Origin: a virus
Direction: 5' to 3' (one strand)
IMG/VR virus record: IMGVR_UViG_3300024495_000029
Location: 1 to 64,000 of that record
DNA length: 64,000 nt
This document shows positions 1-64,000 of the stretch, in pieces. Made by a program: the position numbers and the translations under genes. A model generated the notes under the pieces. The model made no database searches, was not told the origin of the DNA, and saw only the letters and a list, made by a program, of their open reading frames with translations. Positions within the stretch are counted from its first letter, which is position 1. Each line of letters opens with the position of its first letter.

Positions 1-11
1 AGGCTGGGAAA

Positions 12-179
12 ATGATGGCCCACATTGTTTTAACAAATAAAAATAAAGAGTTAAAAAGAGCTATTGTTTTCTCTACTATGTATAAAATTGCTTTGGCAAA
101 AATGAGAGAGGGAATGGTATGCGACGTTGTTATCAATAAACTTGACGATGGAACACTAATGATAAAGGAAATAAAATGA
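12..179 (+). CDS. small hypothetical protein, 5' end uncertain
   Basis: The frame is open to the left edge, so the gene may begin outside the window. The ATG at 12 has an AGG eight bases upstream and would give about 55 residues. The protein is basic in its first half and has no motif I recognise. Its TGA overlaps the ATG of the next gene in an ATGA junction, showing translational coupling in the rightward operon. Confidence 0.5.
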   Translation: MMAHIVLTNKNKELKRAIVFSTMYKIALAKMREGMVCDVVINKLDDGTLMIKEIK

Positions 180-424
180 TAGAAGTTATATTAACAGAGG
201 ATGAGGCAAAAGATCTAGAAGATACACTGATTCATCACATGGAGCAGTGCTATAACACTCTTTATGATTTAGAAGGAGTAGAAGAAAATTTTGAGCCGTA
301 TAATCCCTTTGACGGTTGCTCAAATTGTGAAACAAGAGAATTTTTGATGAAAACTGTAGAATGGTTTAGAAATAACAAAGACCTAGCAATTTGGGTCGGA
401 GAAAAGGAAATAAAGCATGACTGA
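176..424 (+). CDS. hypothetical acidic protein
   Basis: An 82-residue acidic protein with a CSNC pair near residue 50, which could bind a metal but lacks a second pair. The N-terminal half looks helical. It overlaps both neighbours by a few bases, in the same operon as the MazG-like and RecA-like genes. I do not recognise the family. Confidence 0.6.
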   Translation: MIEVILTEDEAKDLEDTLIHHMEQCYNTLYDLEGVEENFEPYNPFDGCSNCETREFLMKTVEWFRNNKDLAIWVGEKEIKHD

Positions 425-617
425 AACAACAGAAATGTCGCAAGAGATAAACGTAACTAGCCTTCTCGTGGCTATATTAAAAACACTTAAGTCTGTAGAA
501 GTTTCTTCAGAACTGATTTTAAATCCAGCAAATGAAGATACTGGCTTAATGGTTACATACAATGAAGAAAATAGAACTTTTATTATATCGCTAGGAGAGA
601 TAAATGGGAGTAATTAA
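417..617 (+). CDS. hypothetical protein
   Basis: A 66-residue protein with an AAGGAAA ribosome site upstream. The predicted pattern is one helix followed by two or three strands. It overlaps the gene before it by 8 bases and the MazG-like gene after it by 14 bases. No family recognised. Confidence 0.55.
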   Translation: MTETTEMSQEINVTSLLVAILKTLKSVEVSSELILNPANEDTGLMVTYNEENRTFIISLGEINGSN

Positions 618-1008
618 GACAGATAATTTTAGAACACCACCAAATACAGAAAAAACTACTCAAACTGCATCAAGTGTGCTTTTAGATTATGGTTTAGATG
701 CATTATCTGCAATTTTGCATGAATCTGCAGTAGAAAAAGGTTTTTGGGATGGAGAATATGATTATGATAAGTTTGGAAATAAATTAGCATTAATTCATTC
801 AGAAGTAACAGAAATGCTTGAGGCTATCAGAAAACAAAAGGGTAGCCGTGAAATTACTGAAGAAGCAGCCGATATTCTAATTAGACTTTTAGATCTATAT
901 GCGGCTCTAAGAAATGCTGGATTAATTGAAGATTCACTAGACGATATATTAGACTATAAAGTTGATAAAAATAGAGGTCGTCCAAGACTTCACGGCAATT
1001 TATTTTAA
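604..1008 (+). CDS. MazG-like nucleotide pyrophosphohydrolase
   Basis: 134 residues. The central helices carry the all-alpha NTP pyrophosphatase pattern: an ExxE within HSEVTEMLEA (about residues 65-75), then an ExxD within EEAADILIRLLD, and a conserved-looking KVDKNRGRP segment near the C terminus. The family binds Mg2+ through these acidic residues and hydrolyses (d)NTPs to monophosphates. In phages it is thought to adjust nucleotide pools or alarmone levels. Its position just before a RecA-like gene fits early nucleotide metabolism. Substrate is not predictable here. Confidence 0.75.
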   Translation: MGVIKTDNFRTPPNTEKTTQTASSVLLDYGLDALSAILHESAVEKGFWDGEYDYDKFGNKLALIHSEVTEMLEAIRKQKGSREITEEAADILIRLLDLYAALRNAGLIEDSLDDILDYKVDKNRGRPRLHGNLF

Positions 1009-1041
1009 TGCTATACTATGTAAACAAAAGAAGGAAAATCA

Positions 1042-2040
1042 ATGGATATAGAAGAAATTTTAGCGGGACTGGATCCCAAAACTCGTAAAAGAGTTCAAAT
1101 AGCAGTAGAAGTAGAAAATCATAAACAAAAAACTCCTAGCATAGGCCTATCGCTTGCGCTTAAAGGTGGATTTGGTTATGGCAGACAAGTCCTTGTATGG
1201 GGAAATAAATCTGCAGGAAAGTCTTCATTTTGTTTACAAATGATTGGTATGGCACAAAAAGAAGGAAAAACTTGTGCATGGATTGATTCTGAAGAGTCTT
1301 ATGACCCACAGTGGGCAGAAAAACTAGGAGTTGATTCATCAAAGCTTATATATTCTACAGCTAAATCTGTAAACGATATGGTAGATGTTGCTACTCAATT
1401 AATGAATGCTAATGTGGATGTTATAGTAGTAGACTCAATATCAGCGTTGCTACCAGCCATTTACTTTGAAAAAGATAGCGATGAATTGAAAAAGCTTGAA
1501 GATACTAAGCAAATTGGTGCTGAGGCAAAAGACATGACTCATGCAGTCAAAATGCTTAATTACGCAAATAAAAACACGCTGCTTGTTCTTATATCACAAC
1601 AGCGTAATCAATTTGGAAGTATGCATGCTTCACACATTCCAACTGGTGGAATGGCAGTCAAGTTCTTTTCTTCAACAGTTGTAAAGCTTTGGTCTTCTGA
1701 AGCTGAGGCTAATGCTATCAAGTCTGGGGTTAAGGTTGGAGATAAAATTATTGAGCAAAGAGTAGGCAGACCAGTTAATTGGATTATTGACTATAATAAA
1801 CAAGGTCCTCCAAATCTTTCTGGTCAATACGATTTTTACTTCCAGGGAGACGTACTTGGTATAGATCAAGTTGGAGAAACTTTAGACGTTGCAGAAATGT
1901 ATGGCATCATAGAAAAAGGCGGAGCATGGTATACAATTGGAAAAGAACGTTTTCAAGGTAGAGCAAAAGCAGTCGAATATTTAAAGTCTAATCCAGATGT
2001 AGTTTCTGAGTTACAGGAGAAAATATATGCCAGATCTTAA
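1042..2040 (+). CDS. RecA/UvsX-like recombinase
   Basis: 332 residues. Walker A is GNKSAGKSS (about residues 54-62) and Walker B is DVIVVDSIS (about residues 130-138). A QQRNQFG segment sits in the L1/L2 region, so this is a RecA-fold ATPase that would coat single-stranded DNA and drive strand exchange. It is close in length to bacterial RecA but diverged enough that I would not name it recA. A GAAGGAAA ribosome site precedes the ATG. Nearby nuclease and resolvase genes suggest a phage recombination module. Confidence 0.88.
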   Translation: MDIEEILAGLDPKTRKRVQIAVEVENHKQKTPSIGLSLALKGGFGYGRQVLVWGNKSAGKSSFCLQMIGMAQKEGKTCAWIDSEESYDPQWAEKLGVDSSKLIYSTAKSVNDMVDVATQLMNANVDVIVVDSISALLPAIYFEKDSDELKKLEDTKQIGAEAKDMTHAVKMLNYANKNTLLVLISQQRNQFGSMHASHIPTGGMAVKFFSSTVVKLWSSEAEANAIKSGVKVGDKIIEQRVGRPVNWIIDYNKQGPPNLSGQYDFYFQGDVLGIDQVGETLDVAEMYGIIEKGGAWYTIGKERFQGRAKAVEYLKSNPDVVSELQEKIYARS

Positions 2041-2230
2041 TGATTTTTTAAATAATCAAAAAGAAGAAGTTGTTGAAAATTACATTGATTCTGATATTCC
2101 AACTATGGGTGGTTCTTTTATGTGCCAAGAGTGTGGAACTGAGGTTAATAATGCATTCTTTAGACACAAGGAGGAAAGACTTACTTGGACATGTCCAATT
2201 GGTCATGTTTCATCAGTCCCATTTAAATAA
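2027..2230 (+). CDS. small zinc-ribbon-like protein
   Basis: 67 residues. A CQEC pair and a later CPIGH form a plausible zinc site in the C-terminal half; the N terminus is acidic. It overlaps the recA-like gene by 14 bases and the nuclease gene by one base, so it is translated with them. It may be a DNA- or protein-binding accessory of recombination, but that is inference from position. Confidence 0.6.
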   Translation: MPDLNDFLNNQKEEVVENYIDSDIPTMGGSFMCQECGTEVNNAFFRHKEERLTWTCPIGHVSSVPFK

Positions 2231-2538
2231 TGTCGGAAATATCGGAAGCAAAAAGAGACGGCGCAAGACAACATAAAAACAGCGGACGTGGTAATTATCA
2301 GAAGGGTGACGCTACGTGGAAAGATTTCGTGGTGGATTATAAAGAGTACGAAAAATCAATCTCTATTTCGCAAGATATCTGGGCTAAGATTTGTACAGAC
2401 ACTTTTAAAGTTAGTAGGGATAAATATCCAGTACTTAAACTCATCCTTGGCGGAGCTAGTAGCAAAACAAGGTTGGCGGTAATAGAATGGTCTTTGTTAG
2501 AACAATTAGTAGAAGAATGGGAGAAACGAAATGTCTAG
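2230..2538 (+). CDS. PD-(D/E)XK nuclease, Hjc-like
   Basis: 102 residues. The order of motifs matches archaeal-type Hjc and related phage resolvases: a basic GRGNYQKGD segment supplying the first Asp, then VDYKEY supplying the D-x-K pair, then a strand carrying a Ser. Such enzymes cut branched DNA. The family call rests on motif spacing only. A second, unrelated resolvase-like protein (RuvC-like) is encoded 2 kb downstream, so the two could act on different substrates or one may have changed role. Confidence 0.6.
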   Translation: MSEISEAKRDGARQHKNSGRGNYQKGDATWKDFVVDYKEYEKSISISQDIWAKICTDTFKVSRDKYPVLKLILGGASSKTRLAVIEWSLLEQLVEEWEKRNV

Positions 2539-2671
2539 CGGACAATATAAACCACATTATGGATTTAATAGTGTTCAAATTAAAAATGGAAGAATTGTAA
2601 GAATGAGAAAAGATGGAACAATCAAGGCGGATCTTGGTCCATATCCTAAAGAGAAAAGAGATAAAAAGTGA
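2531..2671 (+). CDS. small basic hypothetical protein
   Basis: 46 residues with many Lys and Arg. The ATG overlaps the end of the nuclease gene by eight bases and the TGA overlaps the GTG of the next gene. A short beta-hairpin with the pattern KNGRIVRMRKDG is visible. Function unknown; the dense overlap argues it is a real gene. Confidence 0.5.
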   Translation: MSSGQYKPHYGFNSVQIKNGRIVRMRKDGTIKADLGPYPKEKRDKK

Positions 2672-2826
2672 GAGATGTTTTGTTGACCACTCTTGTTGGA
2701 GCAGTTGTTGGCGCAGTATTCAGTGCATTTAAATTGCCAATTCCTGCCCCGCCAGTATTTGCAGGACTAATGGGAATTGTTGGTTTGTGGATTGGATACG
2801 CTTTAATTACTAAGGTATTGGCATGA
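2668..2826 (+). CDS. XapX-domain-like membrane protein
   Basis: 52 residues starting at GTG, in a GTGA overlap with the gene before. Two hydrophobic segments are separated by a short KLPIPAPP turn. That turn and the GIVGLWIGY stretch resemble the XapX (DUF1427) family of tiny membrane proteins found next to xanthosine permease genes. The role is unknown in any phage. The call is by resemblance. Confidence 0.55.
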   Translation: MRDVLLTTLVGAVVGAVFSAFKLPIPAPPVFAGLMGIVGLWIGYALITKVLA

Positions 2827-2927
2827 TTCAATTTTTGTTTGGCGTAATGCTTGGGTTTATTGTAGGATACCCCATGGGACTTTGGGCAATAGGATATACA
2901 AGGAGATTTAATGAGCGACAAAAGTAG
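2823..2927 (+). CDS. very small membrane protein
   Basis: 34 residues: one hydrophobic segment rich in Gly and Phe, then a basic tail. The start overlaps the stop of the XapX-like gene (ATGA) and the end overlaps the next gene by 17 bases. It probably sits in the host membrane next to its neighbour. No family recognised. Confidence 0.45.
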   Translation: MIQFLFGVMLGFIVGYPMGLWAIGYTRRFNERQK

Positions 2928-3246
2928 TCTGGAATTAATTAGTGATATAACAGAGTTTAACGATCTTCATGACTTTATGAAGGACGAACAACTTGATAGG
3001 GCCATGGCAGTAATAATTAATATTATTGCTAAGCCAGATATTCCTGCAGCAAAAGCACATTTATTGATTGTTGAGTTGCAGGGTATCTCTGCAAAATTCG
3101 GTGTTCTTGCAGCATACTACACAACAATAGCTAAAGACAAAGCTGGCACTATCAACAATAATAAAAAAAATATTTATTATTCAGTAAAGGAGTCGATAGA
3201 CAAACTTGTAGACGCTCTCAAGTATGTTGTTCGTTATAATGGCTAG
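2911..3246 (+). CDS. hypothetical helical protein
   Basis: 111 residues, almost wholly alpha-helical by eye, with an AGGAGA ribosome site. It lies directly before the Cas4-like nuclease and overlaps it by eight bases. That arrangement suggests a recombination accessory, but there is no motif to support it. Confidence 0.6.
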   Translation: MSDKSSLELISDITEFNDLHDFMKDEQLDRAMAVIINIIAKPDIPAAKAHLLIVELQGISAKFGVLAAYYTTIAKDKAGTINNNKKNIYYSVKESIDKLVDALKYVVRYNG

Positions 3247-4033
3247 AGAAATAGTTAAAAATCTTAAATTTAAAAAATATGAAGGAAGCTTTGACGTTCA
3301 AGAGTTTTCCAGTCTTTTAGACGAGGCGTACCTTTCTACTAAACGACCAGATGGAGAGATGACAAAAAAATCTTTTAGCCCAAGCTCATTTGGTTATGGT
3401 CAAGGGAACTGTCCTAGGTATTGGTATATGGCTTTTAGTGGGGCTTATTTTATAGACAATAATGATGCTCAAGCCGTTGCAAATATGTCTCAAGGAACTC
3501 AAGCACACGAAAGATTGCAAAAATTAATATCTAGTCAATCTAGCGATTTATTTAAATCTACTAAAATAAACTCAGTTAGTACTGAAATTGAGATTACTAA
3601 CGAGTATCCACCAATTAGAGGTTTTATAGATCTATCAATTGATTGGGATGGCACACCAGTATTGGGAGAAATTAAAACAGCAAAACAAGAAGTCTGGGAT
3701 ACTAGACAGGCAGAAATGTCAGCATCATCCAATCACATTTTACAACTCCTTACATATATGAAATTAAAAAATGTTAAAGAGGGCTTCTTCTTGTATGAAA
3801 ATAAAAATACGCAAGAGATTCTTATAATTCCAATTTATATGACACCAAAAAATGAAAAATTAATTGATGATTTATTTAATTGGCTATGCAAAGTTTATGA
3901 CAATTTTAAAGCAGGATTACTCCCAGAAAGACCTTTTCAAAAGACATCCTATGCTTGCAAAAACTGCCCTATTAGAAAAGAATGCTGGAAAGGCAAAGAC
4001 GGAGATGTTGTGATAGAGGCATATCAAACATGA
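3239..4033 (+). CDS. Cas4/RecB-like PD-(D/E)XK nuclease
   Basis: 264 residues from the ATG at 3239; an ATG at 3224 is also possible. The middle shows the nuclease core: GFIDL (first Asp) and then GEIKTAK (E-x-K). Cysteines flank it, one in NCPRYW near residue 60 and three in CKNCPIRKEC at the C terminus. This is the Cas4/AddB arrangement of a four-Cys Fe-S cluster closing the nuclease domain. Such phage enzymes are thought to resect DNA ends. There is no CRISPR array or other cas gene here, so a role in phage recombination with the RecA-like protein is likelier. Confidence 0.78.
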   Translation: MAREIVKNLKFKKYEGSFDVQEFSSLLDEAYLSTKRPDGEMTKKSFSPSSFGYGQGNCPRYWYMAFSGAYFIDNNDAQAVANMSQGTQAHERLQKLISSQSSDLFKSTKINSVSTEIEITNEYPPIRGFIDLSIDWDGTPVLGEIKTAKQEVWDTRQAEMSASSNHILQLLTYMKLKNVKEGFFLYENKNTQEILIIPIYMTPKNEKLIDDLFNWLCKVYDNFKAGLLPERPFQKTSYACKNCPIRKECWKGKDGDVVIEAYQT

Positions 4034-4305
4034 TATGTTCAAATAAAGATTGCAAAAAAGAGTTCGAGAAGAAAACTCATAATCAAAAATATTGCTCTGA
4101 TGAATGTTGTAGGGTTGCTACTAATAAACGAATCATGGAAAAATATTATGAGAAAAAAGCAATCCGAAATGGTGCTGTAAGGCTATGTAAATGTGGCAAT
4201 AGGCTTAGTAGATATACAGAAAAAACAGTATGTGTCATGTGTGTTGCTAAAAGTAAAAAAGAAACCAGGAAAAAATTAAAGGAAATGATTGATGGGATTA
4301 GCTGA
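4030..4305 (+). CDS. double zinc-ribbon protein
   Basis: 91 residues, start chosen at 4030 in an ATGA overlap. The first zinc site is CSNKDC with YCSDEC; the second is CKCG with CVMC. A Lys-rich tail follows. The first half resembles the small treble-clef fingers used by phage proteins to bind nucleic acid. The target is unknown. Confidence 0.65.
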   Translation: MICSNKDCKKEFEKKTHNQKYCSDECCRVATNKRIMEKYYEKKAIRNGAVRLCKCGNRLSRYTEKTVCVMCVAKSKKETRKKLKEMIDGIS

Positions 4306-4858
4306 TCTAGTAAAAACAAAAGCTCATAGAGTTTTAGGTATAGATGCCTCAACAAACTCTGTGGCTTTCTGTTTAATGGAAAATGATATTCCAATTAAGT
4401 GGGGAAAAATTGAATTTACTGGATCAGATATATATGAAAAAATATATGACGCAAAAATTAAAACCCATGCAATGCTTAATGAATTAAAGGCAGATTATAT
4501 TGTTGTAGAGGGGGCAGTGTTTGTCAAATCCCCAGATGCTGTGATAAAATTGTCCTATGTATATGGTGTCATCATTGCTGAGCTTATGTCTACTGGGGCT
4601 AGTGTTATTACTATATCTCCTACATCTTGGCAGGCTTATATTGGAAATAAAAACCCAACAAAGCTGGAGAAAGACAAACTTAGGTTTGAAAATCCAGGAC
4701 ATGCTGACTCTTGGTACAAAGCAAAAATGCGGGAGATCAGAAAGCAAAGGACTGTAGATTATTTTAATAAAAAGTATAACTTACAGTTAGACGATTTTGA
4801 CGTAGCAGATGCATTCGGCATCGCTCATTATTCGAATACGGTGTTAACACAAAGATGA
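4292..4858 (+). CDS. RuvC-like Holliday junction resolvase
   Basis: 188 residues. An RNase-H-like fold is indicated by GIDASTNSVA (first Asp), VVEGA (Glu) and DVADAFGIAHY (D-x2-D) near the end, the four acidic residues that hold two Mg2+ in RuvC. The start at 4292 is placed eight bases after AAGGA; a TTG at 4289 is less likely. It probably cuts branched DNA before packaging, and it lies shortly upstream of the terminase genes. Confidence 0.8.
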   Translation: MGLADLVKTKAHRVLGIDASTNSVAFCLMENDIPIKWGKIEFTGSDIYEKIYDAKIKTHAMLNELKADYIVVEGAVFVKSPDAVIKLSYVYGVIIAELMSTGASVITISPTSWQAYIGNKNPTKLEKDKLRFENPGHADSWYKAKMREIRKQRTVDYFNKKYNLQLDDFDVADAFGIAHYSNTVLTQR

Positions 4859-5001
4859 AATTGTATCAAAGCCAGACATGGTTATATAGAAGATATGTAG
4901 TTCAGAAAAAAACTGTTACGGAAATTGCTGATGAGTGTAAAGTTTCAGCAATGACTATACAGAGATATTTAGAAAAATTTGGAATGATAAAGAGGAGATA
5001 G
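4855..5001 (+). CDS. small helix-turn-helix protein
   Basis: 48 residues. The segment TVTEIADECKVSAMTIQRYL is a clear helix-turn-helix, flanked by basic residues. It starts in an ATGA overlap with the RuvC-like gene and ends one base before the next gene. It could be a stand-alone DNA-binding regulator or a detached domain of a homing or terminase protein. Confidence 0.6.
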   Translation: MKLYQSQTWLYRRYVVQKKTVTEIADECKVSAMTIQRYLEKFGMIKRR

Positions 5002-5002
5002 T

Positions 5003-5326
5003 ATGCTAGAGCCAGTATTTGCAGACATGAAGGAATTTAAGTGTGACGACCTTTATTTATTAACTGTTGGAACGGAAGCGGGTAGAGAAATTTATAATGC
5101 TTGCCACGAAATTGCTCACATGCTAATTAAAAAGAACATTGCTTATGGCAACTCCGCCCTTGACCCAGTTAGAGTATTTTCAAAAGCGGGGCCACGAGAG
5201 CAGTTATATGTTCGTATTGATGATAAATTAAATAGGTTAATGAAGGGTACAGAATACCCAGGCGACAACGATATTGATGATTTGATTGGATATCTAATTC
5301 TGCTAAAAATAGCTAAATCGATTTGA
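5003..5326 (+). CDS. DUF1599-like (nucleotide modification associated)
   Basis: 107 residues. The core NIAYGNSALDP, the RIDDKLNRL motif and the closing DDLIGYLILLKIA match the DUF1599 family. That family is often encoded in phages near nucleotide-modification or MazG-like enzymes and is predicted to be an all-alpha NTP-binding domain. The AGAGGAGAT ribosome site is strong. The gene closes the first operon; the next one starts at a new promoter. Confidence 0.65.
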   Translation: MLEPVFADMKEFKCDDLYLLTVGTEAGREIYNACHEIAHMLIKKNIAYGNSALDPVRVFSKAGPREQLYVRIDDKLNRLMKGTEYPGDNDIDDLIGYLILLKIAKSI

Positions 5327-5351
5327 TTTTTTAGTCGACTAAGATTATAAT
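5323..5351 (+). promoter_or_regulatory. promoter of the terminase operon, leaderless
   Basis: The -35 is TTGATT (5323-5328), the spacer is 17 bases and the -10 is TATAAT (5346-5351). Only six bases separate the -10 from the ATG at 5358, so transcription should start at or next to the start codon. The spacer holds the 12-base palindrome TTAGTCGACTAA (5331-5342), a candidate operator. Confidence 0.65.
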
Positions 5352-5357
5352 ATTAAT

Positions 5358-5897
5358 ATGGAAATAGAATTAGCAGACCATTTTGATAAAATGAACAAGG
5401 TGGTTTCAGAACTACTAAAGGGTAATAACCCAACTCAAATTGCTACAATAACTGGATACAAAAGAGCAGAAGTACTGGACTTAATAGACGAATGGAAGAG
5501 CGTTGTCCATAACGACTCAAGCGCAAGAGAACGTGCTAAAGAGGCTGTCTCTGGTGCTGATCAACATTATGCAATGCTTATTAAAGAGGCATGGAGCACT
5601 GTAGAGGCTGCCGATGCTCAAGGTCAACTTAATGTTAAGGCTAATACATTAAAGCTAATTGCTGATATTGAAACAAAAAGAATTGGCATGCTTCAGCAGG
5701 TAGGGCTATTAGACAATGCAGAGTTGGCAAATCAAATTGCAGAAACTGAAAAGAAACAAGAAATTCTTGTAGGCATATTAAAAGAAGTTACTGCTGGTTG
5801 TCCAAAATGTAAACTAGATGTTGCAAAAAGATTGTCGCAGATTACTGGAGTGGTAGAACCAGTTGTAATTGATACAGAGGAAGCAAGTGGATCTTAA
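5358..5897 (+). CDS. probable terminase small subunit
   Basis: 179 residues. An N-terminal region with a helix-turn-helix look (residues 22-45, TQIATITGYKRAEVLDLI) is followed by long helices, then a CPKC pair near residue 150. Position directly before the large terminase, a DNA-binding N terminus and a helical oligomerisation middle fit a small terminase that recognises DNA for packaging. Sequence similarity alone is not enough to prove it. There is no ribosome site and the message is probably leaderless. Confidence 0.55.
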   Translation: MEIELADHFDKMNKVVSELLKGNNPTQIATITGYKRAEVLDLIDEWKSVVHNDSSARERAKEAVSGADQHYAMLIKEAWSTVEAADAQGQLNVKANTLKLIADIETKRIGMLQQVGLLDNAELANQIAETEKKQEILVGILKEVTAGCPKCKLDVAKRLSQITGVVEPVVIDTEEASGS

Positions 5898-7683
5898 TTT
5901 TAATGATCTTATTGATATCCTAGACGGAGAGGAATTTGATGAAAGACCAGTCGATTTACGAACATTCGTTACAAGCCAAGATTTCCTTGGACTCCCTGAA
6001 CTTTCGGAGTACCAGTATACACTCATTGAGAAGAGCAGCCAGATCTACAAAGAATCCACACTTATCAAACTATTTGGACAAGAAGAAGGAACCCGCAGAT
6101 ACAAGCAAACTTGCAATGAAGTAATTGCACAATTGGGCAAGGGTAGTGGTAAAGATTATTGCTCAACAATATCTGTAGCGTATATAGTTTATTTACTATT
6201 ATGCTTAAAAGATCCAGCAACATATTATGGAAAACCAGCTGGAGACTCAATTGATATTATTAATATTGCTATTAACGCACAGCAAGCAAACAATGTTTTC
6301 TTCAAGGGATTTAGAACTAGAATTACTAGATGCGGGTGGTTTGCTGGGAAATATACAGAAAAAGCTTCCGAAATAAAATTTGATAAAAATGTAAATGTTT
6401 ATTCTGGCCATTCAGAGAGAGAAGCATTTGAAGGATATAACGTTATAGTTGTTGTTCTAGACGAGATAGCAGGCTTTGCGGTAGAAAATACAACTGGACA
6501 CGATCAGGCTAAAACAGCAGATGCAATATATGAAATGTATAGAGGATCAGTTGACTCTCGTTTTCCAGATTATGGAAAAGTAATTCTTTTGTCTTTTCCA
6601 AGATTTAAGGGTGATCCAATTCAAAAGTTCTACGATCAAGCAATTGCTGAAAAAACTGTAACAATAAGAAAACATAAGTTTAAAATAGACCAAGACCTTC
6701 CAGATGGAATTACTGGCAATGAATTTGAAATAGAATGGGAAGAAGACAATATAATTTCTTATAGAGTGCCTAAAGTATATGCTTTAAAAAGACCAACTTG
6801 GGAAATTAATCCAACAAGATCTTTAGAAGATTTTAAAATTCCTTTTTACAAAAATGCTTTAGACGCACTAGGGAGATTTGCATGTATGCCGCCAGAAATG
6901 GTTGATGCATTTTTTAAGTCTAGAGAAAAAGTAGAAAAAGCTTTCAACAAGGCACACCTTGCTGTGGATGGATTTGGAAGGATCGAAGAGTGGTTTATAC
7001 CAGATCCAGACAAAGATTATTTCATACACGTAGACCTTGCACAAAAACATGACCATTGCGCTGTTGCAATGTCTCATGTTAATAAATGGGTTAACGTAAA
7101 GGTTACAGATAATTATTCTCAGCCAGCACCAGTAATTGAAGTTGATGCAATTAGATATTGGACGCCTACACCAGATAAGTCTGTAGATTTTACTGAGGTA
7201 AAAGATTTTATATTGGCTTTAAAAACTCGTGGATTTAAAATTCGTGTGTGCACATTTGATAGATGGAACTCTCATGACATGATGCAACAGTTAAAAACTT
7301 ATGGCATCAATACAGAAATATTATCTGTTGCCAAAAAACATTATGACGATATGGCTATGGTAGTTTTAGAAGAAAGATTAAATGGTCCGCACATCCCTTT
7401 ACTCATTGATGAATTATTACAGTTAAAAATTATGAGAGATAAAGTTGACCATCCAAGAAAAGGTTCTAAGGACTTGGCGGATGCTGTATGTGGATCAATA
7501 TTTAATTGTATAAGCATGAGCAGATTTGACACCAATCAAGAAGTAGAAATTCACACATACGAATCAATGAATTATAAAGCTGACTTTGGAGAAGAAAAAG
7601 AGGAATCTATTAATCTTATTAAGCCTCCAAAAGCAATGCCAAATGACTTACAAGACGCTATAGGAAGAATGATGGTTTTATGA
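5887..7683 (+). CDS. terminase large subunit
   Basis: 598 residues from the GTG at 5887, which has AGAGGAA seven bases upstream. Walker A is GKGSGKD (about residue 84) and Walker B is NVIVVVLDEIAGF. A C-terminal nuclease domain begins with FIHVDLAQ and ends with KDLADAVCGSI, supplying the metal-binding Asp residues. The protein would pump DNA into proheads and cut it. Length is usual for the family. Confidence 0.92.
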   Translation: MDLNFNDLIDILDGEEFDERPVDLRTFVTSQDFLGLPELSEYQYTLIEKSSQIYKESTLIKLFGQEEGTRRYKQTCNEVIAQLGKGSGKDYCSTISVAYIVYLLLCLKDPATYYGKPAGDSIDIINIAINAQQANNVFFKGFRTRITRCGWFAGKYTEKASEIKFDKNVNVYSGHSEREAFEGYNVIVVVLDEIAGFAVENTTGHDQAKTADAIYEMYRGSVDSRFPDYGKVILLSFPRFKGDPIQKFYDQAIAEKTVTIRKHKFKIDQDLPDGITGNEFEIEWEEDNIISYRVPKVYALKRPTWEINPTRSLEDFKIPFYKNALDALGRFACMPPEMVDAFFKSREKVEKAFNKAHLAVDGFGRIEEWFIPDPDKDYFIHVDLAQKHDHCAVAMSHVNKWVNVKVTDNYSQPAPVIEVDAIRYWTPTPDKSVDFTEVKDFILALKTRGFKIRVCTFDRWNSHDMMQQLKTYGINTEILSVAKKHYDDMAMVVLEERLNGPHIPLLIDELLQLKIMRDKVDHPRKGSKDLADAVCGSIFNCISMSRFDTNQEVEIHTYESMNYKADFGEEKEESINLIKPPKAMPNDLQDAIGRMMVL

Positions 7684-7931
7684 CAAATATATATCAAGAG
7701 AGAGCAAAAGAGTGTAAATGTTGTGGAAAACATGTGCCACTACCAACTGTTTTACGTGAATATAATGGAGTAATGATGTGCCCAACTACCTATGCAAACG
7801 TTTTGGAGTATACTAGGATATGGAAGCAAATAGGTTCTAGACCAGCTGGGAGTATTAGAAAACATTTTTCTGAATATGTCCAACAAGTTGTTGAAACAAC
7901 TATTGACATATCTGATCAGACAAAGATATAA
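7680..7931 (+). CDS. small Cys-rich protein after terminase
   Basis: 83 residues. A CKCCGKH cluster near residue 13 with a CPTT further on suggests one zinc site. The start overlaps the terminase stop by four bases. Similar short proteins with VLREYNGVxMCP sequences follow terminases in actinophages as I recall, but the function is not known. Confidence 0.6.
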   Translation: MTNIYQERAKECKCCGKHVPLPTVLREYNGVMMCPTTYANVLEYTRIWKQIGSRPAGSIRKHFSEYVQQVVETTIDISDQTKI

Positions 7932-7940
7932 TATTCCAAC

Positions 7941-8014
7941 GTGGCAGTAGCTTAGTTGGTTAGAGCCCCGAACTCATAATTCGGTAGTCGTAGGTTCGAG
8001 TCCTACCTGCCGCA
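7941..8014 (+). tRNA. tRNA-Met (CAT anticodon)
   Basis: Acceptor GTGGCAG pairs with CTGCCGC (one G-T pair). The anticodon arm CCGAA-CTCATAA-TTCGG shows CAT and the T arm has GGTTCGAGTCC. Discriminator base A; CCA is not encoded. CAT could serve initiator, elongator Met or lysidine-modified Ile; elongator Met is the default. Confidence 0.9.
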
Positions 8015-8027
8015 CAAGGAGAAAGAA

Positions 8028-8336
8028 GTGGAAAACATGAATAACATGGAACACTATATTGAAATAGGCGCTATTGAAATAGAGGGCGTTGATGAAACTG
8101 GTGAATTAGTTCTTTCAATTAGTGAAAGGGCAAAAGATATTGCTCCAGAACTATGGGCTGCTCATGTTCAACATATTGACGAAACTCTTCTTGAGCTGTA
8201 TAAGTCTGGTTACATGGATGTAGAATACGATGAAGATCTTGAACCAAACTTTAAATTAAGTGATGAAGGAATAAAAATTGCAAAAGAAATGGGGTTAATT
8301 CCTATGGATAAACAAAGGAATATCCCAAATAATTAG
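8028..8336 (+). CDS. hypothetical acidic protein
   Basis: 102 residues from a GTG with AAGGAG eight bases upstream. Acidic, with a helix-rich middle and a C-terminal DLEPNFKLSDEGIKIAKEMG that resembles a winged-helix wing and final helix. It sits between two tRNAs and before the small repeat protein at 8345. It may be a structural-gene accessory; no family named. Confidence 0.6.
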   Translation: MENMNNMEHYIEIGAIEIEGVDETGELVLSISERAKDIAPELWAAHVQHIDETLLELYKSGYMDVEYDEDLEPNFKLSDEGIKIAKEMGLIPMDKQRNIPNN

Positions 8337-8344
8337 GAGGAATT

Positions 8345-8590
8345 ATGCCTTGGAAAGTTGAAAAAGGTGCAGCAGGTTGTAATGGGTATGCAGTAGTAAA
8401 AGAAGATACTGGTGAGCTTGTTGGGTGTCATCCAACAAAAACAGCAGCAACAGCACATCTAAAAGCTTTATATGCAAATGAGGTAGAAAAGGCAAACCCT
8501 TGTTGGGACGGGTATGAAATGATTGGGTGGAAAACCCAAAATGGAAAAAGAGTTCCAAACTGTGTAAAAACAAAAAAAGTTTTTTCATAA
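8345..8590 (+). CDS. small protein with portal/protease-associated motifs
   Basis: 81 residues with a strong GGAGGAATT ribosome site. The first half, GYAVVKEDTGELVGCHPTK followed by AHLKALYANE, and the second half, CWDGYEMIGWK ending in RVPNCV, are both short domains I know as parts of phage portal or prohead-protease polyproteins. Here they stand alone. Four Cys residues are spaced evenly. It is probably a head-assembly protein, inferred from these associations. Confidence 0.55.
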   Translation: MPWKVEKGAAGCNGYAVVKEDTGELVGCHPTKTAATAHLKALYANEVEKANPCWDGYEMIGWKTQNGKRVPNCVKTKKVFS

Positions 8591-8602
8591 TTGATTTAGT
8601 AA

Positions 8603-8700
8603 TATAATTATCCTGTAGGCGCTAACCCCCCTACGCATTCGGGCTCGCTACCTTGGGATGATTATGGTTACGTAAAGGCTAACTTCGGTTAGCCTTTACT
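8603..8700 (+). ncRNA. possible small structured RNA
   Basis: A TATAAT at 8603-8608 is followed by about 60 non-coding bases and then a perfect 12-bp hairpin closed by a TTCG tetraloop: GTAAAGGCTAAC (8672-8683), TTCG, GTTAGCCTTTAC (8688-8699). There is no open frame of note. It may be a short RNA ending at a terminator-like hairpin, or a processed leader of tRNA-Arg, which begins four bases later. Confidence 0.4.
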
Positions 8701-8703
8701 TAT

Positions 8704-8776
8704 GCCCTTGTAGCTCAGTGGATAGAGCGAGACTCTTCTAAGGTCTGCGTCGGAGGTTCGATTCCTTTCAGGGGCG
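8704..8776 (+). tRNA. tRNA-Arg (TCT anticodon)
   Basis: Acceptor GCCCTTG pairs with CAGGGGC. The anticodon arm AGACT-CTTCTAA-GGTCT reads AGA codons, which are frequent in this AT-rich genome. The T stem GGAGG/CCTTT contains two G-T pairs, weak but acceptable. Confidence 0.88.
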
Positions 8777-8783
8777 CTTTTTG

Positions 8784-8850
8784 GTATAATAGCTTTGGAT
8801 CGCCATTAGGGGTCCATTAATTAACTTATTCGCTTAAAAGGAGGAATAAA
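8784..8850 (+). promoter_or_regulatory. promoter and leader of hsp20
   Basis: TATAAT lies within GGTATAATAG just after tRNA-Arg. About 55 bases of leader follow, ending in AAAAGGAGGAATAAA before the ATG, the best ribosome site in this part of the window. This suggests strong independent expression of the heat-shock gene. Confidence 0.45.
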
Positions 8851-9276
8851 ATGGTAACACAATTCGCAATGGATTTTTTTAATGATCCATTTTTTATCGG
8901 GTTCAATCGTGATTTTGACAAATTGTCAAGAATTCACACCCATGCAGCAGGAACAAATTATCCACCATACAATGTAATCACAACAGACAATGAAGATAAA
9001 TTCTTTATTGAAATTGCGGTTGCTGGATTTTCAAGAGAAGACCTTGATGTATCTGTAAAAGAACAGGTATTGACCGTAAAGGGAGAAATCAAGGATTCTA
9101 AAGAAGAGACAAAGTATGCTCACCGTGGAATTGCAGCACGTAAGTTTGTTCGTGAATTTGCCCTAGGTGAATTTATTGAAGTAACTGGTGCTACAGCGGA
9201 AAACGGAATGCTAAAAATTTCGTTGGAACGTATTGTTCCTGAAGACAAAAAGCCAAAATCAATTAGAATCAAGTAA
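8851..9276 (+). CDS. Hsp20 small heat-shock protein
   Basis: 141 residues. An alpha-crystallin domain spans about residues 40-135, with the AVAGFSREDLDVSV strand pattern and the late GMLKISLERIVPE, matching the G-x-L signature, followed by a C-terminal I-x-I (SIRIK). Family members are ATP-independent chaperones that hold unfolding proteins. Hsp20 is common in aquatic phages, where it may help virion assembly. It has its own promoter and terminator. Confidence 0.88.
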   Translation: MVTQFAMDFFNDPFFIGFNRDFDKLSRIHTHAAGTNYPPYNVITTDNEDKFFIEIAVAGFSREDLDVSVKEQVLTVKGEIKDSKEETKYAHRGIAARKFVREFALGEFIEVTGATAENGMLKISLERIVPEDKKPKSIRIK

Positions 9277-9302
9277 TAGGTCTAGACAGACCTATTTGTT
9301 TG
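9275..9302 (+). terminator. rho-independent-like terminator after hsp20
   Basis: AATAGGTCT (9275-9283), a four-base loop AGAC and AGACCTATT (9288-9296) form a 9-bp perfect stem followed by TGTTTG. The stem overlaps the hsp20 stop codon. Confidence 0.6.
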
Positions 9303-9305
9303 AGG

Positions 9306-9391
9306 TATAATTATATTGTGTACCGCCTAAGTTGCGGACATAAGGGCCCTGGGCATGGCCAAGTAAACTGCCCATTTTATAATGGAGAGCC
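9306..9391 (+). promoter_or_regulatory. promoter with structured leader
   Basis: TATAAT (9306-9311) is followed by a roughly 75-base leader. It contains two small hairpins, CCGC-N7-GCGG and TGGGCA-N13-TGCCCA, before GGAGAGCC and the ATG at 9392. The structure could tune translation of the oxygenase. It matches no riboswitch I know. Confidence 0.4.
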
Positions 9392-10126
9392 ATGGAGATT
9401 ATTGATTTAGAGCAACCAAATGTATTAATCATTAAAAATTTCTTTTCTAAAGAAGAAGTTGAAAAAGTTTTAATTCCAATGAAAGAAACTTCTGAAGAAA
9501 TTTGGAATCTTCAGGGTGAAGCCAAAAAAGAAGATTCTACTAGAATTAAAAGAATGTCAGAAAGACTTATTGAATCTGATAACATGAATTGGTATGGAAT
9601 GACTATGGATATTACAAGTCGTGTTGATGCCTATAGAATGTATTCACATCTCCCACATGCTTTTTTAATAGAAAAAGAGCAACAAATAAAAAAAATAATA
9701 ACAAATAAATTTAAACAAAATGTTGTTTTACAGCTCTCTGGTCTTCATAGGTGGAGGCCAGGAAGAGAGCAAAAGCCTCATATAGATTATTATGATTCTA
9801 GTGAACAGCATGATTTTGATATGTTAGAAAAATATAATCTGACAAAAGATCGTTTAGAAGAATTTGAGCATTCTTTTAATGACAAACATTATTCTTCATT
9901 AGTTTATTTTAATGAAGATTATATGGGTGGAGAACTATATATGCCTCAATGGGATTGGGAAATAAAACCTGAGACAGGTATGTTAATTGCTTTTGAGGGA
10001 AATCAAAATCATTTACACGGAGTAAAGATGATGGAAGAAGGAATAAGATATACTTGGTCTATTTTTTGGACAAGATTTGAGTGGGCTATGAAAAACAAAA
10101 TTAAAGATAGTAAAGTGAGCATGTAA
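9392..10126 (+). CDS. 2-oxoglutarate/Fe(II) oxygenase, P4H-like
   Basis: 244 residues. The double-stranded beta-helix shows HxD in KPHIDYYD (about residue 130), a GGELYMP strand, the distal His in NHLHGV and Arg in GIRYTWSIFW, which binds 2-oxoglutarate. Together these are the catalytic set for hydroxylation with O2. The sequence is of the prolyl-4-hydroxylase type seen in many phages. The substrate may be a virion protein (collagen-like fibres are encoded at 45 and 55 kb), but that is inference. Confidence 0.82.
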   Translation: MEIIDLEQPNVLIIKNFFSKEEVEKVLIPMKETSEEIWNLQGEAKKEDSTRIKRMSERLIESDNMNWYGMTMDITSRVDAYRMYSHLPHAFLIEKEQQIKKIITNKFKQNVVLQLSGLHRWRPGREQKPHIDYYDSSEQHDFDMLEKYNLTKDRLEEFEHSFNDKHYSSLVYFNEDYMGGELYMPQWDWEIKPETGMLIAFEGNQNHLHGVKMMEEGIRYTWSIFWTRFEWAMKNKIKDSKVSM

Positions 10127-10130
10127 TCTT

Positions 10131-10313
10131 ATGCCTATTTATGAATACAAATGTATTATTTGTGAACATATCAAAGAAATAAACAAATCAATTGATGAAG
10201 CAACAATGACAGAGATTTGTGAAAAATGTGGTGCCGCAATGGTTAAGCAATATGGATCTTTTGGTATTCAGTTCAAAGGTTCTGGTTTCTATAAAACAGA
10301 TAACGCTAAGTAG
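10131..10313 (+). CDS. FmdB-family zinc-ribbon protein
   Basis: 60 residues. MPIYEYKC opens the protein, CxxC pairs occur at residues 8-11 and in CEKCG, and it closes with GIQFKGSGFYKTD, the signature of the FmdB/CxxC regulatory family. Bacterial members are small putative regulators of unknown mechanism. It follows the oxygenase by four bases. Confidence 0.85.
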   Translation: MPIYEYKCIICEHIKEINKSIDEATMTEICEKCGAAMVKQYGSFGIQFKGSGFYKTDNAK

Positions 10314-10321
10314 TCCAATGA

Positions 10322-10351
10322 TATAATTAATTAAGCAAACATAGTTTGCTT
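10322..10351 (+). promoter_or_regulatory. promoter with 5' hairpin
   Basis: TATAAT (10322-10327) is followed at once by AAGCAAAC-ATA-GTTTGCTT (10333-10351), an 8-bp hairpin that would sit at the very 5' end of the transcript. TAGGAGA follows as ribosome site. Such 5' hairpins usually protect mRNA. Confidence 0.5.
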
Positions 10352-10363
10352 AGGAGATTATAG

Positions 10364-12325
10364 TTGACTAGAACTAAGTTATGGAGATTATCTTTAGCCG
10401 CCATTTTAGGATTTGGTTGGCTATTTCTCACACCCGCTTCTTATAGCGACGATCCACTTGGAACTGCCGCTCAGCAGATAGATCAACTTGAGGTGGATGT
10501 TCAAAAACTCAATGATAAGGTTTCAACACAGGCTAAGATAGATATAGCCAATTCAAAATATGATTCCGCCGTTGCTGCAAAGTCTGACATGGATTCTAAA
10601 CAGGCAATTAAAGCAACGAAACAAACTGAATATGATAACGCAGTTTCTGCATTAGCAACAGCATTATCAGAAAAAAATGCAGCACAATCGGCAGTAGATG
10701 GACAAACTGTTGTAGTTGCTACAGCAAATACTAATAAGCAAAATAAAAAAGATACCTTAGATGCTGCTAACATAAATTTACAAACTCAAGCATCTGGCAA
10801 TAGCTCACAAACAAATACGCTAGATGCTTATTTATACGACTGTTACACTTGGTATAACAAATATAATTCTGCACCAGATCTTGAATGTCCAGATGGAAGA
10901 GGTGGCGGAAATGCTATAGCAATGGGTCCTTGGTCAGGTATTAATTTTAATTTTGGTAGTGGTGGTCCAGCAGGGTTGTACGATGACTATCAAATTAAAT
11001 GGGTAGGATATATTAAAACTACACAGCATTGGACTCCACAATTTAGATTATGTTCTGATGATGGAATGATATTAAAAATTAGTGGACTTACTGTTGTTAA
11101 TAATTGGTATGATCGTGGTGGTCAATGTGGAGCGTCAAACGGATACTATATGGCATCAAATGGGTGGGAGCCTATAGAAGTATGGTGGTATGAAAATGGT
11201 GGAGGAGCCAATGGAAGCCTACAATGGAATATAGGTAATGGATGGACAGTTATTCCTGCTAATGTATTTTCAATTACATTACCACAAAATAGTCCAGAAT
11301 ATGAAGCAGCGTTAGCTGCACAAATTACTGCACAACAAGAGTATGCCGCTGCTCTTGCTACATATAATACTGAAAATGATAAATTAACTCAATATAATCA
11401 AACTCTTTCTAGTAAAACAACTGCATATAATACTGCTGTTACAGATAAAAATACTGCACAGACTTCTTTGGCTACTGCTACAACAAATTATAATAATTCA
11501 GTAACTACATATAATACGTCAATTACTGAATTAAATACTGCAATTACTGATGCACAAAATGAATATAATAGTCAATGGAATTTAGAAGAGCAGCAGAGAA
11601 TTCAAGCAGCTATTGAACAGGCTTTAGCAAATCAACCACAGCCTACTCCAGAGCCAACTACTGAATCTACTCCAGAGCCATCGCCTGAGCAAACAACACC
11701 AGTCGATCCCACTCCAACTCCAGATTCTGAAACCACAGATGAACCGAAGCCAGATATAACTGCTGATCCTGAGCCCACTGTTGAGCCTTCACCAGAACCT
11801 TCACCTCTGCCATCGGATATAAATCCAGATCCAACTCCTGAACCAGAGCCAACTCCTGCTGAACCTTCTTCAAAACCATCTGCTAATACTATCACAGAAG
11901 AGACAGCAAATCTAATTGCAGATTTAACAAGTAAAGATACATTAACTAAATTAACTCCAGAACAAAAGCAGGCGGTAGCACAGGGTCTTGGAATTAAAAC
12001 AGAAGAATTAGCAAAGGTAGCAGCATTGGCAGCTACTGATAAAAATTTAGCAACAGCCTTACAAGAATTTGGCGATAGAATTAAAGAAAATACTAATGCT
12101 CCTATGCCATATACATTAGCAGATGCAACAACAGAGGTTGCCACAGAAGCATTTTTATCAGACCCAATTGGAGCCATTACAGATATTGATTTTAAAAAAT
12201 TACTTAGCCCATCAGAATGGGGTAAGGATATGACAGATGACCAAAGAGAAAAAGCGCAGGAAGTAATTGTTCCTGTAGTTATTGCAGCAAATATTGTGGC
12301 AGCAGCCATGACAAGGAGGATATAA
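10364..12325 (+). CDS. secreted coiled-coil/PA14-like surface protein
   Basis: 653 residues from a TTG start with AGGAGA upstream; no in-frame ATG fits. It has an N-terminal signal peptide (hydrophobic residues 8-27), a coiled coil (about 35-145), and then a PA14-like lectin fold (about 155-310) with LCSDDGMILKI, VNNWYD and EPIEVWWYE. A second coiled coil (about 315-425) leads to a Pro/Glu/Thr-rich linker, a helical region and a hydrophobic C terminus. PA14 domains bind carbohydrate. It may be a virion adhesin or a protein placed on the host surface. The lysis genes follow directly. Confidence 0.65.
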   Translation: MTRTKLWRLSLAAILGFGWLFLTPASYSDDPLGTAAQQIDQLEVDVQKLNDKVSTQAKIDIANSKYDSAVAAKSDMDSKQAIKATKQTEYDNAVSALATALSEKNAAQSAVDGQTVVVATANTNKQNKKDTLDAANINLQTQASGNSSQTNTLDAYLYDCYTWYNKYNSAPDLECPDGRGGGNAIAMGPWSGINFNFGSGGPAGLYDDYQIKWVGYIKTTQHWTPQFRLCSDDGMILKISGLTVVNNWYDRGGQCGASNGYYMASNGWEPIEVWWYENGGGANGSLQWNIGNGWTVIPANVFSITLPQNSPEYEAALAAQITAQQEYAAALATYNTENDKLTQYNQTLSSKTTAYNTAVTDKNTAQTSLATATTNYNNSVTTYNTSITELNTAITDAQNEYNSQWNLEEQQRIQAAIEQALANQPQPTPEPTTESTPEPSPEQTTPVDPTPTPDSETTDEPKPDITADPEPTVEPSPEPSPLPSDINPDPTPEPEPTPAEPSSKPSANTITEETANLIADLTSKDTLTKLTPEQKQAVAQGLGIKTEELAKVAALAATDKNLATALQEFGDRIKENTNAPMPYTLADATTEVATEAFLSDPIGAITDIDFKKLLSPSEWGKDMTDDQREKAQEVIVPVVIAANIVAAAMTRRI

Positions 12326-12522
12326 TGAAAATAATTAAAGGTTTCTTTAATTGGATATGGGAAGCGATCAAGGAAAGTATAGCCCAGCTATGGACCCTCC
12401 TCGGATTTTTCATAGCCTGGTTGACCCTTACAGGGACAGCACAGGATGTAGTGGGCCTAGCAACAGTGATAGTTACTGTAATTTGGCTAATAACCATCCC
12501 TTTAAGAAAAAATGAGGAATAA
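12325..12522 (+). CDS. small membrane protein, holin candidate
   Basis: 65 residues: an amphipathic N terminus, two hydrophobic stretches (about 20-37 and 42-58) and a charged tail. It overlaps the previous stop by one base and lies about 0.7 kb before the endolysin. Size and topology suit a holin. The local base composition is richer in G and C than its neighbours. Confidence 0.5.
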   Translation: MKIIKGFFNWIWEAIKESIAQLWTLLGFFIAWLTLTGTAQDVVGLATVIVTVIWLITIPLRKNEE

Positions 12523-12524
12523 GG

Positions 12525-12536
12525 TATAATAGTGGT
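12525..12536 (+). promoter_or_regulatory. leaderless promoter of the lipoprotein gene
   Basis: GGTATAAT with the -10 at 12525-12530, then AGTGGT, then the ATG at 12537. Six bases from -10 to start codon implies a leaderless transcript. I see no convincing -35. Confidence 0.5.
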
Positions 12537-12755
12537 ATGAAAAGAATAATTGCTATTGCTTTATCAGGTCTATTAATGCTATCATTAAGTAGCTGTGGCT
12601 TTCAGGGTTCATACAGATACCCATGCCAAGACCCTGCGAATTGGGAGAAGGCGGAATGCAATCCTCCAATTTGTGAAGCAACAGGAACATGCACTAAAGA
12701 TATAATTGGTAAAGCATCAACTACTACTACTGAAACAGGTACAACAAATGGCTAG
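12537..12755 (+). CDS. small lipoprotein
   Basis: 72 residues. A signal sequence with lipobox LSSC (Cys at about residue 20) marks export and lipid anchoring. The mature part has four more Cys (CQDP, CNPPIC, CTK) and a Thr-rich tail. It lies in the lysis cassette and could be a spanin-like or superinfection-exclusion protein; neither is shown by sequence. Confidence 0.65.
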   Translation: MKRIIAIALSGLLMLSLSSCGFQGSYRYPCQDPANWEKAECNPPICEATGTCTKDIIGKASTTTTETGTTNG

Positions 12756-13188
12756 AGAAAGATTAAGTCCACAGGATTTGGACGCTAGATTAAAATTTAT
12801 TTTAGGAATTACATTAGGGTCTATTCTATTCCTTACAGCAGTAGGAATTTTATACGGACTTTTGTTTGTAACGCAACCAATCGGAGCACAGTCAGAAAAT
12901 GATAAAATGTTTTTTAATGTGCTTGGATCTGTAGCAACTTTTATTACAGGAACGTTGGCTGGCCTACTAATTGGTCAATCAGGTGCTAAAGATATTATGA
13001 AAGCACAACTTGATAATAAAGAAATGGATGCTAAAAATACCCAAGCAGATAAAAAGCTTGAATCAGAATTATCAATTAATGAATTAAAGGCTGATGTAGA
13101 AGCAGACGCAGTTCGTGCTCGTCTTGCAGCAAAACCTGATGGTGCAATGCCAGCAGAGCAACCAGTTGATACAGAATGGGATAAATAA
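12748..13188 (+). CDS. membrane protein with coiled tail, holin candidate
   Basis: 146 residues, start chosen at the ATG at 12748. Two membrane segments (about 16-40 and 55-78) separated by a short loop are followed by an Ala/Lys/Glu-rich helix. It directly precedes the endolysin with two bases between them, which makes it the best holin candidate alongside the 65-residue protein at 12325. Confidence 0.55.
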   Translation: MARERLSPQDLDARLKFILGITLGSILFLTAVGILYGLLFVTQPIGAQSENDKMFFNVLGSVATFITGTLAGLLIGQSGAKDIMKAQLDNKEMDAKNTQADKKLESELSINELKADVEADAVRARLAAKPDGAMPAEQPVDTEWDK

Positions 13189-13190
13189 TT

Positions 13191-13781
13191 ATGACAGATT
13201 TTCCAGTCCCAGCAGAAACATCTAAAGCGCCAGCAGGTACTGCTGCACGTTTAATCCAAGTTGCTAAATCCCAGGTAGGTTATATCGAGGGACCAAAAGA
13301 CAACGAGACAAAATATGGAGCGTACACCAAGGCAAATTTCCAACCTTGGTGTGGAAGTTTTGTAATGTGGTGTGCAAACGAAGCAGGCGTCAAAGTTCCA
13401 AATACAGTTTATACTCCAGGTGGTGCAGCGGCATTTAAAAAAGCTGGATCTTGGATTGACGGAGACATTGCTGATCCTGAGCCAGGAGATATTGCCTATT
13501 TTGATTTTCCCTCAGATGGCGTTGATCGTATATCTCATGTCGGAATTGTTATTGAAGATAATGAAGACGGGACCGTTTGGTGTGTTGAAGGAAATACTAC
13601 TGGAGACGGTAAAAAAGGAAGTCAAAGGAATGGCGGAGAAGCCTGCAAAAAATTACGTGCATATAAGAAAAATAAGAAAAATGTACAAGTTTCAATTGTA
13701 GGTTTTGGAAGGCCAAAATTTAAATCTGGATTATCAACAACTAATGCATCTGGGGCAAAATGCCCTACTTGTGGAAAGTAA
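13191..13781 (+). CDS. CHAP-domain endolysin
   Basis: 196 residues. The CHAP fold (about 20-150) has its catalytic Cys in PWCGSFVMWC, His in ISHVGIVIE and a polar residue in VEGNT. Such amidase or endopeptidase domains cut peptidoglycan cross-links. There is no signal peptide, so it needs a holin. The C terminus has a CPTCGK that may bind zinc or be a wall-targeting remnant. Confidence 0.85.
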   Translation: MTDFPVPAETSKAPAGTAARLIQVAKSQVGYIEGPKDNETKYGAYTKANFQPWCGSFVMWCANEAGVKVPNTVYTPGGAAAFKKAGSWIDGDIADPEPGDIAYFDFPSDGVDRISHVGIVIEDNEDGTVWCVEGNTTGDGKKGSQRNGGEACKKLRAYKKNKKNVQVSIVGFGRPKFKSGLSTTNASGAKCPTCGK

Positions 13782-13794
13782 TATAAAAATAGTA

Positions 13795-13837
13795 TTGACA
13801 ATGCCCTGTGGGAATATGTATAATGTATACCACAGGG
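13795..13837 (+). promoter_or_regulatory. promoter of tRNA-Asn with flanking inverted repeat
   Basis: -35 TTGACA (13795-13800), 18-base spacer, -10 TATAAT (13819-13824). CCCTGTGG (13804-13811) and CCACAGGG (13830-13837) form an inverted repeat around the -10. It is either an operator or an overlapping hairpin terminator of the endolysin. Confidence 0.65.
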
Positions 13838-13846
13838 TTTCCCCTT

Positions 13847-13919
13847 TGATCCATAGCTCAGTCGGCAGAGCGGGAAGCTGTTAACTTCTAGGTCCCTGGT
13901 TCGAGTCCAGGTGGATCAG
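13847..13919 (+). tRNA. tRNA-Asn (GTT anticodon)
   Basis: Acceptor TGATCCA pairs fully with TGGATCA. The anticodon arm GGAAG-CTGTTAA-CTTCT shows GTT and the T arm has GGTTCGAGTCC. CCA is not encoded. Confidence 0.9.
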
Positions 13920-13935
13920 CGAGAGAAAGAAAAAA

Positions 13936-14166
13936 ATGATTGCTCAAGAAAACAAAGTAAACAAGTTAATTAAAAACTTTAAAACAGATTACCAAGAAGC
14001 ATTTTGGGACGGGTATACACTTGTAGTGTGGAAACGTGATCCTTCTGGCTTTTCAAATAAACGTGGAATGTTTAGAAATGAAACTTGGGGCTTAACAACT
14101 AGATTTAATATGACAGACGGCGGAGTTTGGGATTTGCCTGAGCGTTATGTCAAATATATTAAATGA
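13936..14166 (+). CDS. hypothetical protein
   Basis: 76 residues, with GAGAGAAAG upstream. The sequence is rich in aromatic residues and Asn, with a strand pattern ending in GGVWDLPERYVKYIK. It overlaps the whiB gene by 20 bases, so the two are coupled. No family recognised. Confidence 0.6.
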   Translation: MIAQENKVNKLIKNFKTDYQEAFWDGYTLVVWKRDPSGFSNKRGMFRNETWGLTTRFNMTDGGVWDLPERYVKYIK

Positions 14167-14458
14167 TCTAGGCGTAGACTCAGATGATTTTGAATGGTGG
14201 CATCTAGCGGCTTGTAATGGAATGGAAACAAATTTATTTTATGATAAATATGAGTCTGATTTCAATATAGCCAAAAATATAGATGAGATGTGTTTGAGTT
14301 GTCCAGTTATACAAGAATGTCTGATTGCTGGATATCAAAACAATGAATATGGTGTATGGGGTGGAATATACTTAAATTCTGGTTCAACAGATAAAGCACG
14401 TAATGTGCACAAAAAACCAGAAATATGGAAAAGATTAAAAGATAAACATGGACATTAA
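14147..14458 (+). CDS. WhiB-family Fe-S transcription factor
   Basis: 103 residues. The first Cys is in HLAACNG; CLSC and QEC follow after the usual gap, giving the four Cys ligands of a [4Fe-4S] cluster. GVWGGIY is the WhiB turn that contacts the host sigma factor. The basic C terminus would touch DNA. WhiB proteins are restricted to Actinobacteria and their phages, which supports the host assignment. It could control phage or host promoters through primary-sigma region 4. Confidence 0.9.
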   Translation: MSNILNDLGVDSDDFEWWHLAACNGMETNLFYDKYESDFNIAKNIDEMCLSCPVIQECLIAGYQNNEYGVWGGIYLNSGSTDKARNVHKKPEIWKRLKDKHGH

Positions 14459-14732
14459 TCAATGGACAGGTGAACTCAATAAGCCAGTTTTTTATACAAA
14501 AGAAATGGCTAAAAGAGTTAGAGAAATCAAACAACCAGTTTATGGATTGCAGATGGACATAGTGAAGTTCCCAGAGTTTTTAGCTATAAGATTATATGAA
14601 AATAATTTTATGCAATACGGAGACGCAGAGAGAATTAGAATTATTGACTATATAGAAATGGTCAAAAAAGTTTTAGAATCTTATGGAGTTCGTGTTGAAC
14701 TGGAGGGAGCTAAGGGTGAAAGAATACTATGA
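14448..14732 (+). CDS. hypothetical protein
   Basis: 94 residues with no cysteines; a single domain with helices in the C-terminal half (YIEMVKKVLESYGVRVE). It overlaps whiB by 11 bases. It may belong to a regulatory operon, but no motif supports a function. Confidence 0.6.
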   Translation: MDINQWTGELNKPVFYTKEMAKRVREIKQPVYGLQMDIVKFPEFLAIRLYENNFMQYGDAERIRIIDYIEMVKKVLESYGVRVELEGAKGERIL

Positions 14733-14910
14733 CAAGATACTTATAGTATGGTTGCATGAAGAGCAGGTATACGGAGATATAGAATCTCTTGGAACCTATG
14801 CTTCAAAAGTCAGGTGGTCAAAAAATGGAGTCGATCACGAAGAATTAATGGAAAATTCAGATTTCACAATAATGGATGAGTTTGTCATCTCACACGTAGA
14901 GGAAGAATAA
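14716..14910 (+). CDS. hypothetical acidic protein
   Basis: 64 residues from the GTG at 14716, which follows GGAGGGAG; an ATG at 14683 in the same frame is possible but overlaps its neighbour more. A beta-rich start (KILIVWLHEE) is followed by an acidic tail. Unknown family. Confidence 0.5.
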   Translation: MKEYYDKILIVWLHEEQVYGDIESLGTYASKVRWSKNGVDHEELMENSDFTIMDEFVISHVEEE

Positions 14911-15146
14911 TGGAAAAAATATTATGCTATTCTTGCAGTAAAAGTAAGAATAAATTAAATACTAGACGTTCTGGTTTACTAACAATTAATTTGTTGATGT
15001 GCGAAACCTGTATTGTCTCAAAATATGAACCTAGATGGGTAATTATTTTGGCTGGAAGACAATTTGGGCCAGATCATGTAAAAGATTATATAATTAAAAA
15101 AAGATATATTGGTCAACCAATTTTAGCAGATGAGCTATTAGTTTAA
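14910..15146 (+). CDS. small zinc-ribbon protein
   Basis: 78 residues. CYSC and CETC pairs about 25 residues apart form a zinc ribbon, followed by a C-terminal alpha/beta segment. The start shares its first base with the previous stop. It is one of many such proteins in this genome, with no specific role visible. Confidence 0.6.
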   Translation: MEKILCYSCSKSKNKLNTRRSGLLTINLLMCETCIVSKYEPRWVIILAGRQFGPDHVKDYIIKKRYIGQPILADELLV

Positions 15147-15174
15147 TAAACATTTTTGGTATAATTGTTATATT

Positions 15175-15471
15175 ATGATTCATATGACAATGACAGAAAT
15201 GCTACTAATGCTGGCTATGGCGGTATTTGGTGGTTCCGCAGCAAGACTTATAGAAGTTTGGGGCAAAAGACAAAATAAAAAAAATTTTGATCTTGAAATT
15301 GAGCATGAGCGTACCAATTTAAGGCTAGAACTTGAAAAAGTAAAAAATGCTTTATTAGTTTCTGAAAATGAATTATTAGTCTGGCAAGCAAAATATTATG
15401 AAACGCTAGAAAAGCTTGCCAAAGTAAATTATGAATTATCCCAAATTATGCATAAACTTGATATAAAATAG
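15175..15471 (+). CDS. membrane-anchored coiled-coil protein
   Basis: 98 residues: one membrane segment (about 5-24) and a long charged coiled coil (30-95). The topology, a short anchor followed by a coil, resembles i-spanin-like or phage membrane tether proteins, but Gram-positive hosts do not need spanins. A TATAAT sits nine bases before the ATG, so the leader is very short. Confidence 0.55.
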   Translation: MIHMTMTEMLLMLAMAVFGGSAARLIEVWGKRQNKKNFDLEIEHERTNLRLELEKVKNALLVSENELLVWQAKYYETLEKLAKVNYELSQIMHKLDIK

Positions 15472-15474
15472 GGC

Positions 15475-15503
15475 TGGACAGTAAATTTTAATTATTATAC
15501 AAT
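15475..15503 (+). promoter_or_regulatory. leaderless promoter
   Basis: -35 TGGACA (15475-15480), 17-base spacer, -10 TACAAT (15498-15503). Six bases then lead to the ATG at 15510, so the transcript should begin at the start codon. Confidence 0.6.
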
Positions 15504-15509
15504 AGGTAT

Positions 15510-15746
15510 ATGATATCTGAAAAAAGATTAAAGATGTACGCTTTTGGGTTTACTATATTGGTAAATCTTGGAATTGTTTGGTTTATGTATGAAAGATGGA
15601 AGTCTGGTCAAGATCTACTAGTACCAATAATTTTATTTCTAGTTTTAAAAATTAGAATTAACCAATATCTTCAAGAACAAAAAGTTCAGAACCTGATTGA
15701 ACTACTAAATAAAACAAGCAACCTAAGAATCAGAAAGAATAGTTAA
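15510..15746 (+). CDS. small membrane protein
   Basis: 78 residues with two hydrophobic segments (about 10-27 and 36-50) and a basic tail. It is expressed from a leaderless promoter. Function unknown; it may form a pair with the membrane coiled-coil protein just upstream. Confidence 0.55.
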   Translation: MISEKRLKMYAFGFTILVNLGIVWFMYERWKSGQDLLVPIILFLVLKIRINQYLQEQKVQNLIELLNKTSNLRIRKNS

Positions 15747-15749
15747 TTA

Positions 15750-16310
15750 ATGACTTGTGTTGTTGGTCTCATAAAGAGTGGCAAAGTGTTCCTGGGTTCA
15801 GACTCTGCAGCAGTTGATGAAAAGGGCGGACATATATTTGCCCAAAAAAACCCTAAAGTTTTTACTGTTGGGCAGTATGGTATAGCGTTTATAGATAGTT
15901 TTAGAATGGGCCAAATTCTTCAATATGATTGGTCTCCTCCTAGATTTACTGGAAATGCAAAAGCTTTAGACAAATTTATGAGAACAAAGTTTATTGAATC
16001 TGTTAAAGATGCATTCAAAGCAGGTGGCTTTGGTAGCATCGGAGCAAACAATGGTGAGGAAGACACTGGCGGTATATTTTTGGTAGCAGTTAGAGGAACA
16101 GGTAGATTGTTTTACATTGATGAAGATTATCAAGTTGGAGAAAACATTATTCCATACTATGCCGAAGGCGCTGGCCAGGACTATGCTTTAGGGTCTTTAT
16201 TTACTTCACAGAATATGCGTGATCCGTATAAAAGAATGGAGTTGGCTTTAAATGCAGCATCCCAATTCTCCACAGCAGTCTGTCCACCATATCATTTTAT
16301 TGAACTATAA
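15750..16310 (+). CDS. proteasome/HslV-like Ntn hydrolase
   Basis: 186 residues. After removal of Met1, Thr2 would be the N-terminal nucleophile. SDSAA places Asp18 where proteasome beta subunits have Asp17, and Lys33 or Lys36 matches the catalytic Lys33. The late motif AGQDYALGSL is the G-x-G-x-x-x-A-x-G helix start of the family. It is likely a self-compartmentalising peptidase or a related amidohydrolase. The adjacent subtilase gene suggests a proteolysis cluster. There is no propeptide. Confidence 0.72.
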   Translation: MTCVVGLIKSGKVFLGSDSAAVDEKGGHIFAQKNPKVFTVGQYGIAFIDSFRMGQILQYDWSPPRFTGNAKALDKFMRTKFIESVKDAFKAGGFGSIGANNGEEDTGGIFLVAVRGTGRLFYIDEDYQVGENIIPYYAEGAGQDYALGSLFTSQNMRDPYKRMELALNAASQFSTAVCPPYHFIEL

Positions 16311-16313
16311 CTA

Positions 16314-16342
16314 TTGACAAGATCTATAAAATTTACTAGAAT
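16314..16342 (+). promoter_or_regulatory. leaderless promoter of the subtilase gene
   Basis: Consensus TTGACA (16314-16319), 17-base spacer, TAGAAT (16337-16342), then seven bases to the ATG at 16350. The transcript should be leaderless. The apparent longer reading frame from 16314 runs through the promoter and is rejected. Confidence 0.75.
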
Positions 16343-16349
16343 AGTACAC

Positions 16350-17276
16350 ATGAAAACTAAAATAGCTTTATCTTTAATTATCATATTGACAACTATAGCA
16401 GGATGTTCTGCTCTAAAAGCTCAGGCTACTGAGCCTATTAAGCCTTCCGTTGTGATTCTAGATACTTCTGTTAACTCGTCCTTGCCAATTTTTAAGGAAA
16501 GAATTATACAAGAGGTATGTACTTTAGAATGGCCAGTATGCTCAAATCAAACAGGATTCCAGGAAGGACCTGGATCAGCATCTAGCCTATCTTTGGACAT
16601 TATGAAAACTAACTCTTTTAAACATGGAACCATTATGGCTTCTATTTCAGCACAAACAAACGCCTATGTTAATATTGTTTTTGTAAGAATTGTAGGATAT
16701 AAAGATGGTTATAGATATAACCCAACTGCAAAATCTGTAATGCAAGCATTGGATTGGGTAATTGCAAATCAATCTAAATACAATATTGTTGCTGTTGCAA
16801 TGAGTCAAAGCACTCATGATAAATTAACTTTGGCAAAGCTTTGCCCAACAAATGAATTGTCTCCATATGTAGATAATTTAATTTCAAAAAATATTGCTTT
16901 GTTTTTGCCAGCAGGAAATGATGCAGATTTAAAAAATGTAGATTATCCCTCATGTATTCCTAATGCTATTACAGTAGGTGCTTTAGACAAAAAGGGTAAC
17001 ATTGCCACTTATAGCAATGGAAATCCATCTAACGTAGATTTTTATGCTTTAGGACACATAACAACCGCTATTAACCCTACAGGTCAGGTAGAGGCTGTTG
17101 TAGGAACCTCAGCATCTACACAGATTGCTGCAATGCAGTGGGCCACCGTTAAAATGATGAAGCCTGCGTTAACATATAGTGAATTGTTAAATTTGTTAAA
17201 TACTACCTCAAATACTGTAATTAATGGTACAATTAAGGGTGGAAAATCAATTAACATAGAAAAGGCGATAAAGTAA
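16350..17276 (+). CDS. subtilisin-like (S8) serine protease, lipoprotein
   Basis: 308 residues. The signal peptide ends in lipobox TIAGC (Cys about 19). The catalytic triad of family S8 is visible: Asp in VVILDTSVN, His in FKHGTIMAS and Ser in VGTSASTQIAA, with the oxyanion Asn in LPAGNDAD. It would be a membrane-tethered protease outside the cell. It is an unusual phage cargo that may process surface proteins, block superinfection or mature other phage exports such as the proteins at 10364 and 18048. Confidence 0.82.
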   Translation: MKTKIALSLIIILTTIAGCSALKAQATEPIKPSVVILDTSVNSSLPIFKERIIQEVCTLEWPVCSNQTGFQEGPGSASSLSLDIMKTNSFKHGTIMASISAQTNAYVNIVFVRIVGYKDGYRYNPTAKSVMQALDWVIANQSKYNIVAVAMSQSTHDKLTLAKLCPTNELSPYVDNLISKNIALFLPAGNDADLKNVDYPSCIPNAITVGALDKKGNIATYSNGNPSNVDFYALGHITTAINPTGQVEAVVGTSASTQIAAMQWATVKMMKPALTYSELLNLLNTTSNTVINGTIKGGKSINIEKAIK

Positions 17277-17530
17277 TGGAAAAAGATCCAGCAATAGAAA
17301 AGCAACAGTCAATGCTTGAGGGTATTGTAGCCGATATTGTAGGAGAAGTATTTAGAAAGTGGTTTGACCAGTTGCCAGATGAACAAAAAAATAATGAAGA
17401 ATCTGTGGCAACTTTAGGTAAAAACGCTTCAGACGTTACCTATTTTATTGTTCAGCGCTTTATGGAAAAGTTTAATGAGGCAGCAGAACAGATAAAGAAA
17501 GAAGAAGAGCAAATAAATAATAATGCCTAG
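17276..17530 (+). CDS. hypothetical helical acidic protein
   Basis: 84 residues, helical and acidic, with a coiled C terminus (EKFNEAAEQIKKEEEQ). It starts on the last base of the protease gene and overlaps the next by eight. It could be a cytoplasmic adaptor; no evidence beyond position. Confidence 0.55.
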   Translation: MEKDPAIEKQQSMLEGIVADIVGEVFRKWFDQLPDEQKNNEESVATLGKNASDVTYFIVQRFMEKFNEAAEQIKKEEEQINNNA

Positions 17531-17705
17531 AATTGCTCTTGTAAATTCTGCGATATATGATATCCTAGAGCCTGATAGTTCTTTTGAAACAGAACTTGTT
17601 GATATTCCTCAACAGATACTTGACAAGTATGATAAAGTTATGGAAGAATTTTGGGAAGTTCAAAACCAATTAGAACAGTACCAAAGGGCTCAGGAAACAG
17701 AATGA
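17523..17705 (+). CDS. hypothetical small protein
   Basis: 60 residues: a short strand-rich N terminus followed by a coiled coil (residues 30-58). It overlaps the thioredoxin gene by four bases (ATGA), so it is likely cotranslated. Unknown. Confidence 0.55.
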   Translation: MPRIALVNSAIYDILEPDSSFETELVDIPQQILDKYDKVMEEFWEVQNQLEQYQRAQETE

Positions 17706-18004
17706 TCATAACAGATGAAAACTTTGATTCTGTTATAGAATCAAATCAATTAGTATTAGTAGATTTTTGGGCGGAATGGTGCGGTCCATGCCGTAAAGTT
17801 TCGCCAATACTTGATGAAATATCTCAAGAAAAGAATCTACTTGTGGCTAAGCTTAATGTTGATGACAATATAGTTAAGCCAAAAGATTATGGAGTGGTTT
17901 CAATACCGACCATGATCTTGTTTAAAGATAGAACCCCAGTAATAAAAATTATCGGGGCAAAGCCAAAACATGTTTTGCTAAAAGAATTAGCAGAATATAT
18001 ATAG
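17702..18004 (+). CDS. thioredoxin
   Basis: 100 residues from the ATG at 17702. WAEWCGPCRKV is the redox site and SIPTM the cis-Pro loop, in a full thioredoxin fold. It would reduce disulfides in the cytoplasm. One candidate partner is the class II ribonucleotide reductase encoded at 42605, which has C-terminal redox Cys; phages commonly carry both. Confidence 0.93.
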   Translation: MIITDENFDSVIESNQLVLVDFWAEWCGPCRKVSPILDEISQEKNLLVAKLNVDDNIVKPKDYGVVSIPTMILFKDRTPVIKIIGAKPKHVLLKELAEYI

Positions 18005-18047
18005 TCTCTACGCTCAAATTGAGGTAGATTAAGAAGGAGAAAAAAGA

Positions 18048-19100
18048 ATGAAATCATTCAAGAAAATCGCTCTAGCCGTGGTTGCAGCCATGACAATGAG
18101 CACTCTTGTTGCAACATCTGCAAGTGCTGCACCTATGGTAGTAACTTCTGTCAAGAAGGCAGGAACAACCACTACACTGGGAACCGCAGCAACTACACCG
18201 ATTACTTTGCCAGTACCAACAGATAACTCTGTTGATACAGCAGACACAGTCGAGTTTGTTGTAACAGTTGATACAGGAACAGTAGTTTCCGTAGTAGCAA
18301 CAAATGCAGTAATTATTGATGCCGTAGCAACAACTGCTGCACCAAAGACAGCGACATCTGGCGCTGCTACATGGTCACAGAATGTTGGAACAGGTACAAC
18401 AGCAACGTTTTATGTATATACTAAAACGACAGCAATTGGTTCAGTAGCCATTACAAATGGTGGAACTACAACAACATATTATGTACAAGGAATTGCAGGC
18501 GCTATTGATAAGCTTACACTCGCAGGTGTAGATGCAGCAGCAGCAGGCACATCCGTAACTGTTACAATTGGCGCAGTTGACGTATTCGGAAACAAGATTT
18601 CTGGAAAGTCGATTTCAGCAATTGCTAATGGTGCAACTTTAGATACAGCAACAGTAACAACTGGATCTGGTCTAACTAATTTTGGTGTAGCAGACGTTAA
18701 GTTTGTTGCTCCAGCAACTGGTCCTGTAACAGTAGTTGCATATGCTGCTTCAGCAGATATGGCAACAGCAGTTACTGGTTTCAGTACACCTAATTCTTCA
18801 GCAGTCAAGGTAATCTCTGTTCGTGATATCACAGCAGAACTTGCTGCAGTAACCGCACAACTTGCAGCAGAGAAGGCTGCTCGTGCAACAGATAAGGCAG
18901 CAGCAGATGCTGCCCTTGCAGCAGAGAAGGCTGCTTCTGCTAAGGCTCTTGCCGATGCAGCAGCAAAATCTGCAGCAGATCTTGCTAAGGTAAAGGCAGA
19001 CAATGATGCCGCTGTTAAGGCTCTAAAGGATGCTTTCAATGCACTCGCTAAGAAGTGGAATGCAAAGAATCCAAAGGCCAAGGTAACTTTGGTCAAGTAA
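18048..19100 (+). CDS. exported Ala/Thr-rich surface protein
   Basis: 350 residues with AAGAAGGAGAAA before the ATG. A classical signal peptide (residues 1-28, ending SASA) precedes a Thr/Val/Ala-rich beta region (30-260, Ig-like or S-layer-like). After it come an Ala-rich coiled coil (265-330) and a basic KKWNAKNPKAKVTLVK end. The wording of its codons is richer in G and C than neighbouring genes, hinting at recent acquisition from a host. It may be a host-type cell-surface or S-layer protein used to alter the envelope. Confidence 0.6.
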   Translation: MKSFKKIALAVVAAMTMSTLVATSASAAPMVVTSVKKAGTTTTLGTAATTPITLPVPTDNSVDTADTVEFVVTVDTGTVVSVVATNAVIIDAVATTAAPKTATSGAATWSQNVGTGTTATFYVYTKTTAIGSVAITNGGTTTTYYVQGIAGAIDKLTLAGVDAAAAGTSVTVTIGAVDVFGNKISGKSISAIANGATLDTATVTTGSGLTNFGVADVKFVAPATGPVTVVAYAASADMATAVTGFSTPNSSAVKVISVRDITAELAAVTAQLAAEKAARATDKAAADAALAAEKAASAKALADAAAKSAADLAKVKADNDAAVKALKDAFNALAKKWNAKNPKAKVTLVK

Positions 19101-19117
19101 TAGGTTTACCCTATTTA
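19099..19117 (+). terminator. weak hairpin after the exported protein gene
   Basis: AATAGG, a TTTAC loop and CCTATT overlap the stop codon and are followed by TACAA. The 6-bp stem is weak and the larger inverted repeat just downstream may do the work. Confidence 0.35.
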
Positions 19118-19163
19118 CAATCAATTGGGGATATTGTATACTTGTTGTATGATATCCCCAATT
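19114..19163 (+). promoter_or_regulatory. halogenase promoter with large inverted repeat
   Basis: -35 TTTACA (19114-19119), 17-base spacer, -10 TATACT (19137-19142). AATTGGGGATAT (19123-19134) and ATATCCCCAATT (19152-19163) are perfect 12-bp arms around the -10. The repeat could be an operator or a terminator of the gene before. A GAGAGAGAAA ribosome site precedes the ATG at 19181. Confidence 0.6.
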
Positions 19164-19180
19164 TTAGTTAGAGAGAGAAA

Positions 19181-20767
19181 ATGAAACCAAGTCAAAAAAT
19201 TGTTATTGTAGGTGGAGGATCTGCTGGCTGGATGGCAGCCTCATCATTGGTAAGTCAATTAGAATCAGCAGACATTACATTAATTGAAAGCCCTTATGTA
19301 CCATCAATTGGAGTAGGGGAAAGCACACTTGCTGGGCTACCAGCCTGGTTAAGAGCAATAGGCGTAGACCATAAAGACTTTATGGAGTTTACTGACGCAT
19401 CATATAAATTTAGTATTAGGTTTGTTGATTTCCATAAGCTTGGCGACGGAGGATTTCATTACCCATTTGGACATCCAACACTAGAAAATTGCCAACTTCC
19501 AGGCGCAAACGATTGGCATGTAATGAAGTTACTTTTGCCAGAAACTACAACAACACAAAGTTATGTAGATTCATTATTTCCTCAATCGGTACTGTTTAAC
19601 AACAGAAAGTTAAAAAATCCTAAAGACGGCGAACTTGGACCATTCAGATTAGACAGAGATTACGCATTGCATTTTGATGCAATTAAATTTGCTGAATGGC
19701 TTTCTGAAAGATTTGCAAAGCCGAGAGGCGTCAAGCACATAGAAGCAAATGTAAATGATATTATTACAAATGAAAATGGAATTGAAAAAATAATTCTTGA
19801 AGACGGTACAGAAGTATTTGCTGACATATTTGTTGACTGTACAGGATTTAAGAGCATGTTGCTTGGAAAAGCAATGAATGAGCCTTTTGTAAGTTGGAGC
19901 GATAGACTTCCTGTAAATCATGCTTGGGCAGTACAATTACCATATGAAAATCCAGATGAAGAAGTAGATCTTTACACAAATTGTACAGCATTGGGGCATG
20001 GATGGGTATGGAACGCCCCTTTATATTCTAGAATCGGAACTGGATACGTATATTCGGATAAGTTTACTACAAAAGAAGAAGCCCTAGAAGAATTTAAAGT
20101 ATATTTAGCTAAAGATAAGGGGGCTCATCGTGTCCCAGCAGATTCAGCATTTAGACATATTGATTTTAAAACTGGCACATATGCTAGAACTTGGGTAAAA
20201 AATGTTGTTGGAATTGGACTTTCTGCAGCATTCTTAGAGCCACTAGAGTCTAATGGTTTATTCTTTATTCATGAATCCTCAATGATGCTTGCAAGATTGT
20301 TGTCTAGAGGATATGTTAATGCTATTGATCGTGATTTTTTTAATGGTATAACTAGAAAACACTTTGAATCATTTGCTACATTTTTAGAGTATCATTATTG
20401 TTTAAGTTCAAGAAGAGATACAAAATTCTGGGAATACATGACAACTATGGAAAGAGCTCCAGAACTTTGGAGTGCTCCACCAAATACTCCGTTCCTTGAA
20501 GAACTTATAGATAAAACTCAAGGTCAGTCTTGGAGGGCAGCAATAGATAGCGGATTCCACTGTATTGCTGTAGGCCATGAGTACTATCCAATATTTAAAG
20601 CATCAATTCCTTATTGGGAGCATGCTAATCATGGAGCAAATTATGAACAAATTGCTGGAAACTTCTATATTAGAACAGAAAAACTACAAAAAAAGTGGAA
20701 TGATTTTATTAAAAATGCACCAACTCATTATCAATTCTTAAAGGAGAATTATCATAATGAAAAATAA
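19181..20767 (+). CDS. flavin-dependent (tryptophan-type) halogenase
   Basis: 528 residues, the normal length. VGGGSAGWMAA binds FAD at the N terminus and SIGVGESTLAGL follows. The Lys that handles HOCl would be in YKFSIRF, GHGWVWNAPL is the family Trp motif (usually W-x-W-x-I-P, here ending in A-P-L) and PLESNGLFF carries the Glu and flavin contact. The enzyme should chlorinate or brominate an aromatic substrate using FADH2, O2 and halide. It needs a flavin reductase, which I do not see here. Halogenases are known in cyanophages. The substrate is unknown and need not be tryptophan. Confidence 0.88.
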   Translation: MKPSQKIVIVGGGSAGWMAASSLVSQLESADITLIESPYVPSIGVGESTLAGLPAWLRAIGVDHKDFMEFTDASYKFSIRFVDFHKLGDGGFHYPFGHPTLENCQLPGANDWHVMKLLLPETTTTQSYVDSLFPQSVLFNNRKLKNPKDGELGPFRLDRDYALHFDAIKFAEWLSERFAKPRGVKHIEANVNDIITNENGIEKIILEDGTEVFADIFVDCTGFKSMLLGKAMNEPFVSWSDRLPVNHAWAVQLPYENPDEEVDLYTNCTALGHGWVWNAPLYSRIGTGYVYSDKFTTKEEALEEFKVYLAKDKGAHRVPADSAFRHIDFKTGTYARTWVKNVVGIGLSAAFLEPLESNGLFFIHESSMMLARLLSRGYVNAIDRDFFNGITRKHFESFATFLEYHYCLSSRRDTKFWEYMTTMERAPELWSAPPNTPFLEELIDKTQGQSWRAAIDSGFHCIAVGHEYYPIFKASIPYWEHANHGANYEQIAGNFYIRTEKLQKKWNDFIKNAPTHYQFLKENYHNEK

Positions 20768-21056
20768 TAAACATATGCAGTGGTTAGAAGCTTTAAAAAC
20801 TATGAGACATAGAAAATATTGGACTAAAGCAAATACGGTTGAGTTTTTTGCTTTTGTTACTAAAGGAACTATTATTATTCCTGGACTACTTTTTGATATG
20901 TCAATATGGTGGCTATATATATTTGCTTTAGTTTCAAGTCTTGGCCTTATTTGGTCGTCAACTGTAAAAACAATACCAACTTTAATTTGGTTTAACATAC
21001 TTTGGTCAGGATTAGCAATAGCTTACATTGCTAAGCATTTTGGACTAATTTTGTAA
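20757..21056 (+). CDS. membrane protein, hypothetical
   Basis: 99 residues with three hydrophobic segments (about 30-50, 53-67 and 72-92). It overlaps the halogenase by 11 bases. It could be a membrane anchor or transporter linked to the halogenase product; this is only positional. Confidence 0.55.
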   Translation: MKNNKHMQWLEALKTMRHRKYWTKANTVEFFAFVTKGTIIIPGLLFDMSIWWLYIFALVSSLGLIWSSTVKTIPTLIWFNILWSGLAIAYIAKHFGLIL

Positions 21057-21250
21057 TGAATGATATGCGTGGAGTACCCACAGCCGCTTGCCCAAACTGT
21101 GGGTCTACCATGCTAAATATAAATGCTGTATTTGATCCAGAAACCTACTTAGTAGGATTTTATATGTTAGACTGTAAGTGTGCAGAATGCAATACTTTAT
21201 TGACTGCACCTACACCAGTAGATTTGGAGGAAAGAAGATTAGATGCTTGA
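21056..21250 (+). CDS. small zinc-ribbon protein
   Basis: 64 residues. CPNCG and CAECN pairs, with an extra CK before the second, form a zinc ribbon. It starts on the last base of the previous gene. Unknown role. Confidence 0.6.
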   Translation: MNDMRGVPTAACPNCGSTMLNINAVFDPETYLVGFYMLDCKCAECNTLLTAPTPVDLEERRLDA

Positions 21251-21413
21251 ATTAAAATCTCAGATAGAGATCCAGTCCTTTAATTATGATGTTTGTAGAA
21301 TTAAAGGATGTTGGGGTCATGCAGAAGTTTTATGGAGCGGAAAAGAAACTCCAATTATAGATGTTTGTGTAGAACATAGAAAAAGACTTATGGAAGGAGA
21401 TATAAATGTCTGA
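21243..21413 (+). CDS. small Cys/His-rich protein
   Basis: 56 residues. CRIKGCWGH and VCVEHRK give three Cys and two His that could bind one zinc in a treble clef. It overlaps both neighbours by eight bases. Short proteins of this form recur in actinophages. Confidence 0.55.
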   Translation: MLELKSQIEIQSFNYDVCRIKGCWGHAEVLWSGKETPIIDVCVEHRKRLMEGDINV

Positions 21414-21609
21414 TACTAATAGAAAAACCTTGTTAAAAACAGCAAGTTGGGAAACATTTCACTTAGTTGGTGTTGCTGGAGTAATTTATTTATTTACTGG
21501 CGAATGGGAATATGCTAGTCTTGGAGCCTTGATATATATAGGTTGGGAAGCTCTTGGATATTATATTCATGAAAGAGTTTGGGCTAAATTTGGAAAGAAA
21601 ATTAAATAG
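21406..21609 (+). CDS. DUF2061-like membrane protein
   Basis: 67 residues. KTASWETFHLV, two membrane segments and a closing YIHERVWAKFG match the DUF2061 family of small membrane proteins, which in bacteria sit near sulfate and phosphosulfate genes and in phages near varied cargo. Function is not known. Confidence 0.65.
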   Translation: MSDTNRKTLLKTASWETFHLVGVAGVIYLFTGEWEYASLGALIYIGWEALGYYIHERVWAKFGKKIK

Positions 21610-22328
21610 TGATTAAATCAAAAAAGCTTAAAGTCTCAACAGATTTTGATCATATTCCTAATTTAAAACCATCTAAAAATTACGTACCAGAATGGTACGC
21701 AAAGACACCCATGTTTATAGGTGGCAAAATGGAATTTACTAAATGGGGAATGAATCCAGGATTAAGAGCATGTGTTCCTTTTATGGATGCATTTTTAACT
21801 GGATATACAGTAGAGTTATGGACTGATTTAGTTGTTGAACAAACTCAATATGGATCGATGATTAGATGGCCAGGGCAAACAGCAGAGCAGGGTCCAGATT
21901 ATTGGGAGCCATTGCAAGCAAGGGGTCCAGAAATTACACATCCAATGCCAGCACCAAATGGTTACGAAAATAAACATTATGCATGGCACAATCCACATTT
22001 AATTAAAGCTCCTCCTGGGTATAGCATTTTGATCACTCAACCGTTAAATCAATACGATTTGCCATTTTTTACAATGAGTGCTGTTGTAGATTGTGATGCT
22101 GATTTATTAGGTTCTGGAAGAATACCTTTCTACGTTAAAGAAGGATTTGAAGGACTTGTTCCTAAAGGCACTCCACTTTATCAGATTATTCCAATTAAAA
22201 GAGAGCGTTGGGAAACAGAAGATAGCCCAGAATTAAAAAAGGACAATAAGAGAAGGATATGGCAAGTAGGGTCTGTTTTGACTGGATGGTATAGAAATAA
22301 CCTCTGGAACAAAAAAGAATACCACTAA
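21609..22328 (+). CDS. conserved phage protein, DUF6065-like
   Basis: 239 residues from a GTG on the last base of the preceding gene. Features are CVPFMDAFLTGY, a strand with PPGYSILITQPLN, VVDCDADLLG and GTPLYQIIPIKRERW. I recall this order from a family of unknown function in marine phages and secondary-metabolite clusters (DUF6065). The fold looks like a jelly-roll. Its place after a halogenase is suggestive, but no catalytic role is proved. Confidence 0.5.
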   Translation: MIKSKKLKVSTDFDHIPNLKPSKNYVPEWYAKTPMFIGGKMEFTKWGMNPGLRACVPFMDAFLTGYTVELWTDLVVEQTQYGSMIRWPGQTAEQGPDYWEPLQARGPEITHPMPAPNGYENKHYAWHNPHLIKAPPGYSILITQPLNQYDLPFFTMSAVVDCDADLLGSGRIPFYVKEGFEGLVPKGTPLYQIIPIKRERWETEDSPELKKDNKRRIWQVGSVLTGWYRNNLWNKKEYH

Positions 22329-22331
22329 TGC

Positions 22332-22365
22332 TATAATTGTAGTAGACCAAAAGCATGCTGGTCTA
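22332..22365 (+). promoter_or_regulatory. promoter followed by 5' hairpin
   Basis: TATAAT (22332-22337) precedes TAGACCA-N9-TGGTCTA (22343-22365). The hairpin would lie near the 5' end of the mRNA for the three small genes that follow; AGGAGAGAAA is the ribosome site. Confidence 0.5.
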
Positions 22366-22391
22366 ATTAATAAAACCTATAGGAGAGAAAA

Positions 22392-22592
22392 ATGACAGAC
22401 GGTATTAACACCACAGGGTTTACAGACCCAAAGATTAACCCATCTTCGCCATGGGCAACAGAGTCTTATACAGAAGCACCTGCTTCGGCATTTCCAGCTA
22501 AGGATATGTCAACTCAAGGTAATGCAGGATTGAACCAAGAAGGTTCTTCTGCTGCAGGAGAATCTGCTGGCGATTATTCGGAGTCACTATAA
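22392..22592 (+). CDS. small Ser/Ala-rich protein
   Basis: 66 residues, low-complexity, rich in Ser, Ala, Thr and Gly, with no Cys and no hydrophobic core. It is probably disordered. It is well expressed by the look of its promoter and ribosome site, so it may be a minor virion or decoration component. Confidence 0.5.
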   Translation: MTDGINTTGFTDPKINPSSPWATESYTEAPASAFPAKDMSTQGNAGLNQEGSSAAGESAGDYSESL

Positions 22593-22744
22593 TGTGCGAC
22601 ATGTGCGGATGCTCAACTGTATCATCACCAACAGTTTCTGATCAATCAATCCAAAATGAATCTTCAATTTATCTTGGAGCAATAATGGGAATTGATTCAG
22701 AGAACGTATTGGGTGCTGTCGGAGACGCCGCCAACCGTGGATAA
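22592..22744 (+). CDS. small protein with N-terminal CxxCxC
   Basis: 50 residues. MCDMCGC puts three cysteines at the start, and the rest is Ser/Asn-rich and acidic. It overlaps the previous stop by one base. It may carry a metal or lipid at its N terminus; no family known. Confidence 0.45.
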   Translation: MCDMCGCSTVSSPTVSDQSIQNESSIYLGAIMGIDSENVLGAVGDAANRG

Positions 22745-22898
22745 CGGAACTGGCGTAACTCCGCCACCAAATAACGAATCTTCTGGAGCAACAACATCCA
22801 AAGACACTATTAATTTAAATGCTGATCAGGGTGGCAAGCGAAAGAAAAATTCGTTACATATTGGTTCAGTTTCAGATTCTATAAAGAATCCTAACTGA
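22737..22898 (+). CDS. small low-complexity protein
   Basis: 53 residues from the GTG at 22737. Pro, Asn, Ser and Thr dominate, with a basic KRKK patch, and it is likely disordered. The overlap with the previous gene is eight bases. A hairpin terminator follows. Confidence 0.4.
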   Translation: MDNGTGVTPPPNNESSGATTSKDTINLNADQGGKRKKNSLHIGSVSDSIKNPN

Positions 22899-22913
22899 TA
22901 GTATTAAAATGCG

Positions 22914-22933
22914 GCCCCATAGAGATATGGGGC
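22914..22933 (+). terminator. hairpin terminator
   Basis: GCCCCAT (22914-22920), six-base loop, ATGGGGC (22927-22933), followed by TGTATTAATTT. It separates the small-protein operon from the next gene. Confidence 0.55.
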
Positions 22934-22954
22934 TGTATTAATTTAGGGAGAAGA

Positions 22955-23548
22955 ATGAAATCTTTTTATAAAGAAAACCCATTTGGAGAAGATCTATTTA
23001 GCAGAATACTTTCTGAGTGTAATGAAATAGATAAAAGCTTTAATATTGGTCAGTACTCTACTAGATTTGGAAGATATGATTCTGTTTTTGAATTTAGCAA
23101 AGATATCGAGTCCAAACTTATTGAGATTGCTAAAAAAGAATTTAATGAACCAGATCTTGAAATTACATATAACCAAGTAACAAGATATCAAATAGTTGAT
23201 GGGAATGTACCACAATTATTTATGCACGTAGATACTCTTCCATCTACACATACAATAGATGTTTGTTTGGACACAACTGTTCCAGAATGGGGACTTGAGG
23301 TAAAAGATGGAGAAAATGTATTATTATTTAAAGATAAAAAAGGATCTGCAGTATTTTTAAAAGGCGATGAAGATGAGCATGGTAGACCACCGTATCCATC
23401 TCAAAGCCCATCAGATTACTGTAAGATGTTGTTTATAAATCTTGCTCCATCTACACATTGGTCAGCAATAGCACGTAAAAAACTAGGGCCAACAGCGATA
23501 AAACAACAATATTACCCTTTGAGTGTAACTCTTGACAGCCCTAAATAA
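22955..23548 (+). CDS. 2OG-oxygenase-like or cupin-fold protein
   Basis: 197 residues. The only metal-site candidate is H-V-D in FMHVDTLP; a late FINLAPSTHW could give the second His. No clear Arg for 2-oxoglutarate is visible. The order resembles the proteins at 50520-52125, pointing to a family of degraded or diverged beta-helix enzymes. Confidence 0.45.
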   Translation: MKSFYKENPFGEDLFSRILSECNEIDKSFNIGQYSTRFGRYDSVFEFSKDIESKLIEIAKKEFNEPDLEITYNQVTRYQIVDGNVPQLFMHVDTLPSTHTIDVCLDTTVPEWGLEVKDGENVLLFKDKKGSAVFLKGDEDEHGRPPYPSQSPSDYCKMLFINLAPSTHWSAIARKKLGPTAIKQQYYPLSVTLDSPK

Positions 23549-23560
23549 ATAATATAAAAT
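23532..23560 (+). promoter_or_regulatory. promoter of tRNA-Gly/tRNA-Thr
   Basis: TTGACA (23532-23537), 17-base spacer, TAAAAT (23555-23560), ten bases before tRNA-Gly. The -35 lies within the last codons of the gene upstream. Confidence 0.65.
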
Positions 23561-23569
23561 ACTATAGTT

Positions 23570-23640
23570 GCGGATGTTGCATATTGGTAGTGCCTCTGCC
23601 TTCCAAGCAGAAGGGGTGAGTTCGATTCTCATCATCCGCT
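23570..23640 (+). tRNA. tRNA-Gly (TCC anticodon)
   Basis: Acceptor GCGGATG pairs with CATCCGC. The anticodon arm TCTGC-CTTCCAA-GCAGA shows TCC. A CCA follows directly at 23641-23643, so this one may have an encoded 3' end. Confidence 0.9.
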
Positions 23641-23644
23641 CCAG

Positions 23645-23717
23645 GCCTTGTTAGCTCAGTGGCCAGAGCATCCGCCTTGTAAGCGGAGGGTCATCAGTTC
23701 GACTCTGATACGAGGCT
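23645..23717 (+). tRNA. tRNA-Thr (TGT anticodon)
   Basis: Acceptor GCCTTGT pairs with ACGAGGC (one T-G pair). The anticodon arm TCCGC-CTTGTAA-GCGGA shows TGT, and the T arm AGTTCGACTCT is typical. It is only four bases from tRNA-Gly, so the two are cotranscribed. Confidence 0.9.
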
Positions 23718-23735
23718 CGACCAGATAGGAATATA

Positions 23736-24089
23736 ATGAAAGATCTCAAAATAAATAAGACAAGAATAGTTCCACTTCGTTGGTTTGCGAATATGTGTGG
23801 TGATATTGCAGGTTGGGCAATTCTGCGTATTTCATATCAGGATGAATTAGAAGATTTTGGTTGGCGCTATAAATTTCATGCATTTGTCTGGAAGATTACA
23901 TGGCCAGTGTATTATAAGTTTGGCACATTCTATGAATTTGATTTTGATATGAGTGGAGATGGATGGAATGACTATGACGAGGATGGTGTTCCATACTGGG
24001 AAAAGACAGGTTTTGTAGATCCAGAATACGAAAAGCCATGGGACTTTATTGATGGCGATGGAGATGCATTTAGAATTATACATAAATAA
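23736..24089 (+). CDS. hypothetical protein with acidic C terminus
   Basis: 117 residues. The middle is rich in Trp, Phe and Tyr and looks like a membrane-associated or beta protein. The end is a run of Asp/Gly turns (DMSGDGWNDYDEDG, DGDGDAF) resembling calcium-binding loops, though without full EF-hand spacing. Unknown. Confidence 0.55.
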   Translation: MKDLKINKTRIVPLRWFANMCGDIAGWAILRISYQDELEDFGWRYKFHAFVWKITWPVYYKFGTFYEFDFDMSGDGWNDYDEDGVPYWEKTGFVDPEYEKPWDFIDGDGDAFRIIHK

Positions 24090-24158
24090 TAGTATGTTGA
24101 TCGAATCTGGTAAATAGTGAAGCGAAAAGTGCGGCGGCAGAGAAGAAAAAATGCTAAA

Positions 24159-24164
24159 ATATAA
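24159..24164 (+). promoter_or_regulatory. -10 element upstream of small membrane gene
   Basis: TATAAT 20 bases before the ATG at 24184, with AGGAGA in between. It supports that start over an in-frame ATG at 24151, which would lie upstream of transcription. Confidence 0.4.
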
Positions 24165-24183
24165 TGACTACGTCAGGAGAATT

Positions 24184-24321
24184 ATGAGGAAAAAGATGAT
24201 TGCATCGTTGTTGCTGATATCCAGCATAATTGCAGGAATCTTCTATTTGTTTAATAGTTTAAAAAATTTGGATGACGCATTTGCTGTAGATTTCAGCGAT
24301 GACGATGAATCTGATCTATGA
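24184..24321 (+). CDS. very small membrane protein
   Basis: 45 residues: a basic N terminus (MRKKM), one membrane segment (6-24) and a strongly acidic tail (DFSDDDESD). It overlaps the next gene by four bases. Unknown role. Confidence 0.5.
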   Translation: MRKKMIASLLLISSIIAGIFYLFNSLKNLDDAFAVDFSDDDESDL

Positions 24322-24497
24322 GCGGATACCCGCTACCTAAAGATCCAGTACAGGCTGCCTATTTAGATTATTTAAGAAAGAAAAATATAGAAAAATCTAA
24401 ATATTGTCAATACTGTAAAAATGAAACGGTAGGGATAAATTCGGACGGGTACAGAATAATATTTGTTTGTAAGGAGCACATAAATGATATATCATAA
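24318..24497 (+). CDS. small zinc-binding protein
   Basis: 59 residues. CQYC and CKEH form a CCCH zinc site. The start is in an ATGA overlap and the end overlaps speD by 14 bases. Possibly a small regulator; not recognised. Confidence 0.55.
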   Translation: MSGYPLPKDPVQAAYLDYLRKKNIEKSKYCQYCKNETVGINSDGYRIIFVCKEHINDIS

Positions 24498-24978
24498 GCA
24501 TCTACTTGTAAATGCTAAGGTAAAAGAGCCAATGAATAATGAAATAATGGCTGAGAATTTTTTACGTATTTTAGTTGACCAGATTAATATGAAGATTATA
24601 AAAGGACCATTTGCATCTTATGTAAATGTTGAGGGCAATAGGGGTCTAACCGCAATTGTTATGATCGAAACTAGCCATATTGCATTTCATATTTGGGATG
24701 AACCAGATCCAGGATTACTTCAATTTGATCTATATACTTGCGGATCTTTAGACCTAAATATAGCCCTATCAACCCTAAAGAAGTTCTTTAATGTTGTAGA
24801 ACTTGATTATGTAGTCTATGACAGAGAGAATGGATTTGTAGTTGAACAAGAAGGATATGAAAGAGATGGCATATTCTATGCCAATCATCCACAAGGAAAA
24901 GGTCCAGGATTAATGGATCCATCTGTTGGTGGATTTTTAGGCGGGAAGACCGATATAGACGGTACTTACCATGATTAA
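24484..24978 (+). CDS. speD: S-adenosylmethionine decarboxylase (SpeD-like)
   Basis: 164 residues. ETSHIAFHIW (residues 62-71) contains the Ser that self-cleaves to form the pyruvoyl cofactor and the following His; FDLYTCG (81-87) supplies the catalytic Cys. The enzyme makes decarboxylated AdoMet for spermidine synthesis. The residue before the Ser is Thr where most families have Glu, so the cleavage site is unusual. The tail after residue 115 is longer than in short bacterial forms. Phages carry speD, perhaps to raise polyamines for DNA packing. Confidence 0.78.
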   Translation: MIYHKHLLVNAKVKEPMNNEIMAENFLRILVDQINMKIIKGPFASYVNVEGNRGLTAIVMIETSHIAFHIWDEPDPGLLQFDLYTCGSLDLNIALSTLKKFFNVVELDYVVYDRENGFVVEQEGYERDGIFYANHPQGKGPGLMDPSVGGFLGGKTDIDGTYHD

Positions 24979-25132
24979 ACGTATCTTCAAGTGTAAGGAA
25001 TGTAAAACTATATTATCTATAGAGACAGAATTACCAGAAGATAAGATCCATAAACATCCACCATGCATATGTGGCAAAGCTAGGATGATATCCTTGAATT
25101 CGCCAGAATATGCATACAATCTCTGGGATTAG
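24971..25132 (+). CDS. small zinc-ribbon protein
   Basis: 53 residues with CKEC and CICG pairs 25 residues apart. It overlaps speD by eight bases and is the last rightward gene of the left arm. Confidence 0.55.
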   Translation: MIKRIFKCKECKTILSIETELPEDKIHKHPPCICGKARMISLNSPEYAYNLWD

Positions 25133-25548
25133 ATCTCCTATTCCCCCTCCCATTTTCTCCTTTGTATAGGCCTTATAGAGCCTTTTAAAGTGGAGTATTG
25201 TGGAGTAAAGTGGAGAATATGACTACTGTATATATTTATAATACTATTGATTATTTAATTTAACATTATATGAGTATTTGAGCATATCATAAACTCCCCC
25301 GTAATGTCAACATGGGGCATTTGGGCCATATCATATTATATTGGGCATGTCAATACATTCCCGTGATATAAAAAATATGCCCGTAAATATGCATATTGGC
25401 CCGTATTTGTCAAGCATTTTCTGGTAAATTCTGACCAATTTATATATATTTATAATAGTTTTATTATACATTTTATATTATTCTGGTCAAAATTCCAGTG
25501 ATTTTATTAGATTTATCGTAAATGGGGAAATTGGCCCGTATTTTTAAA
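25133..25548. other. AT-rich convergence zone with repeats
   Basis: No credible gene. Rightward and leftward arms converge here. GTGGAGTATT, GTGGAGTAAA and GTGGAGAATA (25190-25219) are three direct repeats with a 10-base period. Further on, GGCCCGTATTT occurs twice (near 25395 and 25533), and short GCCCGTAA and TTCTGGT words recur in very AT-rich DNA. It may be a replication or partition site, or only a transcription boundary. Confidence 0.4.
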
Positions 25549-25550
25549 AT

Positions 25551-25578
25551 AAAAAACCCCCTGGATTTCTCCAGGGGG
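25551..25578 (-). terminator. rho-independent terminator of the leftward arm
   Basis: CCCCCTGGA-TTTC-TCCAGGGGG (25557-25578): a 9-bp GC-rich stem with a four-base loop. On the minus strand it is followed by six T. It ends transcription 16 bases after the last leftward gene. Confidence 0.85.
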
Positions 25579-25593
25579 ATCAATGATTAATTA

Positions 25594-25878
25594 CTAATAC
25601 ATCTCTAATTCCAATTGGTCATTCTCTGCAAGTAATCTAAACCAATCTCTTGCTTTGATTAGACCATAACTTGTTTCCGCCGAATTGTCCCAATCTTGGT
25701 TATATCTCATATATTGATATGTGACAATTGCCTCAACGAGTTCCATTATTTTATCTTGTGTATAATGTGGAGAATGATTAATTAAATAATTAGCCACTAA
25801 TGTAGCATTGAAGTTAACATCATTCATTGCTTGATACATGGCTTCCGCCAATTTTTGTTCAGGTATTCGTTTTGCCAT
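25594..25878 (-). CDS. hypothetical helical protein
   Basis: 94 residues, mostly helical, no Cys, with YGLIKARDWFRLLAEND near the end. It is the last gene of the leftward arm. A TTGCCA/TACAAT pair with 18-base spacing lies upstream, without the TGTCGGTGG box. Confidence 0.55.
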   Translation of the reverse strand: MAKRIPEQKLAEAMYQAMNDVNFNATLVANYLINHSPHYTQDKIMELVEAIVTYQYMRYNQDWDNSAETSYGLIKARDWFRLLAENDQLELEMY

Positions 25879-25968
25879 TTATCTCCATTCTCTTTCGTGG
25901 GGGTAATTGTATCATTGGGTGGGGGAAGTTGGCAACGAAAGGGTAAGAACCAACCTCCCCCATGGATC

Positions 25969-26121
25969 CTACTTCTTACGGTTTGAAGTAGGCTTCTCAG
26001 CGGTGAACTGAATGCCCTTTTGAGTTGCCTCTGCTAGGGCCTGCTTTGCTGCGGATGAAAAACGTCCACGGGCACCAACGGTGATGCCTTGAGCTTTTAG
26101 ATAGTCACGCTTTGTTGTCAT
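25969..26121 (-). CDS. Lsr2 C-terminal-domain-like DNA-binding peptide
   Basis: 50 residues. RDYLKAQGITVGARGRFSSA resembles the C-terminal DNA-binding domain of Lsr2, where an RGR loop enters the minor groove of AT-rich DNA, and the Ala-rich helix after it also fits. The Lsr2 dimerisation domain is missing. A peptide like this could compete with host Lsr2 silencing. The call rests on a short motif. Confidence 0.55.
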   Translation of the reverse strand: MTTKRDYLKAQGITVGARGRFSSAAKQALAEATQKGIQFTAEKPTSNRKK

Positions 26122-26212
26122 TTACTTGTCCTTTCTAGACAGTTTTATTTTGGTATATTTTACCAGTTTTTGGCGAATTTGTAAATACCCTCGTAAGAAG
26201 CTCCGCCTGCCC

Positions 26213-26347
26213 TTACGAATCCTTATTTTGTTCCATTCCATCATTGATTAATTTAGTAATGATCGACCTAGCCATGTCTTCATGACCATTTTGAATCCAG
26301 GCACGAGCCAGCTCCAGTTTAAACTTAGTTAACTCATCTCTAGTCAT
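26213..26347 (-). CDS. small helical protein
   Basis: 44 residues, entirely helical and amphipathic. It overlaps the gene before it by eight bases. No family recognised. Confidence 0.45.
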   Translation of the reverse strand: MTRDELTKFKLELARAWIQNGHEDMARSIITKLINDGMEQNKDS

Positions 26348-26684
26348 CTAGCCACCCGTCATCATCCAGAGCAACAATGAAGTCATTCTCCCTCATCCAA
26401 TCTCTGATTGTCTCCTCCATGATTTCGCCGCCTGTGTCCATGCTAAGACCAAGGCTGTCGGAATCTTCATAGAACTTATCGAAGATTTGTTTTAATGTAA
26501 CACCTTCTGTGATTGCTTCATCATAGCCAGTATCAGTGTTGTCGTAGATATCTTTGATGATGTCAAAGCACCATGCCCAACATAACGACGGGAATAGGTC
26601 CAGATTGCTCAACTGCTCATTAATAGATAACAATTGATTAAATGCATCGTCCCTACGTGTTGCTTCTTGTAGATCTAAACTCAT
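26340..26684 (-). CDS. hypothetical acidic protein
   Basis: 114 residues, very acidic, with a C-terminal FIVALDDDGWLDD. The net charge would make it a DNA-mimic candidate, but similar acidity is common in phage early proteins. It is coupled to both neighbours by overlaps. Confidence 0.55.
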   Translation of the reverse strand: MSLDLQEATRRDDAFNQLLSINEQLSNLDLFPSLCWAWCFDIIKDIYDNTDTGYDEAITEGVTLKQIFDKFYEDSDSLGLSMDTGGEIMEETIRDWMRENDFIVALDDDGWLDD

Positions 26685-26944
26685 TTCTTGTCCCTTTCTG
26701 CGATTGCAAATGATAATGCATATGTAAGGCTATACACATGCGCTAGAGCGTCTACTTGGCCTTCCCAGTACTTCCGCTCCATAGATTCCATAGCGTCGTC
26801 ATAGTCGTTTTCCTCTTCGGTCTCTTGGGCCATACGTAGTTCGTCTTCAGCGTCTACCATGAGCACCTTCAATGCACCGTGCAAGATGTCGAGCCCAGAT
26901 GAACCGTGGTCCACTTGTCTCTGCAGGCTATCTGTTAGTTCCAT
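26681..26944 (-). CDS. hypothetical helical protein
   Basis: 87 residues, helical and acidic. ATGA overlap with the gene after it and one-base overlap with the gene before it, in a six-gene operon driven from 28315. Confidence 0.5.
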   Translation of the reverse strand: MELTDSLQRQVDHGSSGLDILHGALKVLMVDAEDELRMAQETEEENDYDDAMESMERKYWEGQVDALAHVYSLTYALSFAIAERDKK

Positions 26945-27159
26945 TATTTCTCCTTTGTTTCTTCCATTATATCAAGAGCCACTGACAAAATGTGGTCACA
27001 AGCAGATACCTGGCCACTCGTCCAATTGTATTCAATATCTAATTCAGCAAAGTCTTTTGAGGCGGGGTCCAAAGCATCCATCTGATTAGATAATTGCTCT
27101 AAATCCTGGTTTAAAGACATTATATGTAGTTTGATATATTCAATTAGTTTATGAGACAT
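26944..27159 (-). CDS. hypothetical coiled protein
   Basis: 71 residues with a coiled-coil first half (LHIMSLNQDLEQLSNQMDAL) and a DIEYNWTSGQVSACDHIL second half. The layout is reminiscent of small packaging or chaperone subunits, but no assignment is possible. Confidence 0.5.
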   Translation of the reverse strand: MSHKLIEYIKLHIMSLNQDLEQLSNQMDALDPASKDFAELDIEYNWTSGQVSACDHILSVALDIMEETKEK

Positions 27160-27298
27160 GGCCTTCCTCCATTAATCCAATTAAAAAGTCGGCGGCTAAC
27201 CAAACTTCTTCCTTATCCCTAGAATCAGGTAAAGATTCATGTACATTCAATAAACCCTCAACCATTTCTTCTACATCTTTTAATTTATAACCCAACAT
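27149..27298 (-). CDS. small helical protein
   Basis: 49 residues. Two helices are separated by a PDSRDKEEV loop. It overlaps both neighbours, by 11 and 14 bases. Unknown. Confidence 0.45.
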   Translation of the reverse strand: MLGYKLKDVEEMVEGLLNVHESLPDSRDKEEVWLAADFLIGLMEEGHVS

Positions 27299-27539
27299 TA
27301 AAATACTCCTCATCTTCAGGTGTTAATTCATAGAATAGATTAAACTTAGATTGTAAATATGGGTCTGATGACATTAAAGCAATTTGATAATCTGCATAAA
27401 ATGTCCCTTCATCTAAATTAGAACTATTCCATTGTTCAAATAGATGTTCAGATATTTCAGTAATGACAGCGTCAATTACCATTTGATTCTCATCATCTAA
27501 AAATGACCCACGGTCATTTAGTTCCAGCCTATCAGCCAT
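27285..27539 (-). CDS. hypothetical acidic protein
   Basis: 84 residues, acidic, no Cys. It overlaps the DUF1281-like gene by eight bases and is translated with it. Unknown. Confidence 0.5.
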   Translation of the reverse strand: MADRLELNDRGSFLDDENQMVIDAVITEISEHLFEQWNSSNLDEGTFYADYQIALMSSDPYLQSKFNLFYELTPEDEEYFNVGL

Positions 27540-28284
27540 TTACTTGCTCCATTCTATAATCAGGGACATGCTCGGAATCCAAGTATATCTTATGGGTCTG
27601 ACATTCTTTGACACAATCAAGGTCTGCCTCGCCTAAATAATTACAAGCAGAGCAAATTTGACCACAATCATTATCGCAATAATCTAATGTATCTTCTGCA
27701 TCACAATCTCTACATTTAGATTCATATTCAGAACCTTCTAATTGTTCACCACGAAGGAACTCGCATTCGCCACCCCAACCTGTCTCTTCTTCATAACTAA
27801 GAGTAAATAGGAGTGCTGGATATTGTGCTGATAATTTAGCAATGGCAGGAAACGGTGGAGACCAAGCAGTATTGAAATTATAATAAACTACAAGGTTCTC
27901 TCCATTTTCAGTAGGACCCTCCATATATGTTTCAGGATATTCATCATCTGAAGATACAGCGACATCCCATTTTGTGCCCCATTCACGAACATTGAATGAA
28001 TACCAGTCATTTGTTTGGAATTTCATTTGCTCTTCAATAGGCAATTTATGGTCGGGTTGCTGAAGATACTCATACTCAGTAATACCTGCTTGTAAATGAT
28101 TATAGATATTATGAAAAGCAAATACAGGATTAGGATATGTAGTTTGTTTCTTTTGCATTTGTCCAGTTTCCATGTTCCATGAATCATGGACCTGTGCAAA
28201 TGGCTTATTCAATTGTGCTACTAATGTATTGACAAGTTGTGGATTTCCCTCTATGGTCAATCCGTTATATACCCAGTTCGGCAT
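27532..28284 (-). CDS. DUF1281/YubB-like protein with zinc-rich tail
   Basis: 250 residues. MPNWVYNGLTIEG opens the protein and WGTKWDV, YYNFNTAWSPPFP and SYEEETGWGG follow, the pattern of the plasmid/phage YubB-ferredoxin-like family. A C-terminal extension (about 190-240) has nine Cys, including CRDC, CDND and CSAC, fit for two zinc sites. The family role is unknown; it is widespread on mobile elements. It is the first gene of the operon from promoter 28315. Confidence 0.7.
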   Translation of the reverse strand: MPNWVYNGLTIEGNPQLVNTLVAQLNKPFAQVHDSWNMETGQMQKKQTTYPNPVFAFHNIYNHLQAGITEYEYLQQPDHKLPIEEQMKFQTNDWYSFNVREWGTKWDVAVSSDDEYPETYMEGPTENGENLVVYYNFNTAWSPPFPAIAKLSAQYPALLFTLSYEEETGWGGECEFLRGEQLEGSEYESKCRDCDAEDTLDYCDNDCGQICSACNYLGEADLDCVKECQTHKIYLDSEHVPDYRMEQVNG

Positions 28285-28314
28285 ATATATTCCTTTCGTT
28301 CGGTTATTGGCATA

Positions 28315-28360
28315 ATTATAATGCCTACCACCGACATTTGTCTATATGATGTGGATCACA
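28315..28360 (-). promoter_or_regulatory. box promoter (a)
   Basis: On the minus strand: TGTCGGTGG (28328-28336), exactly 7 bases, TATAAT (28315-28320). GAACGAAAGGAA precedes the ATG at 28284. ATGTGGATCACAT, a short palindrome, lies upstream at 28349-28361. Confidence 0.75.
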
Positions 28361-28463
28361 TAAAATGACTAATAGGTTTATTTATCTTATATATTGAGAA
28401 TTTCAGTGAATATAGTTGACAAACGTAAAAAGATCAATCTATCCTCCGCTTTTACGGGCAGCT

Positions 28464-28510
28464 ATAAAAAAAGCGGGGGCCCCAACAGTCTCTCCCTCTG
28501 TTGGGCCCCC
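28464..28510 (-). terminator. strong GC-rich terminator
   Basis: GGGGGCCCCAACAG (28475-28488) and CTGTTGGGCCCCC (28498-28510) pair with a single bulged base. On the minus strand seven T follow soon after the stem. It ends the operon of 28599-30383. The rest of 28361-28598 holds no gene that I can support. Confidence 0.75.
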
Positions 28511-28598
28511 TGTGTTTGGCTGCATCCACACTATGCATATTTAAAGACTGGGGCGAAAGGAACCCTGAAAGCCTCACCAAACGTTATTTATCATTATA

Positions 28599-28964
28599 TC
28601 ATACTGAGGCAGGTTCAAGAGGTGGTACAGTTATACCAGCATGATAAGCGATAAACTCTTCCCATGAATGTCCTTCAACGGTTTTGCCAACCATATCAAC
28701 ATCCACGGTAAAATCCCAAGCAGCAAAATTGCTAGGTTTAGATACTGCGCCAATGCCATAACCAGTTTCGTCCAGGACCTCATGCTGAATCATATGACTA
28801 ATAATCATACGAATGCAATATGGTGTGTCATTCCACCTTGGACGAGCATGTGCTAATGCTGTAGCAAGTTTAACTTGCCATTCATCTTCTCCCCAATGTG
28901 AATATAACCAAACTGCAGGCTCATTTTCGCCTTCGTTAAAAATATAATTAATTCGTGCTCCCAC
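28599..28964 (-). CDS. conserved phage hypothetical protein
   Basis: 121 residues, mixed alpha/beta. AVWLYSHWGEDEW followed by helices and a GYGIGAVSKP turn is a pattern I associate with actinophage early genes of unknown role. Last gene of a six-gene overlapping operon. Confidence 0.55.
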   Translation of the reverse strand: MGARINYIFNEGENEPAVWLYSHWGEDEWQVKLATALAHARPRWNDTPYCIRMIISHMIQHEVLDETGYGIGAVSKPSNFAAWDFTVDVDMVGKTVEGHSWEEFIAYHAGITVPPLEPASV

Positions 28965-29154
28965 TGATTTCCGCCTTTTCTCTAGTGTCCTCTTCGATTT
29001 TGTCCAATTCTACTACTTCATAGGACCATTTGTCAAGGCCCTCTTTGAACTCGTTGTAGTGGTGTCCACAGAAAAATAAATCTCCAGCTAAACCTTTAGC
29101 CTGATACATTGCTTTTGCTGTAACACATTTATCACAATTTAATCTTTCTGTCAT
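28948..29154 (-). CDS. DUF7455-like zinc protein
   Basis: 68 residues. NCDKC near the start, then GDLFFCGHHYNEF, gives a CxxC...CxHH zinc site typical of DUF7455, a small actinobacterial protein. This supports an actinobacterial host. The tail is acidic and helical. Confidence 0.65.
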   Translation of the reverse strand: MTERLNCDKCVTAKAMYQAKGLAGDLFFCGHHYNEFKEGLDKWSYEVVELDKIEEDTREKAEISGSTN

Positions 29155-29297
29155 AGTTTTCCGCCTTCTATCATGTCTGATAATCTATCTAAGATCCAAG
29201 AGTCGATATCGTTGATGTCAATCTCACGTAATTTCTCCATGATTTCATCACGGGCATATTTGTAACCATCATCCCAACCGCTCTTATAATCTGACAT
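29151..29297 (-). CDS. small acidic protein
   Basis: 48 residues, acidic and helical (GWDDGYKYARDEIMEKLREI). ATGA overlap with the DUF7455-like gene. The start GWDDGYxYARDE is a common phage pattern without a known function. Confidence 0.5.
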   Translation of the reverse strand: MSDYKSGWDDGYKYARDEIMEKLREIDINDIDSWILDRLSDMIEGGKL

Positions 29298-29299
29298 AT

Positions 29300-29512
29300 T
29301 TATCTCCTTGTGTATCCAGTTTCTTCGTATTCTGATACATAAGTTTCTGTTAAATTAAACTTATCACGAATACGACTTACTTTCTCTATGCTACCAGTTC
29401 CAATGTTGAATGTCAATGGTGGCATGAAATGTGGGTCCAGTCCAATTACTTGTGCCTCCCAATAGGCCATCTCTAAAGACAGCCTATCAGGAGCGGTAAG
29501 TTCAAAGTACAT
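29300..29512 (-). CDS. hypothetical protein
   Basis: 70 residues. The first half resembles a ferredoxin-like fold; the second ends RRDKF-like with a TETYVSEYEETGYTRR tail. It overlaps the upstream gene by one base. No family. Confidence 0.5.
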   Translation of the reverse strand: MYFELTAPDRLSLEMAYWEAQVIGLDPHFMPPLTFNIGTGSIEKVSRIRDKFNLTETYVSEYEETGYTRR

Positions 29513-29967
29513 TACCAGCGCACATCCGCATCTTCAACATCAAATGATTGAACAACAACATCTCCGTTGTATGCATCAAGAGTTAAAGTATCTTGTAAGA
29601 AGTAACGTGCATCAAAATCTTCTACGTCCTCCATTGGAATATCGTATTCAACCTCAAATGACATGCTTCCAGTAATACGAACTGTTTGCTTTGGTTCATG
29701 ACCAAGAATTTCGCAAAGGTCTCTAAGGACATCTTCCTTTTCAACGTTTGGGTTGTACCAGCCATCAGTATCTAGATTATTAATAATACGACGTATTTGG
29801 TCGTTACTAATAGTTAGTTGTTTTTCAAGGCGGACCAAGGAATCTAATTTACCTTCTAGGTCCACAGTCTTGATACTTGGGTAAGTTATATCATAACCAT
29901 TAATAGACTTATATGTTGTAAGTGCATTAGGGTTATAGGTCTCAGGGACCGTTGATGTTTCTTGCAT
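29512..29967 (-). CDS. nested shorter product of the same frame
   Basis: 152 residues starting at the ATG at 29965-29967, which has CGAAAGGAAAG just upstream and a box promoter at 29993-30014. It comprises the C-terminal part of the 216-residue frame: a coiled segment and a beta-rich end. The regulatory signals make this start more convincing than many annotated ones. Confidence 0.55.
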   Translation of the reverse strand: MQETSTVPETYNPNALTTYKSINGYDITYPSIKTVDLEGKLDSLVRLEKQLTISNDQIRRIINNLDTDGWYNPNVEKEDVLRDLCEILGHEPKQTVRITGSMSFEVEYDIPMEDVEDFDARYFLQDTLTLDAYNGDVVVQSFDVEDADVRW

Positions 29968-30162
29968 TTCTTTCCTTTCGTTAATTGGTGTAATTGTAGC
30001 AGGCTCCACCGACAAAAGGTTGGGCCTACGTCCACATGGACATGTGACATTCATCACACTTCCAGATGGGAATCCGAATTTATCTGATGATGTTACTTCA
30101 ATTAAAGTATCACATTCATCAGGATCGCATGCATATGTATTTTTAGTCCAGGTTTCTGACAT
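29512..30162 (-). CDS. long ORF with zinc N terminus, contains an internal promoter
   Basis: 216 residues as an open frame. Residues 1-50 carry CDPDEC and CPCG, a zinc site. Residues 51-64 are encoded by a complete box promoter and ribosome site (29967-30014). A second ATG at 29967 begins a 152-residue acidic protein in the same frame. It may be a two-gene locus in which the upstream gene reads through, or one gene with an internal shorter product. Unknown family for both parts. Confidence 0.6.
   Translation of the reverse strand: MSETWTKNTYACDPDECDTLIEVTSSDKFGFPSGSVMNVTCPCGRRPNLLSVEPATITPINERKEMQETSTVPETYNPNALTTYKSINGYDITYPSIKTVDLEGKLDSLVRLEKQLTISNDQIRRIINNLDTDGWYNPNVEKEDVLRDLCEILGHEPKQTVRITGSMSFEVEYDIPMEDVEDFDARYFLQDTLTLDAYNGDVVVQSFDVEDADVRW
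29993..30014 (-). promoter_or_regulatory. box promoter (p), inside an ORF
   Basis: TGTCGGTGG (30006-30014), 7 bases, TACAAT (29993-29998). It lies within the 29512-30162 reading frame and precedes the ATG at 29967. Confidence 0.7.
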
Positions 30163-30383
30163 TAGACATCCGCCATTTGCTTGTGGTATGCTTTGAGGTC
30201 CATAACATTAATGTTAAGTTCCTCTTCAGGGTACTCATTAATCAAGAAGTTTAATGCTTCTCCTGCTGACTTAAAGTCAGTATAATTAGTTGAATAACCA
30301 TATCCATATATGGTTGCTTCCCAGCAGTCTACCCCTCCAGGAGAGACAGAATATTCCATTTCATATATCTGTGCGTTTATCAT
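30162..30383 (-). CDS. hypothetical protein, leaderless
   Basis: 73 residues from the ATG at 30381-30383, eight bases after the -10, so leaderless. An upstream ATG in the same frame lies in the promoter and is rejected. The protein has a short beta region (WEATIYGYGYSTNY) and a helix. Unknown. Confidence 0.55.
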   Translation of the reverse strand: MINAQIYEMEYSVSPGGVDCWEATIYGYGYSTNYTDFKSAGEALNFLINEYPEEELNINVMDLKAYHKQMADV

Positions 30384-30390
30384 GGCCCAA

Positions 30391-30412
30391 ATTATACACG
30401 AGACGACTGACA
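30391..30412 (-). promoter_or_regulatory. box promoter (q), leaderless
   Basis: TGTCAGTCG (30404-30412), 7 bases, TATAAT (30391-30396), eight bases to the ATG. It is the only box promoter with no room for a ribosome site. Confidence 0.65.
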
Positions 30413-30533
30413 TTTACAAGCATTTCCAGGGATTTTTTCTAGATTCCCGTATTATCTACATCACATCCGTAAAAGCTCTGGGCGATCCTTAGTATATTGC
30501 GGGCGTCTCATTATGTGAAACATTTTATCTTGC

Positions 30534-30607
30534 GATGCGTACGGGATTTGAACCCGTGATCTCCACAGTGACAGTGTGGTGAAATAACCAAGCTATTCTA
30601 ACGCACC
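30534..30607 (-). tRNA. tRNA-Asp (GTC anticodon)
   Basis: Acceptor GGTGCGT pairs with ACGCATC (one G-T pair). The anticodon arm CCACA-CTGTCAC-TGTGG shows GTC and the T arm is ACGGG-TTCAAAT-CCCGT. It is the only tRNA on the minus strand. It follows the DUF932 gene after a terminator. Confidence 0.9.
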
Positions 30608-30611
30608 AAAT

Positions 30612-30638
30612 AAAAACGGGGGAGATTTATCTCCCCCG
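30612..30638 (-). terminator. rho-independent terminator of the DUF932 gene
   Basis: CGGGGGAGAT and ATCTCCCCCG (30617-30638) form a near-perfect stem with a tiny loop; the minus strand continues with five T. It lies 15 bases after the DUF932 stop. Confidence 0.85.
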
Positions 30639-30652
30639 CTAGTTTATCATTC

Positions 30653-31657
30653 TTAGAATGATTTTACTAACTTGAGAAGTTTATTTTTCTCAGCAGTAAG
30701 AATTGGGTCAAAGCCACTCGCACCCGCCATTAGCGTTTCAGAATTGCCACGACCAGAACGGAAATAATCAAGGCGTTCAGTAAGCGCATTGAAAGCACCC
30801 CATTTTGTTCCCTTGATATTAGCGTTAGTTGGTGAGTTATGATAAAGTTCATCAATCAAGATAACTTTATTTTCCCACTTTTTCAAAGCACCCTTAGCGT
30901 CTTTTTCAGGCTTAGGATAAATTGTGCGAATTAGTTTAGAGAATTCGGCATCAGTAATTTCCTGCTTGAAAAGTTCCTGCGCTTCTTTCTCGAATTCATC
31001 AAAGTATCCAAGAGCAAGACCCAAAGTTTCACGAGCAACTTGAATTCTGCCTTCGACAGATTGAGTATGGCGAATTTTGAATGATTGCTTAGCATTACGC
31101 ATAGCAAGATTCAAAGTGTTTTGGCATACAACACGAACAGGTGTAATTGCTGCCTGAACAGCAACAGAACCATCATGTGAAGTCCATACGATTAGATAAA
31201 GTTTTGTTTGGTCATTAGCACCTTGTGGGTCTAACACCATAGTTCTAGGAACATCAACAGTTCCGAAAACTACTTTACCATTTTTGAGAGAACCAGCAGA
31301 TTCCCAGCGACACTCAGGGTTAGCATCATGAATGTTATCTGCGAAAGCAAATAATTCTTCATTCTGAACAGGCTTGTATCGCTTACCAACAGTAGCGAGA
31401 ACATCAGTTCCACCATTGAATGGATTTGTGCGAATAACTAACTGAGCGTTAGATACATCATTCCAAGATTCTGAAATGTGGTCGGTCAATGGAGATAAGC
31501 GAACATTCCAATTAGAAAGTTTTGCTTCATCGAGCATTGTTTGAGTAGTTACATTTTCATCTTGATTGAAAATGCGATTAGCGAGATTGTGCCATGCGGG
31601 TTTTCCACGCAAAGCAAAGGCAACTTCGTTGCCATTTGTTTCTAGGTTATGAGCCAT
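30653..31657 (-). CDS. DUF932 (phage/plasmid-like TIGR03299) protein
   Basis: 334 residues. GKPAWHNLANRI, TVGKRYKPVQNEELFAF, TPVRVVCQNTL and the late NALTERLDYFRSGRG are hallmarks of this mobile-element family. It is a single-gene operon with its own box promoter and terminator, with high-grade codons. The biochemical role of DUF932 proteins is not established; they are often encoded near replication or defence genes. Confidence 0.85.
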   Translation of the reverse strand: MAHNLETNGNEVAFALRGKPAWHNLANRIFNQDENVTTQTMLDEAKLSNWNVRLSPLTDHISESWNDVSNAQLVIRTNPFNGGTDVLATVGKRYKPVQNEELFAFADNIHDANPECRWESAGSLKNGKVVFGTVDVPRTMVLDPQGANDQTKLYLIVWTSHDGSVAVQAAITPVRVVCQNTLNLAMRNAKQSFKIRHTQSVEGRIQVARETLGLALGYFDEFEKEAQELFKQEITDAEFSKLIRTIYPKPEKDAKGALKKWENKVILIDELYHNSPTNANIKGTKWGAFNALTERLDYFRSGRGNSETLMAGASGFDPILTAEKNKLLKLVKSF

Positions 31658-31690
31658 AGATTTTTCCTTTCATTAGTTAGATTGAGCCTA

Positions 31691-31712
31691 AGTATAACAG
31701 ACCCCACCGACA
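31691..31712 (-). promoter_or_regulatory. box promoter (h)
   Basis: TGTCGGTGG (31704-31712), 7 bases, TATACT (31691-31696), driving DUF932. A partial CRP-like site, TGTGATCAATATCATA, lies at 31752-31767. Confidence 0.75.
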
Positions 31713-31778
31713 TTGTAAATAGTTAGATAGACATTGTGGGCAAATCGGACATGTGATCAATATCATAAATTCCTGTGG

Positions 31779-31829
31779 TTATCCACAGTTTGCCGTAACG
31801 CTGTGGATAACCCCGCAAGTTGTTGCGGG
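31779..31829. other. DnaA-box-like pair and hairpin
   Basis: TTATCCACA (31779-31787) and its complement TGTGGATAA (31802-31810) are perfect DnaA-box matches 14 bases apart, followed by CCCGCAAGTTGTTGCGGG (31812-31829), a hairpin. It could be a replication element or simply a terminator with chance boxes. Confidence 0.45.
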
Positions 31830-31847
31830 CCACAAGATCGGGGAAGC

Positions 31848-31890
31848 TGGGGCGGGAATCTAGATGATTACACAGTTCAAACCCGCCCCA
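31848..31890 (-). terminator. hairpin after the 31897 gene
   Basis: TGGGGCGGG (31848-31856) and CCCGCCCCA (31882-31890), a 9-bp GC stem with a 25-base loop. No T run follows, so its strength is unclear. Confidence 0.45.
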
Positions 31891-31896
31891 AGATTA

Positions 31897-32079
31897 TTAC
31901 TTACCGACTTTTACCATAGCATAACGCAAACCGCTGCCAGTATCTAATCTTAATTTAGTTAGATTAGGTCTGATAGAAATTATTTCGCTAATAGTGCCAG
32001 TAATTCCTGATTTACCAGTTGTAAAAACATCGCCTTTGCGATAGAAGCGACCTTTCTTGGTATCTAGAATTGGTGACAT
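31897..32079 (-). CDS. small SH3/KOW-like protein
   Basis: 60 residues. RKGDVFTTGKSGITGTISEI looks like a small beta barrel. It aligns well with the 59-residue protein at 32651 (YKVGDLFTTLKSKKTGVIKEI), so the two are duplicates. Such proteins may bind RNA or ribosomes; not shown. Confidence 0.55.
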   Translation of the reverse strand: MSPILDTKKGRFYRKGDVFTTGKSGITGTISEIISIRPNLTKLRLDTGSGLRYAMVKVGK

Positions 32080-32144
32080 TTTATTTCCTTTCGTTTGTTG
32101 GTTGGTGAGTAGTTTATAGTCATACTCAGGACTTTGTTCGTTAT

Positions 32145-32567
32145 TTATAGATAACGAGCAATAGCGTTGTAAGTAGAAGTAGAAACTACTTCCTCATCGG
32201 TCATCTTGAGAATACGAATAGCGTTCTCAATCTCCTCTACCATTTCGTTATACTGCCAATCGTGGAAAGTCTGAAAGTCTTTCTTTGGTTCAGCAGGTAG
32301 TTCAATAGCATTAGCAGGAAGGTAGAAATCTACATTTATCCTTCCGTCATAACGCTTGTTAGCAGACAAGTTTTCTGCCTTAGAGATAGCAGTTAGAGCA
32401 AGTTTAGCGACTTCCTTGTTCCACTTCTCTTGGGCTTTCTCAAACTTAGCCTCGTTAGTTGCTTGGTTCTCTCTATCCTTTTGGAGTTGAGCGAGTTTTG
32501 TTTCTAAGGCTTTGATAACCTTAGTTGTAGCGATTTTTACATTTATCGCTTTTCCGTTTCTTGCCAT
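32145..32567 (-). CDS. coiled-coil protein
   Basis: 140 residues. Residues 10-70 form a charged coiled coil; a short beta region (RINVDFYLPAN) and a helical end follow. I have seen similar layouts in actinophage early regions. Function unknown. Confidence 0.55.
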   Translation of the reverse strand: MARNGKAINVKIATTKVIKALETKLAQLQKDRENQATNEAKFEKAQEKWNKEVAKLALTAISKAENLSANKRYDGRINVDFYLPANAIELPAEPKKDFQTFHDWQYNEMVEEIENAIRILKMTDEEVVSTSTYNAIARYL

Positions 32568-32603
32568 TTATTTATTTTCCTTTCGTTGTTTGTTTGGGAG
32601 TTT

Positions 32604-32643
32604 ATTATAGCAGGGACTACCGACATTTTCGGTAATCCCTGCT
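32604..32643 (-). promoter_or_regulatory. box promoter (g) overlapping a hairpin
   Basis: TGTCGGTAG (32617-32625), 7 bases, TATAAT (32604-32609). The bases AGCAGGGACTACCGA and TCGGTAATCCCTGCT (32609-32643) form an inverted repeat with one mismatch. It is both terminator of the gene upstream and part of the promoter. Confidence 0.7.
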
Positions 32644-32650
32644 TGTCTAT

Positions 32651-32830
32651 TTAGTTAGATAGACTTTCCGCTGAGATGGTTGTCCAGCGAGTTTCTTTTG
32701 TTGGTAGTTCCAACAAAACACGCACCGAGCCAGATGCGTTAGGCACAATCTCTTTGATTACGCCTGTTTTCTTTGACTTTAGGGTGGTGAATAAATCGCC
32801 AACCTTGTAAGTATAACCATTTATGGTCAT
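32651..32830 (-). CDS. small SH3/KOW-like protein, duplicate
   Basis: 59 residues. A paralogue of the protein at 31897, with the same KVGDLFTT-K-S--TG-I-EI order. Start supported by AGGAAGC and promoter (f). Confidence 0.55.
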   Translation of the reverse strand: MTINGYTYKVGDLFTTLKSKKTGVIKEIVPNASGSVRVLLELPTKETRWTTISAESLSN

Positions 32831-32861
32831 TTTGCTTCCTTTCTGTTAGTAGTTGGGTTGT

Positions 32862-32917
32862 ATTTTAGCATACCCCACCGACAATCGGCAAGGTATAGCG
32901 GTGTGAGATTAGTCACA
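32862..32917 (-). promoter_or_regulatory. box promoter (f) with CRP-like site
   Basis: TGTCGGTGG (32875-32883), 7 bases, TAAAAT (32862-32867). TGTGAGATTAGTCACA (32902-32917) is a full CRP/GlxR-like palindrome that overlaps the stop of the gene upstream. Confidence 0.75.
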
Positions 32918-33175
32918 CCAAGCCTCTAGGTGGTGCTGTTCGATAATAGCCCATGCGGGTGCGGTATCTCTGCCTTTATAGGATACGCCTTCGGGCATTG
33001 GTATCTCACGATCAGTTTCGCCCTCATCATAAGCAAAAATAGCCTCAATACAAGGTTCTACCATGCTAGTAGGAACGGGCGGGTAATGATTAGCAGTTAG
33101 ATGAATTGAGATAGCAGTAGATAAATCTAATCCTAAATCATAGTCAGCTAAATCGTGTGCGAAATTACTTCCCAT
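32909..33175 (-). CDS. conserved actinophage hypothetical
   Basis: 88 residues, mixed alpha/beta, with HYPPVPTSMVEPCIEAIFAY and PAWAIIEQHHLEAWCD. The Pro-Pro-Val-Pro turn and helix pattern recur in phage early proteins of unknown role. It overlaps the next gene upstream by 11 bases. Confidence 0.55.
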   Translation of the reverse strand: MGSNFAHDLADYDLGLDLSTAISIHLTANHYPPVPTSMVEPCIEAIFAYDEGETDREIPMPEGVSYKGRDTAPAWAIIEQHHLEAWCD

Positions 33176-33446
33176 TATTTTCCTCCAATACTGAGTTTTT
33201 CATTTGTTCCATTTCGTCAATAGTTTCGATTAGTTCCCTGAATTGTGTTTCAGTTAGTAATACTTTAGTAATTTTATCAGTTGTAGCAGAAGCAATAGCA
33301 GTAGCATACATAAACATAGCCCTAGCGAATTGTTCTTGGTCTAAGTCATGGCGAGAATGGACAATAAAAGAAGCGAGTTCCATTTGTTCATCGCCAATAA
33401 TTCCCTCTTGAGTAGCCTCAAGTAGAGCAGAAGCAGTAGATAACAT
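33165..33446 (-). CDS. hypothetical helical protein
   Basis: 93 residues, fully helical, rich in Ala, Glu and Met. It is the first gene of the operon from promoter (e). No motif. Confidence 0.5.
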   Translation of the reverse strand: MLSTASALLEATQEGIIGDEQMELASFIVHSRHDLDQEQFARAMFMYATAIASATTDKITKVLLTETQFRELIETIDEMEQMKNSVLEENNGK

Positions 33447-33476
33447 TTATTTCCTTTCGTTGTGGTAGTGGGCTAG

Positions 33477-33498
33477 ATTATACACTAGCCCACCGACA
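33477..33498 (-). promoter_or_regulatory. box promoter (e)
   Basis: TGTCGGTGG (33490-33498), 7 bases, TATAAT (33477-33482), with CGAAAGGAAAT before the ATG at 33446. The spacer and flank CTAGTG/CTAGCC also make a short inverted repeat. Confidence 0.75.
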
Positions 33499-33501
33499 TT
33501 A

Positions 33502-33756
33502 TTAGGCTAGGGCTAAGATAGCCTGAGAAGCACCGTCATTTACACGGGCGAGTTCTGCCTCTAACTCATTACGAGTAAATTTGGCAGGATTACCGATAAG
33601 TTCTGATACCATGCGAGAATTTTCCTCAACAAAGATACCTGCGGGCAGGCGCTTTACTGCTGAATAGAAAGAGCCTTGTGGGTCAAGCATAGAAACAAAT
33701 TCTACGCCTGCAACGGAGAATGGGTACTTTACCCAGTTAGTTGTATCTAAAGACAT
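33502..33756 (-). CDS. conserved phage hypothetical
   Basis: 84 residues. A beta-rich first half (FSVAGVEFVSMLDPQGSFYSAV) and a helical second half ending in a hydrophobic tail. Single-gene operon with promoter (i). Confidence 0.55.
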   Translation of the reverse strand: MSLDTTNWVKYPFSVAGVEFVSMLDPQGSFYSAVKRLPAGIFVEENSRMVSELIGNPAKFTRNELEAELARVNDGASQAILALA

Positions 33757-33788
33757 TTATTTTCCTTTCGTTTGTCGTTAGACTAGGA

Positions 33789-33921
33789 ATTATACACGAA
33801 GCCTGCGACATTTTACATTTGAGTATCGGCGTGTCGGGCATTTGTGAGATTTCTCACAAAATCCCGTGATTATCCACAGGCCCACTTAAACATGTGGAAA
33901 ACCCCGCACATACTGCGGGCC
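33789..33921 (-). promoter_or_regulatory. full regulatory block (i)
   Basis: In order upstream of the ATG at 33756: TATAAT (33789-33794), 7 bases, TGTCGCAGG (33802-33810), CGGCGTGTCG on the plus strand (33827-33836), the perfect palindrome TGTGAGATTTCTCACA (33843-33858), a DnaA-like TTATCCACA (33870-33878) and a CCCGCACATACTGCGGG hairpin (33903-33919). The hairpin is followed on the minus strand by TTTT and ends the gene upstream. Confidence 0.75.
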
Positions 33922-33923
33922 TT

Positions 33924-34019
33924 TTATATTTTAAAAAATAAATATAAAAATAAAAGTAACGGAGAAATTAAAAAACCGATAAAGATCAACGTTGTCAGAG
34001 CTGCAAAAAATTCTATCAT
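33924..34019 (-). CDS. tiny membrane peptide
   Basis: 31 residues, almost entirely hydrophobic after MIEFFAAL. It overlaps the stop of the GP88-like gene as ATGA, which argues that it is translated. Too short for family assignment. Confidence 0.45.
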   Translation of the reverse strand: MIEFFAALTTLIFIGFLISPLLLFLYLFFKI

Positions 34020-34738
34020 TTTTTACTCGCAGAAAATCTAACATCCGCTTTACCGTACACACATAAGCCGCATGATACGCATGCGCTGCCATTGGTGGAG
34101 ATAAGTGGAATTTGTTTATTATTTTCAGGACATTTTGCACCAGGCTTACCAATTAATTCTTTCATAGTATTTTCGGTGACTGCAAAAGTTTTACCTAGAT
34201 ACGCTAATTTAATTCCAGAATTATTTTTGCGTAAGTCATGAGCAATTTCTTTATTCTCATCATCGGTAGAAAAATAAAGAGAGAGGTTAGAAATATCCTT
34301 AAGGATAAGCGCTGCAGACTTTACACGAGTATATACCCAAAATTGCACATCGGGATTATTTTGGATAACCGCTTTCCACGCATATGCATAGGTATCATTA
34401 AAGAAATCGCCATCCCAGTGTATACGGAATAACTTTTCTGCATTACGCTTTTCACAATCTGCAACAAAATCAGCAATCATATCGCTAAGCAATAGAGACA
34501 TGGTATCCATATCTGCATTGCGTAGCAATTCCCAGTTATGCAGAAGAGTATTCTTTACTCCTTTGTATACTCTTTCAAGTTTTCCTGCATAGCAAACGCT
34601 TTCACAAACACTAGTGGCACCAGGACACGAGAAATCTTTTCCAGCAGGTAATCCAAAAGTGTTAGCGATTGTTGGGGTTTTTCCATTTTTTGAGACAGCA
34701 TTAGCGACCTTCCTATCATTAGACCTTTTTAGTTTCAT
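34016..34738 (-). CDS. GP88-like phage protein
   Basis: 240 residues. Features are FGLPAGKDFSCPGATSVCESVCYAG, RIHWDGDFFNDTYAYAW, FWVYTRV and a C-terminal CVSCGLCVYG. This matches the actinophage GP88 family. The seven Cys in two clusters could hold an Fe-S cluster or zinc. The family has no assigned function, but the Cys pattern hints at a redox or radical-type enzyme; that is inference. Confidence 0.65.
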   Translation of the reverse strand: MKLKRSNDRKVANAVSKNGKTPTIANTFGLPAGKDFSCPGATSVCESVCYAGKLERVYKGVKNTLLHNWELLRNADMDTMSLLLSDMIADFVADCEKRNAEKLFRIHWDGDFFNDTYAYAWKAVIQNNPDVQFWVYTRVKSAALILKDISNLSLYFSTDDENKEIAHDLRKNNSGIKLAYLGKTFAVTENTMKELIGKPGAKCPENNKQIPLISTNGSACVSCGLCVYGKADVRFSASKK

Positions 34739-34762
34739 TATACACCTTTCGTTATGGGCCCT

Positions 34763-34784
34763 ATTGTAGCAGGGCCCACCGACA
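34763..34784 (-). promoter_or_regulatory. box promoter (d)
   Basis: TGTCGGTGG (34776-34784), 7 bases, TACAAT (34763-34768). GGGCCC on either side of the -10 makes an inverted repeat. It drives the GP88-like gene. Confidence 0.75.
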
Positions 34785-34786
34785 TT

Positions 34787-35284
34787 TTACCAAGAGGACT
34801 GATAGTAGTAGGATAAATCCTTATACTCATCATTTTCTACTAGTGGGGCTATCTGCTTGATAGTGTCCTTGATATCAGACCAATAGTATTCATCGATATC
34901 ATATGAGCCGAAAAAGAAACCAGCAGACGGCATTAGTTCGCTAGGGTCTTTCTTGAATAAGGCTTGACGGCAGGTAGTAAGTAATTCTTTTAGTTTATCA
35001 CGAGATACATAGTATTCACCGCAATTATCTTCACCGCCTTGTACATTATCGACAAACCATTTGTGTATCTGATTAGCCTTACGCCAATACGCCACATTTA
35101 CGCTAACATCTACGCCATAGATACTTTCAGTATCTACAAGAGTATCAACACCAGCAGCATTTACTACATCATTCCATTGTGGATAAGTTGCAGCAGAGTA
35201 TTTAGTGTCTAAATCTCTATCTAATTTAGACCAGTCAATTTTAGCAATATGCTTACGAGCAGAGAGGTACATATCTAAACCCAT
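34787..35284 (-). CDS. conserved phage protein (MGLDMYL family)
   Basis: 165 residues. MGLDMYLSARKH, VAYWRKANQIHKWFV, GGEDNCGEYYVSRD and AGFFFGSYDIDEYYW are the landmarks of a family found in many phages. It has no known activity that I can state. Single-gene operon with the complete block (c) upstream. Confidence 0.7.
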   Translation of the reverse strand: MGLDMYLSARKHIAKIDWSKLDRDLDTKYSAATYPQWNDVVNAAGVDTLVDTESIYGVDVSVNVAYWRKANQIHKWFVDNVQGGEDNCGEYYVSRDKLKELLTTCRQALFKKDPSELMPSAGFFFGSYDIDEYYWSDIKDTIKQIAPLVENDEYKDLSYYYQSSW

Positions 35285-35315
35285 TATTTTATTCCTTTCG
35301 TTAGGTTAGGCTGCT

Positions 35316-35420
35316 ATTATAGCGGAAGCCACCGACAAATTCCACGACACGCCGAAAAAATTCCTGTGAAAAAAATCACATCTACTTAACGACACGCCCG
35401 ACCCCGCAAGATCTGCGGGC
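35316..35420 (-). promoter_or_regulatory. full regulatory block (c)
   Basis: TATAAT (35316-35321), 7 bases, TGTCGGTGG (35329-35337), CGACACGCCG (35345-35354), TGTGAAAAAAATCACA (35365-35380), CGACACGCCC (35390-35399) and a CCCGCAAGATCTGCGGG hairpin (35403-35419). This is the clearest example of the module order. Confidence 0.78.
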
Positions 35421-35435
35421 TTGTTGAAATTTCAA

Positions 35436-35582
35436 CTAATCCCAATTAGTTTTCAAACCAGCTGCGGTTTTTTTATGTTTTGTTTTTCTTGAATAAATTT
35501 TTTTAGATTTTATTGGCGTTGCGGCATTTGACCTCCGCAATTCCAAAATTCTTTTTATTCTTTCTTTATTTGGTAATTTCAT
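35436..35582 (-). CDS. small basic protein
   Basis: 48 residues with about 14 Lys/Arg (RRSNAATPIKSKKIYSRKTK). Possibly nucleic-acid binding. ATGA overlap with the gene before. Confidence 0.5.
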   Translation of the reverse strand: MKLPNKERIKRILELRRSNAATPIKSKKIYSRKTKHKKTAAGLKTNWD

Positions 35583-35770
35583 TTTGTTCCTAACTTTGGT
35601 AATTTGTAATTTGAAGCGTCATAGAATTTATTTGCGTCAAATCTTGGATTATCTTTCGCAAACATTTCCGCAAAATCTATAACCATTTTTGAAAAAACGG
35701 CTGGGTGAGTTTTATCGCTAACATAGTTTAGAATTTTAGCGGTTTCAACATAGTGTTTTTTAGATGTCAT
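35579..35770 (-). CDS. conserved phage hypothetical
   Basis: 63 residues, helical then a basic end. The pattern FAEMFAKDNPRFDANKFYDA is widespread in phages as a small protein of unknown function. Overlaps both neighbours by four bases. Confidence 0.6.
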   Translation of the reverse strand: MTSKKHYVETAKILNYVSDKTHPAVFSKMVIDFAEMFAKDNPRFDANKFYDASNYKLPKLGTK

Positions 35771-35973
35771 TTTTCCACGACCCTTCTGCCTTCACGATAA
35801 AAGATTTTGGTATAGCATTTTCCGCTAGGTGTGTAGAGATTTACAGTTGAGTAATCCATAGCAAATCCCCAATCCACATAACTAGCAAAACTCTTGTGAG
35901 CCTCTAGTTCATCAGCGATTTGTTGTGTGAAGTGTGGAGAATTTTCATCATAAGCAACAGTTATTTTATACAT
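35767..35973 (-). CDS. hypothetical small alpha/beta protein
   Basis: 68 residues: strand, helix, two strands (TVNLYTPSGKCYTKIFYREGRR). One-base overlap upstream. Unknown. Confidence 0.5.
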   Translation of the reverse strand: MYKITVAYDENSPHFTQQIADELEAHKSFASYVDWGFAMDYSTVNLYTPSGKCYTKIFYREGRRVVEK

Positions 35974-36194
35974 TAGTTAGCCTCCTGAGTAGCAAAAATT
36001 GAAAGTTCATTTTCGGAAAGCAATCCGTTATCCCAAATCACATCTCCGTCATTATCTAAAATAAGTTCATAGGGATTACACTCGCAAGTTTCATAGTCAA
36101 AATAATCCTCGCCATTTCCCCAATAAATAGCACCCATACCACGACAGGCATCACAATTTTTTATTGCTCTTAGAGCAGTTTCAAGTTTATCCAT
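35973..36194 (-). CDS. zinc-finger protein, DnaJ-type Cys pairs
   Basis: 73 residues. CDACRGMGAIYWGNGEDYFDY and CECNP form a CxxCxGxG-like zinc site. The 39-residue protein at 37939 repeats this N-terminal half nearly word for word, so they are paralogues. Confidence 0.55.
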   Translation of the reverse strand: MDKLETALRAIKNCDACRGMGAIYWGNGEDYFDYETCECNPYELILDNDGDVIWDNGLLSENELSIFATQEAN

Positions 36195-36303
36195 TTTCTT
36201 TTTCCTTTCTTTCTTGAATTGTAGCAGTTAGCACCGACAACGCTTCCGCCTTAGAGGCTTCACGCTGGGCGTTGATAAAGTTTCTGAATTCGATCAAATC
36301 CAT
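36187..36303 (-). CDS. tiny protein whose frame contains a promoter
   Basis: 38 residues. The C-terminal half, with residues LSVLTATIQERKE, is encoded by promoter (j) and the next gene's ribosome site. It has its own promoter (b). It may be a real peptide or only an upstream open frame. Confidence 0.4.
   Translation of the reverse strand: MDLIEFRNFINAQREASKAEALSVLTATIQERKEKENG
36218..36239 (-). promoter_or_regulatory. box promoter (j), inside an ORF
   Basis: TGTCGGTGC (36231-36239), 7 bases, TACAAT (36218-36223), just upstream of the ATG at 36194. Confidence 0.65.
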
Positions 36304-36331
36304 TTTAGTTTTCCTTTCGTTTATTGGTTAG

Positions 36332-36353
36332 ATTATAGCGGAAGCCACCGACA
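36332..36353 (-). promoter_or_regulatory. box promoter (b)
   Basis: TGTCGGTGG (36345-36353), 7 bases, TATAAT (36332-36337). The 7-base spacer CTTCCGC is identical to that of block (c), suggesting a recent copy. Confidence 0.75.
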
Positions 36354-36354
36354 T

Positions 36355-36567
36355 TTAGTCGGGAAGCCTAACCGCAACAGTAGCCCACTCATCTTTGAGC
36401 GAACCCGTAGGGCGGTAGCGAATTGAATAGGCTTCGTAGCCCTCAGATAAATAGACATCATCTCGCTTTTCCGCAAAGTTGATAATTCCGCCATTGTATC
36501 TCCTACGCATAGAAGTAGGCGCATAGTATTGGTCAATTAGTAAATCAACAATAGAATATGAACGCAT
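36355..36567 (-). CDS. small protein, paralogue of 38220 gene
   Basis: 70 residues. YSIVDLLI, a SMRRRYNGGIINFAEK loop, AYSIRYR and a closing VAVRLPD match the protein at 38220 in order. Probably a small beta barrel. Function unknown. Confidence 0.55.
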   Translation of the reverse strand: MRSYSIVDLLIDQYYAPTSMRRRYNGGIINFAEKRDDVYLSEGYEAYSIRYRPTGSLKDEWATVAVRLPD

Positions 36568-36701
36568 TATCCTAGTATCCTTTCTCCATAGTAATTCTCA
36601 AAATCAGCAATAGTCATCAGACCTTTATACTCATTACAAAATCCGCAGAATTTAGTATCCGCAGAGTATTCAGTTTCGCAGAAGCAACAAATTAGTTTCA
36701 T
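36567..36701 (-). CDS. tiny zinc-ribbon protein
   Basis: 44 residues. CCFC and CGFC form a four-Cys ribbon, followed by a short helix. TAATG overlap with the next gene. Confidence 0.5.
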   Translation of the reverse strand: MKLICCFCETEYSADTKFCGFCNEYKGLMTIADFENYYGERILG

Positions 36702-36731
36702 TTAGTTATCCTTTCTAACTTTCTTGGCGAA

Positions 36732-36933
36732 AGTTTATCAGAAAGCACCGACATTTTCAAATCCAAATCGTAATTTCTCAAATAGTAAGACGGCGTGTCG
36801 TGTGATAAAAATCACAAATTTTTTTTGTGATAAATCTCACAAAATTCCCGTGATTTTTAAAATTGGACATAAAAGACAAATCGCCCCCACACTACGTACG
36901 GGCGTGATCGAGCTTTGTCAAGACGACACGCCG
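36732..36933 (-). promoter_or_regulatory. full regulatory block (k) with two CRP-like sites
   Basis: TAAACT (36732-36737), 7 bases, TGTCGGTGC (36745-36753), CGGCGTGTCG on the plus strand (36791-36800), TGTGATAAAAATCACA (36801-36816), TGTGATAAATCTCACA (36826-36841), a weak hairpin near 36886-36908 and CGACACGCCG (36924-36933). A third palindrome, TGTGAGTTGCCTCACA, lies at 36943-36958 inside the end of the gene upstream. Confidence 0.75.
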
Positions 36934-36934
36934 C

Positions 36935-37102
36935 TTAGGCGGTGTGAGTTGCCTCACATTCCGCAGAGCATTCGGCGGGAAGGCTAAAGAGATACTTTAG
37001 CAGAGCCTTACGCTCAGACATAGATATTTCAGGGTGATATTGTTTTACACCACCATGTTGATATTCAAAGATGATTTTATCTAAAGTTTTTTTAGTTAGC
37101 AT
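36935..37102 (-). CDS. small hypothetical protein
   Basis: 55 residues, helical, ending PAECSAECEATHTA. The last codons overlap a CRP-like palindrome, so the C terminus may be shaped by the DNA site. Overlaps the upstream gene by 11 bases. Confidence 0.5.
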   Translation of the reverse strand: MLTKKTLDKIIFEYQHGGVKQYHPEISMSERKALLKYLFSLPAECSAECEATHTA

Positions 37103-37298
37103 TTACTTTATTCCTTTCTAAATCTTTATGTGCGTAGTAGCAACGCATTTCGTGAAGTCTAATCCACTTTGAGATTTGAAATCTTGAACAGATGTAGCAT
37201 TTATGCCACTTTTGTTTTAGCCAAATTTTATTGTTATCTGAATTGTATAAATCCAACATTGTGTGTTGTTTTTCGCATTTACATTTTTTGTTAGTCAT
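37092..37298 (-). CDS. Cys/His-rich basic protein
   Basis: 68 residues. KKCKCEKQH, CYIC and a later RCYYAH give five Cys and several His for one or two zinc ions; strongly basic. Likely nucleic-acid binding by charge. Confidence 0.5.
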   Translation of the reverse strand: MTNKKCKCEKQHTMLDLYNSDNNKIWLKQKWHKCYICSRFQISKWIRLHEMRCYYAHKDLERNKVNAN

Positions 37299-37334
37299 TT
37301 TCTAAACCAACCTTTCTAACTTTCTAATAACTGA

Positions 37335-37412
37335 AGTCTAGCAGGGGGGTCTGACATTCTACTGACCAGTATGCGTACAAATCGGACATTTCGTTTTGTG
37401 ATTTACACCACA
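37335..37412 (-). promoter_or_regulatory. box promoter (l) with CRP-like site
   Basis: TGTCAGACC (37348-37356), 7 bases, TAGACT (37335-37340), and TGTGATTTACACCACA (37397-37412). The box is the most diverged of the set, but the 7-base spacing holds. Confidence 0.6.
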
Positions 37413-37453
37413 TTTTCCAGGCATTTAGACAAAACGGACATAAGGGTACAAAA

Positions 37454-37504
37454 CGCCCGCAAAAGACTGCGGGCAGCTGCCGATTTTGTCAAATCGACAC
37501 GCCG
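37454..37504 (-). terminator. hairpin terminator with CGACACGCC motif
   Basis: GCCCGCAAAAGACTGCGGGC (37455-37474) forms a 7-bp stem; the minus strand continues GTTTTG. CGACACGCCG lies at 37495-37504, just after the gene upstream ends. Confidence 0.6.
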
Positions 37505-37512
37505 CTTTTATT

Positions 37513-37605
37513 TTATTTTTTTATTTCTTTTGTTGCCAATCTGATCGTGTAAATTACGCTAAGAATTAGCGCAATTTGAACAGCGGAAGTTAGAAGTCTA
37601 TTCAT
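37513..37605 (-). CDS. tiny membrane peptide
   Basis: 30 residues: a hydrophobic helix (LLTSAVQIALILSVIY) and a Lys-rich end. TAATG coupling with the gene before. Confidence 0.45.
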   Translation of the reverse strand: MNRLLTSAVQIALILSVIYTIRLATKEIKK

Positions 37606-37784
37606 TAGAACATTTCACCGCTTTCTAGTAGAGCATCAAACTCAGCATCAATTTCTTTTTCTAGCAGAACATCAAGAGAGATTTCATCTGCCTCATCATC
37701 AAAGTATTCATTTACTACATAACTATCTTGAATACTTTCATATTTATATTCACTAGGGTTTCTTTCCCAACTCATAGCATACAT
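37605..37784 (-). CDS. small acidic protein
   Basis: 59 residues, strongly acidic, with no Cys. Its ATG follows ribosome site and promoter (m). Unknown. Confidence 0.5.
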   Translation of the reverse strand: MYAMSWERNPSEYKYESIQDSYVVNEYFDDEADEISLDVLLEKEIDAEFDALLESGEMF

Positions 37785-37787
37785 TAT

Positions 37788-37937
37788 TTATTTTCCTTTC
37801 TTATTGCGGTAAATCTTATACGCTACCACCGACAAAATAACTAGACCTAGACCTAGCCAAGAAGCGTAGAAATCAAATTGAGCGGTCTCAAAGGCAATTC
37901 CATCTGACCCTAATTCTATTAGTAAGTATCTATCCAT
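37788..37937 (-). CDS. small membrane protein containing a promoter
   Basis: 49 residues. One membrane segment (24-42), then NKKGK. The codons of the membrane segment include promoter (m), read as LSVVAYKI. Real or a by-product of the promoter; the hydrophobic pattern favours real. Confidence 0.45.
   Translation of the reverse strand: MDRYLLIELGSDGIAFETAQFDFYASWLGLGLVILSVVAYKIYRNKKGK
37813..37834 (-). promoter_or_regulatory. box promoter (m), inside an ORF
   Basis: TGTCGGTGG (37826-37834), 7 bases, TAAGAT (37813-37818), upstream of the ATG at 37784. Confidence 0.65.
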
Positions 37938-37938
37938 T

Positions 37939-38058
37939 TTAGTTATTCTCCTTTATACATTCGCAAGTTTCTACATCATAGTCTAAGTCATTACCCCAAA
38001 AGATAAGACCTACGCCATTACATTCATCACATTCAATTCTAGTTAGAGAGTTTATCAT
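37939..38058 (-). CDS. tiny zinc-finger protein
   Basis: 39 residues. CDECNGVGLIFWGNDLDYD and CEC match the first half of the protein at 35973. First gene of the operon from promoter (n). Confidence 0.5.
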   Translation of the reverse strand: MINSLTRIECDECNGVGLIFWGNDLDYDVETCECIKENN

Positions 38059-38082
38059 TTATTTATTTCCTTTCGTTAGTGT

Positions 38083-38145
38083 GATAGTAGGTCTTATTTG
38101 CTAGGCTCACCTTTCGGATTATTTGCTAGGCTCATACCTACTATT
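38083..38145 (-). promoter_or_regulatory. structured leader with duplicated 16-mer and short uORF
   Basis: TTATTTGCTAGGCTCA occurs at 38094-38109 and 38119-38134. GATAGTAGGT (38083-38092) and ACCTACTATT (38136-38145) flank the pair as an inverted repeat with one mismatch. On the minus strand a 13-codon open frame (38094-38135) starts AGTAGGTATG. It could be an attenuator or a protein-binding leader. Confidence 0.45.
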
Positions 38146-38163
38146 CAATTTTGTTATGTCGTT

Positions 38164-38229
38164 AGACTATCAGACCTGACCGACATTTTCAAGCCGACAC
38201 GCCGAAGCGTGGGTGTGACTTATGCCACA
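38164..38229 (-). promoter_or_regulatory. full regulatory block (n)
   Basis: TAGTCT (38164-38169), 7 bases, TGTCGGTCA (38177-38185), CGACACGCCG (38195-38204) and TGTGACTTATGCCACA (38214-38229). The palindrome includes the stop region of the gene upstream. Confidence 0.7.
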
Positions 38230-38414
38230 CTTACCGCTACTGAGCGGTAGGTATAACCTCCGCCATTCTTACGGATTTCTACAAGATACGCCTCAGCGTT
38301 TTCATACCATACACAAGACGGATGTTTTTCAGCCGATACGATTTCGCCCTCAACGGAGCGGGAACGATAAGTTTTACCTACTAGGAGGTTTTCGATAGAG
38401 TATAGATTAGCCAT
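38220..38414 (-). CDS. small protein, paralogue of 36355 gene
   Basis: 64 residues. YSIENLLVGKTYRSRSVEGEI, AYLVEIRK and a closing SVAVSVA align with the 36355 product. AAAGGAGAT ribosome site. Confidence 0.55.
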   Translation of the reverse strand: MANLYSIENLLVGKTYRSRSVEGEIVSAEKHPSCVWYENAEAYLVEIRKNGGGYTYRSVAVSVA

Positions 38415-38446
38415 TATGGTAATCTCCTTTCATTAAGTTAATCGGT

Positions 38447-38512
38447 ATTATTTCAGATTTATTAAGTTTTTTCAAGTCGACACGCCGTTAAGAGAGTGTG
38501 ATTTGTATCACT
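38447..38512 (-). promoter_or_regulatory. sigma-70-like promoter with CRP-like site
   Basis: TTGAAA (38470-38475), 17-base spacer, AATAAT (38447-38452): this gene uses a normal promoter and has no box. CGACACGCCG (38478-38487) and TGTGATTTGTATCACT (38497-38512) are still present upstream. Confidence 0.55.
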
Positions 38513-38600
38513 TGTGGATACAATCACTTTCAATCTCATGACCGAATTCATCTACTAATTCTTCATAGATTTCATCTAGATAATCAAGATAATCAGACAT
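38508..38600 (-). CDS. tiny acidic protein
   Basis: 30 residues, very acidic (SDYLDYLDEIYEELVDEF). Its stop lies inside a CRP-like palindrome. Own box promoter (o). Confidence 0.45.
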   Translation of the reverse strand: MSDYLDYLDEIYEELVDEFGHEIESDCIHK

Positions 38601-38625
38601 TATTTCTCCTTTCATTATGTATAGA

Positions 38626-38701
38626 ATACTAACATAGACCACCGACATTTTGACCCGTTTTTCGGGCGTGTCGCAAAACTATTTTTGTGAGATACCTCAC
38701 A
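38626..38701 (-). promoter_or_regulatory. full regulatory block (o)
   Basis: TAGTAT (38626-38631), 7 bases, TGTCGGTGG (38639-38647), GGGCGTGTCG on the plus strand (38664-38673) and TGTGAGATACCTCACA (38686-38701). It is the outermost block of the array. Confidence 0.75.
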
Positions 38702-38796
38702 TTATGGGCGCACTATCTATTTTTAAAAAATTTTAAAATAACGTGTATCATACAAATTAAAAATATATTAACATTTTAGAAAAATGAAATTACTAG

Positions 38797-38826
38797 TTGA
38801 CTAAAATAATATTAGCATGATAAGAT
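38797..38826 (+). promoter_or_regulatory. leaderless promoter, plus strand
   Basis: TTGACT (38797-38802), 18-base spacer, TAAGAT (38821-38826), seven bases to the ATG at 38834. It faces away from block (o), forming a divergent pair. Confidence 0.6.
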
Positions 38827-38833
38827 TTATCCA

Positions 38834-38947
38834 ATGTCAGCTAATAGAGTATATATCTGCGATAAATGCGGAGCGGAAATCCAAGTAAGATCTAATTTTG
38901 TGTTAAAAACACACTACAATCACATCAGGGAATGTAAAGCTCAATAA
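38834..38947 (+). CDS. zinc-finger peptide, C2H2-like
   Basis: 37 residues. CDKCGAEIQVRSN, a basic helix with HYNHIREC, giving two Cys, two His and a further Cys. A single zinc finger of this form could bind DNA. It is the only rightward gene in the leftward arm, is leaderless and is followed by a terminator. Confidence 0.55.
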   Translation: MSANRVYICDKCGAEIQVRSNFVLKTHYNHIRECKAQ

Positions 38948-38951
38948 AAGC

Positions 38952-38986
38952 GAAAATCCCTTCGGAGGCGGATCCTAGGGGATTTT
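38952..38986. terminator. hairpin terminator, possibly bidirectional
   Basis: GAAAATCCC (38952-38960) and GGGATTTTC (38978-38986). On the minus strand GCTTTTATT follows, so it could also end leftward transcripts from 39142. Confidence 0.55.
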
Positions 38987-39055
38987 CTAATGTAAGGGAG
39001 AATGGTGGTTCTCAACCAAACACTTCTATAATAATAACATATGTGTAATTTGTAG

Positions 39056-39142
39056 TCAACTAGGAAGAGTATCTGCTATATCAACTGCATCATCTATAGT
39101 ACGTGGATGCTCTGATGTGCAATCTCCACAATTACGACACAT
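39056..39142 (-). CDS. tiny Cys-rich peptide
   Basis: 28 residues. MCRNCGDC puts three Cys at the start; the rest is acidic. GAGGAGATGC upstream. It overlaps the preceding gene by 11 bases. Confidence 0.4.
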   Translation of the reverse strand: MCRNCGDCTSEHPRTIDDAVDIADTLPS

Positions 39143-39353
39143 GCATCTCCTCTGGCCATTTATTTAATGGACAACTAGCATTTAATAGTTGTGTCTTTAA
39201 TGGCATAATGCACAAACATTCTTTACATTGTTTTGTTGGTTTAAAAAATTCGGGGCAGGAAGAACAAGTCTCCATTCTTCTCTCTTGCACATGTTTAGGA
39301 GCTCTAGGAGAATTTGGATCTAATAAATCCCATGGTCTAACTTCTCTTGCCAT
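39132..39353 (-). CDS. Cys-rich protein, DUF6171-like
   Basis: 73 residues. CSSC, CKEC, CIM and CPLNKW follow the C-x2-C...C-x2-C-x-C...C-P-x-x-K-W order of a small phage/bacterial family that often sits in structural operons. Probably binds one metal ion. Confidence 0.6.
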   Translation of the reverse strand: MAREVRPWDLLDPNSPRAPKHVQERRMETCSSCPEFFKPTKQCKECLCIMPLKTQLLNASCPLNKWPEEMHVS

Positions 39354-39527
39354 TTAGAATTCCCCAATTGGACAAGAGAAATCTATATCTGAATAATACT
39401 CCGAACTGTGCTTGTCTACCATAGTACATTTTAATTCTAGTTGACTAAATTCTAGACAAGATTGACAAGTTTTAGAACGAAATTCAGCTAGTAAGGTTTT
39501 CTGTAATTGTGGGTTCAGATTGTCCAT
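39354..39527 (-). CDS. small Cys-containing protein
   Basis: 57 residues. CQSC, a CTM and a final CPIGEF resemble the 39132 product, and the two may be distant duplicates. It overlaps the gene upstream by 44 bases. Confidence 0.5.
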   Translation of the reverse strand: MDNLNPQLQKTLLAEFRSKTCQSCLEFSQLELKCTMVDKHSSEYYSDIDFSCPIGEF

Positions 39528-39756
39528 TGTCTTCCTTCGGTTTAAATGCTGGCATTGGGCCTAGGATATGACCTTGTTCGTGCAAGTTGACTACATTCTG
39601 AATTAGTTCAGGCTTCTCTGTCATATGTGATGTCAAAATTGACAATAGGTCATAAATTCTGGCCAACATGATATATTGTGCCATTTGTAAATTATCTTCT
39701 AAATTGACGTTTTCTTCGCTCATTTTCGTAATACTTTCTAAGATGTCCTCTAGCAT
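39484..39756 (-). CDS. hypothetical helical protein
   Basis: 90 residues. Helical first 55 residues, then a Pro/Glu/Thr-rich tail. No motif. The box is absent upstream; this group is regulated differently from the genes at 28-38 kb. Confidence 0.5.
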   Translation of the reverse strand: MLEDILESITKMSEENVNLEDNLQMAQYIMLARIYDLLSILTSHMTEKPELIQNVVNLHEQGHILGPMPAFKPKEDNGQSEPTITENLTS

Positions 39757-39865
39757 ATTTTCTAGAGTTTAAATGTTTTCGTATTTTAGTATAGCATATA
39801 AAGTTGACTCTTTCTAGTCCGCCGAGCACTTTTTTACTCACTATGCGGCTAAAAAAATTTTCATA

Positions 39866-40132
39866 TTATTTTTCAAGTATAAATATGGCTAATGTACAAC
39901 CAGTATCGCCAAATGCATAAATTTTATCTTCTGGCCCAAGATCAACTTTAAAAAATTCTAAAGGTTCAAGTTTAACTCCATAGTTAGTTGGAGAAACATT
40001 TCCGTTTCCAAGATAAGCATGCTTTGAGTTGTCTACATTTTGGATGGATATAAAATTTGGACCATCTATAGCATCGTCAATAGTAAGTTCTACTGGTGTT
40101 GCAGACATGGATACAAGTTTTGTTCTTAACAT
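39866..40132 (-). CDS. small beta-sandwich protein, virion candidate
   Basis: 88 residues, nearly all strands. SIQNVDNSKHAYLG, SPTNYGVKLEPLEFFKVDL and DKIYAFGDTGCTLAIFILE form a pattern I know from minor capsid or decoration proteins of phages. A structural role is inferred. Confidence 0.5.
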   Translation of the reverse strand: MLRTKLVSMSATPVELTIDDAIDGPNFISIQNVDNSKHAYLGNGNVSPTNYGVKLEPLEFFKVDLGPEDKIYAFGDTGCTLAIFILEK

Positions 40133-40139
40133 ATGTCTA

Positions 40140-40409
40140 TTATATCACTTTTTCTTCTGGCGCCGAAGCACTTTCAATTATTTCGTGTAGCAAAATAGCT
40201 GTATTACTGGCAATTACAGAATTATCTACATTCAGTCTTATCCAAGGACCGTAGGAATCCATTCTGGTAGATCCCTGGTATACCTGACCAGTTTCTTGGT
40301 CAATCAATATCCATTTTTCTGGAACTCTAGTTCTCACTAAAAGATTAATTGGAGTTTGTAAAGGGGTAAGACTTGTCCCGTCCTTCAATTTTCTTTTTGA
40401 TGTTTTCAT
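40140..40409 (-). CDS. KWILIDxETG protein, tandem paralogue 1
   Basis: 89 residues. The central KWILIDQETGQVYQG is shared with the next gene upstream (KWILIDSETGQIYRG), and the starts also align. The frame overlaps that gene by 65 bases. Confidence 0.55.
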   Translation of the reverse strand: MKTSKRKLKDGTSLTPLQTPINLLVRTRVPEKWILIDQETGQVYQGSTRMDSYGPWIRLNVDNSVIASNTAILLHEIIESASAPEEKVI

Positions 40410-40659
40410 CTTTAGTAACTTCTTTCAATATCTCAACAATATCTTGTGGTACATCAAAGTAAACGTTTTGAAGTTTCCATTCATGACATCTACGTACATT
40501 TAATCCTCTTGGACGAATTTCATCACAGCCACGATAAATTTGTCCTGTTTCAGAATCTATTAAAATCCACTTAGTAGGAGATTTTGTCTCTACCATCAAT
40601 TGTACTTTATCAGATAGTTCTTCTGATGTTTTACCATTAACTAATTTTCTGTCCGCCAT
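40345..40659 (-). CDS. KWILIDxETG protein, tandem paralogue 2
   Basis: 104 residues. The duplicate of the 40140 gene, with an added helical and basic C terminus (EVTKDENIKKKIEGRDKS). Likely a small beta-barrel or OB-like fold. Function unknown. Confidence 0.55.
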   Translation of the reverse strand: MADRKLVNGKTSEELSDKVQLMVETKSPTKWILIDSETGQIYRGCDEIRPRGLNVRRCHEWKLQNVYFDVPQDIVEILKEVTKDENIKKKIEGRDKSYPFTNSN

Positions 40660-40843
40660 GTTTTTCTATGTATTTTCCTATCTTTTCGTAAAGATCTAAT
40701 CCAACATAATTTTTATATGAGCACGACAAACAATATAAAAATAGTTTGTCGTCATCTGTTAAATTTGGATACAGTTGCAGCTGATCCATTGGGCAAATCA
40801 GCGGAGGAACTTTTTGCTCCTCCGCTAACTTTTGATATGCCAC
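40637..40843 (-). CDS. small zinc-binding protein
   Basis: 68 residues. CPMDQ and CLSC give a three-Cys site, and the tail is basic and helical (LYEKIGKYIEKHGGQ). It overlaps the paralogue gene by 23 bases. Confidence 0.5.
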   Translation of the reverse strand: MAYQKLAEEQKVPPLICPMDQLQLYPNLTDDDKLFLYCLSCSYKNYVGLDLYEKIGKYIEKHGGQKIS

Positions 40844-40856
40844 GACTAATTGTGTT

Positions 40857-41435
40857 TTAATTTACTGCCTCTATCTTGTTTTGTTTTGTTATTTTTAAAC
40901 ACGATTCAGGAAATTCATTTAAGAACTTCTTATATCTAACAGTTTGGTAGCTAGGCCAAGAACTCCAGTCTTTGCCACCTTTTGTCATTCTATATGCTAT
41001 TTCAGCGTTTAAAATAGGGTTTAATAGGTTCGAATTGGAAGTGAGCCCATATTGGTCTCTTCTTTCAACTCCAAGGTTGCCAAGCATGTTAACTTGAAAA
41101 ATCCCATATGAGTTGTCCCCTGTTTTTCTGTTTCCGTTATAAGCAAGCGGTCTTCCGTTGGACTCTGTTTTTGACACAGCCCACGCTTTTTTTAGAGCTT
41201 GACCTTCAAAGCCAGCAATGCTTAAAACATCTACTAGTTCGCAGTCACTTAAATCTGTTGCTACAGAATAAGCTTCTACTTTTTGCGCCAATAGTTCAGC
41301 AGATTTTTTCTGTTCAACCATTAAAGCGTACGCAGGTCCGTCTGTATTTGCTATTAAATATACCGCTACCATAAGTAGAACGAATATGGTAGAATTACTA
41401 AATAACTCGTACAAACGTTTTATATTTTTCTCCAT
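40857..41435 (-). CDS. membrane-anchored lytic transglycosylase
   Basis: 192 residues. A membrane segment at 15-30 precedes an SLT-type lysozyme fold: catalytic Glu in AVSKTESNGRP, then NSYGIFQVN and a C-terminal AEIAYRMTKGGKDW. It cuts the glycan strand of peptidoglycan. It has its own strong promoter. It may be a virion-entry or cell-wall remodelling enzyme and is separate from the CHAP endolysin. Confidence 0.82.
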   Translation of the reverse strand: MEKNIKRLYELFSNSTIFVLLMVAVYLIANTDGPAYALMVEQKKSAELLAQKVEAYSVATDLSDCELVDVLSIAGFEGQALKKAWAVSKTESNGRPLAYNGNRKTGDNSYGIFQVNMLGNLGVERRDQYGLTSNSNLLNPILNAEIAYRMTKGGKDWSSWPSYQTVRYKKFLNEFPESCLKITKQNKIEAVN

Positions 41436-41466
41436 AGGTGTTACCTCCTAAGAGACAGTAAATATA

Positions 41467-41496
41467 ATTTTACTAAACAATGTAAGGTGTTGTCAA
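41467..41496 (-). promoter_or_regulatory. sigma-70 promoter of the transglycosylase operon
   Basis: TTGACA (41491-41496), 18-base spacer, TAAAAT (41467-41472), then TTAGGAGGTAA before the ATG at 41435. No box: it marks the start of a different regulatory group. Confidence 0.65.
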
Positions 41497-41518
41497 GCTA
41501 GTCAACCAGAAAGTTTTT

Positions 41519-42517
41519 ATGAATATTTCTTATTACACAGTAAAAGCAGGATTAAATCCTGCTGTTGGCTTTGGCTATGCTGGACAAAATATTGTAAAAT
41601 CATTGCAAAGTTTAGGACACAAAGTAACTTTTGCGGATCCAAGAGCTCATGTACAATTAATGTTTACACAGCCAGATAATTTTAAATTTCATAGAAATCA
41701 ATACCAAATTGGTTATACACCATGGGAATCAACATCTATGGATCCCGCCTGGGCAGATAAATTTAATCTATGTGATGAAGTTTGGGCTACATCACAATGG
41801 ACTGCAGATGTTTTTAAACAAAACGGTGTAGAAAAAGATATCAAAGTATATCGTCATGGAATTGAAAGTTTATGGAAACCAAAGAAAAGAATTTTAAAAG
41901 ATGATGGAGTTTTTAAATTTCTTCATATTGGTGAACCTTCTCCAAGAAAAGATGGTCAATTAGTTGTTGACACATTTATTAAATTGTTTGGTAATAACCC
42001 AAAATATCACTTAACAATCAAGGCGCATCTATTTAATACTATTAGAGTATATAATAATTATAATATATTATCTTTACCTAATATATATAATAATATATCT
42101 ATTATAACAGATGAATATGACACTAGTCAACTATTATTTTTATATCACTCTCATCATGCACTTGTTTATCCAACTTGGGGAGAAGGATTTGGATTTATTC
42201 CATTACAAGGTTTAGCAACTGGAATGCCAGTTATTTCAACTTATGATTGGGCAGATTACAAAGAATTTCTTGGACCTCTAAAGCTAAAGTCAACATTGAC
42301 AGATGATTCACTTCCAAAATCAGTAGGACATACTTATGTTGGGAAAATGTATCGTCCAGATAAACAACATCTTGAAGAATTAATGTTAGAGTGTGTTATA
42401 AATTATAAAGCTTATTCTGGTTATTATTTTGCTCAATCAGAAAAAGTACATGAAAAATATAATTGGATCCAGTTGACTAAGAATGCTTTTGAAGATTTAA
42501 ATAAAAAATTTTCTTAA
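41519..42517 (+). CDS. GT4-like glycosyltransferase
   Basis: 332 residues. The N-terminal Rossmann region opens MNISYYTVKAGLNPAVGFGYAG. The C-terminal nucleotide-sugar half contains the GT4 E-x7-E region TWGEGFGFIPLQGLATGMPVIS, where Glu contacts the donor. It would transfer a sugar to phage DNA, tail proteins or host glycan; the acceptor is unknown. It has no clear ribosome site. It begins the right arm. Confidence 0.75.
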   Translation: MNISYYTVKAGLNPAVGFGYAGQNIVKSLQSLGHKVTFADPRAHVQLMFTQPDNFKFHRNQYQIGYTPWESTSMDPAWADKFNLCDEVWATSQWTADVFKQNGVEKDIKVYRHGIESLWKPKKRILKDDGVFKFLHIGEPSPRKDGQLVVDTFIKLFGNNPKYHLTIKAHLFNTIRVYNNYNILSLPNIYNNISIITDEYDTSQLLFLYHSHHALVYPTWGEGFGFIPLQGLATGMPVISTYDWADYKEFLGPLKLKSTLTDDSLPKSVGHTYVGKMYRPDKQHLEELMLECVINYKAYSGYYFAQSEKVHEKYNWIQLTKNAFEDLNKKFS

Positions 42518-42520
42518 CTC

Positions 42521-42549
42521 TTGCCCTCTAAAAAATTTTTAGGTATACT
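42521..42549 (+). promoter_or_regulatory. promoter of the ribonucleotide reductase gene
   Basis: -35 TTGCCC (42521-42526), 17-base spacer, -10 TATACT (42544-42549). The spacer is largely CTAAAAAATTTTTAG (42528-42542), a palindrome. The leader to the ATG at 42605 is only about 50 bases, too short for a cobalamin riboswitch. Confidence 0.6.
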
Positions 42550-42604
42550 TAGACTTACCCAAAAAACATAACAGTCGAAAATCGGCGGAAAGAGTATTTT
42601 AAAA

Positions 42605-44539
42605 ATGTCTAGAACTATTGATAACCCTTATGAAAACTTCATAGCCTTGTCTCGATATGCGAGATGGATTGAAGATGAAAATCGTCGTGAGACTTGGGGT
42701 GAAACCGTAGATAGATATTTTTCTTTTATGCTTGATCATTTAAAGAATAACTACAACTATTCTCCTGAATCAAAATTTGTTGAAGAATTAAAAGAAGCAG
42801 TTTATAGCAGAAATGTTATGCCATCAATGAGGGCTGTAATGACTGCAGGAACAGCTCTTGCAAGAGACAATGTTGCAGGATATAACTGTTCATTTGTTCC
42901 AGTAGATTCTCCAAGATCTTTTGACGAAACAATGTATATACTAATGTGTGGAACAGGTGTAGGTTTTTCTGTTGAATACAAGTATGTTAATAAACTTCCT
43001 GCCGTCCCAGAATCATTTGAAAAATCAACCACTACTATCGTTGTAGAAGATTCAAAGAATGGTTGGGCAAAATCTTATCGTGAACTTCTAGCAATGCTTT
43101 GGGCAGGACAAATTCCTTCTATTGATGTTTCTAAACTTCGTCCAGCAGGTGCACGTCTTAAGACTATGGGTGGTAGATCATCTGGTCCACAGCCACTAAT
43201 CAACCTTTTTGATTTTACTATTGCTAAATTTAAGCAAGCAGCAGGACGTCAATTAAAGCCCATTGAAGCACATGACATAATGTGTAAGATTGGTGAAGTA
43301 GTAGTTGTTGGTGGAGTTCGTCGTTCTGCAATGATTTCTCTATCTAATATTAATGATATTGAAATGGCTGCAGCAAAATCTGGTAATTGGTGGGAACAAA
43401 ATTCTCAACGTGCCTTGTCCAACAATTCAGTAGCATACTCTCGTAAACCAGCAATGGAACAATTTATTGCGGAATGGAAAAATTTATATGACTCAAAATC
43501 TGGTGAGCGTGGCATATACAATGTTGCCGCTGCTCAAAAACAAGCAGCAAGATGGGGACGTAGAGACCCTGAAATTCACTACGGAACTAACCCCTGTTCA
43601 GAGATTATTCTCAGACCTTACCAGTTTTGCAACTTATCTGAAGTTGTAATTCGTGAAAAAGATACAAAAAAGGATATTGAGCGAAAAGTTGTTTTAGCTA
43701 CAATTCTTGGAACATGGCAATCAACTTTAACTGACTTTAAATATCTTCGTAAAGTATGGAAAGATAATACAGAAGAAGAGCGCCTATTAGGTGTTTCTAT
43801 TACTGGACAATTTGGACATAAGTTTATGTCTGGTCAAGAAGGGCTTGATAAACTTGGAAAGTTCTTAAATGAACTCAGAGATCTTGCTAGAGCTTGGAAT
43901 AAAGAAGAAGCAGAGTCTTTAGGCATTAATCCATCTGCTGCAATTACTTGTGTAAAACCATCAGGAACCGTTTCACAATTAACTGGAGTTTCTTCAGGAA
44001 TGCATCCCTGGCATTCTCCATATTACATTCGCACAGTTCGTGGAGATAAAAAAGATCCACTTTCAACTTTCTTAAAAGAAGTTGGAATTCCATATGAAGA
44101 TGATTTCATGAAGCCAAATGACACTTATGTATTTTCATTTCCAGTAAAAGCACCAGAAGGTGCAATTGTTCGTGATGATTTAACAGCCTTGGATCATTTG
44201 AATACTTGGCTTGTGTATCAACGTGAATGGTGTGAACATAAACCTTCTATTACCGTATCAGTAAAAGAAGATGAGTGGATGGAGGTAGGCGCTTGGGTTT
44301 ATCATTATTTTGATGAAGTATCTGGTATTTCATTTTTGCCCCATTCCGATCATTCATATAAGCAGGCTCCATATCAAGAAATTACAGAAACAGAATACTT
44401 AGAGTTACTTGCTAAAATGCCTTCTAATATTCGCTGGGAAGATTTGTCTTTTTACGAGACAGAGGACGGGACAAGTGGCACACAGACGCTTGCCTGTACA
44501 TCAGACGGTAACTGTGAAATTGTAGATATTACCGCCTAG
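42605..44539 (+). CDS. nrdJ: class II (B12-dependent) ribonucleotide reductase
   Basis: 644 residues. NCSFVPV supplies the first redox Cys. NPCSEI (Cys331, Glu333) is the active-site finger loop of the monomeric adenosylcobalamin type, and CNLSEV gives the second redox Cys. A C-terminal CTSDGNC pair should accept electrons from thioredoxin. The enzyme converts ribonucleotides to deoxyribonucleotides without an NrdB partner. The thioredoxin at 17702 could serve it. Slightly shorter than Lactobacillus-type relatives. Confidence 0.88.
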   Translation: MSRTIDNPYENFIALSRYARWIEDENRRETWGETVDRYFSFMLDHLKNNYNYSPESKFVEELKEAVYSRNVMPSMRAVMTAGTALARDNVAGYNCSFVPVDSPRSFDETMYILMCGTGVGFSVEYKYVNKLPAVPESFEKSTTTIVVEDSKNGWAKSYRELLAMLWAGQIPSIDVSKLRPAGARLKTMGGRSSGPQPLINLFDFTIAKFKQAAGRQLKPIEAHDIMCKIGEVVVVGGVRRSAMISLSNINDIEMAAAKSGNWWEQNSQRALSNNSVAYSRKPAMEQFIAEWKNLYDSKSGERGIYNVAAAQKQAARWGRRDPEIHYGTNPCSEIILRPYQFCNLSEVVIREKDTKKDIERKVVLATILGTWQSTLTDFKYLRKVWKDNTEEERLLGVSITGQFGHKFMSGQEGLDKLGKFLNELRDLARAWNKEEAESLGINPSAAITCVKPSGTVSQLTGVSSGMHPWHSPYYIRTVRGDKKDPLSTFLKEVGIPYEDDFMKPNDTYVFSFPVKAPEGAIVRDDLTALDHLNTWLVYQREWCEHKPSITVSVKEDEWMEVGAWVYHYFDEVSGISFLPHSDHSYKQAPYQEITETEYLELLAKMPSNIRWEDLSFYETEDGTSGTQTLACTSDGNCEIVDITA

Positions 44540-44585
44540 TGGTAGAATATATCTATGGGCCAAAAACCCATTAAGGAGAAAATAT

Positions 44586-44771
44586 ATGAATGAAAAACTA
44601 AAAGCAGTACTAGCATCATATGCACGTACAGCAGTATCAGCAGCATTAGCTGTTTACATGACTGGAAATACAGACGCTAAGGCAATGGCAACAGCTGCCC
44701 TTGCAGCAATTGTAGGACCTCTAGCAAGAGCATTGAATCCAAAAGACGGAGCTTTTGGCATTGTAAAGTAA
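44586..44771 (+). CDS. small membrane protein, holin-like
   Basis: 61 residues. LKAVLASYARTAVSAALAVYM and a second Ala-rich hydrophobic segment surround a short TDAKAM turn, ending in LNPKDGAFG. Such two-segment proteins at the start of tail regions are often annotated as holins in freshwater actinophages; here it is about 31 kb from the endolysin. Confidence 0.55.
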   Translation: MNEKLKAVLASYARTAVSAALAVYMTGNTDAKAMATAALAAIVGPLARALNPKDGAFGIVK

Positions 44772-44783
44772 ATTACTTTAGAG

Positions 44784-44822
44784 TGGTCCCTGTGCTAAAA
44801 TTGGCATAGGGACCATTTTTTT
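44784..44822 (+). terminator. rho-independent terminator
   Basis: TGGTCCCT and AGGGACCA form the arms (44784-44815) with a GC pair inside, followed by seven T. Strong. Confidence 0.85.
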
Positions 44823-44844
44823 AAATAAAATAAGGCAGGTTATT

Positions 44845-45189
44845 GTGGCATCAATAAAAAATTTTGACGTTGACCAAGGCGCAACTTTTACATTTCAAGT
44901 TGAGTATTTAGACTCAACAAATGCCCCTATTGATTTAACTGGAAGTACGGCTAAAATGCAGATCCGTGATACAAAAGGCGGAAAACAATTGATTGCTACA
45001 TTAACAACCCCATCAACAAATGGAATATCTATAGTTGGAAATAAAGTAAATGTTACAGTCCCCGCATCTGCAACAAACAAGTTAATATTTCCAAAGTCTG
45101 CTTACGACATTCTTGTAACAGATACAAATGGAAATAAAATTCGTTTATTAGAAGGATTTTTAACTCTAGATAGGTCGGTAACGGTTTGA
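44845..45189 (+). CDS. tail-fibre-associated protein, BppU-N-like
   Basis: 114 residues from GTG. A single beta-sandwich with DQGATFTFQVEY, STAKMQIRDTKGG and LLEGFLTLDRSVTV, a layout known from baseplate upper-protein N-terminal domains. First gene of the tail-fibre run. Confidence 0.55.
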   Translation: MASIKNFDVDQGATFTFQVEYLDSTNAPIDLTGSTAKMQIRDTKGGKQLIATLTTPSTNGISIVGNKVNVTVPASATNKLIFPKSAYDILVTDTNGNKIRLLEGFLTLDRSVTV

Positions 45190-45644
45190 TGGCCAACGAA
45201 AAAGTAATAGTTAATGAAACAGTAAATAAAGTTGTTATTTCTGGAACGGGTGCCCAGGGACCAAGAGGAAAAGGAATCCTAAATGGAAATGGGACTCCAT
45301 CAAACAGCTTGGGTCTTCAAGGCGATTTTTATTATGATAAAGACACGACAAGATTTTATGGCCCAAAGCCAAACGATTTAAGTTGGCAAGGTGCTCCAAA
45401 TTATCTATTGAATACAGAGGTAGCCCTTGTATTTCCTTGGGAATTAGCTCAGGTTCATCCACCAGATGCACAACATCCAGGCGTTTATTGGGTTCCTATA
45501 GAACATAATTTACAATTTCATCCAAATGTAACTGTAAAAGCTAGTAGCGGGGACGTATTGGAAACAGGAATAGACTATAATAGTATTAATATGCTGACAT
45601 TAACCATGACGCAACAATTTTCTGGGACAGCCTACCTGTCCTAA
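45189..45644 (+). CDS. short tail fibre with collagen-like start
   Basis: 151 residues, start at the ATG overlapping the previous stop. GAQGPRGKG is a short collagen-like segment, LQGDFYYDKDTTRFYGPK a fibre knob motif, and a beta-rich C terminus follows. Probably trimeric tail-fibre material. Confidence 0.6.
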   Translation: MANEKVIVNETVNKVVISGTGAQGPRGKGILNGNGTPSNSLGLQGDFYYDKDTTRFYGPKPNDLSWQGAPNYLLNTEVALVFPWELAQVHPPDAQHPGVYWVPIEHNLQFHPNVTVKASSGDVLETGIDYNSINMLTLTMTQQFSGTAYLS

Positions 45645-45661
45645 AAGAGGAGTAACAAAAT

Positions 45662-47164
45662 ATGGCAAGAAAATTTTTAGTTAGTTTAGATCTCTCAAAG
45701 AATGAGCTTTTGAATGCTCGTATTCAAAACCTTCCTTCTGCATCTAAACCACAAAATCCAGTCACTGGTCAAATTTATTATGATACCACTGACAACTTCC
45801 TCTATTTCTGGAATGGCACAACATGGCTAAGAGCATCAGGTGATTTTGGAAACGGTGGACTCACATCCTCTCTATTCTTTGGTAATACAAATTCCGACGG
45901 CGTAGCAACATCGGTTGCTCGTGCAGATCATACACACGATATTCCAGACGTACTAGGTACAGCTGGTCAAATTGATGTTTCTAAAAATGAAATTACTGGA
46001 GATGCAACATTCTCTCTTATTAATACTGGCGTAACAGCTGGTACTTATGGTGCAGTAGATACATCAGTAACATTTACAGTTGATGCTAAAGGTAGAATTA
46101 CTTCTGCATCACAAGCAGCAATTTCAATTTCAACAGATCAAGTAAATGGACTTCAAGAATATATTGAAGACAAGGTTGGAAATCTTGTTGTTGCTGGAGA
46201 AGGCATTGATGTAACTTATGATGATGCCGCAGGACATTTTACAATTGATGCAGAGCTTGCAACAGATACCAATAGAGGTGTAGCTAGCTTTGATGCAACA
46301 GATTTTACAGTAACATCTGGCAATGTAACTCTTAATTCAGAAAGAGTGCAAGACATTGTTGGCGGAATGGTTACTGCTCCAAATACCGAATCAGGTATTA
46401 CAGTCACATATGACGATGCAAATGGAAAACTAGATTTTAATGTAAACGATCCTACAATTACAATAAGCGGTGACGTATCTGGTTCCGCAGTAATGACAAA
46501 CCTTGGAAATGTAGAAATTACTACAACAATCCAGCCAAACTCCGTAGCTCTTGGAACAGACACTACAGGAGATTATGTAGCTGGTATTCAAGGAACTGCA
46601 AATGAAATTGAAGTAACAAATTCAGGCGGAGAAGGATCAGTAGTTACAATTGGTCTTCCAAACGATGTATCAATTGCTGGAACTCTTAATGTTGGTGGCA
46701 GCCTAAACGTACAGGGCTCAATTAACTCTGTAAATACAACTCAAGTAAATATCTCTGATAATAAGATTAATCTTAACAGCGATATGCCACACAACCAGGC
46801 CCCAAGCGTTGATGCTGGAATTATTGTTCATCGTGGACAAGAAGCTGATGCACTTTTAACATGGGATGAAACACAAGATGCTTGGACCACTGGTCTTGAT
46901 GGCGGTAGACAATATGCTGTAGCACGTAAATTTGCTGCAGATCTTTCAGACTCAGCACAATATGTAACAGTAAGTAATGCTGGAGCAGTCTTTGTTGTTA
47001 ATCATGGATTAAATAGTAGAGATATTGCAATTCAAGTTTATGAAACTGCAGCTGAATGGAATAACGTTGAAGTTGATACAGAAAGAACCACTGCTAACAC
47101 AGTAACAATAAGATTTGCAACTGCGCCAGCAAACGGAGCATACAGAGTAGTTATAACAGGATAA
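45662..47164 (+). CDS. tail fibre protein
   Basis: 500 residues of repeating beta structure. GQIYYDTTDNFLYFWNGTTW is the common phage fibre motif near residue 38; later repeats have VTYDDANGKLDF and similar. The end (residues 425-500) looks like a receptor-binding tip. AGGAGTAAC ribosome site. Confidence 0.7.
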   Translation: MARKFLVSLDLSKNELLNARIQNLPSASKPQNPVTGQIYYDTTDNFLYFWNGTTWLRASGDFGNGGLTSSLFFGNTNSDGVATSVARADHTHDIPDVLGTAGQIDVSKNEITGDATFSLINTGVTAGTYGAVDTSVTFTVDAKGRITSASQAAISISTDQVNGLQEYIEDKVGNLVVAGEGIDVTYDDAAGHFTIDAELATDTNRGVASFDATDFTVTSGNVTLNSERVQDIVGGMVTAPNTESGITVTYDDANGKLDFNVNDPTITISGDVSGSAVMTNLGNVEITTTIQPNSVALGTDTTGDYVAGIQGTANEIEVTNSGGEGSVVTIGLPNDVSIAGTLNVGGSLNVQGSINSVNTTQVNISDNKINLNSDMPHNQAPSVDAGIIVHRGQEADALLTWDETQDAWTTGLDGGRQYAVARKFAADLSDSAQYVTVSNAGAVFVVNHGLNSRDIAIQVYETAAEWNNVEVDTERTTANTVTIRFATAPANGAYRVVITG

Positions 47165-47168
47165 CAAC

Positions 47169-47468
47169 ATGGCAAGACAATTTCTAGCAACTCTGTCACT
47201 GCCAACACTTCCAAGTCATCCGACTGACGGACATGCTGGATCTTTATATTACAATACATCAATGAGTGCATTGATGATGCATACTGGTTCAACTTGGATG
47301 CCAGTAAATTCTAATCAATATGTTTTAGAAGACCATATTCATACATATGATGGACCAATACATACTGTCATTGCTGGATCTTATAACCCTAATTTAACAA
47401 TATTTGATGGTGGCGATGGCGGAACACAATATTCTTCAGATACAAATCTTGATGGAGGACTTTCATAA
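47169..47468 (+). CDS. small fibre-like protein
   Basis: 99 residues. SLYYNTSMSALMMHTGSTW repeats the fibre motif of the previous protein, and a Gly/Asp-rich tail follows. It may be an adaptor between fibre segments. Confidence 0.55.
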   Translation: MARQFLATLSLPTLPSHPTDGHAGSLYYNTSMSALMMHTGSTWMPVNSNQYVLEDHIHTYDGPIHTVIAGSYNPNLTIFDGGDGGTQYSSDTNLDGGLS

Positions 47469-48955
47469 TGGCAATTAGAATTCAACTACGTAGAGATACT
47501 GAAGCAAACTGGATTTTAAAAGACCCAATTCTAAAACCAGGAGAACTTGCATTATCACTTGATAAAGGAAGATTTAAATGTGGATTTTCTGAAACATCAA
47601 AATGGTCTGATTGTTATTATTTGAATGTATTGCCTTCAGAATTAGCTGAAGCAGCTCAGGATGCAATAGGGCTTGCAGTAAATCATAATGATCATTCTCA
47701 TATTACAGTAACATATAATGACTCTACCAATAAATTTGTATTTGCCACAGCCCCAGAAGTAGTTTTAAGTGGTGGACTAAATGATACTTTAGAAGATTAT
47801 GTAACTTTAGCATATTTTACTGGATTAATTGATGAAGCAAATGGAATTCCATCTTTAGATAATAATTCTTTAATTGATCCAGCACAAATACCACCATCCA
47901 TTGCTAGATTAGCGTCTCCAACTTTTACTGGAACAGTTTCTGGGATTACAAAATCTATGGTAGGACTTTCAGATGTAGATAACACATCTGATGCAAATAA
48001 ACCAATATCTACAGCAACGCAAACCGCCCTTAACTTGAAAGCTCCATTAGCATCTCCAACATTTACAGGAACTACAACAACAGGAAACTTATCTGTATCT
48101 GGAAACCTTACAGTTACTGGTGCAACAACAACTCAATCAACACAAAATCTTTCTGTTGCTAATCCACTTATCTACGTTGGAGAAAATAATCAATCAAACA
48201 TTATTGACGTAGGAATAGTTGGAAGTTTTAATGATGGAACTTATCAACATACAGGCCTTGCAAGAGATCATACTCAAAATAAATGGAGACTTTTTAAAGG
48301 GGTTTCTACCGAACCAACAACAGTTATTAATTGGACTCAGGCAGTAGCAGATGATTTAATTGTTGGTGGCTTAAATGCATCTACAGTATCCGCAACTACA
48401 TCAATTACTACACCCTCGTTGACAGCATCCACACTTATAACAACTGCAGGACTTACAGTAACAGGAACATTGACAATTCCAACAGAATCAATTAAAAGTT
48501 CTGATTTAGAATGGGAACACTATGCAAATGAATCAGACCTTCCTTCCGCAGCAACAAAGCATGGAATGTTTGCACATGTTCATGGCACTGGAGCGGCATA
48601 CTATGCTCATTCTGGATCCTGGTACAAGCTTGCTAAGGTTACAGATATATCAGACAATAACTTAACTACAATATCTCAACAAACAGCATCATATACCCCA
48701 GGCTTAATGGATGCTTTTAAATTAATTGAAATGACAACAGGAACACTCACCTTGCCAAATGATGCAACAGTAAATTTCCCAGTTGGAACATATATAGAGG
48801 TTTTACAAACCACAACAAATCAAATAACAATCAACGGAACAGGCTTTACCCCAAATGCAACACCTGGATTAAAGTTAAGAACTCAATGGAGTAGCGCAAC
48901 CTGTTTAAAACGTGGCGCTAATTCGTGGGTGGTATTTGGAGACTTGGTTGCATAA
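47468..48955 (+). CDS. tail fibre protein
   Basis: 495 residues. MAIRIQLRRDTEANW at the start is a phage fibre/hyaluronidase-like N-terminal pattern. Repeats of TFTGT and LASPTFTG (about 155-210) build a beta-helix. A C-terminal tip (350-495) follows. Overlaps the previous gene by one base. Confidence 0.7.
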   Translation: MAIRIQLRRDTEANWILKDPILKPGELALSLDKGRFKCGFSETSKWSDCYYLNVLPSELAEAAQDAIGLAVNHNDHSHITVTYNDSTNKFVFATAPEVVLSGGLNDTLEDYVTLAYFTGLIDEANGIPSLDNNSLIDPAQIPPSIARLASPTFTGTVSGITKSMVGLSDVDNTSDANKPISTATQTALNLKAPLASPTFTGTTTTGNLSVSGNLTVTGATTTQSTQNLSVANPLIYVGENNQSNIIDVGIVGSFNDGTYQHTGLARDHTQNKWRLFKGVSTEPTTVINWTQAVADDLIVGGLNASTVSATTSITTPSLTASTLITTAGLTVTGTLTIPTESIKSSDLEWEHYANESDLPSAATKHGMFAHVHGTGAAYYAHSGSWYKLAKVTDISDNNLTTISQQTASYTPGLMDAFKLIEMTTGTLTLPNDATVNFPVGTYIEVLQTTTNQITINGTGFTPNATPGLKLRTQWSSATCLKRGANSWVVFGDLVA

Positions 48956-50040
48956 TGAAAAAATCAAGTAAAAGATCTAAATTAACATCCAGAACATACG
49001 TACCAGATTTAACTGGTTTAACAAGAGCTCAAGCTGAAGCTGCATTAACTGCAGCAGGACTTAAATTTACTTCCTCAAGTATTGTTACAAATTATTCAAA
49101 CGAAGATCAAAAATTTACTTCTTTGCCAACATATACAACTAATCAAGTTGTTCCACGTGAAACAACAATTGATTTTGTTTATAAAGCTTATCAAGGAATA
49201 GCCGTTCCAAACGTTAATGGCCTTTCTCAAACTGCTGCCACAACAGCAATTACTGGCGCTGGATTAGTTGTTGGTACAGTTTCTGGAACAACAGGCTCAG
49301 ACTCCAGTCTTGATCAAAAAATTACAGGTCAAAGCGTTTCGGCAGGAAGTTTAGTTGATAGAGGAACAACTATTAATTTAACTTTATATACATATGTGGC
49401 GCCATACAATAACCCATATAGTAATCCGCCGCCATATGGAAACTACAGCAATTATAGTAATTATGATAATTATAGTAATTATGGTAATTATAATAATTAT
49501 AGTAATGTGCCAGCAGATCCACCTTCAACTCCACCTGCAGATCCACCAATTAGCGTCACATGGAAAAGCTTAGGAGTACACACACTTGTCAGAACGCCAG
49601 AAGGTTTGGTTGCTGCTGGAAGTTTAAAAGTAGGAGATGTTTTAATTTCTGCAAATATTGAAGGCGTTCCATATATGTCTACGCCAGAATCTTTTCAGAG
49701 TATTTATAATTGGACTGACTCAAATCCAAATATTGAATATACAACAACAACTGTTGTAATGGTTCACAAAAAAATTGGAGATACGGTTGTAGCAATTAAT
49801 GGAGATATATTTTCTCAATACCATTATGTTTTAGTAAAAAGAGACGGACTTGCAAGATTTATAGCAACAGGAGATATTGTTGAGTCTGATCAAATATATA
49901 GTTATGCATCGAATTCGTTTGTGCCAATAACAATGCTTCAATCCGTTCCAGTTTCTCATGAAATTATTTCTATAGACTGTGAACCATATGACATATTTTT
50001 TACTTCAGAAATGTTGGTACACGACTCGGTTTCGATTTAA
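48955..50040 (+). CDS. PASTA-repeat/Hint-domain protein
   Basis: 361 residues. Two PASTA-like repeats (about 14-80 and 82-148), each with V-P-[DN]-[LV]-x-G-L and A-G-L, are followed by a Pro/Asn/Tyr stretch with N-Y-S/D/G/N units (about 160-195). The C-terminal domain (205-361) looks like Hint. Ser205 stands where inteins have Cys1 (SLGVHTLVRTPEG), SLKVGDVL follows, and LVHDS ends the domain. PASTA may bind peptidoglycan; the Hint part might self-process. It lies at the end of a fibre run, so it is probably on the virion. Confidence 0.6.
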   Translation: MKKSSKRSKLTSRTYVPDLTGLTRAQAEAALTAAGLKFTSSSIVTNYSNEDQKFTSLPTYTTNQVVPRETTIDFVYKAYQGIAVPNVNGLSQTAATTAITGAGLVVGTVSGTTGSDSSLDQKITGQSVSAGSLVDRGTTINLTLYTYVAPYNNPYSNPPPYGNYSNYSNYDNYSNYGNYNNYSNVPADPPSTPPADPPISVTWKSLGVHTLVRTPEGLVAAGSLKVGDVLISANIEGVPYMSTPESFQSIYNWTDSNPNIEYTTTTVVMVHKKIGDTVVAINGDIFSQYHYVLVKRDGLARFIATGDIVESDQIYSYASNSFVPITMLQSVPVSHEIISIDCEPYDIFFTSEMLVHDSVSI

Positions 50041-50041
50041 A

Positions 50042-50533
50042 ATGTTATTGAAATGGCCAGATGTACTAAACGGATATTGGATGCAAGTCACTAAGTTTGA
50101 TAATCATCCTACTTTAAATTACTGTGGATCACTTTATAAAAATAATAAACATAAAAGTGGAACAATAATTTTATCAAATTATATATTAAATGATTATCCA
50201 GACATCTATGCAACTTTAGATAAAAATAATGAGTTAAACAGGGTATATACAAATCCCTCTTTAAGACCTTCACATGTTTGGGAATGGTTGGGAGTTGTTA
50301 GTAAACTTTTTTTTATTAATAATTTGAAAGATGATTTTCAGGCACCAAAAATAAGAAATAAAACAGCTCAAAATGGATATTTTAGATCTCAAAAAATAAT
50401 GAATCAGTTAGACAAGTATAGTCTTGATGAATTGACCTTTACAGACCATATTGAAGAACCACCAAGAGATTTTATGTATCCTACCATATGGTACAATAAA
50501 AGAATAAAAGAGGTAATTAATGAAAAGAATTGA
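50042..50533 (+). CDS. hypothetical protein of the modification cassette
   Basis: 163 residues, start at the ATG at 50042 one base after the previous stop. Features SHVWEWLGVVSKLFF and a C-terminal YPTIWYNKRIKEV; no Cys cluster. Possibly a small transferase or structural protein. The overlap with the next gene ties it to the cassette. Confidence 0.5.
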   Translation: MLLKWPDVLNGYWMQVTKFDNHPTLNYCGSLYKNNKHKSGTIILSNYILNDYPDIYATLDKNNELNRVYTNPSLRPSHVWEWLGVVSKLFFINNLKDDFQAPKIRNKTAQNGYFRSQKIMNQLDKYSLDELTFTDHIEEPPRDFMYPTIWYNKRIKEVINEKN

Positions 50534-51041
50534 TTATTTAAATGGTATAGCATGTTTTGAAGAAGTCTCTAATGGAATAGATTTTTCTTTGGTTACTTAT
50601 GAAAAAACAAATAATTTTTTTGGAAATGAAATATATGAAGCAAGTTTTAATTTTGGCAAAAACGATAATAATTTAAAAATAAAAACATTTTTTTATAAAA
50701 GCATTTTTACAGCAGTAAATGATTATTGTAAAAATAATTTAATTGAAATAAAAAAAGATATGTGGATCAAATTTGAAAATCATTTAATACAATTTCCAGG
50801 AAATGAAGATCCGCAATTAAACAAAAGGTGTGCTGACTTAAATGAAGGAAAATATGTCATGTTATATTGTTTAGATACAATAAATGATGGAGGATTTATT
50901 ACAATACCAAATCAAAACTTTTCTATTCATTTGCAACAAAATTCAATGTTAGTTTTTCCAACTGGTAAAGATTATGAATATAATATTCATAAAATTGGTG
51001 GCAATAAAGAAAGAAAATTTATAGAAATGGTTATTGGATGA
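50520..51041 (+). CDS. cupin/2OG-like beta-helix protein
   Basis: 173 residues. The C-terminal half ends DGGFITIPNQNFSIHLQQNSMLVFP, typical of the last strands of a 2OG-oxygenase jelly-roll, but an HxD motif is not evident. It may be a non-catalytic partner of the enzymes at 51038 and 52126. Confidence 0.45.
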   Translation: MKRIDYLNGIACFEEVSNGIDFSLVTYEKTNNFFGNEIYEASFNFGKNDNNLKIKTFFYKSIFTAVNDYCKNNLIEIKKDMWIKFENHLIQFPGNEDPQLNKRCADLNEGKYVMLYCLDTINDGGFITIPNQNFSIHLQQNSMLVFPTGKDYEYNIHKIGGNKERKFIEMVIG

Positions 51042-51583
51042 ATGTATTTAAAGTTGAAAAAGTTTTTGAACAATCCTATTTTGAATATGTTCAAGACTAT
51101 TTTAAAAATCATCATTTTTTAAACAATGCAGAATATGATTTTTATAACAGCAAAAGAATAGATTCTTTTGATGATTCAGTTTTAAAAAGTATATTACACA
51201 CATTACATGAACCAGCAAAAAAATGGTTTAATAATGAATCAATTGTTCCAACATATGCAATATTTTCAGAATACTCTGGACAACAAGCGCATCTAAATCC
51301 GCATAAAGATTCTGGTCCATGCACATATACTTTAGATATAGGTCTTTATCATGATACCCCATGGCCTTTGATAATTGAAGGAAAAGAATATTTATTTTTA
51401 GAAAACGAAGCTATTGGATTTTATGCCAACGATCAAGATCATTGGAAAAAAGAATTCCCAGACCCTGAAAAAAATAAAGTTGGAATATTATTAGTTCATT
51501 ATGTTGACCCAGACCACATTTGGCTTACATTAAAGCCAGAAGTTCAAAAAATTGTAAGACAAAGAATTAAAACATTATCATGA
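51038..51583 (+). CDS. 2OG-oxygenase-like protein
   Basis: 181 residues. LNPHKDSGPCTYTLDIGLY provides an HxD, and DQDHWKKEF or the later HYVDPDHIW may give the distal His; a basic residue for 2-oxoglutarate is not clear. The ATG overlaps the previous TGA. Probable hydroxylase, medium certainty. Confidence 0.5.
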   Translation: MNVFKVEKVFEQSYFEYVQDYFKNHHFLNNAEYDFYNSKRIDSFDDSVLKSILHTLHEPAKKWFNNESIVPTYAIFSEYSGQQAHLNPHKDSGPCTYTLDIGLYHDTPWPLIIEGKEYLFLENEAIGFYANDQDHWKKEFPDPEKNKVGILLVHYVDPDHIWLTLKPEVQKIVRQRIKTLS

Positions 51584-52125
51584 TAACAAAAAACATTAAT
51601 GTAGAAGGAATTTCAAAAGCAATTGATGTTGTTAAAAATAATTTTGACAGTATTTATTTATTTGAGTCTGGAGATAGGGCAAAGTTACTAGATCAGATTG
51701 TCACATATGATCCAAGACAATTTAATGTTTTTGGCATATATGATCAAGCAATATACCTAGCTTACAAGGACATAGTCGACTGCTTGATAGAAGAATGCAG
51801 TAATAAAAATGTTAATATTAAAAAATGTGAATATTATATTTCTTCTGAATATTTTAATTCAAAGGTTGATCCCAAATTTCTTTATGATTTTGGTGGGGTG
51901 TCAATTCCATGTTTTAATGGGCTAATTTCTTTACAAAATAAAGAAATTGTTGTATACTTAAATGGAAAAGAGCAGGCCTTATCGCAAGGTACCATGCTAT
52001 TTTTTGAGTCTGGGAAAAGTATTAAATATGATGCTACAGAATTAGAATGTATATATTTTAATATTGCACCAAGATTCATGATTCAAGATCAATATCCATT
52101 CAAATGGATACCTATAGGAGTATAA
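51580..52125 (+). CDS. hypothetical beta-rich protein of the cassette
   Basis: 181 residues. GGVSIPCFNGLISLQ, KEIVVYLNGKEQALSQGTMLFFESG and a final YFNIAPRFM suggest the same jelly-roll class, without clear metal ligands. ATGA overlap with the gene before. The 22955 product ends in the same FNLAPS-like way. Confidence 0.45.
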   Translation: MITKNINVEGISKAIDVVKNNFDSIYLFESGDRAKLLDQIVTYDPRQFNVFGIYDQAIYLAYKDIVDCLIEECSNKNVNIKKCEYYISSEYFNSKVDPKFLYDFGGVSIPCFNGLISLQNKEIVVYLNGKEQALSQGTMLFFESGKSIKYDATELECIYFNIAPRFMIQDQYPFKWIPIGV

Positions 52126-52761
52126 ATGGCAATTCAAGATATCACTGTTATATACAACTTTATATCTGAAGAGGAAAGAGTTATGCTTTTAGATTATGAA
52201 AAAAGCTTAACCGAAAGGGATCTTTGGGAAAAAAGAAATTATGCTGATCCAGATAATCAGTGGACAAATAGGCATCTTTCTATAATTCATTTAACAATGC
52301 CAGAACATGGCTTTGGAACAGAGTACGATATTTCAATTGCTAAAAAAATGTGGGAAATAGAAAGCAGAATTAGAGAGCAGATAAAGAAGTCTTGGAATTT
52401 AAATAAAGAAATTTGGCCAGACTGTTTTAATTTAATTCGTTGGCCACATGGTCAAGCGCAGCCACCTCATTCAGATTATGAAAACTTTGGAAGACTGCCT
52501 CATATATGGAATTGGAGAGACATAGGTTGCGTATTGTATTTAAATGATGATTTTGAAGAAGGACATATTTACTTTCCACAACATAACCGTGAAATAAAAA
52601 TTGTAGGTGGAATGTTAGCATTTTTCCCAGGAGATATTCATCATGCTCATGGCGTGAAAGAGGTAAAAAATGGAACAAGGTATACGTTAAACACATTTTA
52701 TACTTTTACAGAAGAACACAAATTTGAAGTAGATTTTAATAGAAAGTATCTTCCCTGGTAA
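52126..52761 (+). CDS. 2-oxoglutarate/Fe(II) oxygenase, P4H-like
   Basis: 211 residues. HSDYENFG gives the HxD (about residue 117), EEGHIYFPQHN the central strand, FFPGDIHHAHGV the distal His and RYTLNTFYT the Arg for 2-oxoglutarate. All four catalytic residues are present. Its homologue in this window is at 9392. A prolyl or lysyl hydroxylase for fibre proteins is plausible given the collagen-like genes on either side. Confidence 0.82.
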   Translation: MAIQDITVIYNFISEEERVMLLDYEKSLTERDLWEKRNYADPDNQWTNRHLSIIHLTMPEHGFGTEYDISIAKKMWEIESRIREQIKKSWNLNKEIWPDCFNLIRWPHGQAQPPHSDYENFGRLPHIWNWRDIGCVLYLNDDFEEGHIYFPQHNREIKIVGGMLAFFPGDIHHAHGVKEVKNGTRYTLNTFYTFTEEHKFEVDFNRKYLPW

Positions 52762-53153
52762 TGGCACACGATATAAAAGTTGAAACAAAAAGGTGGCAGA
52801 TTAGAAAAATTGTTGACCTTGGCATAATGTGCATAAGAGTAAATACAATTATAAATGCTGCTCAAAGATATGAGACTGCAGTCTTTCAAACAGACATAGA
52901 GGGTAGAATGAGAGACATTGGAATTAAATATTATAAGCTTCATGGGTCTATGCAAGAAGCAATAGATTTTAATGAATTTTTTGTTAAAACCTTAAAATCT
53001 CAAGATTTTTCTGGTTTAGACGAAATACAGGTGTTTCAGAAATTAGATACCATATTTGCCGATTTTAAATATAATGATGGGCCATATCGTTGGTTTATGC
53101 CTGCTAAAAATCCTCCAAATGTTGCTATTGGCCAAAAGCAAGAGGACATGTAG
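52761..53153 (+). CDS. hypothetical protein
   Basis: 130 residues, helical, with KVETKRWQIRKIVDLGIMC at the start and FADFKYNDGPYRWFMPAKNPPN near the end. Last gene of the cassette; overlaps the oxygenase stop by one base. Confidence 0.5.
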   Translation: MAHDIKVETKRWQIRKIVDLGIMCIRVNTIINAAQRYETAVFQTDIEGRMRDIGIKYYKLHGSMQEAIDFNEFFVKTLKSQDFSGLDEIQVFQKLDTIFADFKYNDGPYRWFMPAKNPPNVAIGQKQEDM

Positions 53154-53171
53154 CGCTAACCAACAGCTTGG

Positions 53172-53183
53172 TATAATTGTAAT
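53172..53183 (+). promoter_or_regulatory. leaderless promoter of the long fibre gene
   Basis: GGTATAAT with -10 at 53172-53177, then TGTAAT, then the ATG at 53184. Six bases only, so leaderless. Confidence 0.5.
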
Positions 53184-54920
53184 ATGGAAACGCTTTATCC
53201 AAGTCAAATTGATACCTACGTCCAACCGAATGCAACCGATTCGGTTCAAACCGTTTCCCACTCAGCACAACATAGACGTTTAAATGATGCAATTTATAAA
53301 CTACAGCTAAAAGTTGGAATCAATAACTCTCAAGACGTTAGTTCTATTGAAAATAGATTAACAACTTTAAAAAACTTTGTTGATGCAAGAGCTGTAGATT
53401 TAGGACAGCTAGAAGACAGCCTTGACGAGTATGTTACTTTAATTCAATACGAAAACGATAAAGGTGTTGCAATAGCAACCCTAGGCGTTGATGGAAAGCT
53501 TGATCCAGATCAAATACCTTCATCAATTGCAACAGATGCACAATCTAGAGCAGATGCAGCATTGTCTGCAGCAGGATTGTATACTGATCAAAAAATTGCC
53601 AATCTTGTAGATTCAGCACCTGGAGCATTAAATACTCTTAATGAATTAGCTCAAGCATTAAATGATGATGCTAATTTTGCCTCAACAATGACAACTGCGC
53701 TGGCAGGAAAATCTGCAGTAGGGCACACACATACTTCTTCTAATATAACAGATTTTGTTGAGGCTGCTCAAGATGCGGCTGGACTGTTATTTGGCCATTC
53801 TAATCATAATAATGTTACTGCAACATATGATGATGAAAATAATAAAATAATTTTAAGCGTAACTCCACAATTAACACAAGAACAGGTTCAGGATTTTATT
53901 GTTCCGCTTTTCCAGAGCGCTAATAATAAAAATATGAATATCCTTTATGATGATGATAACAATACATTAATTTTAGAAGCAATTACAGAACCTTCTAAAG
54001 CGGTAATGTCTCCAACAGCTCCAGCAAATCCAGCAAACGGAGCATTTTGGCTTGATACAGATGAATTAAGATCTGGAGACGTACTTGCTCTTAAGATTTG
54101 GAATGCTACAGCAAATAAATGGGAGTATGCAGCATCAGAACTCAGCCTTGCAACAACAAATGTTTGGACATCTAAAAATACATTTACTCAAGGCGTTATT
54201 ATTGGAACAAACACCGCTCCATCAAATCCAGTAGAGGGTCAAATATATTATAACTTATTAGCAGAAAAATTAAGAGTGTTTGATGGTCTAGTTTGGAAAG
54301 ATGTTTCTGGTGGCGCAGGTGGAGGCGGAGGACTTCCAAGCATTTCAACAGATGGAACAGCAACTCCAGCAACTTTATTTTTTGGAATGATAGCTCCGCC
54401 ATCAGCGGCAGCTTTAGAGGGAGACATTTGGTTTGATGTTGACGATCTTGGAACTCCATTTAATCAATTTTTTACTGGAACCACTGCTCCAGATCCAACT
54501 CAATATGAATTTTGGGTAGACCCAAATCCAGCTCCTGGAGAATTAATATATTCAGCAAATGAACCAACAACACCACAATATGAGGGTGAACTTTGGATAG
54601 ACACAGATGATTATGAAGGCCAATTGGTTGAAGTTGGGGCAACCGCTCCAAATCCAGACAACGTCCAGCTTTGGGTAGATGTAAATGATTTAGACACTCC
54701 ATCTTATTATTCAAATTTAGTTTTTACAACATACGTAAATTATGCAGCTTTTCCAGTGGCTGGCTCAAAACCAGGAATGTTGGCAGTAGATAGTTCTACT
54801 GGCATAGTTTATATATCAATCAATAATTTATGGGTTGCCCAGCCTCTTAAATTAGATCAAGACAAAATTAATAGACAATCTCAAAGTAATCAAGCCCTTA
54901 TATGGATGGGCTTTTTATAA
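53184..54920 (+). CDS. tail fibre protein
   Basis: 578 residues. The N-terminal coiled part (about 20-110) precedes a repeat region with FDVDDLGTP, WVDPNPAPGE and WIDTDDYEG units (about 290-520), then a short tip. Repeats of this kind are common in fibres of aquatic phages. Confidence 0.7.
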   Translation: METLYPSQIDTYVQPNATDSVQTVSHSAQHRRLNDAIYKLQLKVGINNSQDVSSIENRLTTLKNFVDARAVDLGQLEDSLDEYVTLIQYENDKGVAIATLGVDGKLDPDQIPSSIATDAQSRADAALSAAGLYTDQKIANLVDSAPGALNTLNELAQALNDDANFASTMTTALAGKSAVGHTHTSSNITDFVEAAQDAAGLLFGHSNHNNVTATYDDENNKIILSVTPQLTQEQVQDFIVPLFQSANNKNMNILYDDDNNTLILEAITEPSKAVMSPTAPANPANGAFWLDTDELRSGDVLALKIWNATANKWEYAASELSLATTNVWTSKNTFTQGVIIGTNTAPSNPVEGQIYYNLLAEKLRVFDGLVWKDVSGGAGGGGGLPSISTDGTATPATLFFGMIAPPSAAALEGDIWFDVDDLGTPFNQFFTGTTAPDPTQYEFWVDPNPAPGELIYSANEPTTPQYEGELWIDTDDYEGQLVEVGATAPNPDNVQLWVDVNDLDTPSYYSNLVFTTYVNYAAFPVAGSKPGMLAVDSSTGIVYISINNLWVAQPLKLDQDKINRQSQSNQALIWMGFL

Positions 54921-54953
54921 AAACTTTGGTATACTTTGTAAAGGAGTAGATAC

Positions 54954-55583
54954 ATGTCACTAAAAAGATGGGATGGCTCGTCTTGGGTCGTCGTTGCAGG
55001 TTCTAGACCAGGTCCACAGGGTCCACAAGGTGCTCAAGGTGTACCTGGAGTTAATGCAACAATTTCCGTTGGCACTGTAAATACTACAGACGCAGGAACA
55101 AATGCAACTGTAACAAATAGTGGAACTTCTTCTGCTGCAATTCTTAATTTTAATATTCCAAGAGGAGCAACAGGACAGCAAGGTAACATTGGTCCACAAG
55201 GTGTACCAGGATCTAGAGGAAGTAAAATTTTTACTGGGATTAATGCTCCGACATCTTCTAATCCTTCTCCAACAGGTTTGCTAGGTAACGATCAATATCT
55301 AGCAACTTCAAATGGTAATTGGTATATTTATGATGCTTCTGGTTCTGGCGCTTGGTCATTACAAGGAAACATCAAAGGTCTGCAGGGTGAAAAAGGAGAT
55401 AAGGGCGACACTGGCCCAACTGGTCCTTCTGGAAACGTAACTGCAAATGAATTATATGCAAAGACAGATGCTCTACAAGTAGATGCACTTCTTAATCTTG
55501 GAATATATTATCCAAAATATACTTCAACGTTAACACAAACTCAGTTAAACAGTAGATTTGCAGCAAGCAGCTTTTTATTTTAG
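54954..55583 (+). CDS. collagen-like fibre protein
   Basis: 209 residues. Three collagen-like blocks: GPQGPQGAQGVPG (20-32), GATGQQGNIGPQGVPG (about 70-85) and GLQGEKGDKGDTGPTGPSG (about 140-158). Globular beta segments lie between them and a coil at the end. Several Pro are in the Y position of G-X-Y, the site hydroxylated in collagens. AAAGGAGTA upstream. Confidence 0.75.
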   Translation: MSLKRWDGSSWVVVAGSRPGPQGPQGAQGVPGVNATISVGTVNTTDAGTNATVTNSGTSSAAILNFNIPRGATGQQGNIGPQGVPGSRGSKIFTGINAPTSSNPSPTGLLGNDQYLATSNGNWYIYDASGSGAWSLQGNIKGLQGEKGDKGDTGPTGPSGNVTANELYAKTDALQVDALLNLGIYYPKYTSTLTQTQLNSRFAASSFLF

Positions 55584-55594
55584 GAGAATAACAT

Positions 55595-58500
55595 ATGGCA
55601 AGACGACAAATAGAGGAAACATACTACACGTTTGACCCTACTACAAATACGGTAACTATTCCTAGAGTAATTAAGGCTGAACGCCTAATGCTTATTACAA
55701 ACGTTACCAAAAATATTGTTATCTATAATTTTTCCGACCCAAATCTTGGATATGTAACTCTTACGCAAAACAATACTTCTGTAAATAAGCCAACAACCAC
55801 AATAGTATTAGAATATAATTGCTCATCAATGCTTTCTTCAGATAAGCTTGCAATTGTTTATGATGAAATAAATGAAACAACATCATTTGAACCAGCACTT
55901 CTCGATGCTGTACAAAAATTAAGAACAGCCCCACCACAATCATTGATGGATACCGACTTTGAGTACGGAGTTCAGCCATCAAAATGGGAAGCTTTAGTAG
56001 TATGCGGTAATTATCCAACATTTTTTTCGAGAACAACTGGCGGAAACTCATATGACATTATTACAATTTCAGCAGACGGAGCATCTCCAAGATCTACAGT
56101 ATCTGTAACAACTGCATCTAATCACGGACTTGCAAATGGAGATGTTGTTTCGGTTCAGGAAACATCTTCTGGAGGAGTTGCTGATGGAACTTTCCCAATA
56201 ACAGTTGTAGATGCAACAACATTTTCTTATGTTGCAAAAGGTGTTGTTTCTGGAACATTAAAAGATGGAAACATGACTGGTGTTTATGGCGGAGGAATTT
56301 ATGACAATGCTCATATTCCAGGCGGAGTCCCAGGTTCATTTGGCGCTTGGTCAGCAATTTCAGATCAAGCTTCTTATTCAACTATTACAGTAACAACTCC
56401 AAGACCACACGGACTGTTGCCAGGAACACCAATTTTGATTAACGATTTAAGTTCACCAATTGGTGGAATTCAATTTATTAATAACGTTTCAACTCCAAAT
56501 CAATTTAAATTTACATTAACTTCACAAACCGCAGTTAATAATCCAATCAATACTGTAAATATTGGATTGTACACTAGACCAGAAGGTTATGTAGACCACA
56601 GACCTTTTGATGGCGGAGTTATTTTAACAACAGCAAATAACGTTTGCGGAGTTCAAACAATTCGTCAAACACGTCGTTATTTCCGCTATCAATCAGGAAA
56701 ATCAATTCAGTTTTCTACAGGCGCTAAATTAACTCCTACATATGATATTGATACAATATTTGCAGATAACAATGCTGTAGGTATTGCATTGGTAACAGTT
56801 ACAACAAGACAGGATCATGGATTGCAGCCAGGAGCTGTCGTTAGAATTGAAGGCGCTACAGTCACTGGAACTTATAACCCATGGAATGGAGATTTTCCAG
56901 TTACAGAAATTTTAGGAACAAACTCATTTAAGTATCAAATGAGCTTAAATCAAGTTATGCCTTCAACAGATCAATTCCCAGGTGGAACAGACGTAAAAGC
57001 AACAGTAGTTCGTTGGAAAGGTGCAGCAACTCGTTGCGGAATGTTTGATGATCAGAACGGCTTCTTTTTTGAGTATGACGGAAAATCATTCCACTGTGTT
57101 CGCAGATATACAAAGAAAGAACTGTTTGGTCGTTTAAATCTTACACAATATTCAAACTACGTATTTGGTACAAATACAAGATTTAGAAAGCAGCTAGTTG
57201 TTGGAGATCAAATAACAATTAGAGGTGCACATTATAAAGTTATTCAAATAAATAATGATACCGAAATGTTTATTTCTCCAGCTTATAAAGCTTCAACAAC
57301 AACTTCTGCAAGATATTTGAAGATGGAAACAATTAAGGTTCCACAGGATCAATGGAATATTGATAAAATGGATGGAACTGGTCCATCTGGATATGTATTA
57401 GATCCAGGCCGTATGCAAATGGTTTATATTGACTATACATGGTATGGTGCTGGATTCATTAGATTTGGATTTAGAGCAACTGATGGAAATATTTATTATT
57501 GCCACAAGATGCCTAACAATAACGCAAATACTGAAGCGTATATGCGTTCAGGTAACTTGCCAGCACGTTATGAAGCGGTAAATGAACCAACTAAGTTTGC
57601 TCGTTTAGTTGCTGGTGGAACTGCAATAAGTGGAGCATCTTTAGCACCAACAGAAATTGCAATGTATGTAGATAATGTTGATTTTTGGCCAGATTCTGGA
57701 TACTTAATGATTAAAGATGATCAAAATTGCGAAATAGTTTCTTATTCATCAATTGGCGCATATAATTCTGTAGCTAGAGGTTACTTAGTAAATATTGCAA
57801 GACGTCAACCAATGCCAATTAATTATACTGGCTCAATGGTTAATTTAACTGGAACAAGTGCATCAGTTGTATTTACTCCAGATGCTACGGTTCCTGGTGG
57901 TGCTGGTACTGCACAAGTTTCAGTTCAACCAATTTCTCAACAATGTGCTCCAGTAATTTGTCACTGGGGATCTTCAGTTATTATGGACGGAAGATTTGAC
58001 GATGATAAAGCCTACATCTTTACGGCTGGTATGCAGAGATTTATGCAAATTACTGGTTCTGGTACATTTACAGCTAAAATTTCATCACGTTCGGCATCAG
58101 GCGGTGTTGTAACTCTTACAACACAGTCTTCACATAGCATTCAGCCTGGATATAATGTTTCTATATCTGGTGTTAATACAGTAGCATCAATTACAAATGC
58201 TTCTATTACTTCCAGCGTAGCAACAATTACAACAAGCGGTGCACATAATTTACAGCAGGGACAAACAGTTACAATTACAAACGTAATAACTTCTGCAAAC
58301 ACAATATTTAATGGAACATATACAATTACATCTGTTCCTACATCAAATACATTTACATATGTAAGACCATATCCATCAAACGTAACTTATGCTAATCTGT
58401 CTGGTACAGCAACAGAATCTTCAACATTTAATGGAACATTTTCTGTATCTTCTGTAACATCAAATACAATAGTTTACTCAATTCCAAATACTGCAACATT

Positions 58501-59095
58501 TAGCTCAGCAGTTGTTGCAGCAGGAAATGCAACGCAATCATTTGGTTCATCTTCAACACCAAGACCACTAGTTTCAATTAGAATTGCTCCTTCCGTAGAT
58601 AACGGACTTGGAAGAAACTATGGAATTCGTGAAGTTGTCAACCATATGCAGCTAAACTTATCATCAATTGGTATTCTTTCTTCTGGACAGTTCTTGATTC
58701 AAGGATTCCTAAATCCAGCATCACTAATTGGACCATCAATTCCTGGAGATTGGGAAACAGTTAGAGTTCCAGGTGGATCTTTAGCACAGGTTATTTATCA
58801 TGATGGCTCTGGTGTTCCAGGTTCAACAATCACTAACCCAACAAATACCATTTCAGGCGGAGACCAGGTGTTTGCGTTCTATACAGAAAACTCTGGTGGT
58901 GAAAACTTGTCTGTTACAAACTTGGATCTTTCAAAAGTAAGAGATCTTGGAACATCAATTCTTTCTGGAAATGGAAATACTTCATCTCCAGGGTATCCTA
59001 ATGGACCAGATATTCTTACAATTGTTGCAACAAACCTTGGTGCAACTACAGGTAATATTTCTTGCCGCTTGTCTTGGACAGAGGCTCAGGCTTAA
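55595..59095 (+). CDS. very large structural protein of the tail region
   Basis: 1,166 residues, beta-rich throughout. Repeats of the form VTVTT.A.HGL..G..V.V and TF.Y (about 170-215, 260-310, 390-440, 825-880, 880-960) resemble Ig-like or TF-type domains of cyanophage virion proteins. Residues 500-720 appear globular. Likely a fibre or tail-tip component; the longest gene here. AGGAGAATAAC ribosome site. Confidence 0.65.
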   Translation: MARRQIEETYYTFDPTTNTVTIPRVIKAERLMLITNVTKNIVIYNFSDPNLGYVTLTQNNTSVNKPTTTIVLEYNCSSMLSSDKLAIVYDEINETTSFEPALLDAVQKLRTAPPQSLMDTDFEYGVQPSKWEALVVCGNYPTFFSRTTGGNSYDIITISADGASPRSTVSVTTASNHGLANGDVVSVQETSSGGVADGTFPITVVDATTFSYVAKGVVSGTLKDGNMTGVYGGGIYDNAHIPGGVPGSFGAWSAISDQASYSTITVTTPRPHGLLPGTPILINDLSSPIGGIQFINNVSTPNQFKFTLTSQTAVNNPINTVNIGLYTRPEGYVDHRPFDGGVILTTANNVCGVQTIRQTRRYFRYQSGKSIQFSTGAKLTPTYDIDTIFADNNAVGIALVTVTTRQDHGLQPGAVVRIEGATVTGTYNPWNGDFPVTEILGTNSFKYQMSLNQVMPSTDQFPGGTDVKATVVRWKGAATRCGMFDDQNGFFFEYDGKSFHCVRRYTKKELFGRLNLTQYSNYVFGTNTRFRKQLVVGDQITIRGAHYKVIQINNDTEMFISPAYKASTTTSARYLKMETIKVPQDQWNIDKMDGTGPSGYVLDPGRMQMVYIDYTWYGAGFIRFGFRATDGNIYYCHKMPNNNANTEAYMRSGNLPARYEAVNEPTKFARLVAGGTAISGASLAPTEIAMYVDNVDFWPDSGYLMIKDDQNCEIVSYSSIGAYNSVARGYLVNIARRQPMPINYTGSMVNLTGTSASVVFTPDATVPGGAGTAQVSVQPISQQCAPVICHWGSSVIMDGRFDDDKAYIFTAGMQRFMQITGSGTFTAKISSRSASGGVVTLTTQSSHSIQPGYNVSISGVNTVASITNASITSSVATITTSGAHNLQQGQTVTITNVITSANTIFNGTYTITSVPTSNTFTYVRPYPSNVTYANLSGTATESSTFNGTFSVSSVTSNTIVYSIPNTATFSSAVVAAGNATQSFGSSSTPRPLVSIRIAPSVDNGLGRNYGIREVVNHMQLNLSSIGILSSGQFLIQGFLNPASLIGPSIPGDWETVRVPGGSLAQVIYHDGSGVPGSTITNPTNTISGGDQVFAFYTENSGGENLSVTNLDLSKVRDLGTSILSGNGNTSSPGYPNGPDILTIVATNLGATTGNISCRLSWTEAQA

Positions 59096-59109
59096 AAGGA
59101 GGGGCATAA

Positions 59110-59781
59110 ATGCCTAATTACGCTACACTATCTAATCAGATTGATGTATTTAAAACTAAAGTAGATGCTTTATATGCTACAGGTAATTTAGATGCCAATT
59201 CATTGCTACTTCTTGCCGAAGCGCTAGAGACTTTATCCAATGCACTTGGCGTCAATGATATTGTTGGCGCAACCGCAGCAGCAATAACACAATTAAACAC
59301 TGCAAGAGATGCAGCAATTACTGTTGTAAATGGAACTGCAAATGGAACTGCCGTTACTAATCTTCAAAACTCTTACAACACCTTAAATACCGCTTATCAA
59401 AATTATGGCTCTAGAATCACTTCTCTTGAATCAACAAGCACATCTCAGCAATCAGCAATTGCTACAGCTTCTGCTCTAGCAGCGCTTGGCGGGTGGAATA
59501 CATGGGTTATTCATAGTAGTGGAAATAGATCTTTATCTGGAAACGATAGAATTTTTGTTATTCCAGCAGCAAATATGACATTGACTTTACCAACAACGCC
59601 ATCTCTAGGAACTGCTGTAAGAATTGTAGATGCGGCTGGAACAGCAGCAACAACAAACTTTACAGTTGCAAGAAATGGTTCAAATATTATGGGGCAGGCC
59701 CAAGATTTGATTGTTAACACAAATAGTGCAAGATTGCATCTGGTATATGTAGATGCAACTCGTGGATGGAGACTTGTATAA
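59110..59781 (+). CDS. fibre-like protein
   Basis: 223 residues. A helical, coiled start (1-125) leads to a beta tip with NRSLSGNDRIFVIPAANMTLTLP. GGAGGGGC ribosome site. Probably a short trimeric fibre. Confidence 0.6.
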   Translation: MPNYATLSNQIDVFKTKVDALYATGNLDANSLLLLAEALETLSNALGVNDIVGATAAAITQLNTARDAAITVVNGTANGTAVTNLQNSYNTLNTAYQNYGSRITSLESTSTSQQSAIATASALAALGGWNTWVIHSSGNRSLSGNDRIFVIPAANMTLTLPTTPSLGTAVRIVDAAGTAATTNFTVARNGSNIMGQAQDLIVNTNSARLHLVYVDATRGWRLV

Positions 59782-60176
59782 TGCCAATTTATTATGATGA
59801 TGTTGTAAATTCTACAATTAATTTTAGAAATATTTCAACAACAGGACAAACTCTTTCTGGCTATAGAACTGGAAGACTAGATCTTGGCACAACAAGCGGC
59901 ACAGTAAATCTAGATCTATCTTTATCAAATGATTTTACATGTACATTAAACGGAAATACAACATTTAATATTACTAATACTCCAGCAACTGGGGTTGTTT
60001 CTTTTTCTTTACAATTAACTGGCGGAGGATCTTATACAGTTAGTTTTACAAATGCAAAATATCCAGGAGCTACTGCTCCTTCTTTAACCTCTGGAGGAAT
60101 TGACGTTATTACGTTTGTTACATACGATAACGGAACTTCTTGGAGAGGCCAAGTCGCAATGAAGGACTCAAGATAA
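59781..60176 (+). CDS. fibre tip protein
   Basis: 131 residues, start at the ATG on the previous stop. All-beta, with NDFTCTLNGNTTFNITNTP and a final TFVTYDNGTSWRGQV. The arrangement suits a receptor-binding head domain. Confidence 0.6.
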   Translation: MPIYYDDVVNSTINFRNISTTGQTLSGYRTGRLDLGTTSGTVNLDLSLSNDFTCTLNGNTTFNITNTPATGVVSFSLQLTGGGSYTVSFTNAKYPGATAPSLTSGGIDVITFVTYDNGTSWRGQVAMKDSR

Positions 60177-60676
60177 TGTACGCACAAGTTATAGATGAAG
60201 AAATTGTACAAATTGTTGATGAACAATCTTTAAGAGAGCTTTATCCATCAACACATTTTCCATCACCAATTGAACAACGCCATTTAGAAGGTTTTGACAA
60301 TTGGTATGTTGTACAAGACGATCCAACCACACCAGAATATGATTTTAAAACTAAAAAAATTGAATTTGTTAGAGAGTGGAATGCTGGAGCTGTTGTTGGT
60401 TACTATAAAATATTAAATTTAACAAATGCAGAAAAAGATGCTTTAATTGAATCAAGATGGGCTCAAATTAGATATCACAGAGACAATACAATTATTTCTA
60501 CTGACTATCTTATGATGCCAGATGTATTTAGTTCTTTTTCAGATTCAGATAAGGCTAAGGTAATATCTTATCGTCAAGCTCTTAGAGACATTACAAATCA
60601 AGAAGACCCATTTAATATTGCATGGCCTTCTCTGGGAATTGAGTCTATTACATTAAGATATAATGTGGAGATTTAA
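60176..60676 (+). CDS. tail fibre assembly protein-like
   Basis: 166 residues. The second half has AEKDALIESRWAQIRYHRDN, a MMPDVF segment and SYRQALRDITNQEDPFNIAWP, matching phage tail assembly chaperones (Phage_tail_APC type). They help fibres fold. Start overlaps the previous stop by one base. Confidence 0.7.
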   Translation: MYAQVIDEEIVQIVDEQSLRELYPSTHFPSPIEQRHLEGFDNWYVVQDDPTTPEYDFKTKKIEFVREWNAGAVVGYYKILNLTNAEKDALIESRWAQIRYHRDNTIISTDYLMMPDVFSSFSDSDKAKVISYRQALRDITNQEDPFNIAWPSLGIESITLRYNVEI

Positions 60677-61609
60677 ATGCCTTTTCCACAAAATAGATAT
60701 CTGTCTGCTCCAGGTGGTACAAAACCATTTTTGTTAAGACAAATTATCACAACTGGATATGTTTTAGCTGGATATCAAAATAGCAGCCCTTGGACAAACG
60801 TTAATCAAGTTGCTCATTCTACAGATACAACTACAGATTTAGGAAATTTATTAAATAACTCTTCTGGATATCCAGGAGGAATGTGTGACGACACATTTGC
60901 TTATTTGTTAAAGGCAAATAATGGCGTTGGAGGAACATCTACTCAAACAAATAAATTTAGTATGAGAACAAACTCTTCTGTTGTCGGACCATCCTCTCCA
61001 TACAATTGTGGAAATAATGGAACAATAATGCACAAGGAGCAATCCTACGCATATGGTAAACCTTTTGATGGCTCTGCGGCTATTATGAGATTTAATTTTG
61101 CAACACAATCTTGGATGTCTAGCCTTAGCTCTTCATATGGAACAAACGGCGGTTCAGGCGGTTCTGCTTTTTATCATGAGTTTGCTGGATGGCATTATGG
61201 AGATGGAAACGGAACTGGAGCTGGTGTAAAATTAACCTTTTCAACAGAAACACAGTCTACTGGAACAATGTATGGCGCACATGGTCAGCAAAAAGCAATC
61301 TCTTCAAAACGAACTTATCTTTATGCTGGCAATGAAGGAGATTACGCTGGAGGATATAATTTAAGGCGGTGGAATGTTTCTACAGAAACAAACGTTGGAA
61401 CCGTTTCAAAACCAATTGGAAATTGTGGAGAAGAAAATTTTGATATGGGCCAAGATTGGCAATTCATGCTAGGGAATTATAATGGTTCTCAAAATAACAG
61501 ATCTTGGAGATTTAATTACACAACAGATAGTGGATATGAAGGCGGCGGCTCAATGCAGTCAAAAGGCCCTGGAGGCAGAAGCTCGGCATATTCAGCTTAT
61601 CGTTCTTAA
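60677..61609 (+). CDS. beta-propeller-like tail protein
   Basis: 310 residues, rich in Gly, Ser, Thr and Trp, with several W-N/F blocks spaced about 40 residues apart (RFNFATQSW, RRWNVSTETN, RFNYTTDS). These suggest a propeller or kelch-like receptor-binding protein. Follows the assembly chaperone directly. Confidence 0.6.
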   Translation: MPFPQNRYLSAPGGTKPFLLRQIITTGYVLAGYQNSSPWTNVNQVAHSTDTTTDLGNLLNNSSGYPGGMCDDTFAYLLKANNGVGGTSTQTNKFSMRTNSSVVGPSSPYNCGNNGTIMHKEQSYAYGKPFDGSAAIMRFNFATQSWMSSLSSSYGTNGGSGGSAFYHEFAGWHYGDGNGTGAGVKLTFSTETQSTGTMYGAHGQQKAISSKRTYLYAGNEGDYAGGYNLRRWNVSTETNVGTVSKPIGNCGEENFDMGQDWQFMLGNYNGSQNNRSWRFNYTTDSGYEGGGSMQSKGPGGRSSAYSAYRS

Positions 61610-61624
61610 TAGATAGGTAAATTA

Positions 61625-62353
61625 ATGAGATATATAAACGATTTAACGTCGGACGTTTCTGGCTACACAAAAGAGCAAAAAGACATTCTTCTTTATGCTG
61701 CAAATAGGCAATGGGGCACCCCAGTATTTAAAATAGATAATTTTGTTGGCGGCGCACAATTTACACCATTTGGAAAATTAAGACAATTACTTCTAGAGTT
61801 AGGTTCACGAGAAAATCTTATTTCAGAACAAGAGCTAAAAATTGAAAGAACTAAACTTGAAATTGAATTAGAGAAAGAACTTATTTTACAAACAAATTTG
61901 ATTGCACAAAGAAAAATTCACGAATTAAATATTAAAGAAAAAGAACGTGTTCTTCAAAATCAAAAAATTATGATTAGTTTAACATATGAAGAACGAGACA
62001 AGTTTATGATGCTTATAGACAGATTCAATAATTCTGAAGAGGGTAAATTGCCAGATGGAAGAAAAATAATGGACATTATTGGCAATCATGAAGAAGAAGA
62101 AAGGCTAGAGGCAGAACTTTGGGCTGTGAGACTTGGAGCTCAAGCTGGATACGATTTGTTATTTTACGGCAGGGTTAATAATGGTAATATGGAAGCAATT
62201 GATCAGTTGCCAAAAGATATTCGGGAACTTGCCCTAGACAATGCTATGTCAAAGGCTTTGGAAACAAATGAAAAATTGGAGGCTTTACAAAATATTGTTA
62301 AAACTCGTTTAGAGTTAGATAAGCCAACTGGAGTTTGGGAGTCTCTTGAATGA
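61625..62353 (+). CDS. coiled-coil structural or scaffold protein
   Basis: 242 residues. The middle (about 60-120) is a long charged coiled coil. Flanks are helical, with NRQWGTPVFKIDNFVGGAQFTPF near the start. It may be a chaperone or minor virion component. Confidence 0.55.
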   Translation: MRYINDLTSDVSGYTKEQKDILLYAANRQWGTPVFKIDNFVGGAQFTPFGKLRQLLLELGSRENLISEQELKIERTKLEIELEKELILQTNLIAQRKIHELNIKEKERVLQNQKIMISLTYEERDKFMMLIDRFNNSEEGKLPDGRKIMDIIGNHEEEERLEAELWAVRLGAQAGYDLLFYGRVNNGNMEAIDQLPKDIRELALDNAMSKALETNEKLEALQNIVKTRLELDKPTGVWESLE

Positions 62354-62901
62354 TATATTTTTTATATGATGTTGAAGATAGGAGCCCTTATATTAATGAG
62401 GTTGGAGAATATTCTAGTTGTTTAATTGGAGCTATTGATGAGGCTAACCTGCTATATATAAGATTACCAAAAGTTCTTATTGTTCCTAAAAACGTAGCCA
62501 TGGCATGGAAATTTGCTGGAAAGTATAAAGGCTATATAAATGTTAGAGAAAAAACAAGAGTATATGATCAGATTGATCATGAATATTTGAATCCATATAA
62601 AGATAAATATCAATATTCTTTGACCGAAGAAGACAAAGAAAATGCTTGTTTATTTCAAAAAGCATTTATGTGTTTCACATTAAACAAATATTATAAAAAT
62701 AAAATTCGTATTTCTAACTCAACACCCGCATTTTTACGAGATGAAAATTGGTCTTCAGAACACGTACTTTTAGAAAAGAAAAAAATAGTAGAGTCTGAGA
62801 TAAATGCTTGCCAAAATTGGATAGAAACTGGTATACTATTAGATAAGAAATTTGGAGTTCAATATGACCCAAATATTGCATCACAAACTATCAATCTTTA
62901 A
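62350..62901 (+). CDS. hypothetical protein
   Basis: 183 residues, mixed alpha/beta, no Cys cluster, with a basic central region. ATGA overlap with the previous gene. Possibly an enzyme that acts with the U32-like protein; unknown. Confidence 0.55.
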   Translation: MIYFLYDVEDRSPYINEVGEYSSCLIGAIDEANLLYIRLPKVLIVPKNVAMAWKFAGKYKGYINVREKTRVYDQIDHEYLNPYKDKYQYSLTEEDKENACLFQKAFMCFTLNKYYKNKIRISNSTPAFLRDENWSSEHVLLEKKKIVESEINACQNWIETGILLDKKFGVQYDPNIASQTINL

Positions 62902-62906
62902 GGAAA

Positions 62907-64000
62907 ATGTTTAGCGTACCTTTAAATCCAAAATTAAATGAAAATCAACTTAATGATTTTATAAATTTTTTAAAAGATTATAAACCATATATTTATGATT
63001 TTTATTTTACATGTAGGATCCCGCCATTTAATCAAGATGCTATGGGGGATGTTTTTTCTGCTGGGCCAGAAGACCATCAATACCTTATTGATTTAGCATT
63101 ATATATTCAATCTGAGTTAGGAATTACTGCTTCTGCAGTTTTTAACAATATCGAGGTCAGGCCAAGTCAAGAAAACCTAGATTTGTTTATTGAAAATTTT
63201 AAACCACTATATGAATCTGGTATTAGATCTGCAACAATACCACATACTCATTGGATGGCTACAGGACAAATTAAAAAACAGTTCCCAGAACTTTTTGTAA
63301 AAAATACAATATTGAGAAATGTTTCAGAACCAAGAGACATAGAAAAGCTTGCTAAGGCTGGATTTGATTATATAAATTTAGATCGTGACTTAATGAGGGA
63401 TCACGAACGTTTAAAAAGGTTTAATAAGGCAAAGCAACAGTTTGGCATAAAACTGTCTCTATTGGCCAATGAAGGCTGTTATGGCGGTTGTATAATGATG
63501 GACGAGCATTATCAATTTAATAACACTAGAACAGATGGACCACAATATTTTAATGACCCAATAAGTAGGGTATCTTGCCCAAAATGGGATCACGAAGATT
63601 TTGCACATTCTCTTAAAACAGCCAATTTTCCTCCATGGAGAAAGGATTGGCAAGAGTTTTTAGATGATCTTGGAATTGATGTAATTAAAATGCATGGTAG
63701 AGAATCTCATACAAGATTAAAAGAAACTATGGATATAATTAGAAGGTATGCCAACAATGAAGAAATTTTATTTGATAATTTTAATGATTTTATTGAAGAA
63801 ACTAATTTGGTTGATAAACCAATTGCCATCTGGCGCAATAAGATCAAAAATTGTAAATTTGATTGCTGGGATTGTGGGTATTGCGACAAAATAGTTGCAG
63901 CTAAATATGGCACTCATATCAATGAGAAAGTTGCTTTGGTTGCTAAAGAAATTGTTGATTCAGTAAATAATTTAATTGAAATAGATATCCCAGGATTAAC
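62907..64000 (+). CDS. U32-peptidase-like Fe-S protein, cut at right edge
   Basis: At least 364 residues, open to the window end, with AAGGAAA before the ATG. A TIM-barrel pattern of short strands and helices is seen (IRSATIPHTHW, DYINLDRDLMRDHERLKRF). Then ANEGCYGGC and VSCPKW, and a C-terminal CKFDCWDCGYC. The Cys set resembles the cluster of U32-family proteins such as UbiU/UbiV, which hold 4Fe-4S and act in O2-independent hydroxylation. Other radical-type barrels are possible. The protein is truncated only by the window. Confidence 0.55.
   Translation, partial: MFSVPLNPKLNENQLNDFINFLKDYKPYIYDFYFTCRIPPFNQDAMGDVFSAGPEDHQYLIDLALYIQSELGITASAVFNNIEVRPSQENLDLFIENFKPLYESGIRSATIPHTHWMATGQIKKQFPELFVKNTILRNVSEPRDIEKLAKAGFDYINLDRDLMRDHERLKRFNKAKQQFGIKLSLLANEGCYGGCIMMDEHYQFNNTRTDGPQYFNDPISRVSCPKWDHEDFAHSLKTANFPPWRKDWQEFLDDLGIDVIKMHGRESHTRLKETMDIIRRYANNEEILFDNFNDFIEETNLVDKPIAIWRNKIKNCKFDCWDCGYCDKIVAAKYGTHINEKVALVAKEIVDSVNNLIEIDIPGL

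Follow-up and report, generated by a model that had tools for sequence, protein, structure and literature searches.

Which protein reads a repeated box that lies just ahead of the -10 hexamers of a viral genome? The window that we analyzed (64,000 nucleotides, positions 1 to 64,000 of the IMG/VR record IMGVR_UViG_3300024495_000029) carries an array of such boxes on its minus strand (Table 1). The original prediction, which was made from the sequence alone, listed seventeen copies and knew of no described promoter class with this layout. It proposed a phage activator, an altered sigma contact, or an operator array.

The box and its distance from the -10

At all seventeen listed sites, a TGTC word precedes a TANNNT hexamer on the minus strand, the word starting 16 bases before the hexamer. 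As claimed, 10 of the 17 boxes are exactly TGTCGGTGG and 7 of the 17 hexamers are TATAAT. The array is real, with two corrections to the list: an 18th minus-strand site, TGTCAGTGG-N7-TATAAT with its box at 26979-26987, was missed, and the site at 37348 (TGTCAGACC, four mismatches) is the weakest at 6.9 bits.

On the minus strand of the window, TGTCRGTG-N8-TANNNT has 13 exact matches, all between 26.98 and 38.65 kb. The plus strand has none, as had been noted, and no exact box was found in the genes at 39-41 kb, also as noted. Only the N8 spacer is enriched (13 sites, versus 0 to 3 for the remaining spacings from N0 to N19). In a 112.3-kb record of the same virus, 13 of 13 exact boxes lie within 76.7-88.5 kb, which corresponds to 26.9-38.7 kb of the window. 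The original prediction recommended a pattern search of the full genome and a comparison with shuffled sequence. In the virus's own 67,144-bp record, TGTCGGTGG-N7-TANNNT matched 10 times on the minus strand and never on the plus strand, and the reversed pattern gave no matches. We also used a scoring matrix trained on 319 sites from other viruses, with 4 near-identical loci dropped. At 8 bits or higher, this matrix found 17 sites on the minus strand of the 64-kb window and none on the plus strand; 20 first-order Markov sequences, each 64 kb long, together yielded 2. A further repeated word, GGCGTGTCG, was counted as well.

The reported lack of a good -35 holds on average but not at every site. 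In a set of 359 non-redundant sites, the information content did not exceed 0.18 bits anywhere between 45 and 5 bases in front of the box, but fair -35-like words can be seen by eye at single sites (TTGAAA at 36753 and TTTACA at 31712). A G stands before the hexamer at 67% of the 359 sites, so extended -10 elements are common. The claim that a ribosome-binding word and a start codon follow shortly after nearly every hexamer was borne out: a scripted search found both at 21-36 bases past the hexamer for 15 of 18 sites. At site 38185, a start codon with such a word appears only at 105 bases, and the search gave none for sites 37356 and 30412. By eye, an ATG starts 8 bases past the hexamer at 30412, so the mRNA there may be nearly leaderless.

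The array recurs in other viruses. We found at least 119 stretches in IMG/VR with the pattern, and 85 of the 119 listed have two or more sites. Control scans with the spacer changed to N6 or N8 found 55 and 19 stretches, respectively, every one with a single match. Among sites that were not used for fetching, 296 were at N8, compared to 0-67 at each of 23 other spacings. All 50 of the virus records that we chose contain the pattern, which is confined to a single strand in 49 of them; the reversed control gave 2 matches. None of 16 isolated actinophages, some of which are related, has the array (two carry one match each), and so the device is not general.

Table 1. Predicted promoters and Crp-type palindromes in the array segment. 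Scores are in bits; palindromes are from a motif scan.
Feature	Positions	Strand	Box	-10	Downstream ORF or remark	Score
Whole array segment	26966..38701	-			18 PafBC-type promoters and Crp-type palindromes; matches Jay2Jay terminal repeat in position	
Predicted promoter	26966..26987	-	TGTCAGTGG	TATAAT	26681-26944	23.0
Predicted promoter	28315..28336	-	TGTCGGTGG	TATAAT	27532-28284 (DUF1281_C)	28.0
Predicted promoter	29993..30014	-	TGTCGGTGG	TACAAT	29512-29967	24.7
Predicted promoter	30391..30412	-	TGTCAGTCG	TATAAT	ATG few bases beyond -10	21.8
Predicted promoter	31691..31712	-	TGTCGGTGG	TATACT	30653-31657 (DUF932)	30.5
Predicted promoter	32604..32625	-	TGTCGGTAG	TATAAT	32145-32567	26.8
Predicted promoter	32862..32883	-	TGTCGGTGG	TAAAAT	32651-32830	28.3
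Predicted promoter	33477..33498	-	TGTCGGTGG	TATAAT	33165-33446	30.6
Predicted promoter	33789..33810	-	TGTCGCAGG	TATAAT	33502-33756	15.9
Predicted promoter	34763..34784	-	TGTCGGTGG	TACAAT	34016-34738 (GP88)	36.3
Predicted promoter	35316..35337	-	TGTCGGTGG	TATAAT	34787-35284	34.3
Predicted promoter	36218..36239	-	TGTCGGTGC	TACAAT	35973-36194	24.8
Predicted promoter	36332..36353	-	TGTCGGTGG	TATAAT	36187-36303	34.7
Predicted promoter	36732..36753	-	TGTCGGTGC	TAAACT	36567-36701	27.1
Doubtful promoter	37335..37356	-	TGTCAGACC	TAGACT		6.9
Predicted promoter	37813..37834	-	TGTCGGTGG	TAAGAT	37605-37784	20.8
Weak predicted promoter	38164..38185	-	TGTCGGTCA	TAGTCT	Long leader, then 37939-38058	10.1
Predicted promoter	38626..38647	-	TGTCGGTGG	TAGTAT	38508-38600	28.3
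Palindrome, 1 mismatch	28345..28360	.			Upstream of box 28336	
Palindrome, exact	30043..30058	.			Upstream of box 30014	
Palindrome, 1 mismatch	31752..31767	.			Upstream of box 31712	
Palindrome, exact	32902..32917	.			Upstream of box 32883	
Palindrome, exact	33843..33858	.			Upstream of box 33810	
Palindrome, exact	35365..35380	.			Upstream of box 35337; letters of the GlxR consensus site built in PMC7999487	
Two exact palindromes (36801-36816, 36826-36841)	36801..36841	.			Upstream of box 36753	
Palindrome, 1 mismatch	37397..37412	.			Upstream of doubtful box 37356	
Palindrome, 1 mismatch	38214..38229	.			Upstream of box 38185	
Palindrome, exact	38686..38701	.			Upstream of box 38647	

Similarity to PafBC promoters

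The part of PMC5656591 available to us gives the consensus of the actinobacterial RecA-NDp/P1 promoter as tTGTCRgtg-8 nt-TannnT, and reports that P1 activity is lost if pafBC is deleted. The available part of PMC11804915 describes how PafBC, which was observed on the -26 motif, activates transcription by sigma adaptation. In the model for Mycobacterium smegmatis, the HTH of PafB is on the box, PafC contacts the housekeeping sigma factor at domain 4, and single-stranded DNA in the WYL domains is the switch.

The phage sites share TGTCRGTG, the 8-base spacer, and TANNNT with these promoters of the PafBC regulon in Mycobacterium and Streptomyces (13 exact matches on the minus strand), and across the 359 sites the box lies in the -26 region without a consensus -35. 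Because the box, spacing, -10, and missing -35 all match the RecA-NDp/P1 promoter, the view that this layout belongs to none of the described classes was mistaken. The idea of an activator or altered sigma contact in place of the -35 contact seems right in kind, in the form of sigma adaptation by PafBC. Unlike the known promoters, the phage copies form a tandem array, often with a phased Crp-type site. Also, the phage -10 (TATAAT or TACAAT) is stronger than that of the host's recA (TACCTT).

The putative hosts are freshwater Nanopelagicales. WYL proteins are found in 61 of 61 genomes from this order, and one protein pair matches the solved PafB and PafC. The RecA-NDp box is upstream of recA in four Nanopelagicales genomes. 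Each host genome contains only 1-4 exact boxes (29 in 12 genomes, versus 5 for the reversed control). Homologs of the phage are present in 2 of 296 Nanopelagicales genomes, so the host link through bins is weak; the nearer of these two homologs has a promoter with the palindrome and without the box.

We consider it likely that the array comprises about 17 RecA-NDp/P1-class promoters, with a small gene or operon behind each, on a segment equivalent to a terminal repeat, and that they are read by the host's PafBC with help from Crp. Our literature searches turned up no account of a phage that relies on promoters of the PafBC class.

Could a phage-encoded activator read the box and merely mimic the layout of a PafBC promoter? 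The original prediction named a WhiB-like protein, which is indeed encoded in the window (14195-14368). There is also a sub-threshold sigma-4-like HTH of 66 amino acids (4879-4965), and most of the virus's small proteins have no match in Pfam. But the box, the spacing, and the -10 are the same as in the host's own recA promoter. WYL domains are absent from the virus's own record and from 50 of 50 other virus records (51 in total), and the cNMP-binding domain is absent from 12 of 12 viruses. No phage-borne WYL protein, Crp-type protein, or sigma factor was above the cutoff in the records searched. A Pfam scan of 105 of the 144 ORFs of G038 gave 27 families; in the 25 of these that were listed, WhiB was the sole known DNA-binding regulator. 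We consider a phage activator unlikely. WhiB is not needed as the reader, though it might have that role.

Crp-type palindromes and other explanations

The original prediction overlooked palindromes of the Crp type that lie upstream of many of the boxes. TGTGA-N6-TCACA is the printed consensus of GlxR (PMC7999487). The window contains 8 exact copies, all 8 of them inside the array, and nine other spacers gave none. Among 350 sequences upstream of boxes there are 58 exact copies, as compared to 0-1 for ten other spacers; one-mismatch palindromes also occur with other spacers (27 with N4 and 11 with N8). Palindromes are 10.7-fold denser ahead of boxes.

The palindromes, which are candidate Crp/GlxR sites, are in helical phase, and most of their centers fall between 26 and 67 bp ahead of the box. 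The phasing, near 10 bp, has R = 0.72, which none of 5,000 random sets reached, but this is partly due to one peak: without it, R is 0.54, which 26 of 5,000 random sets reached. A set of palindromes at 41.5 bp departs from this phase. Six of the 18 boxes in the window have no upstream palindrome, even with two mismatches allowed. Cyclic-nucleotide-binding (Crp-type) proteins were present in all four of the candidate Nanopelagicales hosts examined. We take the layout to be like that of class I Crp promoters: the phage array shares TGTGA-N6-TCACA and an upstream ladder of about 10 bp with class I Crp and GlxR promoters, but adds a PafBC-type -26 box that replaces the -35.

Another explanation is that these might be mainly extended -10 promoters with help from Crp, and the box might bind another host factor or set promoter strength, with a minor role for PafBC. 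The frequent G before the hexamer and the enrichment of palindromes are in line with this, as is a related promoter in L275, which has a palindrome and a -10 and no box. But conservation is highest in the box, the box's spacing is fixed, and many boxes have no palindrome. We judge this quite improbable.

It is very doubtful that ClgR reads the box instead of PafBC: a study recounted in the available part of PMC5656591 had ClgR recognizing the P1 region, but the same text reports no P1 activity without pafBC, and the available part of PMC11804915 places PafBC at the -26 motif.

Equally improbable is the suggestion that a phage repressor uses the boxes as its operators, which would account for many copies in a single orientation. 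Cluster A stoperators are repressor sites that are scattered over the genome and are not tied to a -10. The comparison to stoperators fails because each copy here is at a fixed distance from a -10 and all are in one 12-kb segment: in the 112-kb record, 13 of 13 exact sites are in that segment and on one strand, at N8 from the -10 by the pattern's definition, and other spacings are not enriched. Also, the same word at the same spacing is found upstream of the host's recA.

Terminal repeat, proposed mechanism, and implications

The position of the array segment is equivalent to that of the direct terminal repeat in related Streptomyces phages, which we take to be the "BE" cluster. For instance, in Jay2Jay (Stanwilliamsviridae), the homologs are 65% (RNR), 58% (terminase), 52% (GP88), and 50% (DUF932) identical, and the genes for DUF932 and GP88 are inside an exact 11,438-bp terminal repeat, much as they are inside the array. 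Unlike our virus, Jay2Jay has neither the PafBC box nor an exact Crp palindrome. With megablast against isolated phages, the sole match was 62 bases of an RNR gene. What is new here is the array on the terminal-repeat equivalent, its recurrence in IMG/VR stretches, and the phased palindromes upstream of many boxes.

We propose that the phage contributes the box, which would span roughly -28 to -20, and a strong, often extended -10, with no consensus -35, and that the host contributes the reader, PafBC. The HTH of PafB would hold the box and PafC would contact the housekeeping sigma factor at domain 4, as in M. smegmatis. Single-stranded DNA in the WYL domains, from phage DNA on entry or replication and from damaged host DNA, would switch PafBC on, and the phage's takeover genes would then fire together. 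Because many of the promoters have a helically phased Crp/GlxR-type site ahead of the box, we also propose that the host's Crp aids RNA polymerase from there. We infer that the array's sites are bound and activated by PafBC and Crp, which would so drive early genes; the early timing, the trigger by single-stranded DNA, and the host order are likewise presumed.

T4 offers a parallel. Its MotA is a phage-made activator of middle promoters, whose box replaces the -35 and which acts through domain 4 of sigma. Here too an activator's box would stand in for the -35 contact, but it is most likely read by a host protein.

The box array, often with a Crp site, suggests that such phages run their takeover genes from the host's damage alarm. 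On balance, we lean towards a broader view: in a large group of freshwater actinophages, takeover genes on the terminal repeat may be controlled by PafBC and cAMP-Crp, so that the damage alarm and the carbon state time the program. This would be an undescribed composite early switch with no phage activator. If this is correct, then a common group of freshwater phages takes the activator of the host's repair response as its early switch, and infection would be tied to DNA damage (sunlight) and to cAMP in abundant lake bacteria. The arrays would also provide hundreds of natural variants of PafBC promoters for studies of sigma adaptation, and their sequence could help mark viral contigs as having actinobacterial hosts.

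A known promoter layout in the window

The original prediction was of 17 minus-strand boxes, each 7 nt before a -10 hexamer, forming a promoter class that had not been described. The TGTC word is indeed present at 17/17 places, on the minus strand, with its first base 16 bases before that of a TANNNT hexamer. The original counts of exact TGTCGGTGG boxes (10/17) and of TATAAT hexamers (7/17) are also correct, and we found an eighteenth site (see table). Exact matches to TGTCRGTG-N8-TANNNT number 13 on the minus strand of the window and 0 on the plus strand; other spacings, from N0 to N19, gave 0 to 3 matches each. We trained a weight matrix on 319 sites from other viruses, after excluding the near-identical loci L011, L013, L042, and L106, and with it found 17 minus-strand sites and no plus-strand sites of at least 8 bits in the window. 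The control was nearly empty (2 sites in total from 20 Markov sequences of window length). At 37348, the score reaches 6.9 bits, making this a doubtful site. A 112,301-bp record, G038, is the same virus, judging from its 99.99% ungapped identity to the window over 62.5 kb. Its ends overlap by 186 bp, so it is probably a circular assembly, and all 13 of its exact boxes lie within the segment equivalent to the window's array.

The layout does belong to a described class: a 9-mer plus 7 bases is the same as an 8-mer plus 8 bases, which matches the RecA-NDp/P1 promoters of actinobacteria (tTGTCRgtg-8 nt-TannnT). These DNA-damage promoters are activated by PafBC, and, in the accessible text of PMC5656591, P1-driven recA transcription is absent from M. 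smegmatis without pafBC. The accessible text of PMC11804915 reports that the HTH of PafB engages a "-26 promoter motif," that the HTH of PafC contacts domain 4 of SigA, and that PafBC is activated by ssDNA bound to the WYL domains. Because PafBC works through the -26 motif and SigA domain 4, the earlier suggestion that the sigma contact is altered was nearly right.

Coordinates of features in the window
Feature	Position	Strand	Remark
Eighteenth box	26979-26987	minus	
GGCGTGTCG, either orientation	33828, 35345, 35390, 36792, 36924, 37495, 38195, 38478, 38665		nine in window, all 33.8-38.7 kb
TTATCCACA-like words	31780-31830, 33868-33890		
WhiB-like protein	14195-14368	plus	PF02467, E 2.2e-12
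Sigma-70 region 4-like HTH, weak	4879-4965		66-aa frame; under family cut-off

Recurrence in other viruses

It had been proposed to search the full genome and related phages against randomised sequence, and the array does recur in IMG/VR viruses. An exact scan for TGTCGGTGG-N7-TATAAT hit at least 119 stretches; with N6 or N8 spacing, the scan hit 55 or 19 stretches, with one match in each. Among the matches listed, 85/119 stretches have two or more TGTCRGTG-N8-TANNNT sites. Since 81 of these 85 multi-site loci encode at least one homolog of 28 window proteins, most of them represent one broad phage group. Another 11 of the other 34 stretches contain a homolog of one of these proteins; the remainder may be chance hits. 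If we consider only the sites that were not used for fetching, the 119 listed loci have 296 sites at the right spacing, versus 0 to 67 at 23 other spacings. All 50 records picked from the listed loci match, with 1 to 24 sites each (49 on a single strand only), versus two matches altogether for the reversed control pattern. Across 359 non-redundant sites (among the matches listed), the box is conserved, the sequence immediately upstream of it is A-rich, and the extended -10 place has G at 67%; we found no -35 signal in these sites.

The whole records of 16 isolated actinophages, including five Stanwilliamsviridae, contained no arrays (2/16 had one match each). Gene order and identity to the Streptomyces phage Jay2Jay (RNR 65%, terminase 58%, GP88 52%, DUF932 50%) place the virus near the Streptomyces phages of Stanwilliamsviridae. 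In Jay2Jay, the DUF932 and GP88 homologs lie within a direct terminal repeat, which is exact and 11,438 bp long; the window gene at 39484-39756 matches Jay2Jay 11488-11712, immediately beyond this repeat. Thus, the array (26.97-38.65 kb) covers the equivalent of the repeat. We infer that this segment is probably terminally repeated here as well and holds early genes.

Crp/GlxR-type palindromes and other repeated words

The window contains 8 exact copies of TGTGA-N6-TCACA, which is the GlxR consensus in the accessible text of PMC7999487. Every copy is inside the array segment, as are the 8 in G038 (scanned in six stretches). The same half-sites with spacers of N2-N5 or N7-N11 do not occur in the window. 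We found no exact palindrome in Jay2Jay. The palindrome at 35365 is identical in its letters to a site that was engineered to the GlxR consensus, which increased GlxR binding and promoter activity (PMC7999487, accessible text). Of the window's 18 boxes, 12 have an upstream palindrome with two or fewer mismatches (10 with one or none), and 6 have none within that limit.

Upstream of 350 non-redundant IMG/VR boxes (among the matches listed), exact palindromes number 58 at N6 versus 0-1 at each of ten other spacers. Those with one mismatch number 55 at N6, but N4 (27) and N8 (11) are represented as well. Exact palindromes are 10.7-fold denser in the 100 bp upstream of boxes (78 in 45 kb) than elsewhere (125 in 774 kb), and many are therefore found away from boxes. 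Their centres are mostly 26.5, 36, 46, 57, and 67 bp upstream of the box. When each of 198 clusters was represented once, the phasing reached R = 0.72 near 10 bp, which 0/5000 random sets attained. The peak at 36 bp accounts for much of this: without it, R is 0.54, which 26/5000 sets matched at any period. Palindromes grouped at 41.5 bp do not fit the phase, and the window's own 13 palindrome-box distances give R = 0.51.

GGCGTGTCG is a third repeated word close to the array promoters, with 313 occurrences in the 119 IMG/VR loci (among the matches listed). TATCCACA is found in 14/195 promoter upstreams (among the matches listed) versus 3.7 expected. By eye, 36880-36960 and 38440-38512 have TTGACA- or TTGAAA-like words beside a Crp-type palindrome (exact at 36943, one mismatch at 38497) and no PafBC box; perhaps these are ordinary promoters with help from Crp. 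The TTATCCACA-like words resemble DnaA boxes.

Host and reader of the box

We found no WYL domain in the virus's own record or in 50 other virus records, no cNMP-binding domain in 12 virus records, and no sigma region 4 over the cut-off in 12 (weak matches in 5). When 105 of the 144 ORFs of G038 were scanned against Pfam, WhiB was the sole known DNA-binding regulator among the 25 families listed, of 27 in all. G038 also encodes domains of pyrimidine dimer DNA glycosylase, Hsp20, thioredoxin, and AdoMet decarboxylase.

Three features point to an actinobacterial host: WhiB, the relatedness to Streptomyces phages, and the promoter itself. Given the habitat and GC content, our guess at its order is Nanopelagicales. 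DUF932 homologs are present in 2/296 Nanopelagicales genomes. The nearer one (57%) is on a small contig, with a palindrome but no box upstream of the gene; this contig may be a stray phage piece. The first cultivated Nanopelagicales phages are 39 kb and from another family (PMC10202952).

WYL proteins are present in 61/61 sampled Nanopelagicales genomes, and in 60/61, two of them are encoded ~0.9-1.0 kb apart (hand count, among the matches listed). In one of these pairs (L172), the proteins match the solved PafB (8.9e-47) and PafC (7.5e-25). A cNMP-binding protein is present in 4/4 host genomes tested. We reached candidate hosts with an acI 16S probe; strain LanE-43 (L131) is placed in "Ca. 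Nanopelagicales" by PMC10202952, and its genome (G052) belongs to the order that we searched. Twelve probe-reached genomes (one titled Omnitrophota) contain 29 exact boxes, 1-4 each, versus 5 reversed-control matches. For 11/29 boxes, the script-picked ORF begins 28-29 bases after the box's first base (hand count), which is the expected transcript start and suggests leaderless genes. In four probe-reached genomes, the box is upstream of an ORF read as recA, beside a LexA-type palindrome (names by eye). At the Nanopelagicales loci L149, L151, L166, and L169, the LexA-type palindrome directly follows the box before recA (by eye), so the two DNA-damage pathways seem to converge within a short segment.

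In the accessible open-licence literature, we found no paper on phage promoters of the PafBC or RecA-NDp class. The promoter class itself is already known; a phage array of such promoters with phased Crp-type sites looks new.
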